Assembly: GCA_030591525.1 (NCBI GenBank)
Contig: JAUVAV010000021.1
Span: forward strand, 1 to 51,300
DNA: 51,300 nucleotides
Reading direction: 5' to 3'
Source: a candidate division FCPU426 bacterium
Lineage (GTDB): Bacteria; Oederibacteriota; JAAXVQ01; JAUVAV01
The translations under genes were made by a program, and so were the position numbers. Positions 1 through 51,300 of this stretch are shown piece after piece; positions within the stretch are counted from its first letter, which is position 1; each line of letters starts with the position of its first letter. Below the pieces are notes generated by a model. The model was not told where the DNA came from and made no database searches. It saw only the letters and a list, made by a program, of their open reading frames with translations.

Positions 1-236
1 GCGGACGGCATACGCCGTTTTTCAATAACTACCGGCCGCAGTTTTATTTCCGGACCACGGATGTTACCGGAGCAGTGAAGCTGCCGGAAGGGGTGGAGAT
101 GGTGATGCCGGGCGATAATGTGACGGTCGAGGCGGAATTGATTACGCCGATCGCCATGGAGAAGGAATTGCGCTTCGCGATCCGGGAGGGCGGTCATACC
201 GTAGGGGCCGGCGTCATCGCGGAAATTGTGGAATAG
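1..236 (+). CDS. tuf: elongation factor Tu, C-terminal end (partial)
   Basis: Reading from base 3 gives the last 77 residues of EF-Tu, the GTPase that delivers aminoacyl-tRNA to the ribosome. Visible are the domain III signatures [20 protein letters not shown] and MVMPGDN, and the standard C-terminus [17 protein letters not shown]. The stop is TAG at 234-236 and the 5' part lies outside the window. It heads the classic tuf-rpmG-tRNA-Trp-secE-nusG-rplKAJL order. Identification is secure. Confidence 0.98.
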
Positions 237-287
237 TTCAGCATACTTTTTTCTGAAGAGGTTGTGTCATAATGGCTTTTTAAGATT

Positions 288-372
288 GTCATCCCGGACT
301 TGATCCGGGATCCAGGACACATACTGTTTATATTACAATGATTTTCTGGATTCCGGCTTTCGCCGGAATGAC
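288..372. repeat. GTCATYCCGG...CCGGAATGAC palindromic intergenic repeat
   Basis: The left half begins GTCATCCCGG and runs to GGGATCCAG; the right half begins CTGGATTCCGG and ends CCGGAATGAC. Each half is a small hairpin, and the two halves are imperfect inverted copies of each other around an AT-rich centre. Similar GTCATTCCGG elements are widespread MITE-like repeats in many bacteria. It sits between tuf and rpmG and has no coding capacity. Confidence 0.75.
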
Positions 373-432
373 ATTCACACGTTTATAACATTATAACCTA
401 GCCTCGAAAGGGCGAGGGAAAAAGGACGGAAG

Positions 433-582
433 ATGAGAGAAATCATTTACTTAAGCTGCGGTGATTGCAAACGGCGCAATTATGTGACAAAAAAAAACAA
501 GCGGATACATCCCGAGAAACTGGTAATGAAGAAATTCTGCCGTTTTTGTGGCAAGCATACCTCGCATAAGGAAACAAAATAG
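433..582 (+). CDS. rpmG: 50S ribosomal protein L33
   Basis: The 49-codon gene translates as a zinc-ribbon-type L33. It starts [17 protein letters not shown], with a first CxxC (CGDC), and a second CxxC (CRFC) near residue 37, so it is the Cys-containing zinc-binding version. L33 binds the large subunit near the E site. The length is normal for L33. A purine-rich AAAGGACGGAAG precedes the ATG. Its position between tuf and secE is the conserved bacterial arrangement. Confidence 0.96.
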
Positions 583-589
583 GGAAAAA

Positions 590-615
590 TCGATTAATTC
601 CATGGAATTAATCGA
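590..615. other. 26-bp perfect palindrome between rpmG and tRNA-Trp
   Basis: The arms TCGATTAATTCCA and TGGAATTAATCGA join without a loop, and the centre is CCATGG. It lies 8 nt after the rpmG stop. A run of five A's precedes it, so on the minus strand it is followed by T's. It could be an RNA-processing hairpin between the rpmG message and the tRNA, or a binding site for a symmetric protein. A second small inverted repeat, ACGTAAC...GTTACGT (645-664), lies directly before the tRNA. Confidence 0.6.
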
Positions 616-667
616 CCTGCCTTGAATCGGAAGACATTATTCCCACGTAACTTACAGGTTACGTTAC

Positions 668-744
668 AGGCCAGTAGCTCTAACGGCTAGAGCACCGGTC
701 TCCAAAACCGGGTGTTGCTGGTTCGAATCCAGCCTGGCCTGCCA
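668..744 (+). tRNA. trnW: tRNA-Trp (anticodon CCA)
   Basis: A 77-nt cloverleaf. The acceptor arms AGGCCAG and CTGGCCT pair over 7 bp, the anticodon loop reads CTCCAAA with anticodon CCA, and the T-arm contains GGTTCGAATCC. The discriminator is G and the CCA end is encoded (742-744). It lies immediately upstream of secE, the usual location of trnW, and is probably cotranscribed with secE-nusG. Confidence 0.97.
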
Positions 745-777
745 GTTTGCGGGCCATCTTTATTAGGGAGTTGAAAC

Positions 778-960
778 GTGTTGGAAAAAGTCACTGCTTT
801 TTTTAGGGATTCTTATGTCGAGTTGAAACGGGTTACCTGGCCGTCCCGCAAGGAAATATTCGGTTCTATGCTGGTGGTTTTTATTGTGGTCGGAATTATT
901 ATGCTGTTCATAGCGCTTTTTGATTTACTTTTGAGCGTAATCGTCCGGACTCTGGTTTAG
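778..960 (+). CDS. secE: preprotein translocase subunit SecE
   Basis: A 60-residue, single-membrane-span SecE of the short bacterial type, a subunit of the SecYEG channel in the inner membrane. The conserved amphipathic segment is visible (FFRDSYVELKRVTWPSRKE), followed by the transmembrane helix at about residues 30-55. The start is GTG at 778, about 8 nt behind AGGGAG. It is followed by nusG after 12 nt, the canonical operon. Confidence 0.97.
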   Translation: MLEKVTAFFRDSYVELKRVTWPSRKEIFGSMLVVFIVVGIIMLFIALFDLLLSVIVRTLV

Positions 961-972
961 AGAGGTGAGAAA

Positions 973-1503
973 GTGAGCGCTAAATGGTATGTAATTAATA
1001 CCTATTCCGGAAATGAGAATAAAGTTAAAGCTAATCTGGAACAACGGATCAAAACCATGAGTATGGAGAACAAAATCTTTCAGATTCTAGTACCCTCAGA
1101 AAATGTCTCGGAGATTCGCAGCGGGAAAAAGAAGATATCCAGTAAGCGCTTTTTTCCCGGTTACGTTTTGGTGGAGATGGAGATGGATGATGACTCCTGG
1201 TATGTGGTCAGAAACACTCCCAAGGTAACCGGATTCGTGGGTTATGGAAATAAACCCACAGAATTGTCAGAGGAAGAAATCAAGTCCATTCTGGGGCAGA
1301 TTGCCGGTTCCAAGGCGAAGCCCAAACCAAAGGTGCTTTTCGAGCGCAATGAACGGGTGAAAGTAATTGACGGACCGTTTACTAATTTTAACGGACTGGT
1401 GGACGAAGTTAATTTGGAGCGGGGAAAACTGAAAGTGATGGTTTCCATCTTCGGGAGGCAGACGCCTGTGGAGTTGGAGTTCGTGCAGGTGGAAAAAGAT
1501 TAG
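973..1503 (+). CDS. nusG: transcription termination/antitermination factor NusG
   Basis: A 176-residue NusG. The N-terminal NGN domain starts [20 protein letters not shown] and contains [10 protein letters not shown], and the C-terminal KOW domain contains [20 protein letters not shown]. NusG binds RNA polymerase and couples it to Rho or to ribosomal protein S10. The start is GTG behind AGAGGTGAG. The length matches the family, with no insertion between NGN and KOW. Confidence 0.98.
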
Positions 1504-1517
1504 AGGAGCATTTTATC

Positions 1518-1943
1518 ATGGCTAAGCAGGTCAAAACAATGGTTAAATTACAGGTGCCGGCCGGCAAGGCCAATCCGGCGCCGCCGGTAGGTCCGGCTTT
1601 AGGGCAAGCCGGCGTGAATATTATGGAATTTTGTAAAGCCTTCAACGCCCAGACCCAGAACCAGGAGGGCATGATTATTCCCGTGGTGATCACGGTATAC
1701 GTAGATCGATCTTTTACGTTTGTGCTTAAAACGCCGCCGGCTGCGGTGTTGTTAAAACGGGAGGCCGGGTTGGCCAAGGCCAGTGCTACACCTGGCAGCC
1801 AAACCATAGCCACGGTAAATCGTGCAGCAATAAAAACCATTGCTGAGCTCAAGATGGTGGATTTAAACGCCGCCAGCCTGGAGGCGGCCATGCGCATGGT
1901 GGAAGGCACGGCCCGGAGCATGGGGATTAAAGTAGAGGCTTAA
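1518..1943 (+). CDS. rplK: 50S ribosomal protein L11
   Basis: A 141-residue L11. The N-terminal domain carries [20 protein letters not shown], the Pro-rich hinge region contacted by release factors and thiostrepton. The C-terminal 23S rRNA-binding domain ends in [16 protein letters not shown] clear GAGG ribosome-binding site lies before the ATG. It begins 14 nt after nusG, as in most bacteria. Confidence 0.98.
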
Positions 1944-2050
1944 TACGTTTCGTTTCGGATCAAAATGCTCCGGTCTTCAGGGCGGGGTATTTTTATATTG
2001 CGGGAGGGTCAAGGTGTCTGCCAGATCCGCTGAACCGCAGGAGGTAAAAA

Positions 2051-2749
2051 ATGAGAAAAACCAGTAAACGTCATACTGCCAATAAGCAGCAGGTTGATAG
2101 AACTAAAAATTATGCTTTGCCCGAGGCGGTGGAATTACTAACCTCCGCCAGCAATACTAAGTTTGATGAAACCGTGGAAGTATCCATTCGGCTGGGCGTG
2201 AATCCCAAGAAGGCCGATCAGCAGGTTCGCGGTACCATGGTTTTACCCCATGGGACGGGCAAGACAAAAAAAATTCTGGTAATTACCAAAGGCGAGAAAA
2301 TCAATGAGGCGGTCCAAGCGGGAGCGGATTACGCCGGGTATGAGGATATGATTGCCAAAGTGCAGTCAGGATGGTTTGATTTTGATACTGTAATTGCCAC
2401 TCCGGATGTTATGCGTGATGTAGGGAAATTGGGGAAAGTCCTGGGGACCAAAGGATTGATGCCTAATCCCAAGGCCGGTACGGTTACCCAGAACATCACC
2501 CAGGCCATCAAAGAAGTTCAGGCCGGGAGAATCGAATACCGGGTTAATAATGAAGGCTTGGTTAATTTTGGTACGGGCAAGGTTTCCTTTGGAGGGGATA
2601 AAATCGTTGCCAACGCGAAATTCGCCGTAGAAACAATATTAAAAGCCAAGCCGTCAGGAGCCAAGGGACACTATATGAAAGCCGTAGCCATTGCTTCCAC
2701 TATGGGACCCGGCTTAAAGCTGGATTTAACACAATTTAAGGCAAAATAA
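2051..2749 (+). CDS. rplA: 50S ribosomal protein L1
   Basis: A 232-residue L1, which forms the mobile L1 stalk and in many bacteria represses its own operon. The characteristic segments VRGTMVLPHGTGK and GLMPNPKAGTVT are present, with the usual two-domain layout. The ATG follows AGGAGG at good spacing. The 107-nt gap after rplK is longer than usual and could hold an L1 operator, but no certain L1-binding motif is visible there. Confidence 0.97.
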   Translation: MRKTSKRHTANKQQVDRTKNYALPEAVELLTSASNTKFDETVEVSIRLGVNPKKADQQVRGTMVLPHGTGKTKKILVITKGEKINEAVQAGADYAGYEDMIAKVQSGWFDFDTVIATPDVMRDVGKLGKVLGTKGLMPNPKAGTVTQNITQAIKEVQAGRIEYRVNNEGLVNFGTGKVSFGGDKIVANAKFAVETILKAKPSGAKGHYMKAVAIASTMGPGLKLDLTQFKAK

Positions 2750-2789
2750 TTTAAAGATTTTAAAAAAACAAACCAAAGTTTTCGATCAA

Positions 2790-2948
2790 AGACCGTAGGT
2801 GCCGGGATTCGGCTTAAGTGTTCGCCTCAGGCGGACCGCCCACCGAGATCGGGATGCATAACTGCCTGGGCAGGTTGCGGAGTAAGCGATTTATCGCGCC
2901 GGAGCGCTCGAGGCTGGATCCCGGCTGGTATGGCTGGGATTTTTTTTT
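2790..2948 (+). promoter_or_regulatory. L10 (rplJ) leader with attenuator
   Basis: The 222-nt gap before rplJ contains the L10-leader-like sequence GACCGTAGGTGCCGGG (from 2791), the type of site bound by the L10-L7/L12 complex. Near its end is a terminator-like hairpin, ATCCCGGC (2918-2925) pairing with GCTGGGAT (2933-2940), followed by eight T's. The upstream GCCGGGAT (2801-2808) is exactly complementary to the terminator's 5' arm, so a competing antiterminator can form. This is the logic of the B. subtilis-type rplJL attenuator. Structure is read by eye only. Confidence 0.8.
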
Positions 2949-2971
2949 AAAAAGAAAGGTGGTAAAATAAT

Positions 2972-3505
2972 ATGGCGACCAGTCGAACTAAAAAAAGCCA
3001 GACCATGGAAGAAGTCAAGATGCTTCTGGAAAAAAACCGGAATATAGTCCTGGCAGAGTATCGAGGGTTGAATGTGGAGAAAATGACCGAGATGCGCACG
3101 ACTCTGCGCAAGACAGGAATTAAATTTAAGATTTTAAAAAACACTCTGACTAAAAAAATCTTCCAAGCAGCCGGGATAAGCAATTTAGAAGAGTATCTGC
3201 AGGGCCCGGTAGGGGTCGGCTTTCTGGGCGAGGATGTTTCAGTATCGGCCAAGACCATTTTGAAATTTGCCAAGAAAAATGAGTTTTTTATTGTTAAGGC
3301 CGCCTATATTGACGGACAAGTAATGGAACTGGAAGGCTTCACAGCCATCGCCTCCTTGCCGTCGCGCGAAGTAATGCTGGGGATATTATTAGGCACGCTC
3401 CAGGCGCCTATCAGGGGCTTCATGACAGTGGCCGAGGGGAATACCCAGAAACTAGTTTATGCGCTTAACGCGCTTAAAGAGCAGAAGGAAAAGCAGGCGG
3501 CTTAA
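2972..3505 (+). CDS. rplJ: 50S ribosomal protein L10
   Basis: A 177-residue L10, the base of the ribosomal stalk. The N-terminal rRNA-binding domain is recognisable (LAEYRGLNVEKMTEMRTTLR and KILKNTLTKK), and the C-terminal helix that carries L7/L12 dimers ends in YALNALKEQKEKQ. The ATG lies about 11 nt behind AAAGGTGG. Expression is probably controlled by the leader directly upstream. Confidence 0.98.
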   Translation: MATSRTKKSQTMEEVKMLLEKNRNIVLAEYRGLNVEKMTEMRTTLRKTGIKFKILKNTLTKKIFQAAGISNLEEYLQGPVGVGFLGEDVSVSAKTILKFAKKNEFFIVKAAYIDGQVMELEGFTAIASLPSREVMLGILLGTLQAPIRGFMTVAEGNTQKLVYALNALKEQKEKQAA

Positions 3506-3511
3506 ATTACG

Positions 3512-3591
3512 CCGCCCGGAAGGGCGGAGTAAATTGACAGGGACCGCCCGGGGGCGGTTATTAAGTTAGAGGCCGCGCCGCTGGCGGCGCG
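3512..3591 (+). other. three successive GC-rich hairpins between rplJ and rplL
   Basis: The gap holds CCGCCC-GGAA-GGGCGG (3512-3527), ACCGCCC...GGGCGGT (3543-3558) and CGCGCCGC...GCGGCGCG (3574-3591). None is followed by a T-run, so they look like mRNA-processing or stability hairpins rather than terminators. They could help set the higher yield of L7/L12 relative to L10. Confidence 0.6.
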
Positions 3592-3619
3592 AAGCTTTAT
3601 TTCAAGGAGGGAAAGAAAA

Positions 3620-4006
3620 ATGGCGGTAACTAAAGAGGAAATGATTGACGTAATCGGCGGCATGACGGTGTTGGAAATATCCGAACTGGTTAAAAGTATG
3701 GAGGAAAAGTTCGGGGTTTCCGCGGCAGCGCCCGTGGTGATGGGAGGCGTAATGCCCGCAGCCGGAGAAGGCGAAGGAGCCAAGGCGGAGGAAAAAACTT
3801 CTTTTGATGTAGTCCTGAGCGGAGCGGGCGATAAAAAGATCCAGGTGATCAAGGTAGTCCGTGAATTGACCGGTCTGGGGCTGAAGGAAGCCAAGGACCT
3901 GGTAGATGCTGCGCCCAAGCCCGTGAAAGAGGGGGCTACTAAAGAAGAGGCGGATAGCCTCAAGGCCAAGCTGGAAGAGGTCGGAGCGATTGTCGAGGTA
4001 AAATAA
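3620..4006 (+). CDS. rplL: 50S ribosomal protein L7/L12
   Basis: A 128-residue L7/L12. It has the N-terminal dimerisation domain ([19 protein letters not shown]), a flexible Ala/Gly-rich hinge (about residues 35-55), and the C-terminal factor-binding domain with [20 protein letters not shown] and the terminal AIVEVK. A strong AAGGAGGG ribosome-binding site precedes it. The expected next gene, rpoB, is missing; pabBC begins 10 nt downstream instead. Confidence 0.98.
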
Positions 4007-4016
4007 ACTGGAACGT

Positions 4017-5840
4017 GTGAAGCGCTTTCTGGATACCCAGGCAGAAGGCGCTCTCATGCTATTCGGACAGGGGCCGGGCCGGAAGCAAGCCGGTTTGTTT
4101 TTTTCTTCGCCTTGCGGCGAAATCATCTGTAATCACGCGGAGGATATTCAGCTTTTTTTTAAGCGCATCGAAAAAAAACTGGCCCGCGGTTATTACCTGG
4201 CCGGTTATTTTACTTATGAATTCGGATATGCCTGGAAAAAAACCGGGGTTCTGCCGGTTCGTCCTACCCGTCCGCTGGCATGGATGGGAGTATTTAATCC
4301 CCCTTTCCCTATCAAGCCCGATGGTTTACGTGATTTATTCAAGCCGGACACGGCCGCGGCTTACTGGCCGGATTACTGGCTCAGGCCGCCCGTGCCTTCT
4401 CAGCCCCTTTCGCAGTATCAAAAAAATATCCGGCGCATCCAGAAATATCTAGCCGCTGGAGATACCTACCAGGTTAATTATACTTTTCCGCTGGATACGC
4501 AAGTTCATGGAAACCCCGGAACCCTGTTTGCCGGCATGCTTAAACAACAGCCGGTCGGCTATGCCGCTTTTCTGCGCGGCGGAGGGAGAACAATGCTTTC
4601 CCTGTCGCCGGAGCTTTTTTTTCAACGCCAGGGAGAGATGATTACGACTTGTCCCATGAAGGGGACGGCAGCCCGGACCCGGGATTCTCAAGCGGATTCG
4701 GATGTTCGCCGGAAACTGGCTCGTTCTCCTAAAAACCGGGCGGAGAACTTAATGATCGTGGATTTATTGCGCAATGACCTCGGCCGCCTCTGTGCTCCCG
4801 GGTCAATACGCGTTTCCCATCTGTTTAAAATAGAAACCTACCGTACACTGTACCAGATGACCTCCCTGATTAGAGGACGATTGCGGAGACGAATGGATTG
4901 GCAGACCATATTCCAAAGTCTTTTCCCCTGCGGGTCGGTTACCGGAGCTCCCAAAATCCGAACCATGCAGATTATCTCCGAATTAGAAAACCGCGGCCGC
5001 GGAGTATATACCGGTGCCCTGGGATATATCACGCCCCGCCGCCAGGGAATATTTAATGTTCCAATCCGCAGCCTGGAAATCAATGAAAACACCCGACAGG
5101 CAGTATTTGGCATTGGCAGCGGAATTGTATCTGATTCCCAGCCAACGGCCGAGTGGGAGGAAAGCCTGGCCAAGGCCCGGTTTTTTATGGACCTGGGGCG
5201 GGACTACCAGCTGATAGAAACCATGCGATGGGATCCGGGCGCAGGATACCGGGATTTGAAGCAGCATATGCAGCGCTTAAAGAAGTCGGCCCGGGTTTTC
5301 AACCTGCCATGCAAAAGCAACGAAATAACCGGTCAATTGCAGGCTTTGGTTCGGAATTTCAAAACGAAAAGCAATGCCTTCCGAGTTCGGCTGCTCCTGC
5401 ACACTGACGGCCGCGTCAAATTAGAGAGCTCGCCTATCGACGACCGGCCGGACGATATCCTACCCACGATCAAAATATCAAGATTCACAGTGCGTTCGCA
5501 TAATCTCTTTTTATATCATAAAACCACCAATCGGGAGATGTACAACCGGGAATATCAGAAGGCCCGAGAACAGAGGTTAGCGGATGTATTATTTACCAAT
5601 GAACACGGGGCCTTGACCGAAGGAACGATCACCAATCTCTTTATTCGCAAAGGCGGGGTCTGGCTGACCCCGCCGATTAGCGACGGCCTCCTGCCCGGGG
5701 TGGAACGCATCCGGCAGCTTCGCTCAAAAAAACGCCGAATAGTGGAAACACGAATCTACCGGCGCGACTTAATCGCGGCCGACGAGATTTGCCTTGCCAA
5801 CTCGGTTAGAGGATTTTTCAAGGTGCGGCTGAAGCCATAA
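4017..5840 (+). CDS. pabBC: fused aminodeoxychorismate synthase component I / aminodeoxychorismate lyase
   Basis: A 607-residue fusion for the p-aminobenzoate branch of folate synthesis. Residues 1-400 are PabB (chorismate + NH3 to aminodeoxychorismate), with GDTYQVNYTF, SPELFF, PMKGTAAR, KNRAENLMIVDLLRNDLGR and SVTGAPKIRTMQIISELE. Residues 400-607 are PabC, a fold-type IV PLP lyase: HKTTNREMYNREY carries the likely PLP lysine, and LTEGTITNLF and DGLLPGVER are typical. The start is GTG, close behind rplL, which suggests cotranscription. The PabA amidotransferase is not in the window. Such fusions are known in several phyla. A trpE-type anthranilate synthase is unlikely given the C-terminal lyase. 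Confidence 0.93.
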   Translation: MKRFLDTQAEGALMLFGQGPGRKQAGLFFSSPCGEIICNHAEDIQLFFKRIEKKLARGYYLAGYFTYEFGYAWKKTGVLPVRPTRPLAWMGVFNPPFPIKPDGLRDLFKPDTAAAYWPDYWLRPPVPSQPLSQYQKNIRRIQKYLAAGDTYQVNYTFPLDTQVHGNPGTLFAGMLKQQPVGYAAFLRGGGRTMLSLSPELFFQRQGEMITTCPMKGTAARTRDSQADSDVRRKLARSPKNRAENLMIVDLLRNDLGRLCAPGSIRVSHLFKIETYRTLYQMTSLIRGRLRRRMDWQTIFQSLFPCGSVTGAPKIRTMQIISELENRGRGVYTGALGYITPRRQGIFNVPIRSLEINENTRQAVFGIGSGIVSDSQPTAEWEESLAKARFFMDLGRDYQLIETMRWDPGAGYRDLKQHMQRLKKSARVFNLPCKSNEITGQLQALVRNFKTKSNAFRVRLLLHTDGRVKLESSPIDDRPDDILPTIKISRFTVRSHNLFLYHKTTNREMYNREYQKAREQRLADVLFTNEHGALTEGTITNLFIRKGGVWLTPPISDGLLPGVERIRQLRSKKRRIVETRIYRRDLIAADEICLANSVRGFFKVRLKP

Positions 5841-6204
5841 GCGGCAAGGGTGGATCCGTATGTCCCAGCCAGTAGTGACTATTCCGGGAGATGTGGGTGC
5901 TTATTCCGCTCATGACAGCCAGACATTTTGGGCGTTGGCGAAGAATTTTCACGAAACGGTGAATTTAAAAGGATTTTTGGAGATTTCTCGACCTGTCCTG
6001 GATGATTTTGTCCAGGGCTGCGCCTCAAAATGACAAATTCAGTGAAATTACTTAAAAACACTATGGTCATACAGCCTTTTAGGACAGCGTATTTCTTCAT
6101 CTGATGCTTGGCCAATTCACGATAGTTAAACAAGCCGAAGTGTTTCAAACTAATACCATACCATTTAAAAACCTTAAATCAAAAATCAAAAATACCACAG
6201 AAAT
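5841..6204. other. non-coding gap between pabBC and the giant gene
   Basis: No convincing gene is seen. It contains a small inverted repeat, CCTGGA...TCCAGG near 5997-6018, inside a stretch that looks like degraded intergenic repeat, and becomes AT-rich towards the promoter at 6205. An 89-codon minus-strand frame (5879-6148) has no plausible start signal or recognisable motif. No clear terminator for pabBC was found. Confidence 0.5.
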
Positions 6205-6233
6205 TTGACTCGCGTATGTTTTTGTGATATTAT
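6205..6233 (+). promoter_or_regulatory. sigma-70 promoter of the giant gene
   Basis: The -35 box TTGACT (6205-6210) and the -10 box TATTAT (6228-6233) are 17 bp apart. TG at 6225-6226 adds an extended -10. Transcription would start near 6240, giving a leader of about 65 nt. An AGAAAGGAA ribosome-binding site precedes the ATG at 6306. Confidence 0.8.
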
Positions 6234-6305
6234 TCATTAATAACGCATTTTTTTGAAAGTCTAGTTAAGGCAATAATCAGTAATTTTGAAGAAAGGAAAC
6301 CAATT

Positions 6306-9300
6306 ATGATGTTTTTAAATAATCAATTAAATATGGCGCCACCTCGGCTCTTATTGATATCCGGGTGGCATAATCCCAGACGGAAAATATGGACAAAAAT
6401 TATTTCAATGCTTATCAGTATTACATTTATCTTGCCGGTTATAACCTGGGCATTTGATCCGGGTTCTTATGCAATATCCGGCGGCCAGGTTGCTTTTAAT
6501 CATAACCCGATAAAAATATCCGGCAAACTCGGTAAGGTTATACAGACATTTCAAGGCGATGAACGTCTGGTAGTGTATGTGCATGATCTGCACTGTAATT
6601 TTGAGGTACAGAATAACATTGCCAAAATGATCAACGCCCTGGCCGGCCGTCATGGTTTGAAATTGGTGAATGTGGAAGCCGCATCAGAGGCCATAGATGT
6701 CAGCAAACTGTCCACCTTTCCGGTGGACAGTATAAAGAAGGAAGTTGCTGAATATTTCATGAAGCAGGGCAAGATAACCGGAGCCGAAGCCTATGCCTCC
6801 ACCGGCAGGCATTCTATCCGGCTGGAAGGAATCGAGGATGAGACGCTTTATCAGGATAACCGTAAAACCGTGATGAAGTTTCTTAATTATGAGAGTCAGG
6901 GATATATCTGCGATTTGCGTGAAATGCTCAATGAACTTAAGCGGGATATATATAACCAGGTATTAAAAGACTTTGACGCTCCCAAACAATCCTTCCGCCA
7001 GGGTGATATTCCATTATTGAAATATTGCGTCCACCTCCATAAAAGCGCTTCCCGGATCAAAGCCAACACCAAAGCTTATACAAATTTCAATATATATATA
7101 TTAGAAAGAAATGATCTGTTTTCTGAAGCTGTGGATTCGGATAAACTCTATAAAGAAATTGATACCTTGGATCAACGTCTGCGCGCCCGGTTGTATACCA
7201 CCCCGGAGCAGGAAGAATTGGATGTGCTGGCGCACAGGTTGGATATCCTTGAGAAATTGCTCAACATTTCAGCCGCGCCCGAAGAACTGGCCGAATACCG
7301 CGCCAACCCGGAGGCCTTTAAAGTAAAACCATATATTGATTATATTACGCGGCATGATGAAAGGGAGGAATTTTCCTTAAGCAGCGAAGTTTATGCCTTG
7401 AATCGATATCTGGAAGACGTAAAAGCTTTCTATCAAGTAGCGGATATTCGAAGTCTGGCTTTTGTAGACAATACCTTGGCGCAGATGGATAAACATAATA
7501 CCAAAATCTCGATGCTGATTACCGGCGGGTTTCATGCGGAGAAAGTCTTGGCCGAGTTAAAACGCCGGGGTGTATCGTACTTAAGCGTAAAACCGCGTCT
7601 TAAGCATCAGGATATTGTGAATCCCTATTTCTCATTATTACGGAATCAGCGCACACCCCTGGAAAAACTCCTGGCCCAGAATCAAAATATACTTGGAATC
7701 GAGACGGCGTTTAGAACCGGGACGCAAGCATTGTCTAAACCTAAACAGTTGTTTTGTACGGCGCTGGACATAATGCCGAAAATGGGTGTATTGGCAGCGG
7801 GGATTAAAAAAGGGATTACCAGTAAAACGGCTCTTGCAAAATATTTTAATACCATAATCAAACCCTGGACAAATAATGATGCCAGCCAAATGCCGGCCTT
7901 TGATCTTGCCGCAACAAAGATTGACCCGGAAAGTTCAGTTAATAGCGTAGAGTTTACTAATGGACCAATAGCAGTTTTTAGTCCAAGAGCAATAGCAGCT
8001 GAATATATTAATCGCGTTCAGCTGCAAATAAGCGGCATGTATGCCAATTTAATGACTAAAGGAGTTTCTGCAACAGAACTGAGTCAATTGGTCAACAGCG
8101 GCAGTAAAGAGCCGAAATTCGGTTTTTTGAAAAATTATCGGGTGATGATACCGGCAGGTCTGGCAATGGCCGCAGGTTTTATAGTCTTGGCTGCCGGCGG
8201 AACAACTATTTCAGCCGGATTAGTTGTGATACTCGGATTAGGGCTGGGGCTTGGTTTAATGGTATTCCTTCAATCCGCTAAATCGAATCGGGCTGTAAGT
8301 TTCACAGCCTTCGGTTTGTTTGCCATAGGTTTGTTATTCACAGCTACAGGATCAGGCGTGGAGGAAAAACTAGGGGAGGAAAATGTCAGTGCCTCCAAAA
8401 CCATACAAGCGGCTCTGGGTTTATTTGTCGAGGCGGAAAGGAAAGATGTCGGGTATATACAAGCGGAAAAGGCAATGATCAAGGCTTTGGAATTTTCCGG
8501 GAAAAACGTTGTTACTGTCCGCCTTACTTCCAAAAACGGCAGATTCGTGGAACTGAATATTCCGGATCCGAAAATAATAAATAATGCAAAAATCACCCAA
8601 GCTGTCTACCGGAGATATATTGCCATGATCTACGCCCAGGCAGTAGCTTTGGGAAATGGCCCTTCCAATCAACTTTATGTGGAAGTTTTTGATAATAAAA
8701 ATAAGGAAAGAGCAGAAATTGAAGAAGCGTTAACCAGTGTTATTCAGGAATACTTTAATGAAATCGGCTTCCCCTTGCTGAGTAAGGCCAATGCCGGAGA
8801 ACCAGTAGAGGTATTGAAGAAGCCCGCTGATTTTAAAGCGGAAGGAGAAGAGGGACTCTTAGGGGATTTGCCAGAAGCCGGCCCGGGCACATCAGAATCA
8901 TTGATAACCCTGGGTTTTGATGTGGGCGGACAAGGAATGGAAATGAAAGTTTTAAAAGACGGGAAAGACATAACCGATGAATTATTTCCCGAGTCAAGTA
9001 ATGAAGGTGAACTCAGGAAAAATGATGATAGCCTTAGATATCGTTACACCTTTCCGCATTTAACGGATGGCGGGGATGGAATGGAATTTAAAACTAGATT
9101 GGTATCTTTTGTGAAAGAGGTGAAAGACGCGGTTGAGCAAAAATCCGGAAAAGTAGACGGAGTATTTATAAATTCAGCGGGAACTCCTGATTATGCCAAC
9201 AATGAAATGACAAGTTTGGGTGAAATCTCGAGAGGATTTAACGATAAAAACATGGCAGCAGAATTAAAGCATGCCAGTGGTTTTATTGGCGAGTTGAAAA

Positions 9301-12300
9301 CACTGCTTGGGGATAAAACCGAGTTTGGGTACGGCAACGATATGATAGGCTGGGCGCTTTCCTTGGCAAAAAAAGCCGGTTTCAGTAACGGGGTGGCATT
9401 AATTTTCGGGTCAGGGATAGGCGTGAAATTAGTCCAAAAAGGGCAACCTGTGCAAGGACTTGATGAATGCGCGCATTTGCGGTGCATTATCAGTGAAAAG
9501 GTTAAATCTTTTTCCAATCATTCCCCGCCCGGCTCATTTGAAGATTGGGGGGGGAGCATTAGAGGGATTATGAGAATAGCCCGTGAATCAGGTCTGGTAC
9601 GAAAACTGGAAGAGTTAGGGGTAAAAGGCGAAATAGAAGTAAAACACATCGGATTGGCTGCCGCGGGAATAAATCCTGTGGATGGAAAGCCTCCTTTGGC
9701 GGAAGATGACGAGATCAGAAAGCTTGCCATGGAAGTTTGGGAGAAGGTCGAGCAGTATGAAGCGCAGCACATAATCCTCCTTCATCGACTGAGCGGGGAA
9801 ACCAAGTTTGCTTTTGGCGGAGGGACGACTGCCGGCAAAACAGGTGAGATTAGACAGGGGCTCCTGCAAACATACGTAAACCAATATTGCCAAGAGCGCG
9901 GGATTAAGCAAACCCTTGAAATCGCATTAGTAAAAGATGCCAATGCTGCCGAGGGAGCAGCGCTAAAAGCCTTGCAAATAGTCCGGGCATCTAAAAAGGA
10001 AGATGGAATAGGAGCAAATTTAAGTGCTGAAACCGCTCCCAGTCATATGATAGCCATATTAATCGGTTTCTTCCTGGCTGCATTGGGCCTAGCAGGGATT
10101 GTCTTGCCCAGTACGCTGGAACCGCTGGAAGCGTTGGGGTTGGTTTTCGCAGGACTAATAGGTTCTGTTGTGACATTTAGGTCTGTCATTATTGGAAAAT
10201 TAAAGCAGAAATTTCAAGCATTGAAAGGCATTGGCGGGATCGCCGCCGTTATCCTGACTCTTTGCGCGTTATTAGAGGGGACGGGTGTTCGTTCGGAAAG
10301 ATTAGGGTATTTAATAAGTGGAAAAGAGCTCCTGGAACGGCGGGCAGAGCTGGAAAAAGAATTTGGTATCATTTTCCCCTTTGCTCCTGAAAAAAATCTT
10401 AATCTGTTTCAAATGAAAATGGATTCCCTGACAACCAAAATTAAAATATTGCTTGAAAATCAATTGCCTTTGGAGCCGGTTTTTTTATTGTCTAACAGCT
10501 ACTTTCTTGAGCCGGCGGCGCCGCGGGTTAAAGAGGAAATTGAAAGAAGAAAAAAGAATAATCTTATGATATTAAAAGCGAAACTCATGCCGATCAATTC
10601 ATTTATGCTGAATTTACCGACCCAGACCCTCCGGGAATTGTCCAACAGCCTGGCAAAAGTGCATTCACATATTAGGGAAACGAATAAAAAGAATTTGCGG
10701 AATTTCATCACTCTTCGTCGGCAATATAATCTTGCTTTGAATCTCTACCCGGAACTTTTTCCGGAAGAAAAAGAAATCCGGAAATGGATGGAAGAAAAAA
10801 AGAAGCAAAATAATCAGAAGTTGCAGGAAATCGATTTGGATTTTCTTGAGGCCAAGGAGAAGGATGCAGTATTAAACTATTTATCCGAATTTGCGCCTGC
10901 AATGCTTGAAAAAACGATTGGTTATTTATCGCAAATTATCAATCCCCACGATGTCGCAACTTCACATGGGGGACTTTTATTGAACGATATAAAAAGATAT
11001 GTGCGGAATTTAATCCAAGAGCAGCCCGAGGGCGCACCGATTATGCTTCTCGACCTGATGGCCCAGGAAATAACCATGCAGAGCAAATATCCCGCCAATA
11101 TATCCGACCTGACAGCAGCGATTGCGGAGGCAATAACTGAACCGGAAATTGATGTTGTTAAATATATTGAAGATAAATATCCTTATCTCCAAAACCAGGG
11201 GATTCTAGTGAAATCCGGAGATGGAGTTGAGGCAGGCGAATATCTGCAGGCCTTATTTGGGTTGACGCAGGATTTGAAGGAGAAAATCACAAAAAATCAA
11301 AAATATCTGGATGCTATATTTTCTTCAGTTGTCGCGCAGGTAAGAAAAGAGATGGAAGTAGCGGAAAACCAAAGGATCGAAAGAATTGAATTAGTAGCCA
11401 AACAGATGTTATTTAGCGGCGAGGTGGTATCAGCCGAAGGGTTTGCCGGACAGATGAAGAAAAAATATAAAGTTTTTAGAGATTTTAAGAGCATGAACAT
11501 TGCAAGCGATATTTTGAAATTGAAACAGCAGAAAATAATTAATCCGAATGAGGTAGGGGAAGCCCTTGGCCGATTGCAGAATCAACATAAATTGAGCACG
11601 AAAACTTCAAGCGCAGGCGTGACTTATTATTTTCTGCCGGTTCGGGTTTTTGAGAAGCAAAGTGCATTATGGCGTTCCGGGCAAAAAAAATTCAAGCAAG
11701 CAGGGGAGCCGACAGCTGAACTGATAAAAGCGCATGAAAAAATACTGAAGGCCTACTTTAAGGCAGTGGGAGATATTAAAACCAGTTCAAAATTGAATCA
11801 GGGGGAAAGAAAAAAGTATCTGAAAATTGCAGCTAAAGAAATGAAAGATCAGATGAGTGGTTCCAAAAGCAAGCAGATCACCCCGAAATTCATGCGGAAA
11901 CTAAAGGGATTTTCGGCATTAGTCATCAATGCCCATTACTCGTTGGAGGATGTCGATAATTTGCTGAGATTTGCTGATGTGCATCAAGCGGTACGCGTGA
12001 GGGAGTATATTTATTTTTTATTACTACGCTCGAAAAGTGCCCGGACTGCGAAAGATATTGCGGAAGAAAGTGGATGGGACCTTGAGGTAGTCCAAAAATC
12101 CTTGAATTATTTAGTGTCGAATGAAGCTCGAGACACAGCCTTGGGCGGGGTGGGCAAGTCCATGGTTTTAGGCCAGGAAAGATATCAGTTCAATTGGCCC
12201 CAAAGCCGGCTTGTGTTAAACCTGCTTGATGAACCACATAAATATCATTTAAGCCAGCTTAATAAGGATTTCGAGCAATTACAGATTGAACTTTCCCGTA

Positions 12301-15300
12301 TCTCGGAAATGCAATACTATCTTGAAGACGACATTAATAAGGCATTTTTGAAAGCAACTGAAAAGATAATGCTTTTTGCAAGCAGTCTTGAGGATTTAGT
12401 ATCTTTCTATGGGGGACGTCAGAAAGAAACAGTGGGTAGGATTTCTAGGGGGGAAATTTCTTTAAAAGAATTATTATCCGGTGAATTAGAAGGCCAGGAA
12501 GGTGTGGAGGTATTTAAGGAATTTCTGAAATATTTAATCGCCCACCCGGATTATGTATTGGTAAGGGAAATTATGGCGGCGAGAAGCGATAATAAAAACA
12601 TTCTCGCTGACATAGATAATTTAGCGAAAACCGAAATACCTTTCACCGGGGTTATTGAAGCTTTGAAAGGAAGTATTAATAATATATTCAGGATGATATT
12701 TAAAGCCAAAAAGGCAGAGGTTATATCAACCGCTAATCAGCCATTGAATTATTTTGGAACTTTGGCAAACTTACTGGCAGCCACGGTGATGCTGGGGATG
12801 GTCTTTTCTGGCGCTCCTATACTTTTGGGATTTATCCTGCCGTATTTTGCCGTGGCCTGCGCAAAAGTAATAATGGTTTATCGGCTGGGGAATAAACTGT
12901 CCGCCGATGAACGCGGTTTATTTAAGCCAATAGCCGGCTATGATCCTGTGACCGGACTGGTAAAGGATGCCCGGGGAAGTGTGTCAATGAGAGCTCACTG
13001 GCTGGTGCGGGCGCATGATCAGTACGCCCACCGCTGGGCGCAAAGAATTTCCGATCCTATCATGAGATTAACCGGGTTTCAGTCTGTTGAAGATTATGCC
13101 TGGCAGGCCCGGGACAACAAGAAGAGCTTTGGTTATTACTTGTGGAACGTGTTTGTCTGCGAGATCCTGGCGCATGGTCTGGATTTTGTCGCAGTGCCCC
13201 TAACCCGGGCGCAGGCTTTCCTGCTCTCGCCCCGGCAGGGCGCGCTCTTTAGACTAATAACTCAGTCCATCATCTTGAGTAGCCTGACCGGCCTGGCAGT
13301 GATTATTACCGCGTTGGGCGTATTTGGAATAATATCACTTTCCCTGGCCATACCGGCTTCTGTCTTGCTTTTGATCCTTATTACTCCTTTCTGGATTTAT
13401 TCTTTAAAATATCGCCAATTTTCCGAGCAGATGATTGAACCTTTGCCAATTGAAATTACTGAAGGTCAGGCTATGGAAATGTGGCAAAATATGGATGACA
13501 ATTATAACTTTTCATTTGTTTTTAAAACTGAGGTTCTTCAGCAAATATTTAGCCAGGCTCCCGGCTTATTGAAAGAAAAGATCATCGTCCTGGATCAATA
13601 TTCTTTATTAAAGAGAAATCCATATAATCCCCTCTGGCATGCTAATTATCTTCCGGCTTTATTATTGCTGCCTTTGTCTGTGATTAAATTAGCAGCGCCT
13701 AAAATAGACAAGATAGAAAGTGAGATAGTTGAAGATGAAAGAGATAATAAACAGCTAAGATTGGCAAAAAATGTATCTGTAATTATAGACAAAACCACGG
13801 CTGAATTTGCCCGCCAACAGGAAAACATGCTTAAAGAATTGGGCATAGAACTGCAGCTTAAAGACAAATATCAGGATGTTTTTATCCAGCCTTGGAACAC
13901 GCGGATGGAGAAAATCAATTATTTGTTAGATAACGGCATTTATCCCCACCCGGAAATCCTGCGCTATGAAATGCGGGTGATAGAATGGGCCGGCGATACA
14001 TTATTGCTTAGGCAAAAACAGGCGGAGAGGCCGGATGGAGAAGACATAGCCGATAGAGAGTATGAAGCAATAATGAGAGATTTTGCCGGGCGGATTGCCC
14101 AATTTGAAGAAATAAAAATGTTGTCTTCAAGCGGAGAAAAGCCTTTGGCATTAACGTCAAATTTGAAAATTGATGTGCCGGAAGAGAGTGAAGCCGAAGG
14201 GGAGTTATCTGCGGAGGAAACAGCGGCTGCCATCGAACAAAAATCAGGTTTAGAGGTCAGGGTGCTCCGCAGCATTGTGTTCTCTCCCTGGAATATGGCT
14301 GTTTTTAAAGCTCTAAGCACGCCGGTTATTTTGATGCATTTGATGATATTGCCCCTTGTGCCGATGATCTTAAGCATATCTGGAATCATCACATTATCCC
14401 TGCCCTTGCTCTTGTCGCTGGTTGGAATAGGGGTAATTACGGTCGCGCCCCTAGTGTATTTTCTGCTGAAATATAGAGAGGTGTTAACTGAGGAAGAAGA
14501 ACTCCCGCCGGCAGTAATCTCAGATGCATTGGCTGATAAAATCCGTGTTTCATTAGAGAAAGAATTTAAGATGGAATTCCCATTTCCCAAGGATGAATTC
14601 CGTGAGGTGTTTGGCCAGGATATAAATCTTTTAAGAAAAAAAATCAAGTATTTGCAAAAGCATGATTTGTTAATGTCCGGAAGAACCTTTGGGTATTTAT
14701 TGGGATTCCCCTTTGCGCTGATTAAAAAAGTGGTGCCGGAAATTCAAGGAGTAATAGCAATTGAGTATATTGCTGACAATGTTACGAAAGTTATGAGAGG
14801 CGATCGAAAAATAGAGTTGACCGACGCAAGGGAAAAACGCCTGGAAGTTAAGACGTTTGGATTATTGGTGAAACGCTGGGGGGAATTTATTCAAGCAAGG
14901 CCGGAGTTCTTTGAGAAAATATTAGGAATAAGTTTGGAATATGAAGACCCCATCGAAGATTTATGCAGAGTTAACCTGGGTAAAGTGCATCACGAAGTAT
15001 TTACCCAACCGGCAGATATAGTGGCTAAAAAGATTAATATTTTGATAAAAAGCCAACTCTCCTTTGAGCCTGAGTTTAAAGCGGTCGAATTGTTGGATTT
15101 TGAGCTGGATACTTTGGAAAAAGCTTTTGGCATATGGGACGGGGAATCATTTAAAGGCAGCGATGCGAAAAAAGTAGAACAATTCAAAAATGTCTGTGAG
15201 ATATCGGAAAGCAATAGTGGTTCGCTTAAAAGTGAGGAAGCACTAAAACTATTACGCCCGGGTGTTGCTTTAAATGCTGAGCAAGTGGCCGCTAAACTGG

Positions 15301-18300
15301 ATATCAGACCCAGGCGCGCCCAAATGGTATTAAATGACTTAGCCCAAAAAACCAAAGCAGGCGAAGCGGGATATTACGTTGAAACCAGGCTGGATAAACA
15401 AGGCAAGATCGTCTATTACGTCTTCGGGGCCGAAGTAAAAAATATTTTTCAACAATTAGATGAGAAATTACGAGAAAAGAACCCGGGGAAAAAACATATT
15501 GCTGGTTTGACGAAGAACTTTATTTTTGCCGCTGAAGAAATGATTAGCTCAATTGCAAACAATGAACTCTCTCGCAACTCTGTAAATGAATTTCGTCAGC
15601 GATACAAAAATGAATTGTGGATGGATATAGAAATATTAAGGAAAAACTTAGAAAAAAATAACCAATTAAAAAAGGCGCTGGGTGACGGAATTGATAAACT
15701 AGAAGCTATTCAAAATTTTATTGAGGGTTTTAACCGGGGCGCGGATGCGGAACCGGTGTTAGGTGATAAGCCAGCGGTGTCAGGCACTGGGTCAGAAATC
15801 AGCAGGTTGAAAAAAAAGGTGCTCCGTGCCATTGTATTCTCTCCTTGGGTTAATGCGGTTTTTCGCGCGCTGAGCACTCCGGTTAATTTAACGGTTTTGA
15901 TCATGCTGCCTATCCTACCGTTATTCTTCGCTTTTCTGGGAATTATCTCATTGTCTTTGCCAATGCTCGTAGCCGCGGTCGGAATAGCGATAATTACGGT
16001 CGCGCCCCTAGTGTACTTTCTGCTGAAATATAGAGACCTCTTTAGCGAGGAATTGGCCATCTATGAAATCGAACCTGCCGAAATTACGGATGCCATGGCC
16101 GGCCAGGTACGGAAAGAATTGGAAGAAGAATTCAAAATAAAATTCCCATTTGAAAAGGAACACAGCCAGGATGTGTTCGGCCAGGAGAGAGATATATTGC
16201 GAAAAAAGATCAAACTCCTGATTAAACTTGAAAAGAACATTGGTGTATATAAGGCCGATTGGCCTTCGGTTTTCATGGAAAAGCCGCTGCTGATTGAGTC
16301 CCTGAAAGTGCTTGAAATAGCGGTAGACATGATTGAAGAGAAATATTCAAGCAATGCAAAACTGTCTAATTATTCAAGTGTTGGAAAAAGAATGATATAT
16401 GAAGAGGCCTTAACCCGGGCCAGGGGACAATTTGCCGCAAATCAGAAAAAAATACTGAAGGAGTTGGGCATAGAACTGTTATACATGCCAAAAGAAGTGC
16501 AGAGGGCAGAGAAATATTTAGACGTGCTGTTGCAGCCCTGGCCTTTATTGATAAAAAAAATCGAAATTTTAAAGCAGCACGCCATCGAGCCGTATCATTA
16601 CTTGCTGAGCTATGATCCTGAGATACTTGAGCGGGCAGCGCCGGATATTGCGCAAAGAGCTATGCAAGTGGCGCTAGCTGAAGGAAAAGGGAGTAGCCCA
16701 GTTTGGGTAGGCATGCGTGGAGAGAAGGAACTAAAAATTGCCAACGAAATTGAGCGTAGGGTTTTAGACCTTTTAGAATCCGGTAAAGCGCTGACAGTAC
16801 GACAGATAGCCGAAGCATTGGATATTAGCCAGGCGGGAACGCAGAGGACGCTTAATTGGCTGATTCAGGAAACCAGGCCGGGATTAACTCATTATCTGGA
16901 AACAAAAATTGCCAGTAATAAAAATGTCATTTATTACGTGTATGGCGCAGACGTTCTGACGATTTCCGCGCAGCTTTTGGGAAAAATTGAAGCAATAAAC
17001 CAAAAATTATCCCAAAGAGAAAAAGTTGATGAAAAGCTAAAACGCCAGGCAGTGAATTTACTGGAAGATTATCTCCAAGCTGCGGATGGGCTGTTGCTTG
17101 CCACGCTCAATAACCAAGTGGTTTCCAGCTGGGAACGCTGGGATTGGGTTGTGTGGAGGGCAATAGGATATAATTTGAGCAAGCTAAAGGAAAACCAGAA
17201 AACAGCGTGGTGGGAAGCGGCATTCAAACCTTATGGGGGGTGGGTGGAATATCTTGATTTAATTGTGAAGAGTATGGATGAAGGTAAAACGACTCCTGAA
17301 AGAAAACAAAATTGGAAAAAAATCAGGATTTTATTCGCTCACGAAATCCTTCCCCATGCCGGCCTTTTAAAATATGATTTGGATGTAATCGAATGGAAGA
17401 TTAAAGAAATAAAAAATCTCCAGGCAACAGCCGGGAGTGTCGGGGAAGAAGTGACTGATGAGCAGTATGCGGGAATATTTAAACCCGTGGTAAGAATGCT
17501 GTTGGTGCTGCCCAAAATACGCAAAGAGATGAAAATACGCAAAAAGTTGAAAATTCGGCCGCTGAACGCCGAGCAGCTTGCAGCACAATTAAGCCTTCAG
17601 CACGATCTAGTGCAAAGCGCGCTGAATTACCTGGTCGCCCAAAAGCAGGTGGAGAAAAACTCACAAGGAGCTTATTCTCTTTCTGAAGCAGAATTGGAAG
17701 CTGAGCCGGATTATGCGGCCATGAGCGATGTGGCGGTTAAAAGCCGGATGGTTAAGGAAAAAGAATACCTTCTCGAACCATCTCCGAATAATATTTATTA
17801 TAAAATTGCCTGGACGGCGAGTGCTTTATCTTTCCTTAATTATATCATCATAACCGGGATCAATGAGCTGAAGCATTTGGCTAATTACAATGTGCCGGAA
17901 ATGGCCCCGTGGATTGACATGACACTTTGGGCAACAGCATCCTATCTGGCACTTGCGTTTATCATGCTTGTTTCTACTATCGGTTATGAAAAAGGCAAGG
18001 TGTCAATAGTTTTAACAGGTTCGGCCCTATTTGTAGGTTATCTTGCTTGGGCTTTTACTTTCAGCATAACCTTTGTCACCGGCGGCTTGGTTATTCTGGG
18101 ATTTTTGGCCATGCTGGCGCCTTTTTACCAGCGTCCGGAAAAAATCATCAATGCTGGGGATGACTATCTTAAAGCGGGTCAAAAGAGCTTTGCCATCGCC
18201 ATGCTTTCTTTCGTGGTTGCAGTATTATCCGTGTTGGTTAAGGCTTTTATAATTTCGTGGTTAGGACTTTTCGTTGCCGTTTATTTTCTGTTTTTTATGG

Positions 18301-21300
18301 CTGTAATGCTAAGCAAGAATCGAGCCGTACTCAGCGCCTTAGCCGGAAAAGGCGAGGGGCATAAATTGATCGCGCTGCTTGAAAAATATCAGGACTTGAG
18401 CTTAAGCAATGAAGCCATCTCTGACACCATTTCCCAAGTTGCTACTGACCACACTATCGCCGTGGACAAGCCAATAGTCGGGCAGATGCCGGTTTTCGAG
18501 CAATATATGGAATTAGCCAAGCTGAGAATGCAGCGCACTTTAATCAAACTGCGGCTGCCGGGCTTCCTGGCCAAAGCCATAGCTTTTGCCTGGGAACCTG
18601 CGGGCGGACTTATCTACTTTTTATATTATGAATTGGGCAAGGCATTAAAGAGAAATCCATTGCTGATAACGGTTATGAAGGGTATTGGTTTTGGTTTAGC
18701 CGCAGCCGGTATATTAAGCGATGTGCTATCCGGATCCAGGGTGCCTTTATCTGGTGGTTTATTTATTGCCGGGATTATATGGATCGCCACAGCTTATTTT
18801 CTGGATAATAGTTTATTCCCAATCCGGCAATTTAGTAAATTGAATAAAGCTTATGTAAATGGATTAATCACCTATAAGGCGCTGGCTAAAGCTCTGCGGC
18901 ATTGGGACAAGAGTACTAATAGCTTAATCGTGGTGACCGTAATAGTAGTCAGTGTCATCACATTAGCCTTATATTTCGTGCCGTTAACGATTTTAGCGGC
19001 CGTCATGCTAGCCTGGGTTTTAATGATAAGGGCGGATTCCCGGGTGAATAAGCAAAAAATCGCAAGTGCTTATAAAGAATTAATCCGCGAGGCGGTTTAC
19101 CAAGCCTGTGCCCAGCAACCACTCAGGATTTCGGATATGGTAAGCCTGGTCGGTGTGAGTGAAGACGAGCTTTTTGAAGCTGTGGATTACTGGAAAAAGA
19201 ACGCGGCAATGCTGCAGAAAGATGAAAATAAAATGAAACCGGGCAAAGGTTTACGTGAAGATATGCAGATTGATAAGCAGGTTTTTTATACTGCGTGGCA
19301 ACGCAGCGAAGCCGATCTGGCGCAGGAAATCTCTCGTTTATCGAGCGATACTGATATGCAGCAGGAGCTTGAGGCGCATGCTAAAGAACATTCTCTATTT
19401 CCAGCGGAAATTAAACGGGAAAATCCGGGACTTTTTGAAAAGCTAAAATCCAATCAATTTCCGATTGTCTCTCCTAAAGATGGAGTGACTTATATTTGGA
19501 ACCGGCATCAAATCGAAGGCGTGATGCAGAACTATTATGATTCAGGCAAAAATGATGAGGAAATGCCCGCGATCATAACCATTGATGAGAACGGCATGCC
19601 TATCAAGCGGCTTATGGAACCCAATCAAGGCGTATTTTCCCGGGCGATCGAAGAATTGCGAGCCAACCGGATTTTCAATGCGTTAGAATTACCCTTTATA
19701 TACTTTCGCTTAAAGCTTGCCGGTTTGCCCGGCAATATGCTTTACATGATGAATTACCGAAAAGACCGCATGAGACAAATTGCCCAGGCCAGATATGGAA
19801 AGGATTTTGAGGGTTTTCCAGTTTCAGAGGAAGAAAGAAAGGCTTTTGCTTTTATGGGCATGAGCAAATATATTGAGGAAATGCCGAAAGACCGGGCTGC
19901 CATGGAGGATGTCCAGGTTCGCAACGGCTTGGCTGAGACGGTTATTAAGGCCGGGTTAAAAGTTTACTGGTACTTTGACAGCGAGAAAGGAAAATTTATA
20001 TCCATTATGCGCGGCAATATCGAAAAGCCGTTTGAAGGTGAAGATTTAACCAAGGGCAATATTCCCATGCCTTTTATTCGAATCAAAGAAGAGAGTGGAG
20101 GAAATAAATGGATCCAGCTTCCGAATAGCCAATTCTGGCTTAATCCCGACCTTTCCATGCGGGTGCTGGCCTGGCTTATTTCCAAGCAAGCCAAGCAAGA
20201 AGGTGGAAATATACACATTACCAACTTGCCGGGCGCTGATTTGGTTACGCACGTAGCCGCGAAGAAATTAGACATTGAAGGCGACATATGGACTGCGGGC
20301 ACGAATGAGTATAGTACGGAATTGGATTTTGATAAAACTATGCAAACCTTGAAAGAAAACGACCCGAGTTTTAAACCGCTCTTGGAAGGTTATGAAAAAG
20401 AAGGCGGAGTCGCTGTTTTCAGATTGGAGCCGGATATGAAAGAGGCTTTGGGTTTGGGAGACACCGGCAAACTGCTGCTGGCGCTTGATTTTAGCGATAA
20501 AACTACATTTGCTTTGGAAATGACTTCCCAACCAGGCAATGGCCGTGATGCCTTATATGCCACGCATACGACGCTGGATAAAAGTTTGGGAGAGGTGCTT
20601 GCGGCTGCCAAAGAGAATAAAGGGGTGGCAGTGATTCACGGCGACCACGGCTCGAGTGATGATGTTTCCACTCCCGGCCATACCAAGAACAAAGTGATTT
20701 TCACGGTGGTGGATTATCGCAGTGGTGAAGAAAAGTTAGTGAGCCTGGAAGTCCCGGAAAACCATGTTGTTGCGCAAGCGGATATCGCGCCCACTATTTT
20801 AAAATTTTTAGGGATAGCCCAACCTGAAGATATGACCGGTAAAAATCTCGCAGGAGAAAAGGAAAAGGGGGATTTGAACACGCCGGTTTTCTGGGTGGTT
20901 CTGGATGGTTATGCCCAAGGTCCGGGAGATGAAAATGACGTAACCACTGAAGCGAGGGAAATTGGTCTGGCGCCTTTGTTAAAACGCCTTTTCGATAATC
21001 CGGCAAGCATTCCAATGCAAGCTTCGGGCGGATATGCCGGGTTGCGGGGAATAGGCTTTCAAAAGTTAGAAGAGGATGGGTACGAGCTTTTAAACCGGGA
21101 GGAAATGCTGAAAAAAATCAAGCATGACATGTCCCTGGATAAAAGCGCCCAGGTGGAACAAAAAATTGATTTAATCAATTATGACCGTGATAGCAAGGGA
21201 ACCCTGAATTTAATCGAGGCTGAGTATGAGCTTAGAAATAATCCGTTTTTGAATGACAAATATTTCGCGATAATGCGAACTCATACGGATGGCCCCATTA

Positions 21301-24116
21301 AAGCCATTTATTACGCGGATCCTATTCAAGAAGGAAGCACGGAGTATAATCTGTCTACCATGGGGACCGGGCGGATAGTCAGACAATCTGTCTTAACCAT
21401 AGAAGACCGGATTCTTGACAGGTCATTTTTTAAAAGTCCGGCTGTTCAAAATGCAATTCGGATGGCCAAGCTCAGGGGATACGCGCATTTTAGCGGGCTC
21501 CTGCAGGAAATGAGCGTTCATGCCTCCAGCCGCCACCTCTATTATATGATCCAACATTTCCAGGAAAAAGGCATTGATAAATTCATGTTTGATATGGCCA
21601 GTGACGGAAGGGATGAGTCGTCGCAGTACGCCATAGAACGCGTCAGACAATTGAAACAGGCTCTGGATTATTTTGGGATTACGGATTATGAAATTAATAT
21701 TCGCGGAAGAGAACAATGCTTTGACCGGGGAAACAACTGGCCTATTACCGAAGGATTTTTGAATGAACTCATGTATGGCAGTAAGTTGAAAATCGATACG
21801 GCTATATTTGAAGCCAAGGTCGAATCACAAAAAATTACTGGTCTGCTTAGAAGCGTAATCCCGAATAACATACTTGAATCTCAATTATTAAAAGGAAGCA
21901 AAGGTATTCAAGCAGCGCCAACGAACCGGCTGGTGGATTTCAAGACCATGGAAGCCGATATACTCAGGAAAGCCGGACCTAATGAACGTTATTTTATTCC
22001 CTTGAATCGTATTTTCAAGCGTTTTCCCGGGCTGCAACTAAAAATGATTTCCATTGGGCCTGTGTTTTTATCTGGGTTTGCGCGTGCGGGCGCAGATGAT
22101 GCGGAATTGGTTAAAAAAATTAGGGCACATACGGACGATATAAAAGAAATACTGGGGCGGATTTTACCGGATAATAGGGGCGATTTGAAATTCACCGAAG
22201 AACTTGAGATAGGTTTGGATGTTTTTCCGAAAGATAGATTTAAAATAGAAACGACGGAAGATCAAATTACTAAAATTCTGATGCCAAAGCACCTCCTCTG
22301 GCTGCTGGTAGATTTAAGCGAAGCGGAAACAACTCCTGAAAAGTCACTGGTGAAAAGCCGTTTGAAAAACCAACTTGCTGTCAATATGATACAGTATTAC
22401 TGGAACCAGTATCAATTAAGTCTTCTGGATAAAAAAGAGTATAAAGGGTGGATATCCTGGGCACAGCAGCTGGAAGACAGGATTCTCAATATTCAATCCT
22501 GGTTTAATTCAGAAATGAAGAACTTAACGGCTGCTCCTATTGTTGTAGATGAGAATGAGAATGCGTTTATGCCTGCGGGGTTGATTGTCAATCTAATGGT
22601 CCGAAAATCATTGGAAAAAATGGATGCGGACCAGCGCCAGGAGTTGAAGCAGAAGCTGGAAATTCTTATCCAGGAGCAGCTCGATTCGGGCTCTGACTTG
22701 AATATTAAAGAAGGATTACTGGCAACCCTGACTACGCTGGCGAATAATGATAATAACTTGCTGAAATTACTTGGTGTTTTCAAACAATCAATCGCAAAAC
22801 TTGAACCAGCGATGCAGGAAATAGAAACAGCCAATATGCTCAGTAGTTTGCTGGGTATCCTAAGCGGTAAGGCTATTGCGGCACTTGGAGAAGAGGACGC
22901 AGCGGCAGAAACGCAATTGTCGCGGACATACACTATGACCGCAATCCCAGAGGCGGCGCGAGAAATTATGCGGGAAGAAGCGCTCCAGGCCTTGGAAGAT
23001 GACCTGGCCTTGGCCTTGTTGCACGCTCTGGATAAATCAAAGAATAAAAATATAACGGATACGATCACCTTGGAGAGTAAACACGGCGCGGTTTTAGAGC
23101 GGAAGATTGGACGGATGAGCGCCAACACCTATCAGAAATCGCTGGCAATGGGAGAGTCCTGGAAGGACGGAAAAATATTCGCGGCGTTGTTGGGATATAA
23201 AAATATCCACCTCGAGTTGAATGGAAAAAAAGTAAGTATAGCCAAGCCCAAGTTGGCTGATTTTAATACTAAAGATGAGAATATTACGAATAAAGAGATT
23301 GATAAAAGTATTCCTGAATATTTGAATTCCGGAGTAATTGAAGGTGTTCGGGTGGCAGTGTTTAACCGCTTGCCGGCAGAGCCGGGATTGGTTGCGGAGG
23401 CAACAAAGTTTGCGCGGTTGCAGGCCAATGTCCTGAATTGGATGTCCAGGCAGAAAATTTTCCCGGGACGTGTGCAAAAGCAATACCAAGCGCGCGCTAA
23501 TCTAAGCGCGTTGGATATAAGTTTGCCGAGTATAATTCTTCAATTGCGGGATAAGCTGCCCGATTATCATTGGGGGATTTTAATAAAATTGGAACAAATG
23601 AATAGCGACAATCCATTGGATTTCATAAATTCATCACATCCCGTGGCTAAAGCTTGGCGGCAATTGGCTAATGCAAATACCCCGAAAAAACGAGCACGGG
23701 CTAGCGCTGTATTTGCCAAGCGCTTGTATAACCTGATGTATCCTGATCAAGTTGGAGATAAAAACGCAGCAGAAATAGAGACGTGGGAGAAGGATCAGCA
23801 GGCGCGTAATCTGCTGATTTTTTCAAGACTGGTAAGAGAATTTTGCGAAGACTGGACGGATTTGGGCACCATTGACACATCCTCTGAGCTATGGAGTAGT
23901 TTTAAGCTATGGAGTAGTTTAAAAACCGATATTGAGAAAATTACCGGTGATCATATTATCGCAGCACCAAAGTCATTAATTACCGAATTGGGCTTTAAAC
24001 ATGTATTAGGCGCTTTGGTGGATGCGATGGAGAAATTGGACATTGTTGTGAATTATCATAAAATCAAGATGTTTTTGAGGAAAAACCTGAGGCAATCCAC
24101 CAAGGTGGCAGCGTAA
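6306..24116 (+). CDS. giant multidomain secreted/membrane protein (5,936 aa) with kinase-like and permuted phosphoglycerate-mutase-like segments
   Basis: One uninterrupted 17.8-kb frame. Residues 1-49 look like a signal peptide (basic RRK, hydrophobic core, cut after TWA). Residues ~75-435 form a domain with HDLHCNFEVQ (H93, H96) and ITGGFHAEKVL (~405), vaguely like EreA/ChaN/TraB proteins. Hydrophobic spans follow at ~613-685. Residues ~866-1225 resemble ROK/hexokinase-type ASKHA kinases (GFDVGGQG, GSGIGVKLV, FAFGGGTTAGKTG). More membrane spans lie at ~1246-1320, ~2150-2180, ~2312-2370, 2653-2710, 3172-3240 and 3832-4245. Winged-helix-like segments recur (~1697, ~1898, ~2982, ~3485, ~3735, ~4260). 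Residues ~4415-5235 resemble iPGM in permuted order. The last 700 residues are unrecognised and mostly helical. The gene stands alone behind its own promoter. Giant genes are reported from Omnitrophota; the function is unknown. Confidence 0.85.
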   Translation: MMFLNNQLNMAPPRLLLISGWHNPRRKIWTKIISMLISITFILPVITWAFDPGSYAISGGQVAFNHNPIKISGKLGKVIQTFQGDERLVVYVHDLHCNFEVQNNIAKMINALAGRHGLKLVNVEAASEAIDVSKLSTFPVDSIKKEVAEYFMKQGKITGAEAYASTGRHSIRLEGIEDETLYQDNRKTVMKFLNYESQGYICDLREMLNELKRDIYNQVLKDFDAPKQSFRQGDIPLLKYCVHLHKSASRIKANTKAYTNFNIYILERNDLFSEAVDSDKLYKEIDTLDQRLRARLYTTPEQEELDVLAHRLDILEKLLNISAAPEELAEYRANPEAFKVKPYIDYITRHDEREEFSLSSEVYALNRYLEDVKAFYQVADIRSLAFVDNTLAQMDKHNTKISMLITGGFHAEKVLAELKRRGVSYLSVKPRLKHQDIVNPYFSLLRNQRTPLEKLLAQNQNILGIETAFRTGTQALSKPKQLFCTALDIMPKMGVLAAGIKKGITSKTALAKYFNTIIKPWTNNDASQMPAFDLAATKIDPESSVNSVEFTNGPIAVFSPRAIAAEYINRVQLQISGMYANLMTKGVSATELSQLVNSGSKEPKFGFLKNYRVMIPAGLAMAAGFIVLAAGGTTISAGLVVILGLGLGLGLMVFLQSAKSNRAVSFTAFGLFAIGLLFTATGSGVEEKLGEENVSASKTIQAALGLFVEAERKDVGYIQAEKAMIKALEFSGKNVVTVRLTSKNGRFVELNIPDPKIINNAKITQAVYRRYIAMIYAQAVALGNGPSNQLYVEVFDNKNKERAEIEEALTSVIQEYFNEIGFPLLSKANAGEPVEVLKKPADFKAEGEEGLLGDLPEAGPGTSESLITLGFDVGGQGMEMKVLKDGKDITDELFPESSNEGELRKNDDSLRYRYTFPHLTDGGDGMEFKTRLVSFVKEVKDAVEQKSGKVDGVFINSAGTPDYANNEMTSLGEISRGFNDKNMAAELKHASGFIGELKTLLGDKTEFGYGNDMIGWALSLAKKAGFSNGVALIFGSGIGVKLVQKGQPVQGLDECAHLRCIISEKVKSFSNHSPPGSFEDWGGSIRGIMRIARESGLVRKLEELGVKGEIEVKHIGLAAAGINPVDGKPPLAEDDEIRKLAMEVWEKVEQYEAQHIILLHRLSGETKFAFGGGTTAGKTGEIRQGLLQTYVNQYCQERGIKQTLEIALVKDANAAEGAALKALQIVRASKKEDGIGANLSAETAPSHMIAILIGFFLAALGLAGIVLPSTLEPLEALGLVFAGLIGSVVTFRSVIIGKLKQKFQALKGIGGIAAVILTLCALLEGTGVRSERLGYLISGKELLERRAELEKEFGIIFPFAPEKNLNLFQMKMDSLTTKIKILLENQLPLEPVFLLSNSYFLEPAAPRVKEEIERRKKNNLMILKAKLMPINSFMLNLPTQTLRELSNSLAKVHSHIRETNKKNLRNFITLRRQYNLALNLYPELFPEEKEIRKWMEEKKKQNNQKLQEIDLDFLEAKEKDAVLNYLSEFAPAMLEKTIGYLSQIINPHDVATSHGGLLLNDIKRYVRNLIQEQPEGAPIMLLDLMAQEITMQSKYPANISDLTAAIAEAITEPEIDVVKYIEDKYPYLQNQGILVKSGDGVEAGEYLQALFGLTQDLKEKITKNQKYLDAIFSSVVAQVRKEMEVAENQRIERIELVAKQMLFSGEVVSAEGFAGQMKKKYKVFRDFKSMNIASDILKLKQQKIINPNEVGEALGRLQNQHKLSTKTSSAGVTYYFLPVRVFEKQSALWRSGQKKFKQAGEPTAELIKAHEKILKAYFKAVGDIKTSSKLNQGERKKYLKIAAKEMKDQMSGSKSKQITPKFMRKLKGFSALVINAHYSLEDVDNLLRFADVHQAVRVREYIYFLLLRSKSARTAKDIAEESGWDLEVVQKSLNYLVSNEARDTALGGVGKSMVLGQERYQFNWPQSRLVLNLLDEPHKYHLSQLNKDFEQLQIELSRISEMQYYLEDDINKAFLKATEKIMLFASSLEDLVSFYGGRQKETVGRISRGEISLKELLSGELEGQEGVEVFKEFLKYLIAHPDYVLVREIMAARSDNKNILADIDNLAKTEIPFTGVIEALKGSINNIFRMIFKAKKAEVISTANQPLNYFGTLANLLAATVMLGMVFSGAPILLGFILPYFAVACAKVIMVYRLGNKLSADERGLFKPIAGYDPVTGLVKDARGSVSMRAHWLVRAHDQYAHRWAQRISDPIMRLTGFQSVEDYAWQARDNKKSFGYYLWNVFVCEILAHGLDFVAVPLTRAQAFLLSPRQGALFRLITQSIILSSLTGLAVIITALGVFGIISLSLAIPASVLLLILITPFWIYSLKYRQFSEQMIEPLPIEITEGQAMEMWQNMDDNYNFSFVFKTEVLQQIFSQAPGLLKEKIIVLDQYSLLKRNPYNPLWHANYLPALLLLPLSVIKLAAPKIDKIESEIVEDERDNKQLRLAKNVSVIIDKTTAEFARQQENMLKELGIELQLKDKYQDVFIQPWNTRMEKINYLLDNGIYPHPEILRYEMRVIEWAGDTLLLRQKQAERPDGEDIADREYEAIMRDFAGRIAQFEEIKMLSSSGEKPLALTSNLKIDVPEESEAEGELSAEETAAAIEQKSGLEVRVLRSIVFSPWNMAVFKALSTPVILMHLMILPLVPMILSISGIITLSLPLLLSLVGIGVITVAPLVYFLLKYREVLTEEEELPPAVISDALADKIRVSLEKEFKMEFPFPKDEFREVFGQDINLLRKKIKYLQKHDLLMSGRTFGYLLGFPFALIKKVVPEIQGVIAIEYIADNVTKVMRGDRKIELTDAREKRLEVKTFGLLVKRWGEFIQARPEFFEKILGISLEYEDPIEDLCRVNLGKVHHEVFTQPADIVAKKINILIKSQLSFEPEFKAVELLDFELDTLEKAFGIWDGESFKGSDAKKVEQFKNVCEISESNSGSLKSEEALKLLRPGVALNAEQVAAKLDIRPRRAQMVLNDLAQKTKAGEAGYYVETRLDKQGKIVYYVFGAEVKNIFQQLDEKLREKNPGKKHIAGLTKNFIFAAEEMISSIANNELSRNSVNEFRQRYKNELWMDIEILRKNLEKNNQLKKALGDGIDKLEAIQNFIEGFNRGADAEPVLGDKPAVSGTGSEISRLKKKVLRAIVFSPWVNAVFRALSTPVNLTVLIMLPILPLFFAFLGIISLSLPMLVAAVGIAIITVAPLVYFLLKYRDLFSEELAIYEIEPAEITDAMAGQVRKELEEEFKIKFPFEKEHSQDVFGQERDILRKKIKLLIKLEKNIGVYKADWPSVFMEKPLLIESLKVLEIAVDMIEEKYSSNAKLSNYSSVGKRMIYEEALTRARGQFAANQKKILKELGIELLYMPKEVQRAEKYLDVLLQPWPLLIKKIEILKQHAIEPYHYLLSYDPEILERAAPDIAQRAMQVALAEGKGSSPVWVGMRGEKELKIANEIERRVLDLLESGKALTVRQIAEALDISQAGTQRTLNWLIQETRPGLTHYLETKIASNKNVIYYVYGADVLTISAQLLGKIEAINQKLSQREKVDEKLKRQAVNLLEDYLQAADGLLLATLNNQVVSSWERWDWVVWRAIGYNLSKLKENQKTAWWEAAFKPYGGWVEYLDLIVKSMDEGKTTPERKQNWKKIRILFAHEILPHAGLLKYDLDVIEWKIKEIKNLQATAGSVGEEVTDEQYAGIFKPVVRMLLVLPKIRKEMKIRKKLKIRPLNAEQLAAQLSLQHDLVQSALNYLVAQKQVEKNSQGAYSLSEAELEAEPDYAAMSDVAVKSRMVKEKEYLLEPSPNNIYYKIAWTASALSFLNYIIITGINELKHLANYNVPEMAPWIDMTLWATASYLALAFIMLVSTIGYEKGKVSIVLTGSALFVGYLAWAFTFSITFVTGGLVILGFLAMLAPFYQRPEKIINAGDDYLKAGQKSFAIAMLSFVVAVLSVLVKAFIISWLGLFVAVYFLFFMAVMLSKNRAVLSALAGKGEGHKLIALLEKYQDLSLSNEAISDTISQVATDHTIAVDKPIVGQMPVFEQYMELAKLRMQRTLIKLRLPGFLAKAIAFAWEPAGGLIYFLYYELGKALKRNPLLITVMKGIGFGLAAAGILSDVLSGSRVPLSGGLFIAGIIWIATAYFLDNSLFPIRQFSKLNKAYVNGLITYKALAKALRHWDKSTNSLIVVTVIVVSVITLALYFVPLTILAAVMLAWVLMIRADSRVNKQKIASAYKELIREAVYQACAQQPLRISDMVSLVGVSEDELFEAVDYWKKNAAMLQKDENKMKPGKGLREDMQIDKQVFYTAWQRSEADLAQEISRLSSDTDMQQELEAHAKEHSLFPAEIKRENPGLFEKLKSNQFPIVSPKDGVTYIWNRHQIEGVMQNYYDSGKNDEEMPAIITIDENGMPIKRLMEPNQGVFSRAIEELRANRIFNALELPFIYFRLKLAGLPGNMLYMMNYRKDRMRQIAQARYGKDFEGFPVSEEERKAFAFMGMSKYIEEMPKDRAAMEDVQVRNGLAETVIKAGLKVYWYFDSEKGKFISIMRGNIEKPFEGEDLTKGNIPMPFIRIKEESGGNKWIQLPNSQFWLNPDLSMRVLAWLISKQAKQEGGNIHITNLPGADLVTHVAAKKLDIEGDIWTAGTNEYSTELDFDKTMQTLKENDPSFKPLLEGYEKEGGVAVFRLEPDMKEALGLGDTGKLLLALDFSDKTTFALEMTSQPGNGRDALYATHTTLDKSLGEVLAAAKENKGVAVIHGDHGSSDDVSTPGHTKNKVIFTVVDYRSGEEKLVSLEVPENHVVAQADIAPTILKFLGIAQPEDMTGKNLAGEKEKGDLNTPVFWVVLDGYAQGPGDENDVTTEAREIGLAPLLKRLFDNPASIPMQASGGYAGLRGIGFQKLEEDGYELLNREEMLKKIKHDMSLDKSAQVEQKIDLINYDRDSKGTLNLIEAEYELRNNPFLNDKYFAIMRTHTDGPIKAIYYADPIQEGSTEYNLSTMGTGRIVRQSVLTIEDRILDRSFFKSPAVQNAIRMAKLRGYAHFSGLLQEMSVHASSRHLYYMIQHFQEKGIDKFMFDMASDGRDESSQYAIERVRQLKQALDYFGITDYEINIRGREQCFDRGNNWPITEGFLNELMYGSKLKIDTAIFEAKVESQKITGLLRSVIPNNILESQLLKGSKGIQAAPTNRLVDFKTMEADILRKAGPNERYFIPLNRIFKRFPGLQLKMISIGPVFLSGFARAGADDAELVKKIRAHTDDIKEILGRILPDNRGDLKFTEELEIGLDVFPKDRFKIETTEDQITKILMPKHLLWLLVDLSEAETTPEKSLVKSRLKNQLAVNMIQYYWNQYQLSLLDKKEYKGWISWAQQLEDRILNIQSWFNSEMKNLTAAPIVVDENENAFMPAGLIVNLMVRKSLEKMDADQRQELKQKLEILIQEQLDSGSDLNIKEGLLATLTTLANNDNNLLKLLGVFKQSIAKLEPAMQEIETANMLSSLLGILSGKAIAALGEEDAAAETQLSRTYTMTAIPEAAREIMREEALQALEDDLALALLHALDKSKNKNITDTITLESKHGAVLERKIGRMSANTYQKSLAMGESWKDGKIFAALLGYKNIHLELNGKKVSIAKPKLADFNTKDENITNKEIDKSIPEYLNSGVIEGVRVAVFNRLPAEPGLVAEATKFARLQANVLNWMSRQKIFPGRVQKQYQARANLSALDISLPSIILQLRDKLPDYHWGILIKLEQMNSDNPLDFINSSHPVAKAWRQLANANTPKKRARASAVFAKRLYNLMYPDQVGDKNAAEIETWEKDQQARNLLIFSRLVREFCEDWTDLGTIDTSSELWSSFKLWSSLKTDIEKITGDHIIAAPKSLITELGFKHVLGALVDAMEKLDIVVNYHKIKMFLRKNLRQSTKVAA
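14262..17000 (+). repeat. two tandem intragenic modules in the giant gene
   Basis: Two consecutive modules, starting near 14262 and 15819 (period about 1,557 bp), encode the same order. First comes a membrane block (VLRSIVFSPWNMAVFKALST versus VLRAIVFSPWVNAVFRALST), then a charged helical region (EFKMEFPF versus EFKIKFPF) and a winged-helix segment ending in YYVFGAEV or YYVYGADV. The stretch coding for ITVAPLVYFLLKYR is nearly identical in DNA (14435 onward and 15992 onward). A more diverged module precedes them (from about 13240). Confidence 0.8.
19560..22010 (+). other. permuted iPGM-like region of the giant protein (residues ~4415-5235)
   Basis: The C-terminal half of a cofactor-independent phosphoglycerate mutase comes first. 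It has MNYRKDRMRQI (~4483), DLVTH (D4645/H4649), HGDHGS (D4780/H4781), PGHT (H4792) and APTILKFLGIAQPEDMTG. The N-terminal half follows: VVLDGY (D4867), GSTEYN with T5012 at the nucleophile position, and MGTGRIV. The substrate-binding insertion domain comes last: HFSGLLQEMSVH, DGRDESSQY (~5100) and DRGNNWPITEG (~5140). All metal-ligand positions I can align are kept, while the usual serine is threonine. Confidence 0.7.
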
Positions 24117-24150
24117 GGCTGGCGCCTGCTATGATTTTACCCTGCAACGC

Positions 24151-24305
24151 CGAAGGCCCCGGGCATGCCCCTGCACCAATTCATGCAGGACAGGCCGGGG
24201 ATGAAGGCGTCAAAAGGCGTTGCAGGATGTCGCCTGCCAAATGGGCGTGCGATGCGAGGTTGTTTAGTGGTGCCCCGGGCTTCGCCCGGGGGGCTCCACC
24301 GGAGC
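24151..24305. repeat. composite hairpin element, copy A
   Basis: An outer CCCCGG...CCGGGG pair (24157-24162 with 24195-24200) encloses CCTGCA...TGCAGG. It is followed by ATGAAGGCG, a GGCGTTGC...GTCGCC section, and a second hairpin CCCCGGGC-TTC-GCCCGGGG (24273-24291) leading into GGCTCCA. The same order occurs at 40451-40555. The 3' end of ymdB lies inside it and takes its stop codon from it. It might be a relic of IS200/IS605-type ends, but no transposase remains are seen. Confidence 0.55.
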
Positions 24306-25088
24306 CTGGATTCGCCGGATGGAGAGGGCTTTTCCCGTAGCCGGATCAGCCTCGATCAGGACGGCGTTTAACCATAAGTTGCCTTTGGCCGGCGTGAAAC
24401 GGCAGGGAGTCTGATAAAGAAAGCGGTGCAAGGCCTCTTCTTTTTTTATTCCGATGACGGAATCACGGCTTCCGGTCATGCCCGCGTCGGTTATATAAGC
24501 AGTTCCTTTAGGGAGGATTTCTTCATCCGCGGTTTGAATGTGAGTATGTGTGCCGATAACAGCAGTGGCCAGGCCGTCAAGATACCAACCCAAGGCCCTT
24601 TTTTCAGAAGTGGCTTCAGCATGGAAATCCACCAGGATAATGGAAGTTTCCCGGCGCATCTGTTCAAGGATTTGGCGGCCCAGCGTAAAGGGATCACACA
24701 GGCTGCGCATGAAAATTCTGCCCTCCAGGTTGAGTATGCCGATTTTAGGGCCGCCTACCATGGTTTCGTAAATCCCCCATCCATGTCCAGGCACACCTTC
24801 GGGATAATTGGCCGGCCGCAGCAGACGAGAGTCTTTGTCCAATATACTGAAAACCTCTTTTTTATCCCAGATATGGTTTCCGGAACTGAACACATCCACG
24901 CCCAGACTGAAAAGTTCCTGGGCTACATTGGGCGTCAGGCCGAATCCGCCGGCCGCGTTTTCAATATTTGCCAAGGTCAAATCGGGGCTAAATTCCGTCT
25001 TGAGACGGGGAAGCAACTGGGCTACGGTTTGCCGGCCCGGTTCTCCGAAAATATCACCAATAAAAAGCAGTTTTACGGATAAACTCAT
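24264..25088 (-). CDS. ymdB: YmdB-family metallophosphoesterase
   Basis: A 274-residue calcineurin-like phosphoesterase of the YmdB family (TIGR00282-type), known as a 2',3'-cyclic-AMP phosphodiesterase in Bacillus. The dimetal ligands are visible: [43 protein letters not shown] and [10 protein letters not shown]. Its ATG overlaps the stop of rny (ATGA), so it is translationally coupled. The last dozen codons (from about [12 protein letters not shown]) are read from a hairpin repeat, so the native C-terminus may have been replaced. The function in this organism is inferred from the family and the rny context. Confidence 0.93.
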
Positions 25089-26641
25089 TTGGCGAATTCC
25101 ACCGCCCGGGTTTCACGGATAACCGTGACTTTAATCAGGCCGGGATATTCAAGTTCCTCCTCGATTTTTTTCGCAATATCCTTGGCCAGGAGGACGGTCG
25201 CGCGGTCTTCAACCTCGTTTTCTTTCACGATAATCCGCAATTCACGTCCGGCTTGAATGGCGTAGGCTTTGGAAACACCATTAAAGGACATGGAAATAGC
25301 TTCGAGTTTTTCAAGCCGCTTGATATAAGTTTCCACATTTTCACGACGGGCTCCCGGCCGGGAGGCCGAGATGGCGTCTGCCGCCTGGACCAGCACGGCT
25401 TCCAGACTCTGGAACTCGATTTCACCATGGTGGGCTGCGATACAGTGGACGATCGATGCCGGCTCGTTGTATTTAGCGGCCAGGTTGGCCCCGATTTGGG
25501 CGTGCGCTCCTTCAATTTCGCGGTCTACGGCTTTTCCTATATCGTGGAGTAAACCGGCCCGATTGGCAAGCTTCGCGTCGGCGTTCAACTCCGTAGCCAT
25601 AATGCCGGCCAGGTGTGCGACTTCCAGTGAGTGTTGCAGGACATTTTGACCATAACTGGTGCGAAAACGCAGCCGTCCCAGCAGTTTGATGATCTCCGGA
25701 TGCAGTCCCGTTACTCCGGTTTCGAGCAGGGCCTGTTCACCGGCTTCCTTTATCATCTTTTCCACCTCGAGTTTGGTTTTGGCCACTATTTCTTCGATGC
25801 GGGCGGGATGAATGCGTCCATCCCCCAAAAGTTTTTCCAGAGCCAGGCGCGCGACTTCACGCCGAACCATGTCAAAGCTGGATATAATAACCGCTTCCGG
25901 TGTGTCATCCACAATCAGGTCTACTCCTGCGGCGGTTTCCAGAGCTCGGATATTCCTTCCTTCCCGGCCGATAATCCTTCCCTTCATTTCGTCGTTGGGC
26001 AGCTGAACCACGGAAATAGTACACTCGGCAGTATATTCAGAAGCTCCTCGCTGAATCGCCATAGTGATAATCCGCTGGGCTTTTCTATCAGCAGTCTCTT
26101 TGGCATCATCTTCAATTTGACTGATAAGTCGGGACGCGTCGCGGCGGGCTTCGCTGCTCATGGTTTCAATCAGGAGCTTTTTAGCGGCCTCGGCCGTCAG
26201 GTTGGAAATCTCTTCCAACCGCGATTTTTGTTCCTTGATAACATTTTGCAACTCGGATTGTTTTTGTTGGACCTGATTTTGAAGTTTATTAAGCTCTTTT
26301 TCCCGGCCCTGGAAATCGCGCTCGCGGTTGTCTAAAGTGTCCATGCGGCGCTCCATGATTTCTTCTTTTTGGTGCAGACGATTTTCTAGAGTCTGGAGTT
26401 CCCGGCGGCGGTTGCGGGTTTGTTCTTCAAAGTTATTCCGGTCTTTGTAAAGTTTATCCTTGGACTCCAACAGGAGTTCGCGGCGTTTATTTTCAAGCTC
26501 TTTTTTGGCCGCATTCAGGAGTTCATGGGCCTGGGATTCGGCGGAGCGGATCTTCTTTTCTGCCGTGGATTTACGTAGAATATAACCAAGCATAGAACCG
26601 ACAACTAAAATTACGCATGCAAGAATAAAATACCAGAACAT
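25085..26641 (-). CDS. rny: ribonuclease Y
   Basis: RNase Y, a membrane-anchored endoribonuclease that starts mRNA decay. From ATG at 26641 it has 518 residues: an N-terminal transmembrane helix ([20 protein letters not shown]), a long coiled coil (~25-190), a KH domain ([17 protein letters not shown]) and an HD domain with [15 protein letters not shown] and HHGEIEFQS. The frame is open 11 codons further to a GTG, but the internal ATG places the membrane helix at the N-terminus and follows AAGGGGG, so I prefer it. It forms an operon with ymdB and is preceded by a consensus promoter and a long structured leader. Confidence 0.95.
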
Positions 26642-26701
26642 AATAATAAGCCCCCTTATGCGGGACGGGCACACGGATAGAAGAAGGGGAAGGAAGTTAG
26701 A

Positions 26702-26825
26702 ACGGGTAAAAAGTTCTCAAGAGTACGCTAGGTAGCATTCTCTTGTCGGCTTTTTTTAAAATCCAATTAGGATATATGTTCCTCTAAGGAAATGAGGTAT
26801 TTTATAAATTAAGAGCCTTACCCGT
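26702..26825 (-). ncRNA. structured 124-nt leader element upstream of rny
   Basis: An 8-bp closing stem, ACGGGTAA (26702-26709) with TTACCCGT (26818-26825), encloses three hairpins. These are CAAGAG...CTCTTG with further pairing (26719-26745), ATCC-AATTA-GGAT (26761-26773) and CCTC...GAGG (26781-26797). The layout suggests a multibranch junction in the rny 5' UTR (transcript start near 26919). A T-rich run follows one hairpin on the plus strand, so a minus-strand reading is not certain. I recognise no known riboswitch. It may regulate rny, for example as an autoregulatory cleavage site. Confidence 0.5.
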
Positions 26826-26925
26826 ATATTTTGATTCATCCTGCAAGCGTCGCACAGGCAACTTGCTTCCGTAGATTTCCGTCACGCTTATATTAATATC
26901 GGCCTCAAATAGACCGGTTGAAAGA

Positions 26926-26954
26926 ATTATATTCTTAAACTTTAAGTGTGTCAA
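26926..26954 (-). promoter_or_regulatory. consensus sigma-70 promoter for rny-ymdB
   Basis: On the minus strand the -35 box TTGACA (26954-26949) and the -10 box TATAAT (26931-26926) are separated by exactly 17 bp, a full-consensus promoter. It lies 5 nt after the T-run that ends the 6S RNA. The resulting leader before rny is about 280 nt and includes a GCAAG...CTTGC hairpin and the structured element at 26702-26825. Confidence 0.88.
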
Positions 26955-26959
26955 GAGTC

Positions 26960-27140
26960 AAAAAATACCCGCGATGCCGTGTGAAGGGACCGTAGCTGAA
27001 CCTTTATGTTCAGGTGGGCACCGAAGGGCCGGGTTTGGCTTCCCCATCGCAGTGAGGCTTGCACTAACCGGCTGGACACGGTTCCCTATAAACTAATGTT
27101 GGTTCGAGATTGGTTCCTTCAGCACCAACATCGCAGGCAT
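26960..27140 (-). ncRNA. ssrS: 6S RNA
   Basis: A ~180-nt RNA on the minus strand. Its ends pair (CCTGCGATG at about 27137-27129 with CATCGCGGG at about 26976-26968), and a T-run follows the closing stem. The 3' half matches the 6S pattern: a CACCTGAAC...GGTTCAG hairpin, then a GCTACGGTCCC segment and GGCATCGCGGG, parallel to E. coli CACCTTGAAC...GGTTCAAGGGTTACAG...GGCATCTCGG. 6S RNA mimics an open promoter and sequesters sigma-70 polymerase. Location upstream of rny-ymdB is a known 6S context. A possible promoter (TTGAAA, 17 bp, TATTTT) lies upstream in AT-rich DNA. Exact ends are approximate. Confidence 0.8.
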
Positions 27141-27511
27141 GCCTTTATCTATAAAATAACAAAATTTGGGCTATTTTTCAAGAAATTTAGAATAAAGTGG
27201 TAATATAATTCTGTTGTTTTTCCACACCGGAATATCGCATGCTGTTTTTTCAATTTCTCGATAGCTGAAATATGCCGCGAAAAGCCTGATTTTTGAAAAT
27301 GTGTGAAAATATATTTATTTTACGGTTTACATCATATAGTATTTTAAGTTATACTATAACATAGAAGTAATTTATCTAAATAAATAACAAATATTGCGCT
27401 AAAAATAATCTTGATATTATGAGAGGTATTTTTTAAAAAATTAAAAATATATGTAAGGGATTATTATTTCAGTTAATTAGTTTCTGTTGCGGAAAAGCAG
27501 TTTTGATTTTT
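27141..27511. other. AT-rich intergenic DNA between 6S RNA and the Thr-rich gene
   Basis: No gene is supported. It holds the divergent promoter regions: the 6S RNA side (27145-27200) and a candidate promoter for the surface-protein operon at 27326-27355. Several homopolymer A/T runs occur near 27400-27450. Confidence 0.5.
27326..27358 (+). promoter_or_regulatory. candidate promoter with overlapping palindrome
   Basis: TTTACA (27326-27331) and TATACT (27350-27355) are 18 bp apart. An 8-bp inverted repeat, TATAGTAT (27335-27342) and ATACTATA (27351-27358), overlaps the spacer and -10 box as an operator would. The gene start is 335 nt downstream, so the leader would be long and include the repeat at 27512-27594. 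Confidence 0.45.
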
Positions 27512-27594
27512 TGTCATTCCGAGAAAGCGAAGCGACCGAGGAATCTCCTTGAAAACTAGGGGTTTTAGAATTCCTCGCTGCGCTCGGAATGACA
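27512..27594. repeat. TGTCATTCCGAG...CTCGGAATGACA palindromic repeat
   Basis: The ends TGTCATTCCGAG and CTCGGAATGACA are perfect inverted repeats. Internal GCGAAGCGACCGAGGAATC and ATTCCTCGCTGCGC extend the pairing. This is a common MITE-like intergenic repeat seen in unrelated bacteria. It would lie in the 5' leader of the downstream gene. Confidence 0.75.
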
Positions 27595-27689
27595 AAGTAT
27601 GAGAATTCCGTTAAAAAGGGCTTTCCACAACAGGAAATAGGTAATAAAATTCTGATTATATAAAAAAGTTGTTAGAAAGGAATTGAACA

Positions 27690-30600
27690 ATGGCACTGGA
27701 CAAGAGTCCATTGATCAACAAATGGAGCAATGTCTGGCTTGTCTTAGGATGTTTTATTTTTTTTATGGCTTTTCCTAATCTCATCTATTCCGCAACTCCA
27801 GCCGCGCAGGGTTGGATAGAACCGGAAACCTCAATTATCTCACAAACTCAGGATTATGAATATTTATTGTATGTAACCTCCGATGATCCGGTCAATAAGC
27901 TTTCTATTCATATTCCCAGTGGATGGGCAGTACCAAATACGCCGGTATCCAATACTCAGGACGGCTCGGTTTCGTTTTCCGGGACACAGATCGTAGTAGA
28001 TTATTCACTTGACCCTCTTTTATCGGGAGTTGTCGACAGTATTACCATGACTGCCACAGCGCCAGGAACCGGGGGGGATTATTACTGGAGTGCGTACCTG
28101 AATGATGGATCATATCAAGTGACTACCTTTCCAACTAAGCAGCAATTCGTGGAGGTTTTTACTTATACTGCTACAGTTACGCCGACATACACTGCTACGC
28201 CTACAGTTACACAAACTTATACGGCCACGCCGACGGCTACGCTAACGTCCACGCCGACGGTCACGCCAACTTATACGGCCACGCCAACGGTCACGCCAAC
28301 GGTCACGCCAACGGCCACGCCGACAGCTACGCCGACAGCCACGCCGACGGCCACGCCGACCTCCACCGCGACACCGACAAGTACGCCGACCTACACGGCC
28401 ACGCCGACAGATACTCCGACATACACGGCTACGCCGACAGCTACGCCGACGGCCACGCCGACGGTTACTCCGACTTATACGGCTACTCCGACGGCTACGC
28501 CGACGGCCACGCCGACAGATACTCCGACATACACGGCTACGCCGACGGCCACGCCGACCTCCACCGCGACATCGACAAGTACACCGACTTACACGGCCAC
28601 GCCGACAGATACTCCAACTTACACGGCTACGCCGACGGCTACACCGACGGCCACGCCGACAGGTACTCCGACATACACGGCTACACCGACGGCCACGCCG
28701 ACAGATACTCCGACCTACACGGCTACGCCGACGGCTACACCGACGGCCACGCCGACAGATACTCCGACCTACACGACTACGCCGACGGCCACGCCGACAG
28801 CTACTCCGACTTACACAGCTACGCCGACAGCTACGTCGACCGCTACGCCAACCTACACGGCCACGCCAACGGCGACGCCGACCTACACGGCCACGCCGAC
28901 GACTACGCCGACATACACGGCCACGCCGACGGCTACGCCGACATACACGGCTACGCCGACAGCCACGCCGACGGCTACGCCGACCTACACGGCTACGCCA
29001 ACGGCTACACCAACCTACACGGCTACGCCGACAGCCACGCCAACCTACACCGCGACACCGACAAGTACGCCGACCTACACGGCTACGCCAACCGCGACGC
29101 CGACCTACACGGCTACGCCGACGGCGACGCCGACAGCGACGCCGACCTCAACCGCCACGCCAACGGCGACGCCGACATACACGGCCACGCCGACGGCTAC
29201 GCCGACCTCAACCGCGACGCCAACCGCGACCCCGACGGCGACGCCAACCGCAACCCCGACATACACAGCCACGCCGACGGCGACGCCGACCTCAAGCGCG
29301 ACGCCAACCGCGACCCCGACGGCTACGCCAACCGCAACGCCGACCTACACAGCCACGCCGACGGCGACGTCGACCTACACGGCCACGCCAACGGCGACGC
29401 CGACCTACACAGCCACGCCGACAGCTACTCCGACCTCAAGCGCGACGCCAACTGCGACCCCGACCTATACGGCTACGCCGACAGCCACGCCGACGGCGAC
29501 GCCGACCACAACCGCGACGCCGACGGTAACGCCAAGTGCGACCCCAACGGTAACGCCAAGTGCGACCCCAACGGTCACGCCGACGGCGACCCCGACCTAC
29601 ACGGCTACGCCAAGTGTGACACCGACGGCTACCCCGACGGCTACCCCGACGGCGACACCGACACACACGGCTACTCCGACGACCACCCCAACATCAACGG
29701 CGACGCCGACCGCGACCGCGACGCCAAGCGCGACCCCAACGGCCACGCCAACGGCCACGCCAACGGCCACGCTGACATACACGGCCACACCGCCGGATAC
29801 GCCGACACACACGGCCACGATTACGGCAACTCCGACATACACGGTCACGCCAACGGCGACTCCGACCTACACGGCGACGCCGACCTACACAGCCACGCCA
29901 ACGGCTACGCCGACACACACGATTACACCAACGGCGACTCCGACCTACACGGTTACGCCAACCGCTACTCCGACCTACACGGCCACGCCAACCGCTACTC
30001 CGACCTACACGGCCACGCCAACGGTTACTCCGACCTACACGGCCACGCCAACGGCTACGCCGACCTACACAGCCACGCCGACGGCCACGCCGACCGCGAC
30101 CCCAACCACGACGCCGACGGCCACGCCGACCTACACAGCCACGCCGACGGCCACGCCGACCGCGACCCCAACCACGACGCCGACAGCTACACAGACCAAT
30201 ACCTACACAGCAACCCCAACTTTAACCTCTACGGCTACCAGTACACCAACCATTACACCGGCGGCGGATGCCTATATCCAACCTAACATCTCGAATCAAA
30301 ATCAGACTCAAAATTATGATTATACGGTAATTGCCACTTCGGGTGGTGATATCCACACTCTCTATATAACAATTCCTTCCGGGTGGGCGGTTCCCCAGAC
30401 CCCGTGTTCCAATCTGCTCGGCGGGTTAGTATCTTTTTCAGGCAATCAAATAGTAGTAACGTATTCTCCTCCCTGGTCGGCCGGTTCCTTTGACAGTATT
30501 ACTTTAACGGCCACTGCGCCGGGGGCCGGGGGAACATATTATTGGAATTCATATCTCAATGATGGAACTTATCAAACCAGTACACCGGTTACCAAAAGCC

Positions 30601-32120
30601 AGGCGGTAATCGTGTTTACCGCCACGGCTACGATTACCCCCAGCTTTACGGTTACTGTCACCCCCACTTCTACTTTTACTGCTACTGCCACTTCCTCCTA
30701 TACGGTTACGCCGACACCGTTTTATACCTCAACTTCTACCCCGACGTTTACTTGCACCGCTACCTTTACGCCTACACCTACGCCTACCAGCACACCCTCT
30801 TTAACCTCTACACCTACTCCTTCAAGGACCATAACTTCTACACCGACTATTACCTCAACGCTTACATTTACCTTCACCACTACTCCCAGTCCGACAATTA
30901 CGCCTACGCATACTGTAACCCCGACTAAAACGCCGGTTCCGGGCTACCGGCTTTTCCTCCTGGCCCCTAATGAATATTTTACCGTCGGCACATCTCCGGG
31001 ATATGCCGGAAGTGTTACCACTACCGTAGCTGGTTATCCGGTTCCCATAACCATCCGGGTTTTGGAGGACAATGGTCTGGTCGCTTCCACAGTAAATGAT
31101 ACCATCAGAGTCAGTTATAATGGAAATCCCGATTATATCCGTGATCTTCCGGCAGAGGTAACTTTATCCGGCGGTCAGGCGGTCATTAATCCGCGTTTCA
31201 TGGAACCGAATATCACCTATACTATCCATGCTTCTGATTTATCTCATCCCGAAATTAAGGACGGAAGTTCCCGGCCAATTCCATGCGTAACCGGAAGCTT
31301 GGCGCAAAATCCGTATGTGTTGGTTGAGCATGCCTCCTTAGCGCCGACTACGGCGATGGAGGGAGAACCGGATATCGATATGCTTTCGCTGCGGTTGCGG
31401 AACCCTAATTCCAGCGGCTCTGCCGTGTACGAACTACACGGCTTAACCGTAACCGTGCAAGACCAGGCCGGAGGCGGGTTACCCGCCAACGGAGTCTTAA
31501 GCAGTTTAACGGTTTGGGATAGCACTACTCAGAGCGGATTGGTGAACTTAAATTCCCTCTCGATATCAAGCCGGATATATATTCCTTTCGGAAGCGGCCA
31601 GGTGCTTATTTATCCTGAAGGTACGTATGAAATTGGGCTGAGAGTCAATATTGCCTTACATCCCGCTCATTCGCATTTCCGCTTGGCAATGGCGGCGCAA
31701 ACCGATATAGCCGCGATTTTTCTGGACGGGACTCCCATGCTGGCCAGAGCGGAAGAGGGGGATGCTTTTCCCATGGCTTCGGACGCCGTAAATATCCGGC
31801 CGCGGGGCCTGAATGAATCCTATATAAATTACCCCAATCCCTTTGCCGCCGGCCGTCAGAGCACAACGATTGAATATTTTCTGGAAACGGATTCCAAGGT
31901 CAGTCTAAAACTGTATAATATTGTGGGAGAATTGGTACTGGTGCTGGCGGACGAAGAAACTCAACCGGCGAGTCAGAACCTGTACCGTTACTCATGGCAG
32001 GGACGGAATGGCTATGGCCAAATAGTTTTAAACGGGGTTTATTTTGCAGTCTTGACGATAACCCCCGCGGCCGGCGGGGATACCCAACAGTTGGTTCGGA
32101 AAATTGCGGTTATTAAGTGA
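27690..32120 (+). CDS. large secreted Thr/Pro-repeat surface protein with FlgD/T9SS-like C-terminal domain
   Basis: A 1,476-residue protein. Residues 1-35 are a signal peptide. Residues ~36-155 form a globular domain ([36 protein letters not shown]), repeated at ~860-975 ([24 protein letters not shown]). Between the copies lie about 700 residues of (TPTxTA)n, such as [18 protein letters not shown] second Thr/Pro linker (~976-1081) and Ig-like segments follow. The C-terminal ~90 residues ([43 protein letters not shown]) match the FlgD-Ig/type IX sorting-domain pattern. The Thr-rich rod is probably a glycosylated surface stalk. The AGAAAGGAA ribosome-binding site is good. The downstream PorV-like gene suggests linked export. 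Confidence 0.85.
28160..30250 (+). repeat. 2.1-kb low-complexity repeat coding Thr-Pro units
   Basis: A long array built from short related units (for example CTACACGGCCACGCCGACGG) in steps that are multiples of 6 bp, so gain or loss of units keeps the frame. Codon choice drifts along the array from mixed ACT/ACA/ACG to mostly ACG/ACC, as expected for expansion by slippage or unequal recombination. Long open frames on the opposite strand here are artefacts of the repeat. Confidence 0.9.
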
Positions 32121-32133
32121 GGATGACTCAAAC

Positions 32134-33747
32134 ATGAAACAGTGGATTATCATTACAAGCCTGTTTATCTGTCTGGGCATGGGTTTCCCGGCCGGCAGTT
32201 TGGCCGGGATTCCGGATGCCGGAACCAATAATCCTTTTGAACTTGGTGCGGGATCCCGCGCGCTGGCCTTATCCGGCGCGTTTGTAGCAGTGGCTGATGA
32301 TGTTTCATCCTTGTTTTGGAATCCCGGCGGTTTGGCCCGGATAGAACAAATCGAAATCTCGGCTATGCACATCGAACTTTTTTTCAATACCCCTTATGAT
32401 TTTCTGGGCGTAGCTTATCCACTTTTGGATTGGGGCACTTTTGCGCTGGGAGCCGTGCGGGTGAGCACAGAGGGGATTATTTTACGTAATGAACAGGCCG
32501 GTCTGACCGGCAGCGGGGAAGGGAGTCTGGATAGACGCGAGTTTCTCCTTGGTTTTGGCCGGGAATTTCCCTTGGGTTTTCAGGCGGGGATAACCGTTAA
32601 GCTTGACCAGCAGAGCTTGCTGGGTGAATTTACCAGCGGAGTGGGGCTGGATATGGGACTGCTTTATCATCTCCCCGGCGAGCAATTCGCCCAATGGTCC
32701 GGCATCCGCGCGGTTGATTGGAAAAATTTGACCTTTGGTTTCACTCTTCAAAATCTGGTAGGTTCCCGATTGCGTATCAATGAGGCGGCTGATGTGCTGC
32801 CCTTGAATTATAAAGCCGGGATTGCTTACCAATACAACCATCGCGATACTTTCAATCAGCACTTCTTATTAACCGGGAGTTGGGAAAAGTCAACCTGGCG
32901 GACGGGCCGGTTGGCTATGGGATTGGAATACAGTATTCTGGACCTGGTCGCTCTCCGCGGCGGTATCAGCAGTATGGCCTGGACCGCCGGAGCGGGACTG
33001 CAATATGCGGGCGTTAGGCTTGACTATGCCTTATCCGGTGAGGCGCTGGGATTGAGCCACCGTTTCTCCCTGGCTTATCGTTTTGGTACTTCCCTTTCTG
33101 AGCAACGCCGGATAAGGGCCGAGCGGCAACAGGCGAAGATAGACCGGGAGTCCGAACAGCGAGCCCAGGCCGCAGTTGAAAAAACCCGTATAACTATGGA
33201 AAAAAAGCTGAAAACGGCGGCGCGCCGTCACCGGGGAGAAAAAAAGGTGATGTTGGCCAAGCGGAAAAGGCTTATCCGGGCGGAACGGAATCGTCAGGTA
33301 AAAAAGGGCCAGGATGCGGTGGCGGATGAATATTTCAAGGCACTGCACTATTTCCAGGGTATCAAGGATTATATGGCAAAGTCTTATCGGGCCGCTCTGG
33401 TGGAATTTAACACCGTAGCCAAGTATGATCCCGATTACTTGGAACTTAAACTTTATTTAGTTCGGACCCGGCAGAGGCTTCAGGGGGAGATTCGTTTTAT
33501 GGCTCCCAACAATCTTGAGCTTTATTATAAAGGGATTGATCTGTATATTGAGAACAACTTCGTGGAAGCGGTCAAAGCCTGGGAAAAGATACTGGCCAGC
33601 GAACCGAATAATAGTCTGGCCCTCAGAAATATTGAGGAAGCCCGAGGCCGGATTGCCAAGTTGGAGTCTATTCGGAAGGAAATAGACCGGGAAGAAAAAA
33701 AGGATCAAAATCCGAAAATAAAATCCACAGAACCGGGGCGGCCATGA
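32134..33747 (+). CDS. PorV/PorQ-like outer-membrane beta-barrel protein with C-terminal TPR-like tail
   Basis: About 537 residues from ATG at 32134, chosen because GTGAGGA lies properly before it and a clean signal peptide (MKQWIIITSLFICLGMGFPA) begins there; an upstream TTG in frame would overlap the preceding gene. The barrel starts with the PorV/UPF0164 signature GAGSRALALSGAFVAVADDV and LFWNPGGLAR. Alternating amphipathic strands run to ~residue 320. A basic, Arg/Lys/Gln-rich helix (~325-395) and two TPR-like helix pairs (FQGIKDYMAKSYRAALVEFN, IENNFVEAVKAWEKILASEP) follow. The barrel-TPR fusion is unusual. It begins 13 nt after the Thr-rich gene and overlaps the next gene by 4 nt, so all three are one operon. 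Confidence 0.82.
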   Translation: MKQWIIITSLFICLGMGFPAGSLAGIPDAGTNNPFELGAGSRALALSGAFVAVADDVSSLFWNPGGLARIEQIEISAMHIELFFNTPYDFLGVAYPLLDWGTFALGAVRVSTEGIILRNEQAGLTGSGEGSLDRREFLLGFGREFPLGFQAGITVKLDQQSLLGEFTSGVGLDMGLLYHLPGEQFAQWSGIRAVDWKNLTFGFTLQNLVGSRLRINEAADVLPLNYKAGIAYQYNHRDTFNQHFLLTGSWEKSTWRTGRLAMGLEYSILDLVALRGGISSMAWTAGAGLQYAGVRLDYALSGEALGLSHRFSLAYRFGTSLSEQRRIRAERQQAKIDRESEQRAQAAVEKTRITMEKKLKTAARRHRGEKKVMLAKRKRLIRAERNRQVKKGQDAVADEYFKALHYFQGIKDYMAKSYRAALVEFNTVAKYDPDYLELKLYLVRTRQRLQGEIRFMAPNNLELYYKGIDLYIENNFVEAVKAWEKILASEPNNSLALRNIEEARGRIAKLESIRKEIDREEKKDQNPKIKSTEPGRP

Positions 33748-36173
33748 ACGTTGGGAGTAAAATATTAAGCGCACTTTTCCGCGGACCCGTAATCCGGGAG
33801 TATGAACTTGAAGTCCCGGCGCAGGAACGCCACTTGGGCGAGATTAGGGATTTTATTACCCGGATCGCCGAGAGCAATGAGCTTACCCTGCCTGAAATCA
33901 ATAATATGAAACTGGCGCTGGACGAAGCCTGTTCCAATGTGGTCCGGCACGCCTATCGGGGAATGGAACCCGGGTCTATCAGGATCAAAGTTATCCAACA
34001 CCCCCGAGACATGGAGATACAGGTTTATGACCAGGGACGGAGTTTCGAATGGAATAAGGCCCAAACACCGGATCTGAACCGGTATGTTGAAATAGGTAAA
34101 AAAGGCGGTCTGGGAATATGGTTCATCCGCAAACTGATGGATAAAGCGGATTATCGATCCAACCGTCAGGGTAATATGCTTCGCCTGGTTAAACGTACTC
34201 CTTTGGTGAAGCCGGAGACCGCCGTGGTCGTGCCGGCGACGACAGCACCCGGCTTCAGGGGTCCGGTCTATAAAAAAGGCCGCTTAAATATTAAGGCTAA
34301 ATTTTTAATGCCGGTCGTGGGCCTGGTGGGCCTGGTGGTTTTTGCTATTTTCAGCTATATGTTTCTTAACATGGCCCGTTCCGTGCGATCCGAAATTATG
34401 GGGCATGCTCAGGAAACTACCCGGCGGCTGACCAAGGATGCGGTTAATTATCTGCTCAAACAAGATGATCTGCACCTGACCGCCATGGTTAAGGCCGTAG
34501 TACGCAGCAATAAAAACCTGGCTTATGCTTTTGTGATGGATAATGAAAATATTATTTGGGCCCATTCGCTGACCCAAAAGATGTTTCAGCCTTTCCGGCC
34601 CCGGTCCGGATTCCGTGCGGTTAAAGGACGTCAAGCTATAATCCAGGTACGGCAAGACGCTGAGAGTGGTGAAGTGCATGATATGGGTTATCCGGTTTAT
34701 ATGGGAGAACTGAGACTGGGAACGGTACATATCGGTATTAAGGAACAAGCCATCCGGCAAGAGATCAGTTCGGGCCGGAAGAATGCGGTGGTGATTTTTC
34801 TAATTGTCCTGGTGGTCAGCACCTCCGGAACTTATTTTCTGATGACATTATTAGTCTCCCCGGTGAGGAAACTAATCGACGGCATGCTGGCGGTGAGTGA
34901 AGGCAAGCTGGACCACCGCATCTTGATCCCAAGTAATGATGAATTTGGGCAAATTGCCGGCGTTTTTAACGAGATGACCACCCATTTCAAAGAGGCCCAG
35001 AAAAATCTGCTGGAGCAGGAACGGTTACAACAGGAAATGCAGGTGGCGCAGGAAATTCAGCATACTCTGCTGCCGCACGAAACGCCGGCGATAGAAGGCT
35101 ACGAGCTAGCCAGTTTTTATCGTTCCGCCAAGGAAGTAGGCGGGGATTATTTTGATTTTGTCTGGGTGGATGACAATATTTTGGGAATTGCAGTGGCCGA
35201 TGTTTCCGGCAAGGGGGTCCCGGGATCTTTGGTTATGACTATGATTCGGACCGCCCTTCGCCTGGAGGCCAGGGGCAACCGGTCTGCGGTTGATGTGATG
35301 AGCAAGGTGAATAGCTTTGTAACCCGGGATATGAAAAAGGGCATGTTTGTAACCATGTTTTATGTGGTTTTAAATTCTCGTCAGCGGATCATTAATTATT
35401 CCAGCGCCGGCCACAATCCTTTAATTCTTTACCGTGAGGAGAATCAGCAGATTTATTTTCTCAAGCCCCGGGGGTTTCCTCTGGGAATAGATCTTCCCGA
35501 TCCCGGATTGTTTGCTAAATCTTTAACGCAGGACCACGTTAGTCTGAAAAAAGGAGATTTATTACTGATTTATACCGACGGCATCACCGAGGCGATGAAT
35601 CCCCAGCGCGAACAGTTTGGAGAAAAACGGTTGCTGGATGTAGTCCATCAATATCACGGCTTGTCCGCCGATGAATTTATGAAAAAGCTTTCAGAAGAGC
35701 TTGAAAATTTCACGGGAAATTATCCTCAAAATGACGATATTACCTGTGTGGCCATTAAAGAAAAACTAATGGCCGACGATATACAATTTGACCTGCGGCG
35801 CCGGCTTTTTTATCTGGTGGAAGAAAAGGGCATAGCGGTGAAAGAGGCCTGTAGGTATCTGAATCTTTCGCCTTCCAGCTATTATCGCCTGAAACGCCTG
35901 CGGGACAAGTACGGTGTCCAAGGATTGCGTGACACCGTGCTCCGTAAAGATGTGCAAATTCAGCAGCTCTCGCTGGAGGAAAGAGAAAAAATTCTTGAGG
36001 TGGTAGCAGCCCATCCGGAGTTTGGCGCCCGGCGTATTGTCCAATATTTAAGAGATTCGCAGGAAGAAGATACCCGGTTTACAGAGAGGATGATTTACCA
36101 GGAATTAAAGCGGCTGCGGTTGACGAAACGTCCCGAAAGAGAGGTTTTTGCTGCCAAGAAGAAAGTTGACTAA
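33744..36173 (+). CDS. membrane partner-switch regulator: RsbW-like kinase domain + sensor + HAMP + SpoIIE/PP2C phosphatase + HTH-like tail
   Basis: An 809-residue protein. Residues ~10-150 are an anti-sigma-factor kinase-type HATPase (LALDEACSNVVRHAYRG, GGLGIWFIRKLMDKAD). A first membrane helix (~187-208), an extracytoplasmic sensor (~210-345), a second helix (~348-370) and a HAMP domain (~372-425) follow. The SpoIIE/PP2C phosphatase (~470-672) keeps its metal Asp motifs (KEVGGDYFDF, VADVSGKGVPG, YTDGITEA, NDDITCVA). Residues ~690-809 resemble an IS3-type transposase helix-turn-helix region (ACRYLNLSPSSYYRLKRL, AAHPEFGARRIVQYL). RsbW-type kinase and RsbU-type phosphatase activities normally sit in separate proteins. 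The start overlaps the previous stop (ATGA). The likely substrate is the STAS protein encoded next. Confidence 0.88.
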   Translation: MNVGSKILSALFRGPVIREYELEVPAQERHLGEIRDFITRIAESNELTLPEINNMKLALDEACSNVVRHAYRGMEPGSIRIKVIQHPRDMEIQVYDQGRSFEWNKAQTPDLNRYVEIGKKGGLGIWFIRKLMDKADYRSNRQGNMLRLVKRTPLVKPETAVVVPATTAPGFRGPVYKKGRLNIKAKFLMPVVGLVGLVVFAIFSYMFLNMARSVRSEIMGHAQETTRRLTKDAVNYLLKQDDLHLTAMVKAVVRSNKNLAYAFVMDNENIIWAHSLTQKMFQPFRPRSGFRAVKGRQAIIQVRQDAESGEVHDMGYPVYMGELRLGTVHIGIKEQAIRQEISSGRKNAVVIFLIVLVVSTSGTYFLMTLLVSPVRKLIDGMLAVSEGKLDHRILIPSNDEFGQIAGVFNEMTTHFKEAQKNLLEQERLQQEMQVAQEIQHTLLPHETPAIEGYELASFYRSAKEVGGDYFDFVWVDDNILGIAVADVSGKGVPGSLVMTMIRTALRLEARGNRSAVDVMSKVNSFVTRDMKKGMFVTMFYVVLNSRQRIINYSSAGHNPLILYREENQQIYFLKPRGFPLGIDLPDPGLFAKSLTQDHVSLKKGDLLLIYTDGITEAMNPQREQFGEKRLLDVVHQYHGLSADEFMKKLSEELENFTGNYPQNDDITCVAIKEKLMADDIQFDLRRRLFYLVEEKGIAVKEACRYLNLSPSSYYRLKRLRDKYGVQGLRDTVLRKDVQIQQLSLEEREKILEVVAAHPEFGARRIVQYLRDSQEEDTRFTERMIYQELKRLRLTKRPEREVFAAKKKVD

Positions 36174-36473
36174 GCCGCCGGGGCTGTGCTACTATCTGCC
36201 GGTAGAATAATTTGTAATTTTTTGGGAACCGTGCCCAGCAACCGGAGAATCGGTGCTTTATAAGTAGGGGCACGGCGCGCCGTGCCCCTACCAAGCGGTG
36301 TCACATTATATAAATTTTTTCTTGGGTAAAGACTTAATTGGCGAGGAAATTTTAGAAAGCATAAATCAAGTTAGATTTTACACAGCTTACGGCAGGGAAG
36401 ATTTATCAGGAGGCCGGGATAGCAATTACTAAAACGGCGCTTGATAATGGCTTAACTAAGGGAGGTCGTGGTA
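36174..36473. other. gap between phosphatase and STAS genes with a 28-bp perfect palindrome
   Basis: Position 36264-36291 is a perfect palindrome: GTAGGGGCACGGCG joined to its exact complement CGCCGTGCCCCTAC. The outer 8 bp match the palindromes at 37389-37416 and 50877-50908. The rest is AT-rich and shows no gene; no certain promoter was found. Confidence 0.7.
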
Positions 36474-37316
36474 ATGGAGGGCATCCAGATTACAGTGGAA
36501 AGAGTGGGCGCCCAGCAAGAGATTGCGGCGGTTAAAATCACTGGATACATCGATACGACTACCTCGAGCGAACTGGAACGGGTTATCCAGAATTTGCTTA
36601 GAGAAAAGCGGTATAAAATTATTGTAGATCTTCAAGCGGTTGAATATATCAGTTCCGCCGGATGGGGTATTTTTATTTCCGAAATCAAGAATATTCGCAA
36701 CAATCATGGAGACCTCAAGCTGGCGAATATGTCTGAAAATGTGATCGAGGTCTATGAATTGCTGGAATTTTCAACAATATTAGATTCGGTCAATGATATT
36801 ACGGAAGGAATACAAAGTTTCGAGGGCAAGGGCGAAAAGGCTCCAGAGCCTTCCGTGGTCGTTCCTCAGAAAAAACCGGTTATAAGCGTGGATAAGAAGG
36901 AGCAACTAGAGGCCATTGCGGCCGTAATAGCCGAAGCTGAACCGTCTCTGTCTTCGTCTCCGTCTCTGTCTTCGTCTCCGTCTCTGTCTTCGTCTCCGTC
37001 TCTGTCTCCGGCTTCGTCTTCGTCTCCGGCTTCGTCTTCGTCTTCGTCTCCGGCTTCGCCTCCGGAGCCGGAGACGGAGCCGGCTAAAAATCCTGAAACC
37101 GTATCCGCGCCGGGAACCGGGTTGTTGATGCTGATTGACCGTATTCAGCAAGTAATCAAAGCACATCCGGAGTGGGGAGCCTGGAAAATCAAGAAAGAAT
37201 TAAATCGTCAGCGGAGAAACCAGCCCAAGGTCGGCTGGGGTGAAGTTAAAGCTGAATTAAAGTATAGCAACTTAAGTAAAAAAGTCGAACGCTATAAGTA
37301 TGCGCGGGGTCGATAA
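36474..37316 (+). CDS. STAS-domain protein (anti-sigma factor antagonist type) with Ser-rich linker and transposase-like C-terminal domain
   Basis: A 280-residue protein from ATG at 36474, 9 nt behind GGGAGG; a GTG two codons earlier is too close to that site. Residues 1-110 are a STAS domain with the phosphorylatable loop YISSAGWGIF. Residues ~160-205 are a low-complexity linker of Ser/Pro (SLSSSPSLSSSPSL) made by a repeated tctccgtctctgtcttcg-type unit. Residues ~220-280 (QVIKAHPEWGAWKIKKEL, EVKAELKYSNLSKKVER) align with the C-terminus of the upstream phosphatase (VVAAHPEFGARRIVQYL, ELKRLRLTKRPER). This shared tail points to a dedicated pair. The output target is unknown; no sigma factor is nearby. 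Confidence 0.85.
   Translation: MEGIQITVERVGAQQEIAAVKITGYIDTTTSSELERVIQNLLREKRYKIIVDLQAVEYISSAGWGIFISEIKNIRNNHGDLKLANMSENVIEVYELLEFSTILDSVNDITEGIQSFEGKGEKAPEPSVVVPQKKPVISVDKKEQLEAIAAVIAEAEPSLSSSPSLSSSPSLSSSPSLSPASSSSPASSSSSSPASPPEPETEPAKNPETVSAPGTGLLMLIDRIQQVIKAHPEWGAWKIKKELNRQRRNQPKVGWGEVKAELKYSNLSKKVERYKYARGR
36945..37075 (+). repeat. Ser/Pro-coding tandem repeat within the STAS gene
   Basis: An 18-bp unit of the type CCGTCTCTGTCTTCGTCT is repeated several times and then decays into shorter TCTTCGTCTCCGGC units. All are multiples of 3, so length change alters only the flexible linker between the STAS and C-terminal domains. Confidence 0.85.
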
Positions 37317-37388
37317 TAACAGTTCCGGTCGAGCCGGGTTGGCAACTGGGTAACTAATAATATATTAACCATTCGTTAGGTTACAGTT

Positions 37389-37416
37389 GTAGGGGCGACG
37401 CATGCGTCGCCCCTAC
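37389..37416. repeat. GTAGGGGC palindrome, copy 2
   Basis: A perfect 28-bp palindrome: GTAGGGGCGACGCA with its complement TGCGTCGCCCCTAC, no loop. The outer GTAGGGGC/GCCCCTAC is the same as at 36264-36291, and the inner bases differ but still pair. It lies 15 nt before the ribosome-binding site of the TPR gene. Confidence 0.8.
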
Positions 37417-37442
37417 ATTCCGTAGGAAAAGGAGGAAGGCTG

Positions 37443-38558
37443 TTGAGCGGCTTCAGTTTTTCTACCACGATTCAGGGAATAGAACGTGATTACACGATCC
37501 GGAGCGTGAATTTCGAGTCTATCCGGAAAATAATCATTAATTTAAATGACCGTGATCGCGTGATTAATACCCAAGAAATTCCTTATAATCCCAACCAGGA
37601 AGATGAAGAGCTTATGGAGATGGTCAAACGGTTGCATGAAGAGCGGGTGGAAGTGTTTAGAGAACTATTGAAGATTTCCAAGAAACTTGAGAAAAAACCG
37701 GATGCGAATTCTAATTACAAACTGGGCGGGATTTTTTTAAAGAATGGGATGGGCAAAGAGGCGATAGCTGAATTTAAGCGGGCCATAAAACTGGAGCCGG
37801 ATAAGGCGCCGATTTTAAACCATCTGGGAGTGGCTTTAATGCTGGAGGAGAAGTTCGGCGAAGCAATTAAAAGTTTTCAACGGGCGATAGAAATGAAACC
37901 CACCTATCCGGATATTCATAATAATCTGGCTTTAGCGTTTTTGCGTACCGAAAATTATGCGGAAGCTTTAATCGGGCTTGAAAAAGCTCTGGAAATTCAT
38001 CCTAGATATGCGGAAGCTCAGTTTAATCTGGGGCTATGCCTGGTGTCCCAGGCAGCAGTAAATGGCAAACTGGATGAAGAAGACAAGGAAAAAGTAAGTA
38101 TGCACTTGTCCAAAGCGGTTGAATTGAATGCGGGCTTTAATAATGAATATTACAAAATCGCCGAAGGCTATCTGGTCAAAGCGCGATTTAAAGAAGCTCG
38201 TCAGGCCCTGGTGGAAGCCCGAACCGCGGTTTTATCGCAGAGCGGAAGTGAGATCTACCACGAATTTTATTTGCGGTTAAAATACGGAGAAGAGGGAGTG
38301 GATCGGAAATCCACTGAACGCTATATTTCAAAACTGGAAGATATTCTGGAAAAACATCCTAAATATGTGGATATTCACAACGATCTGGGGGTGGCGTATC
38401 TTATCCAGTGCCGTTTTCTTTTTACTCGGGCTATTAATGAATTTAAAAAGGCCCTAACCATGAACCCGGACTACGCCAAAGCCAAAAAAAATCTTAAGTT
38501 AGCCGAGAACGAGGGCAAGGGTTTTTTGATTCTTCTGCGAGCTATTCTTTACTTCTAG
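37443..38558 (+). CDS. TPR-repeat protein
   Basis: A 371-residue protein with an N-terminal beta-rich ~45 residues (GFSFSTTIQGIERDYTIR), a helical segment, then tetratricopeptide repeats. Clear repeats include NSNYKLGGIFLKNGMGKEAI, PILNHLGVALMLEEKFGEAI, PDIHNNLALAFLRTENYAEA and AEAQFNLGLCL, plus a separate pair near the C-terminus (VDIHNDLGVAYLIQC). No signal peptide is visible, so it is probably cytoplasmic. The start is TTG at 37443 with AAGGAGGAAGG just upstream. TPRs mediate protein binding; the location downstream of the partner-switch pair suggests a scaffold, which is inference. Confidence 0.82.
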   Translation: MSGFSFSTTIQGIERDYTIRSVNFESIRKIIINLNDRDRVINTQEIPYNPNQEDEELMEMVKRLHEERVEVFRELLKISKKLEKKPDANSNYKLGGIFLKNGMGKEAIAEFKRAIKLEPDKAPILNHLGVALMLEEKFGEAIKSFQRAIEMKPTYPDIHNNLALAFLRTENYAEALIGLEKALEIHPRYAEAQFNLGLCLVSQAAVNGKLDEEDKEKVSMHLSKAVELNAGFNNEYYKIAEGYLVKARFKEARQALVEARTAVLSQSGSEIYHEFYLRLKYGEEGVDRKSTERYISKLEDILEKHPKYVDIHNDLGVAYLIQCRFLFTRAINEFKKALTMNPDYAKAKKNLKLAENEGKGFLILLRAILYF

Positions 38559-38559
38559 G

Positions 38560-38817
38560 CCTGGGTGCTTGAGCATTTAGTCTGATTTTTAAATTCCTGA
38601 GCAATTGAACAATAGAAAATAGACCGCAAGTGAGTTTTTTATTGCTCTATTGTTCAATTTTCAATTGCTCTGGAGTTTGAGCAATTAGTCGCTTTTTTGA
38701 AAGTAGATAGTAGAAAGTAGACCGCATTTGAGATATTTTATCTAATTTCTACTATCGAATCTCAAATGCTCTGGAGTTTGAGCAATTAGTCTATGACTAA
38801 TTGCTCAAACTCCCAGG
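38560..38817. repeat. modular hairpin element with terminal inverted repeats, two internal hairpin units
   Basis: The left end CCTGGGTGCTTGAGCATTTA (38560 on, 23 bp) is the near-perfect inverse of the right end (38795-38817). Unit 1: AATTGAACAATAG (38603-38615) pairs with CTATTGTTCAATT (38647-38659). Unit 2: GATAGTAGAAA (38706-38716) pairs with TTTCTACTATC (38746-38756). Both loops contain TAGACCGCA and TGAG. The units are separated by TGCTCTGGAGTTTGAGCAAT. A 19-bp perfect hairpin (38773-38791 with 38795-38813) closes the right end, and the ribosome-binding site of ackA follows directly. A related single-unit copy is at 40593-40722. Confidence 0.85.
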
Positions 38818-38829
38818 TGGGGTGTTGGT

Positions 38830-40122
38830 TTGCTGGTTCTAGTAGTCAACTGCGGGAGTTCATCCTTAAAATATACTCTTTTCCAGGGAGAGATAGAGCG
38901 CGGTACCGGTTTGATGGAAAAGCTGGGCGGGCCGGTATCAACTTTTACCCGGTTAGTCGACGGAGCCGGTAAAGATCCGCTGAGTTTGGCGGTGCCCAAC
39001 CACGAGCAGGCGATCCGATTGATGATGGATTGGCTGATTAGAGATGGTGTGATCCGGGAGGCCCGGGAGATTAACGCGGTGGGACATAGGGTAGCCCATG
39101 GCGGACCCGAATTCACTGATGCCGCCTTGGTCGAAGCGCGTGTCAGGAATAACCGCATTGCCCGGGAATTGGCGCCCCTGCATCAGGCTAATTATGAAGG
39201 CATTGAGGCTTGCGTAAAGATGATGCCGGCTACTCCCCAAGTAGCGGTATTTGATACGGCTTTTCATCAGACCATGCCTCCCCGAGCCTACACTTATGCT
39301 TTGCCCTACCGTTTTCTAACCGAACATAAAATACGTAAATATGGTTTTCATGGAACTTCGCATAAGTATGTCGCCGGACGGGGAGCCCAGCTGTTAGGCC
39401 GACCTCTCCGTAAACTCAACCTAATAACGCTGCATCTGGGAAACGGTTCTTCCCTGACGGCGGTCAGGCACGGCCGATCTATTGATACCAGTATGGGTTT
39501 AACTCCCCTGGCCGGTGTTGTGATGGGCAGCCGTTGCGGTGATATTGATCCGGCCATTGTGCCGTATATTATGGAGCGGGAAAATCTGGACGCCGGGCAA
39601 GTTGAACGATTAATGAACCAGGAAAGCGGGATATTGGGTCTTTCCGGAATATCCAACGATTTGCGTGAGGTTATTAAGCAGGCTAAGGGATATAATCCCA
39701 GGGCCCGACTTGCGCTGGAGGTGCTGGCTTACAGTATCCAAAAATATATCGGCGCCTATCATGCCATTTTGGGCGGAACCGATGCCCTGATTTTTACGGC
39801 TGGCATTGGTGAAAAAAGTCCGAAGATGCGCAAAATCATTTGTGCGGGCTTGGCCGGCATCGGCGTTCAATTGGATCCAGCCAAGAATCGTAAAGCCGTA
39901 GCTTGTGAAATGTTTATTCATGATAAAAATTCACGGATAAAGGTGGCCGTGATTCCAACCCGGGAAGATTATATGATAGCACGGGAAACCAAGCGTATCT
40001 TAAAATCCCGCCAATGCACCAAGCCGGCTGTGGGGATGTATAAAAAAAAGTTGACAAATGAATTGACGCACGGTAAACTTCCTGCAAATAAAGGGAAACC
40101 TAGAAATGCCATTCAGATTTAA
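38830..40122 (+). CDS. ackA: acetate kinase
   Basis: Acetate kinase (acetyl phosphate + ADP to acetate + ATP). The start is TTG at 38830 behind AGGTGGGG, giving the usual N-terminus LVLVVNCGSSSLKYTLF. Family motifs visible are GHRVAHGG, VAVFDTAFHQTMP, KYGFHGTSHKYV, TLHLGNGSSLTAV, DTSMGLTPLAGVVMGSRCGD and FTAGIGEKSP. The 430 residues exceed the usual ~400 by about 30 (KKKLTNELTHGKLPANKGKP), and that tail is encoded by DNA that also holds a promoter for the next gene. No pta lies in the window. Confidence 0.97.
   Translation: MLVLVVNCGSSSLKYTLFQGEIERGTGLMEKLGGPVSTFTRLVDGAGKDPLSLAVPNHEQAIRLMMDWLIRDGVIREAREINAVGHRVAHGGPEFTDAALVEARVRNNRIARELAPLHQANYEGIEACVKMMPATPQVAVFDTAFHQTMPPRAYTYALPYRFLTEHKIRKYGFHGTSHKYVAGRGAQLLGRPLRKLNLITLHLGNGSSLTAVRHGRSIDTSMGLTPLAGVVMGSRCGDIDPAIVPYIMERENLDAGQVERLMNQESGILGLSGISNDLREVIKQAKGYNPRARLALEVLAYSIQKYIGAYHAILGGTDALIFTAGIGEKSPKMRKIICAGLAGIGVQLDPAKNRKAVACEMFIHDKNSRIKVAVIPTREDYMIARETKRILKSRQCTKPAVGMYKKKLTNELTHGKLPANKGKPRNAIQI
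40051..40079 (+). promoter_or_regulatory. sigma-70 promoter of the small lipoprotein gene, inside the ackA 3' end
   Basis: The -35 box TTGACA (40051-40056) and the -10 box TAAACT (40074-40079) have a 17-bp spacer. Transcription would begin about 60 nt before the ATG at 40146. A matching terminator follows that gene, so it forms a separate one-gene unit. Confidence 0.75.
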
Positions 40123-40145
40123 AGCAAAGGAGGTGAAAGTAAAAA

Positions 40146-40337
40146 ATGAATAAAGGATTAATTTTGTTGCTGAGCGTACTATTTAGTGGTTCTGTTATCA
40201 TGATGGCAGGTTGTGCTCCTAAGCAAGAGAGTACTGAAACCGCAGCTCCGGCAGTAGAAGAAGCGGTTCCGGCGGAAGGAGAAGCAGTTCCGGCGGTCGA
40301 GGGAGAAGCTCCTGCGGAAGCAGCTCCGGCCGAATAA
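40146..40337 (+). CDS. small Ala/Pro/Glu-rich lipoprotein
   Basis: A 63-residue lipoprotein precursor: basic start MNK, hydrophobic core, lipobox MMAGC with the modified Cys near residue 23. The mature part of about 40 residues is acidic and disordered (AAPAVEEAVPAEGEAVPAVE). Because it has its own promoter, a strong AAAGGAGGTGAA ribosome-binding site and a terminator, it may be abundant, like the small envelope lipoproteins of other diderms. There is no coiled coil of the Lpp type, so the role is unknown. Confidence 0.8.
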   Translation: MNKGLILLLSVLFSGSVIMMAGCAPKQESTETAAPAVEEAVPAEGEAVPAVEGEAPAEAAPAE

Positions 40338-40354
40338 ATTAGCTTTATTTGCTT

Positions 40355-40405
40355 TTGACGGTGGAAGTCTGAAGGGTAATATTTCGGACTTCCACCGTTC
40401 TGTTT
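40355..40405 (+). terminator. rho-independent terminator after the small lipoprotein gene
   Basis: ACGGTGGAAGTC (40358-40369) pairs with GACTTCCACCGT (40387-40398), and pairing extends inward (TGAA with TTCG via a wobble). TCTGTTT follows. The long stem and modest T-run are typical of intrinsic terminators. Confidence 0.8.
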
Positions 40406-40450
40406 CAGCATGAATAACTATTTTCGCGAGATTTATCCGCCTTCGCAGAA

Positions 40451-40555
40451 GACCCCGGCCTTAGCCGGGGATGAATGCGCAAGTTGCTACGGCGTGATGC
40501 CGCCCCACCACTTGGCGGATAACCACGGGCTTGTCCGTGGGGCTCCATTTTAATC
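40451..40555. repeat. composite hairpin element, copy B
   Basis: CCCCGGC-CTTA-GCCGGGG (40453-40470) is followed by ATGAATGCG, then AGTTGC, CCGCC...GGCGG pairing (about 40500-40517), and CCACGG...CCGTGG (40523-40540) running into GGGCTCCA. The order and joints match copy A at 24151-24305. No coding sequence is inside. It fills part of the 420-nt gap between the lipoprotein genes. Confidence 0.55.
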
Positions 40556-40592
40556 AGGACAAGTGATATTGCGAAGATCCCTGCAGGCCATG

Positions 40593-40722
40593 GGCTTGAG
40601 CAATTAGTCGGTTTTTTGAGAGTAGATAGTAGAAAGTAGACCGCATTTGAGATATTTTATCTAATTTCTACTATCTACTCTCAAATGCTCTGGAGCCAGA
40701 GCAACTAAATGCTCAGGCTCCT
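40593..40722. repeat. modular hairpin element, single-unit copy
   Basis: GGGCTTGAGCAATTAGT at the left is inversely repeated at the right (within 40700-40722). The unit stem is a perfect 21-bp inverted repeat starting TTTGAGAGTAGATAGTAGAA (about 40614-40635), mirrored at about 40665-40685. The loop TAGACCGCATTTGAGATATT is the same as in unit 2 of the 38560 element. Where unit 2 there has a damaged outer stem, this copy pairs perfectly. Confidence 0.85.
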
Positions 40723-40758
40723 AGTATACCATGGCGTTCTAACGGTGGAGGCGTGCGT

Positions 40759-41163
40759 ATGGGGAGACAAGCAAGAAGTTTGCTTATAGGGCTTACCGGA
40801 ATGGGAATTTTTATGGCCGGTTGTGGAACGCTAAATCCGCGTTTGACCAACGAGCATCTGACCAATGCCCGTCTGGCGTTAGAAACGGCGGAAGCAGCCG
40901 GAGCGAAAACTATGGCTAAGGTTGAACTCCGTCATGCCCAGGATACGCTGGCGATTGCTAAAGCCGCCTATGCCGGGCGGGACTTTAAACGAGCCTTGAA
41001 ATTTGCTAAAAAAGTCCTGATCTACGCCAAACTGGCTCAAGTGCGCAGCGAACAAAAATATGCCGAAAAAAAATTAGCCGAGTTGAAAGCCGAAATAAAA
41101 ACCAGAGAGGCTTCGTCATCCTCGCCCCAATTTTCTGCCGGCCAGGAAAGTGAAGAGCCTTGA
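40759..41163 (+). CDS. helical envelope lipoprotein (DUF4398-like)
   Basis: About 134 residues from ATG at 40759, 7 nt behind GGTGGAGG; a GTG two codons earlier would be too close. Lipobox FMAGC puts the lipidated Cys near residue 22. The mature part is helical and Ala/Lys-rich (NARLALETAEAAGAKTMAKV, ELRHAQDTLAIAKAAYAGRD), the pattern of DUF4398-type periplasmic helical-hairpin proteins, and ends in a Ser/Glu-rich tail. Its stop overlaps the start of the OmpA-like gene (TTGA), so the two are translationally coupled. Confidence 0.78.
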   Translation: MGRQARSLLIGLTGMGIFMAGCGTLNPRLTNEHLTNARLALETAEAAGAKTMAKVELRHAQDTLAIAKAAYAGRDFKRALKFAKKVLIYAKLAQVRSEQKYAEKKLAELKAEIKTREASSSSPQFSAGQESEEP

Positions 41164-42044
41164 TCCGGAAAGGAAATCCCGGGCTAGGCTTGGTCGGCGT
41201 CGTGTTGCTGGGGCTGGCCGGTTGTGCTACCGTACCCATGGTTGTTCCGCAAGTCTTAATCGATGCGCGTGCGGCGTTGGGAAAAGCGAAAAAAACCGAG
41301 GCGCACTTGCTGGCGGCTGAAGATTATCAGACTGCCAAGCGTTTGCTAGAACGGGCCGAAGCCGCTTTTGCGGCGGAGCGAAGCATGACGATAGTGGAAA
41401 ATACGGCTTTTGAGGCCGAGGCTTATGCCCGAATTGCCGAAGCCCGGGCCTGCGGCCGCAGGGCTGTGCAGGAATATGAATATATTAAGCGGACTATAAT
41501 TACCCGGCAGAAACGATTTACTGGTTTAGCCCGGGAAGAGGAGAAGCGCAGAACTATCCGGAGTAAAGTTCAGCTCGCTAAACCGGATAAAAAAACCGAA
41601 ACCAGCTTATCCGTCCCGGTCGAATATAAGGCTGCGTTGTTAAGCCAAGCCCGCAAGCTCAAAGCTGCGGTGGTCAGGGAATTGGCGCGAGGCATAGCTA
41701 TAAGTTTTCCGGGCCGGGTTTTATTTAATCCGGGGAGTTCCCGGCTTCAGGCTGACGCTAATACGTTGCTGGATGAAGTGGCCGAAGTTATCAAACAATT
41801 TCCCGATTATCAGATCCGCATTGAGGGGCACACAGACAATATCGGTGATCTGCTGGCTAATAACACTTTGTCTCAGGCCCAGGCGGAAAGTGTACTGACT
41901 TATCTTAACCGGAAGAGCATATCCTTGGATAAGCTTGCGGCAGTGGGAATAGGACCCAATAGACCAAAAGCGACCAATGAAACACCGGAGGGCCGAGAGT
42001 TAAATCAACGGCTGGAAATTATTCTTGAAAAAAAAGAAAATTAG
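41160..42044 (+). CDS. OmpA-family peptidoglycan-binding lipoprotein
   Basis: A 294-residue protein starting at TTG (41160), overlapping the previous stop. Signal peptide and lipobox LAGC (Cys near 22) are followed by a DUF4398-like helical part (~35-110), a basic linker, and a C-terminal OmpA domain (~180-290). The OmpA domain has VLFNPGSSRLQADANTLLDE, IRIEGHTDNIGD, LSQAQAESVLTYL and LNQRLEIIL, the diaminopimelate-contact signature. It likely tethers the outer membrane to peptidoglycan. The paired helical lipoprotein just upstream may partner with it. Confidence 0.9.
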   Translation: MIRKGNPGLGLVGVVLLGLAGCATVPMVVPQVLIDARAALGKAKKTEAHLLAAEDYQTAKRLLERAEAAFAAERSMTIVENTAFEAEAYARIAEARACGRRAVQEYEYIKRTIITRQKRFTGLAREEEKRRTIRSKVQLAKPDKKTETSLSVPVEYKAALLSQARKLKAAVVRELARGIAISFPGRVLFNPGSSRLQADANTLLDEVAEVIKQFPDYQIRIEGHTDNIGDLLANNTLSQAQAESVLTYLNRKSISLDKLAAVGIGPNRPKATNETPEGRELNQRLEIILEKKEN

Positions 42045-42059
42045 AAACCATCTGGGATC

Positions 42060-42089
42060 AAATTCCCCGCTCTTTAGAGCGGGGAATTT
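42060..42089 (+). terminator. perfect hairpin between the OmpA-like and binding-protein genes
   Basis: AAATTCCCCGCTC (42060-42072) and GAGCGGGGAATTT (42077-42089) pair over 13 bp around TTTA. The next gene's AGGAG follows at once, with T's only further on, so it may act as a weak terminator, a stability hairpin, or a leader structure rather than a full stop. Confidence 0.55.
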
Positions 42090-42103
42090 AAGGAGTGATT
42101 TTT

Positions 42104-44392
42104 TTGCATAAAAACCGAGGACTGGCCGGAACGGCGGCGCTGGTATTGGTGGGTATTTTAGGATTCGGGCTGGCCGGCTGCGCTCCGCGCTATCTGGCCA
42201 AAACGCCCGGTGCGGTTATTGCTTATCCTTATATTCCGGTTACGCCTCAGGAAATCAATAATTATAAAGCCCTGATAGCAATTAGTCCTCGCGATCCCAA
42301 TGCTGTCAAAGCCCGGTACTGGATCGCTCAAGACATGTTTAATAGTTCCCAATGGGATAAGGCTGAAAAGGCCTTCGTGAAAATATTCAAACATTTTCCG
42401 CATTCCGAATGGGCTTTTCCGGCCGGTTTGATGGCGGCGCGTACCCGGGTGAAACGAGAAAAAAACCTGGGAGCTTTGACCTTATTAGACCATTTAATTA
42501 ATATCCCGGACCGCGGAGCGGAGATGTTGGAAGCCGTCCAGACTCTCGCCGGGAAAATAATAAATGATGAGCTTAATCTGGCGGAATTGGCCACAGTCCG
42601 AGCCACCTATCCCAAAACCGACTGGGACCAACAGGCACTTTTTGTAACCGGGAAACGTAATCTGGACGGCGGCAATCCCAATGCGGCTATCCAGGCCTTC
42701 ACCAGCTTTATCGACCTCTATCCGGCGAATAAATTCGTTTCTCTGGCCCGGGAACTCGTGGAAAAAGCCGCGCGGATCGTACCGGTTAATCGCAACCGGA
42801 TAGGATGTCTGCTGCCCTTAAGCGGTGCGTATGCCCCTTACGGTAAAACCCTTAAACAAGGGATGGAATTGGCGCTCGAAGAGATTAATCGTCACCGTCC
42901 GGAAGGTGAATATCTGGGATTGGCGGCCATAGACAGCAAGGGGACAACTAACGGCGCTGTAACCGGGTTGCAGCGCCTGATAGATTTGGAGAAGGTAATG
43001 GTGGTCATCGGTCCGGCGCTTTCCAGTTCGGTTAAAGCCCTGCTTCCGGTATTGGAAAGGCGTCGAATTCCGGTTATTTCTCCTGCCGCCTCAGAATCCG
43101 GACTGGCTGCCAAATCGGCTTATCTTTTTCGTTATATGCTTACTAATCAAGAGCAGGGCGAGGCTATGGCCGAATATGTCGTTTTGCGGAGAAATTACCG
43201 GCGGATCGGCATCCTGCATAGCACGGCTCGTTATGATTGTTCGCTGGCTGAAGCCTTCGCAGCCAAAGTTCAAGAACTCGGGGGCGAAGTAGCAGCCCGC
43301 CTGGAATATCCTCAAGGTGCCACGGATTTCAAACAACAAATGCTGGGCTTGGGCGGAGTGGACCCCGGCCGGCTTAAAGATCTGGAAGTAAGGGAACGGA
43401 AAAAGCTGGAACGTCTGCTGGAGAATATCGCGTATCGCTCGGCTCAGCGGATTGCTCCCCGCCGAAAGGATGGCACAGTTTCCCAGGCTGAAAAAGTTAC
43501 GCCTACTCCGGTTCCCAGAAAACGCGTGGCAATCCTCCGGTTTGCCGAGCAGGGAAACCAGACTCAGGAGGAAGCACTGGGGAAGTGGATCACGGAAAAA
43601 TTTTCCTATGCTTTGGCGGTCAAGCCCGGCCTTAAAGTACTGACCCAGAAGGAAACATTTAAGGCGCTAAAAGAGTTGGGCCTATCGTCATTCTCCCGGA
43701 ATCCTCAGGCCTGGAAAAGGTTGGGTGAGTCTCTGGGGGTGGAGGTACTGGTTCTGGGCCAGGTCAGCCAAATTGAAGACAATCCGTCAGCCGAGCCGGG
43801 AGTACCTATTCCCGTTCAATATCAAATAGATATTCGTCTGGTGAGGGCCCGTAACGGCAGGGAACTTGAACAGTTTTCTAAAAATTGGAGCAAGAGCATA
43901 GCTCCGGAGGTAAATGTTAAAGATATCGAAGCGATATATCTTCCGGTTCCGGCCCAGGATGCGGTCTTGATAGGCTCGCAGTTGGCTTTCTACGATTTGA
44001 AGGTTCCGGTATTCGGATCCGATGCCTGGTTAAATTCCAAATTGCTGCGTCAAGGCGCGGAAGTACTCGAAGGCGCGGTTTTCGCGGCCGGATTCTGGCC
44101 CGACCATCCCGCGCCCCGGTCACGGGATTTTGTAGAGCACTTTGAGGCCAGGTTTTCCACCCATCCATCTTTATTAGCGGTTCAGGCGTATGATGTATTT
44201 TACCTGGTGGCGGCCATACTCAAGCAAATTCGCGATCCCAAAGCCAGCCGGGAAGATTTCCAACGCCGGCTCTTGAAAGTACGTGCCTATAAGGGCGTAA
44301 CGGGAAAAGCCGTAGTAGAACCGGACGGAGAAATCCGGCGACCCCCCGTTTTTCTGGAATTGCATAAAGGGAAATTACGGCAGGTGCGTTGA
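42104..44392 (+). CDS. lipoprotein: TPR-like region + periplasmic-binding-protein fold (LpoA/LivK type) with CsgG-like insertion
   Basis: About 762 residues from TTG at 42104, 8 nt behind AGGAG; a GTG three codons earlier overlaps that site. Lipobox LAGC puts the Cys near residue 26. Residues ~45-225 are TPR-like helical repeats (ARYWIAQDMFNSSQWDKAEK). Residues ~235-430 are a type I binding-protein lobe (IGCLLPLSGAYAPYGKTLKQ, VIGPALSSSV, PVISPAASESGL). Residues ~465-610 insert a CsgG/TolB-N-like domain (KRVAILRFAEQGNQTQEEAL, LGVEVLVLGQVSQIED). The binding fold resumes at ~620 (VPVFGSDAW, GAVFAAGF, VQAYDVFYLVAAIL). The TPR + binding-fold pattern resembles LpoA, the peptidoglycan-synthase activator. 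The insertion is unusual. Confidence 0.83.
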   Translation: MHKNRGLAGTAALVLVGILGFGLAGCAPRYLAKTPGAVIAYPYIPVTPQEINNYKALIAISPRDPNAVKARYWIAQDMFNSSQWDKAEKAFVKIFKHFPHSEWAFPAGLMAARTRVKREKNLGALTLLDHLINIPDRGAEMLEAVQTLAGKIINDELNLAELATVRATYPKTDWDQQALFVTGKRNLDGGNPNAAIQAFTSFIDLYPANKFVSLARELVEKAARIVPVNRNRIGCLLPLSGAYAPYGKTLKQGMELALEEINRHRPEGEYLGLAAIDSKGTTNGAVTGLQRLIDLEKVMVVIGPALSSSVKALLPVLERRRIPVISPAASESGLAAKSAYLFRYMLTNQEQGEAMAEYVVLRRNYRRIGILHSTARYDCSLAEAFAAKVQELGGEVAARLEYPQGATDFKQQMLGLGGVDPGRLKDLEVRERKKLERLLENIAYRSAQRIAPRRKDGTVSQAEKVTPTPVPRKRVAILRFAEQGNQTQEEALGKWITEKFSYALAVKPGLKVLTQKETFKALKELGLSSFSRNPQAWKRLGESLGVEVLVLGQVSQIEDNPSAEPGVPIPVQYQIDIRLVRARNGRELEQFSKNWSKSIAPEVNVKDIEAIYLPVPAQDAVLIGSQLAFYDLKVPVFGSDAWLNSKLLRQGAEVLEGAVFAAGFWPDHPAPRSRDFVEHFEARFSTHPSLLAVQAYDVFYLVAAILKQIRDPKASREDFQRRLLKVRAYKGVTGKAVVEPDGEIRRPPVFLELHKGKLRQVR

Positions 44393-44428
44393 TTTGATCA
44401 ATATTTATTAATACCAGGATGGGAAGCT

Positions 44429-45709
44429 ATGCGAAAAAATTATACATATCCAGCGGTAAAAGGCATGCGGGATGTTTTTCCCCCGGAGGCGAGCCTTTAT
44501 CAAAGGCTCGAAAGCCGGGCCCGTAAGCTTCTGGCGTGTTACGGCTGTGGAGAGATCAGGACGCCGTTGCTGGAGCATGCCCGGTTATTTGAACGGGGAG
44601 TGGGGCAGGGAACGGACATAGTCAATAAAGAGATGTTTTTTGTGCCGTCCAAGGATCAGGCGGAAGACGGCCGGAAAGAAAACGCGCGGCAGATGGTTTT
44701 AAGGCCGGAAGCCACGGCTTCGGTAGTCAGGGCCTATATCGAACATGAGATGGATAAGATTTCGCCGGGCGTGCTGCGTTATTATTATATCGGACCGATG
44801 TTCCGGTACGAACGTCCGCAGCGCGGAAGATTAAGACAGTTTACCCAGATTGGAGTGGAAGTGCTGGGCTCGGCGCTGCCCATGACTGACGCCGAGGTCA
44901 TTATCATGCTTGAGGATTTTTTAAGCTCCCTGGGCTTGCAGCGCTTAACCTTCCTGCTTAATGCGGTCGGCTGTCCGCGATGCCGGCCGGGATATATCCG
45001 GAAGCTGCAAGTCTATATTGGCGGCCGCCAATCGCAGCTTTGCGGCGATTGCCATCTCCGGCTGGATAAAAATCCCTTGCGTGTTTTCGACTGTAAACAG
45101 CCGCTTTGCCGGGAGTTAATGGCACGAGCGCCGGTTGTTCAGGATGATCTTTGTGCGGATTGTGCTGCTCACCATGCCGCGGTTTTAAACCTTCTGGACC
45201 GGGCGGGCATTAAATACCAAAGGGACGCCCGCCTTATGCGTGGTCTGGATTATTATACCCGGACGGTTTTTGAAGTGACGTCTTCGGACTTGGGGGCGCA
45301 GAATGCCGTGGCTGCCGGAGGGCGCTATGATAATCTTGTGGCCGAGTTGGGCGGTCCGCCTACGCCGGCAATTGGCTGGTCTTTAGGCATGGAACGAATC
45401 CTGGAAATATTACCGCGCGAGCCGGATAAGTCCGGGAAACCTTTTGATATATATGTAGTGTCGCCCGGGGGTGATGCCATCCGGACTTTTTTTAAAGTAA
45501 TGGCCTTGCGCCGGCAGGGATTACGTATCGGGCTGGAGCATGAACCCAGGAGCGTCAAGGCGATGATGAAGCGGGCCGACCGCTTAGGGGCGCGCTGGGC
45601 CTTATGGGCTGCCAGTGAGAACCCGGAAAAAGTGGAAATCAAGAATATGGCTACCGGGGAACAAATATCCCTGGGCTGGGACGATTTACCCAGAGTGGTC
45701 GGGAAATAA
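44429..45709 (+). CDS. hisS: histidyl-tRNA synthetase
   Basis: A 426-residue class II synthetase charging tRNA-His. Present are YPAVKGMRDVFPPEA, motif 2 region YYYIGPMFRYERPQRGRLRQ, histidine-specific RGLDYYTRTVFEV and motif 3 AIGWSLGMERILEI, then the C-terminal anticodon-binding domain. A set of Cys pairs (GCPRC, LCGDC, LCADC) lies between the catalytic motifs at about residues 183-250, as in some bacterial HisRS, and may bind zinc. The ATG follows GGATGGGAAG. Confidence 0.96.
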   Translation: MRKNYTYPAVKGMRDVFPPEASLYQRLESRARKLLACYGCGEIRTPLLEHARLFERGVGQGTDIVNKEMFFVPSKDQAEDGRKENARQMVLRPEATASVVRAYIEHEMDKISPGVLRYYYIGPMFRYERPQRGRLRQFTQIGVEVLGSALPMTDAEVIIMLEDFLSSLGLQRLTFLLNAVGCPRCRPGYIRKLQVYIGGRQSQLCGDCHLRLDKNPLRVFDCKQPLCRELMARAPVVQDDLCADCAAHHAAVLNLLDRAGIKYQRDARLMRGLDYYTRTVFEVTSSDLGAQNAVAAGGRYDNLVAELGGPPTPAIGWSLGMERILEILPREPDKSGKPFDIYVVSPGGDAIRTFFKVMALRRQGLRIGLEHEPRSVKAMMKRADRLGARWALWAASENPEKVEIKNMATGEQISLGWDDLPRVVGK

Positions 45710-45721
45710 GAATGGAGTCGC

Positions 45722-46441
45722 ATGCCTTTCGAATTCAACTTTTTTAAATACCTGCAAAACGGGAATGCTTTGATTTTTATTGGCAGTCTTTTATTAGCAG
45801 GCGCGGTGATAGCTTTGGTAAGGACTATCATCGGCTTGGTGGAACCTTTCTGGCGGTTGCGGCAATCCTCCGCGCGCCGTCCGCGCCTGAGATGGGGAAA
45901 AGGGTTAAGGAATTTATTAATAGCCCTGATTCTGACGTTCTTTTCGCTTTCCCTGCTGCTGGCCGGGACCACCTTGCGTACTTATACCACTTTTACCCGG
46001 CAGGACCTGGTGGGAACACTGGAGTGTCTGGAATGGAATCCGGATGAGCAGATTATAATAGTCCGCTTTAAGGCTGTCTCTCAAGGCCGGACTTCAGCGC
46101 CCCAGACCTATAGCTTGTGTGGTGATCATTGGGAAATTAACGCCCATATCTTAAAATGGAAACCCAGGGCGAATCTAATCGGATTGCATACTGCTTACCG
46201 GTTGAATCAAATTAAAGGAATCTACCAATCAACAGAGGATGAAAGCCGCCGGCCACACCGCGCTTGCGACCTAACACCGGGAAAAGACTGGATTTGGTGG
46301 GCTTTGTCACGGTATGGAGAAACCCTGCCTTTAGTGGAAGCGGTTTATGGAAACGCAGTTTCCAGGCCGGCGCGCAGGGGGGAACAATTTGAGATTTTTG
46401 TAACCACTTCCGGTCTCTCTGCCCGTCGCTGGAAAAAGTAG
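45722..46441 (+). CDS. conserved membrane protein of unknown function
   Basis: A 239-residue protein with two predicted transmembrane helices (residues ~18-38 and ~65-82) and a C-terminal soluble domain of about 150 residues. Visible features are LIGLHTAYRLNQIKGIY, WWALSRYGETLPLVEAVYGN and SGLSARRW. These recall a family often labelled 'multidrug transporter/cation efflux' in proteobacteria, but the protein has no transporter architecture, so I give no function. It begins 12 nt after hisS, with GGAG upstream. Confidence 0.8.
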   Translation: MPFEFNFFKYLQNGNALIFIGSLLLAGAVIALVRTIIGLVEPFWRLRQSSARRPRLRWGKGLRNLLIALILTFFSLSLLLAGTTLRTYTTFTRQDLVGTLECLEWNPDEQIIIVRFKAVSQGRTSAPQTYSLCGDHWEINAHILKWKPRANLIGLHTAYRLNQIKGIYQSTEDESRRPHRACDLTPGKDWIWWALSRYGETLPLVEAVYGNAVSRPARRGEQFEIFVTTSGLSARRWKK

Positions 46442-46446
46442 AGCAG

Positions 46447-46476
46447 TTGACAGCTTTACCGGGCGGATGATAAGAT
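46447..46476 (+). promoter_or_regulatory. candidate sigma-70 promoter upstream of ileS
   Basis: TTGACA (46447-46452) and TAAGAT (46471-46476) are separated by 18 bp, in the 77-nt gap before ileS. The transcript would start about 35 nt before the ATG, too short for a T-box leader. Confidence 0.55.
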
Positions 46477-46518
46477 AAAAACCGGTTTTTGCCTAAAAGA
46501 GAGAGTGGAGTTTAAATT

Positions 46519-49326
46519 ATGGATTATCGCGAAACCCTGAATTTACCCCAGACGGAATTTCCCATGAAGGCGGAATTAAGCGTTCGGGAACCGGCCCAGC
46601 AGGTCCGCTGGCAGGAAATGGATATTTATGCCAGGTTGCGCCGGGAGGGCAAGGGGAAACATAAATTTATTCTCCATGATGGACCGCCTTATGCCAATGG
46701 CGATGTGCATATCGGAACCGCCTTTAATAAAATTTCCAAGGACATTATCATTAGATATAAAAGCATGCGGGGTTTTGATGCACCGTATATTCCAGGTTGG
46801 GATTGCCACGGCATGCCGATTGAACATAAAGTGGTGGAAAAACTATCCGAAGAGGAGAAGGCTGACAGCCGCCGGGTCAGAACCGAATGCCGTCTTTATG
46901 CCGGTAAATATCTTCAAAAGCAGCGGGAGCAATTCAAGCGTTTGGGGATTTTCGGAGATTGGGAAAAACCATATCTTACCATGGATCCAAAATACCAGGC
47001 GACGATCGTAAAGGTTTTCGGAGAGCTGGCAATCCAGGGTTATATTTACCGTGGTTTAAAGCCGGTTTATTGGTGTATGGAATGCCGGAGCGCACTCGCG
47101 GAAGCCGAAGTGGAATACCGGGAACATGTCAGTCCCTCGATTACAGTGCGCTTTGAGCTGTTGGAAGGCTGGCCGGATGGTCTGGGAGACCGCCCGTCGG
47201 GCCGGGTTTTTGTTCCTATCTGGACCACTACCCCATGGACTCTGCCGGCTAATCGCGCGGTAGCGGTTCATCCCGACTTAACCTACGCGCTGGTGGAATC
47301 GGAAGGCGAGCATTATATTTTAGCCAGAAAACTGGTGGAGTCAAATTGGGAGGCTTTCGGACATCCCTATACTTTGAAAGCCGAAATTCCTGGACAGGCT
47401 TTAGCCGGCTTGCGCTTGCAGCACCCTTTTTTAGATATGTCGGTTCCGGTTATTACCGGAACGCACGTGACCACGGAGGCAGGAACGGGCTGTGTGCATA
47501 CCGCTCCGGGACATGGGCAGGAAGATTACTTTATAGGCCGGAAGCATGGTTTGGAGGTTTATAACCCCGTAGGGCCTGACGGCTGTTTTACCCCGGACTT
47601 TTCCGAGATGCAGGGAGAGTTGGTTTTTAACGCTGATCCCAAAATTATAAATTTGCTGCGTGAACGGGGAGCGCTAATGCAGGCCGGAGAAATCAGACAT
47701 ACCTATCCTCATTGCTGGCGGCATCACACCCCGGTTATTTTCCGCGCTACGGAGCAGTGGTTCCTAAATGTAAACCGGGAAGGATTTCGGGAACGCTTAC
47801 TGAAGCATATCAACCAGGAGGTAACCTGGATTCCCGAAGCGTCCCGCAACCGTATGGCGGCTATGGTGGAGACCAGACCGGACTGGTGTCTTTCCCGCCA
47901 GCGCGCCTGGGGGGTGCCGATACCGATTTTTTATTGCCAGGCGTGCGGCGAGCCCCTGATCTCGGAAGCGGTTTTCAAGGCCGTGGAAAAGCTAATCGCC
48001 GCGGAAAGCGCGGATGCCTGGTTTTGCCGGGAACCTGAAACCATACTGCCGGCCGAAACTCACTGCCTGCAATGCGGCGCCCGGGTTTTTCGCCGGGAAA
48101 CGGATATTCTGGATGTCTGGTTTGATTCGGGCGTGAGCCATGCCGCGGTTTTAAACCAGCGCCAGGAATTAAGATTTCCGGCAGATCTTTACCTGGAAGG
48201 ATCGGACCAGCATCGGGGGTGGTTTCAGGTTTCCCTTTTAACCGCAGAGGCGGTTACCGGCCAGGCGCCTTATCGGGCGGTATTGACCCATGGATATACG
48301 GTGGACGGAGAAGGCCGCAAAATGTCGAAGTCCCTTGGCAATTTCATTACGGCCGAGGAAGCTTTAGCGCGTTACGGCGGCGCGGATATTTTGCGGCTTT
48401 GGGTAGCTTCGGAAAACATTCAAAACGATGTCCGCGTTTCCGATGAAATATTCAAACGCACAGTGGATGCCTACCGCCGGATCCGCAATACTTTGCGTTT
48501 TCTTTTAGGCAACCTGCATGGTTTTTCGCCGGCGCAGGCTCTGAAGTATAAAGACCTGGAACCTCTGGACCAATTGATACTCCACCGGTTCCATGAGTTT
48601 ATTCAGGATGCTGTCCGCGCTTTTGAAGCTTATGAAATTTACCGGTTCTATCAAATCCTGCAAAATTTTTGCGCCGCCGATCTGTCCGCTTTTTATTTTG
48701 ATATTCTCAAGGATAAGCTTTATACGGATGGCCGGAATTCTTCTTCCCGGCGTTCGGCCCAGACCGTACTCTGGCATCTGCTGCGTCACCTGGCGCGTCT
48801 TATGGCGCCGGTGCTGGTGCATATCACTGAGGAAACCTGGACGGCCATGCAAGCTCAGGGATTGCATCATGACAGTGAAGCGGCAGCTTCGGTCCATCTG
48901 GCGTCCTGGCTTCCGGTTCCCAAAGAGTGGCATAATGCCGCACTGGCGGAAACCTGGGACGCGCTTCTTCAGATACGGATGGAAGTGTTGAAAAAACTAG
49001 AGGAGGCCCGCAATCAGAAAATGATCCGGCATCCCTACGAAGCCTTGATCCGTATCCGGGTACGGGGAGAACGCCGGTCACGTTTGGCTGCCTGCTGGGA
49101 ACAATTACCCGCTTTTTTTGTGGTGTCCGCGGTGGAATTGCAGGATGCGGGTTCCGCCGGACCGGAGATGCTGATTCAGGTGGAAAGAGCGCCGGGGAAT
49201 AAATGCGAGCGGTGCTGGAGGGTGCTGCCGGATGTCGGACAAAACCAGGACCATCCCGGACTTTGCGGCCGCTGCCACGCCGTAATTAGCGAAATGCTTT
49301 CCCCGATTAAAAAAGAGAAGGTGTGA
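46519..49326 (+). CDS. ileS: isoleucyl-tRNA synthetase
   Basis: A 935-residue class Ia synthetase. It has the HIGH motif as HIGT (about residue 64, in PPYANGDVHIGTAFNKISKD), the editing domain with WTTTPWTLPANRAVAVHPDL, and the KMSKS loop (K601, in GRKMSKSLGN). The C-terminal zinc site has CERC and CGRC, the bacterial (eubacterial-type) form. The length is typical. It precedes lspA by 3 nt, the common ileS-lspA pairing. Confidence 0.98.
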   Translation: MDYRETLNLPQTEFPMKAELSVREPAQQVRWQEMDIYARLRREGKGKHKFILHDGPPYANGDVHIGTAFNKISKDIIIRYKSMRGFDAPYIPGWDCHGMPIEHKVVEKLSEEEKADSRRVRTECRLYAGKYLQKQREQFKRLGIFGDWEKPYLTMDPKYQATIVKVFGELAIQGYIYRGLKPVYWCMECRSALAEAEVEYREHVSPSITVRFELLEGWPDGLGDRPSGRVFVPIWTTTPWTLPANRAVAVHPDLTYALVESEGEHYILARKLVESNWEAFGHPYTLKAEIPGQALAGLRLQHPFLDMSVPVITGTHVTTEAGTGCVHTAPGHGQEDYFIGRKHGLEVYNPVGPDGCFTPDFSEMQGELVFNADPKIINLLRERGALMQAGEIRHTYPHCWRHHTPVIFRATEQWFLNVNREGFRERLLKHINQEVTWIPEASRNRMAAMVETRPDWCLSRQRAWGVPIPIFYCQACGEPLISEAVFKAVEKLIAAESADAWFCREPETILPAETHCLQCGARVFRRETDILDVWFDSGVSHAAVLNQRQELRFPADLYLEGSDQHRGWFQVSLLTAEAVTGQAPYRAVLTHGYTVDGEGRKMSKSLGNFITAEEALARYGGADILRLWVASENIQNDVRVSDEIFKRTVDAYRRIRNTLRFLLGNLHGFSPAQALKYKDLEPLDQLILHRFHEFIQDAVRAFEAYEIYRFYQILQNFCAADLSAFYFDILKDKLYTDGRNSSSRRSAQTVLWHLLRHLARLMAPVLVHITEETWTAMQAQGLHHDSEAAASVHLASWLPVPKEWHNAALAETWDALLQIRMEVLKKLEEARNQKMIRHPYEALIRIRVRGERRSRLAACWEQLPAFFVVSAVELQDAGSAGPEMLIQVERAPGNKCERCWRVLPDVGQNQDHPGLCGRCHAVISEMLSPIKKEKV

Positions 49327-49329
49327 AAG

Positions 49330-49899
49330 TTGAGCATATGGGGAAATTCAAAAGAGTTTAATGACCGCCGGGAAGGCTTCAGCCCCTGGTCCCGGAAAGC
49401 CGTCCAGGTGCCGGTCCGGTTTTATTGGATAATTATGCTGCTGGTTCTGGCACTGGATCAGATAAGCAAATGGATAGTCATGCAGACCATGGTATTACAT
49501 CAAAGCATTCCCTTGCTGGGAAATATTCTGCAGCTGACTTATGTCCGAAATACCGGGGCGGCCTTCAGTTTCCTGGCCCGCAGCGAGGTTTTCTGGCGCA
49601 GGCCGCTTTTGATCAGCGTGGCCCTAATCGCAAGCATTATCCTTACGGTTATGGCCTTTCGTGAACAAAACCGCGGGATTAAGCTAATGCTTCCCCTGGG
49701 GTTAGTTAGCGGCGGTGCTTTGGGCAATATGGTTGACCGCTTGTTTTACGGCGGCGCGGTAGTGGATTTTATCGAGGTCGGCTATCGTAACTTTCATTGG
49801 CCCGTGTTTAATCTGGCGGATTCGGCTGTGGTCATCGGTGTGTGCTGGCTGATGTTTTTTACTTTTCACAAAAGCTCCCAAGGTCATATTCGAAAATAA
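49330..49899 (+). CDS. lspA: lipoprotein signal peptidase II
   Basis: A 189-residue four-helix inner-membrane aspartyl protease that removes signal peptides from prolipoproteins. Catalytic signatures NTGAAFSF, GNMVDRLFYGGAVVDFIEV and VFNLADSAVV supply the two Asp residues. The start is TTG at 49330 behind AAGGTG, giving a soluble N-terminal extension of about 33 residues before the first helix, longer than usual. The several lipoproteins in this window are its natural substrates. Confidence 0.96.
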   Translation: MSIWGNSKEFNDRREGFSPWSRKAVQVPVRFYWIIMLLVLALDQISKWIVMQTMVLHQSIPLLGNILQLTYVRNTGAAFSFLARSEVFWRRPLLISVALIASIILTVMAFREQNRGIKLMLPLGLVSGGALGNMVDRLFYGGAVVDFIEVGYRNFHWPVFNLADSAVVIGVCWLMFFTFHKSSQGHIRK

Positions 49900-49909
49900 G
49901 CCTGTCCCC

Positions 49910-50890
49910 ATGCATACAGAACCAGAACGCTATTGCTGGCAAGTCAAACCGGAAGAGGCGGGCCGGCGTCTGGATGTTTTTTTATTCCATAAAAGCCATG
50001 AGCTTTCCCGTTCGGCCGCCGCCCGGGTAATTCGAGAGGGAGCAGTTAAGGTGAGCGGGCGCCGGGTTAAGTCCGGCTTAGTACTGCAAGCCGGCGATGC
50101 AGTCGAGTACCTGCATTTCCCTCCGAGAGCTTGCGAGACCCGGCCTGAAAACCTTCCGCTGGATATCCTCTACGAAGACAACCATTTGGCAATAGTGGTT
50201 AAGCCGGCCGGAATGGTTACCCACCCTGCTCCCGGGCATAAAAGTGGAACCCTGGTAAATGCGCTATTATATAAACTCAGCAGCCTTTCAGGAGTGGGCG
50301 GGCAGCAGCGTCCTGGGATCGTACACCGTCTGGATCAGGGAACTTCGGGGATTCTATTAGTCGCGAAAAACGACCGGGCTCATCACGCCTTAACTCTGGG
50401 AATTCAGCAGCGCCTCATCAGCCGGATATACGAGGCCTTGGTATGGGGCCGGATTGAAGAGAACGAATTTGTGGTAGAAACCCGGTTGGGACGCGATCCC
50501 GGGAACCGGACCAGATTTAAGGTGGTAAGCGCCAAAGGGAAATTGGCAATTACGCGGTTCCACATCGCCCGCCGGTTTAATGCATTCACGCATTTGCGTT
50601 TGTTTTTGGATACCGGCCGGACGCATCAAATCCGGATTCATTGTAAACATCTGGGAACTCCCATAGTCGGGGACAGGGAATATGGTAAACGCGGAGAAGC
50701 CGGGCAATTAGCCCGCTGGGGCATACCCCGGCCTGGCCGGCAGATGCTGCACGCCGGACGAGTGGAATTCAAGCATCCGTTTACCGGAAAAGATATGGTT
50801 TTTCAGGCCCCGTGGCCGGAAGATTTCGAAGAAATATACCAGGCGCTCTGCCGGAAAGATGAATCCGGGTTTGGTTCGGTAGGGGCGTGA
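49910..50890 (+). CDS. rluD: RluD-family 23S rRNA pseudouridine synthase
   Basis: A 326-residue RluA/RluD-type enzyme. The N-terminal S4 domain (GRRLDVFLFHKS, SAAARVIREGAVKVSGRRVK) is followed by the catalytic domain with HRLDQGTSGILLVAKN, which holds the catalytic Asp, and LFLDTGRTHQIRIHCKHLG. Specificity (RluD versus RluA/C) cannot be fixed by eye, though lspA-rluD neighbours favour RluD. The last codons and the TGA lie inside a palindromic repeat (50877-50908), so the C-terminus may have been altered by its insertion. Confidence 0.9.
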   Translation: MHTEPERYCWQVKPEEAGRRLDVFLFHKSHELSRSAAARVIREGAVKVSGRRVKSGLVLQAGDAVEYLHFPPRACETRPENLPLDILYEDNHLAIVVKPAGMVTHPAPGHKSGTLVNALLYKLSSLSGVGGQQRPGIVHRLDQGTSGILLVAKNDRAHHALTLGIQQRLISRIYEALVWGRIEENEFVVETRLGRDPGNRTRFKVVSAKGKLAITRFHIARRFNAFTHLRLFLDTGRTHQIRIHCKHLGTPIVGDREYGKRGEAGQLARWGIPRPGRQMLHAGRVEFKHPFTGKDMVFQAPWPEDFEEIYQALCRKDESGFGSVGA

Positions 50891-50908
50891 TTTATCACGC
50901 CTCTACCG
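50877..50908. repeat. GTAGGGGC palindrome, copy 3
   Basis: CGGTAGGGGCGTGAT and ATCACGCCTCTACCG pair over 15 bp with one mismatch around TT. The core GTAGGGGC matches copies 1 and 2. It overlaps the rluD stop codon and could act as a terminator hairpin, although no T-run follows. Confidence 0.75.
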
Positions 50909-50917
50909 ACACATTCC

Positions 50918-50970
50918 TTGACAAATATCCTTATATCGTCTATATTGCAATCATAATGCAAAATAGACGA
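50918..50970 (+). promoter_or_regulatory. promoter with operator-like palindrome upstream of the AAA ATPase gene
   Basis: TTGACA (50918-50923) and TATATT (50941-50946) are 17 bp apart. A 35-bp interrupted palindrome, TCGTCTATATTGCA (50936-50949) with TGCAAAATAGACGA (50957-50970), covers the -10 box and start site. The arms match at 13 of 14 positions. A repressor bound here would block transcription. Confidence 0.75.
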
Positions 50971-50983
50971 AAAAGGGATTTTT

Positions 50984-51300
50984 ATGTATATTAAAAGAAC
51001 ACTTGAGACATTTGTAAAGAAAATAACCAAGCAGTTCCCGGTATTATTAGTTACCGGAGCCAGGCAGGTTGGAAAAACAACCTTTTTACGTCACCTTAGT
51101 AAAAACGGAAGAGCCTATGTAACGTTGGACGATCCACTTATCCTTAACCTGGCTAAAGAAGATCCCGCACTTTTCATGCAGAGATTTCCCCCGCCGATTT
51201 TAATCGATGAAATTCAGTATGCTCCGGAACTATTGCCTTATATAAAGATGGAGGCGGATAAAAGCCGTGAGCCGGGTTTGTTTTGGTTAACCGGTTCTCA
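50984..51300 (+). CDS. AAA-family ATP-binding protein (DUF4143 type), N-terminal part
   Basis: The first 105 residues of a P-loop ATPase cut by the window end. The Walker A motif is in VTGARQVGKTTFLRHL and the Walker B in PPPILIDEIQYAPELLPYIK, followed by the sensor-like LFWLTGSQ. This layout fits the AAA_14/DUF4143 ATPases that are common, mobile and often found singly in bacteria and archaea; their role is poorly known. The ATG at 50984 follows AAAAGGGA. It appears to be an independent, regulated unit. Confidence 0.88.
   Translation, partial: MYIKRTLETFVKKITKQFPVLLVTGARQVGKTTFLRHLSKNGRAYVTLDDPLILNLAKEDPALFMQRFPPPILIDEIQYAPELLPYIKMEADKSREPGLFWLTGS

Follow-up and report, generated by a model that had tools for sequence, protein, structure and literature searches.

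By sequence comparison, we identified a full-length cofactor-independent phosphoglycerate mutase (iPGM) in circularly permuted order, at residues ~4445-5186 of P0001, a giant protein of 5936 amino acids with 22 hydrophobic segments that is encoded in one continuous frame at positions 6306-24116 of the window (the entire 51,300-nucleotide stretch of DNA from a candidate division FCPU426 bacterium that was analyzed here; all features of this gene are on the plus strand). Under the explanation that we favor and regard as probable, this region is one complete permuted iPGM fold within a multi-pass giant, a divergent phosphotransferase or phosphatase acting through a threonine phosphoenzyme that arose by in-frame duplication and subsequent loss.

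The order of the halves is directly visible in the frame. The original prediction held that motifs of the C-terminal half of iPGM precede those of the N-terminal half, and all of them lie where it placed them within the single open frame of P0001: MNYRKDR (residue 4482), DLVTH (4645), HGDHGS (4778), PGHT (4790) and EDMTG (4841) are followed by VVLDGY (4864), GSTEYN (5010) and MGTGRIV (5019) and by the insertion-domain motifs DGRDESSQY (5100) and DRGNNW (5140). The iPGM ancestry that it proposed was likewise borne out by the profiles, given that Pfam, TIGR01307 and a profile built from 39 canonical iPGMs all match the permuted segment and the whole profile is tiled. Specifically, Pfam finds Metalloenzyme (E 3e-8) and iPGM_N (E 4.5e-27, in two pieces) with their order swapped, and TIGR01307 matches in three stretches with E 3.3e-45 and 154 bits, below its equivalog cut-off of 330. 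Positions 253-354, 410-507, 4-54 and 59-216 of the canonical profile correspond to P0001 residues 4478-4581, 4749-4848, 4859-4913 and 5009-5166, respectively; the piece 4-54 is weak alone (domain E 0.1) yet in register. The best phmmer match in PDB is the iPGM of B. stearothermophilus (1ejj; E 1.6e-26), the native residues 246-373, 419-508 and 58-209 of which occur in that order along P0001 in three permuted stretches. The possibility that two half-domains of different enzymes are juxtaposed here is ruled out, as every segment is iPGM and together they cover a single profile with no overlaps.

The permuted region extends from residue ~4445 to ~5170-5186 (at its widest, positions ~19638-21863). 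Its first half, from native ~217 to the C-terminus (19638-20855), carries R4485, R4488, K4561, D4645, H4649, D4780, H4781, H4792 and the EDMTGK motif, and its second half, from the native N-terminus to ~216 (20883-21803), carries D4867, T5012, H5072, R5102, D5103, R5135 and R5141. Homology thus covers the entire two-domain length of the enzyme, and the canonical order, in which the phosphatase N-part, the transferase insertion and the phosphatase C-part follow one another, is replaced by one in which the C-part comes before the N-part. The native C-terminus would have been fused to the native N-terminus via a short linker (20856-20882, around residues 4851-4859) and the chain opened at native ~216/217. 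The alignments at the ends place the opening at this point, inside the transferase domain and away from all catalytic residues, and therefore nothing large is missing; the inter-domain hinges appear in the alignment to have been left uncut. The genome is a draft of 91 contigs, in which a misassembly could conceivably have put two iPGM halves together in reverse order, but we consider such an artefact highly improbable: the frame is open over 17.8 kb with even composition, the junction is a plausible linker, the genome has no canonical iPGM that could have been shuffled, and a second permuted enzyme is found on another contig.

The metal-binding positions, which had been predicted to be intact, are so for all six Asp and His residues (D4867, D4645, H4649, D4780, H4781 and H4792), and the substrate ligands H123, R153, D154, R185, R191, R261, R264 and K336 are retained in full (8/8). 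The predicted replacement of the nucleophile was also confirmed, with Thr5012 occupying the position of the native Ser62, so that 14 of the 15 metal or substrate ligands are retained; the roles of these residues are those known for the B. stearothermophilus enzyme (1ejj), and several native numbers were confirmed on the phmmer alignment. By contrast with this near-complete retention (14/15), only 51 of the 117 other invariant columns are preserved, that is, 65 of 132 invariant columns in the alignment to 12 canonical enzymes (Fisher p=2e-4, for an invariant set defined from 12 taxa only). Furthermore, the distance between D12 and S62 is 145 residues in P0001 against 50 in each of the 32 canonical enzymes measured, and that between D403 and D444 is 135 against 41 in the same 32; therefore, two insertions of ~95 amino acids flank the active site. 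The first (96 aa; 20259-20546) lies between the metal ligand H407 (H4649) and the D444/H445 strand and has no counterpart in any of these 32 canonical iPGMs, and the second (93 aa; 21045-21323) immediately precedes the nucleophile loop. The two are unrelated by sequence, and the possibility that one is a copy of the other was rejected.

Together with the lost family residues, the insertions suggest a changed substrate or regulation, and the enzyme may act on another substrate, as had been proposed, a reading that is compatible with the Ser to Thr change, the ~95-aa insertions and the many lost invariant residues. Most likely, the predicted center would bind two divalent metals and Thr5012 would form the phosphoenzyme, with a phosphoglycerate-like compound or another phosphate ester as the substrate. 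Catalysis is supported by the preferential retention of the ligands over the other invariant positions and by the precedent of the Sphingomonas alkaline phosphatase (SPAP), which shares the D/T/D/H and D/H/H metal sets and has Thr89 as its nucleophile (PMC3145672); the other embedded enzymes described below that keep their active sites, such as the enolase, provide further support. It is weakened by the report that E. coli alkaline phosphatase does not tolerate the Ser to Thr change (PMC3145672) and by the mean pLDDT of 66 of the predicted model. Moreover, the loss of half of the invariant residues and the branch of ~7 changes per site that leads to the P0001 domain in the iPGM tree, on which placement failed, may point to decay or to a role in binding only. 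Accordingly, the main rival to the enzymatic reading is that the permuted fold is non-catalytic, a structural, metal- or phospho-ligand-binding module (sensor or adhesin) of a giant surface protein. Such a role, which we hold to be rather unlikely but worth serious consideration, would fit the changed nucleophile and the private pair of insertions next to the active site, as well as an embedded PGK of degenerate appearance in a sister giant, and the giant ORFs of Omnitrophota have been proposed to act in adhesion (PMC10066038). It is at odds with the biased retention of the catalytic ligands and with the intact active-site motifs of the embedded enolase and TIM.

A metal center shared by the two halves is plausible in the predicted structure. 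In a first AlphaFold2 run, the permuted segment reached a pLDDT of 62 and a pTM of 0.64, and a second, better aligned run gave a moderately confident chain with a mean pLDDT of 66 and a pTM of 0.70. The input consisted of the sequence from the window and of fragments of canonical enzymes, unpermuted and each entered in its own row, and therefore the alignment held no covariation between the halves. For aligning the split fragments, subsets in which every anchor was in register were sought, a choice that selects on the expected anchors. All Foldseek matches of the model with a probability of 1.00 are iPGMs, from an aligner that is sequential and cannot superpose both halves together. As far as the model goes, it and these exclusively iPGM matches do not contradict a shared center.

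Among the genomes searched, the permuted arrangement was seen in this one only. A second complete unpermuted copy, one of the two pieces of counter-evidence named in the original prediction, was looked for in both the protein and the genome and was not found, nor was any second copy or stray iPGM half in P0001 or elsewhere in the genome. Among 45 genomes of the phylum, the permuted iPGM is present in this one only. In a search of genome contigs, 32 loci from other genomes are all canonical where both halves are seen, no permuted form was detected in viral contigs, and a literature search yielded no natural circular permutation of iPGM. In a relative of the same genus (G017), the N-terminus is 88% identical, the ORF lacks the ROK-like part and ends at 980 aa, and the counterpart of the C-terminal region begins at a contig edge, so that this relative may or may not carry a permuted iPGM. 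The free-standing mutase of the genome is a canonical aPGM (L104, 416 aa), which rules out that the permuted domain is a paralog of the housekeeping mutase.

The architecture of P0001 does not support the description of the protein as secreted. Residues 28-51 form a hydrophobic, signal-peptide-like or signal-anchor-like segment with an ITWA motif, and ~21 further hydrophobic segments precede the iPGM domain in a simple Kyte-Doolittle hydropathy scan, which points to a multi-pass protein; as the parity of the segments is uncertain, the iPGM domain may lie on either side of the membrane. The most likely product is a membrane-anchored enzyme of iPGM ancestry. The initial segment and a conserved N-terminal domain (to residue ~470) span positions 6306-7745. 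Downstream, a ROK/hexokinase-like domain (8868-10040) can be recognized by eye only, from DVGG, GND, GSGIG and GGG motifs, with no match in profile searches. Three related copies of a ~300-440-aa module that combines hydrophobic segments with a winged-helix-like part follow (13212-17120); they are mutually 24-57% identical and are direct evidence that parts of P0001 were duplicated internally and in frame. The C-terminal domain (residues 5202-5936; 21909-24113) is common to another giant of the same genome, L100, and in part to two or three more. In the vicinity of the gene, a fusion of a chorismate-binding enzyme and a class IV aminotransferase (PabB-PabC type; 4017-5840) lies directly upstream, and a 1476-aa ORF without a Pfam match, in a region of GC 0.65 with strong AT/GC skew (27690-32120), directly precedes a TPR-containing ORF and a SpoIIE/HATPase/HAMP signalling gene (33744-36173).

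The N-terminal ~470 residues are a lineage-specific domain. About 16 giant ORFs of this genome begin with it, and seven relatives within the family and order have 9-20 matches each, whereas the remaining 37 genomes of the phylum have none; the ORFs that it heads reach ~9,500 aa. Pfam, NCBIfam and PDB gave no match. The shared N-terminus (6306-7745; paralogs L050-L079) has the form S.W..P.R..TK.I.LLISLTFIFPYLTWAF and is followed by a ~400-aa domain. By eye only, this region resembles an extended signal or anchor joined to a TraB/ChaN-like domain; for the latter, there was no profile match.

The giant family appears to have captured further glycolytic enzymes in addition to iPGM, one of them also rearranged, so that the giant proteins of this lineage seem to be assembled from metabolic enzymes that have been reshuffled. 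The giant L091 (C78:1-13000, minus strand) contains a type II GAPDH with SCNTTG, a PGK that is canonical in order and looks degenerate in sequence, and, at residues 2802-3384 between similar hydrophobic segments, a tandem of divergent 293-aa TIM units in the order C-N-C-N. The two copies are 76% identical, match the TIM profile in the order 56-249, 2-56, 70-248 and 2-63, and both retain GNWK, GHSE and YEPRWAI. This series allows two readings, a pair of permuted TIMs or a single canonical TIM in the middle with half a TIM on each side, and both present a duplicated stage that can give rise to permutation. Another, degenerate TIM-like stretch of L091 (~3820-4090) is apparently opened at a different point. 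L100 (C81:3-4676) is open at a contig edge, beyond which its own N-terminus lies, and is counted among the giants because of the C-terminal domain that it has in common with P0001; it encodes a class II FBP aldolase, partial at the contig edge, and an enolase that retains every active-site motif inspected. Both this ORF and that of L091 run off their contigs, which suggests that the edges of C78 and C81 may belong to one gene; no N-part of the aldolase was detected by Pfam at the C78 edge. A further member of the family, L101 (C37:494-8488), has PEP-synthase-type ATP-grasp and phosphohistidine domains with a TSHAG motif, and no PEP-utilizing C-terminal domain was detected in it.

Because free-standing PGK, TIM, enolase, aldolase and aPGM are present in the same genome, the embedded set is additional. 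Each of seven activities (FBA, TIM, GAPDH, PGK, PGM, enolase and PEP synthase) is represented by a domain embedded in the giants of this genome. It is conceivable, albeit unlikely, that the giants comprise a parallel, partly permuted set for lower glycolysis or gluconeogenesis, separate from the housekeeping enzymes and working as a membrane-tethered pathway or a surface enzyme array. We attach still less probability to the permuted domain being a true phosphoglycerate mutase in such a tethered set: the seven activities, the retained substrate ligands and the lack of another iPGM in the genome would agree with this role, but a housekeeping aPGM and free-standing PGK, TIM, FBA and enolase exist, the embedded PGK is degenerate and the aldolase partial, and the enzymes are spread across several contigs. 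In addition, the giants of relatives also hold many non-glycolytic domains, among them SecY, PGM/PMM, phosphorylase, OEP and Rhomboid. The SecY is a second, divergent copy in canonical order inside large ORFs of 1773-9337 aa in several genomes of the family (G016:C4, G017:C13, G018:C297 and G014:C62).

Returning to the favored reading of a divergent permuted enzyme, the domain probably arose when a giant ORF that was still growing underwent an in-frame duplication and the outer halves were lost. This route is supported by the three related modules of P0001 and by the 293-aa tandem permuted TIM unit in L091, which would be a second instance of this process in the genome; the tandem-repeat stage is still visible there, so that the route from in-frame duplication to circular permutation is open to direct study. 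With the hinges uncut and the old termini fused, the permuted iPGM also tests which chain connections this enzyme needs.

Several known systems bear comparison with P0001. The giant ORFs of Omnitrophota, including those of Ca. Velamenicoccus archaeovorus, similarly encode very long multi-pass proteins; they are described as having large extracellular parts and few annotated domains (PMC10066038). Embedded glycolytic or permuted enzymes, which the passages of that account considered here do not mention, occur in the genome of P0001, and concrete domains can now be assigned to giant ORFs of a kind described as poor in recognizable ones. Members of the alkaline phosphatase superfamily with a threonine nucleophile (SPAP and NPP) resemble P0001 in that a Thr joins two Asp and one His as the metal-2 ligands; unlike P0001, they lack the transferase domain arrangement of iPGM. 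Phosphopentomutase, another member of this superfamily with a Thr nucleophile, gives a marginal profile match (E 0.0015). The aPGM (ApgM), exemplified by L104, belongs to the same superfamily and catalyzes the same reaction but represents a distinct subfamily, with canonical order and a stand-alone gene. Compared with iPGM itself (GpmI; TIGR01307; PDB 1ejj and 2ify), P0001 has swapped halves, Thr in place of S62 and two ~95-aa insertions, is without half of the other invariant residues, and sits in a 5936-aa membrane protein. We do not class it as a regular iPGM because the domain order and Ser62 depart from those of the family, whereas both domains of iPGM and its complete metal sets (D12, D403, H407, D444, H445 and H462) are present in P0001.
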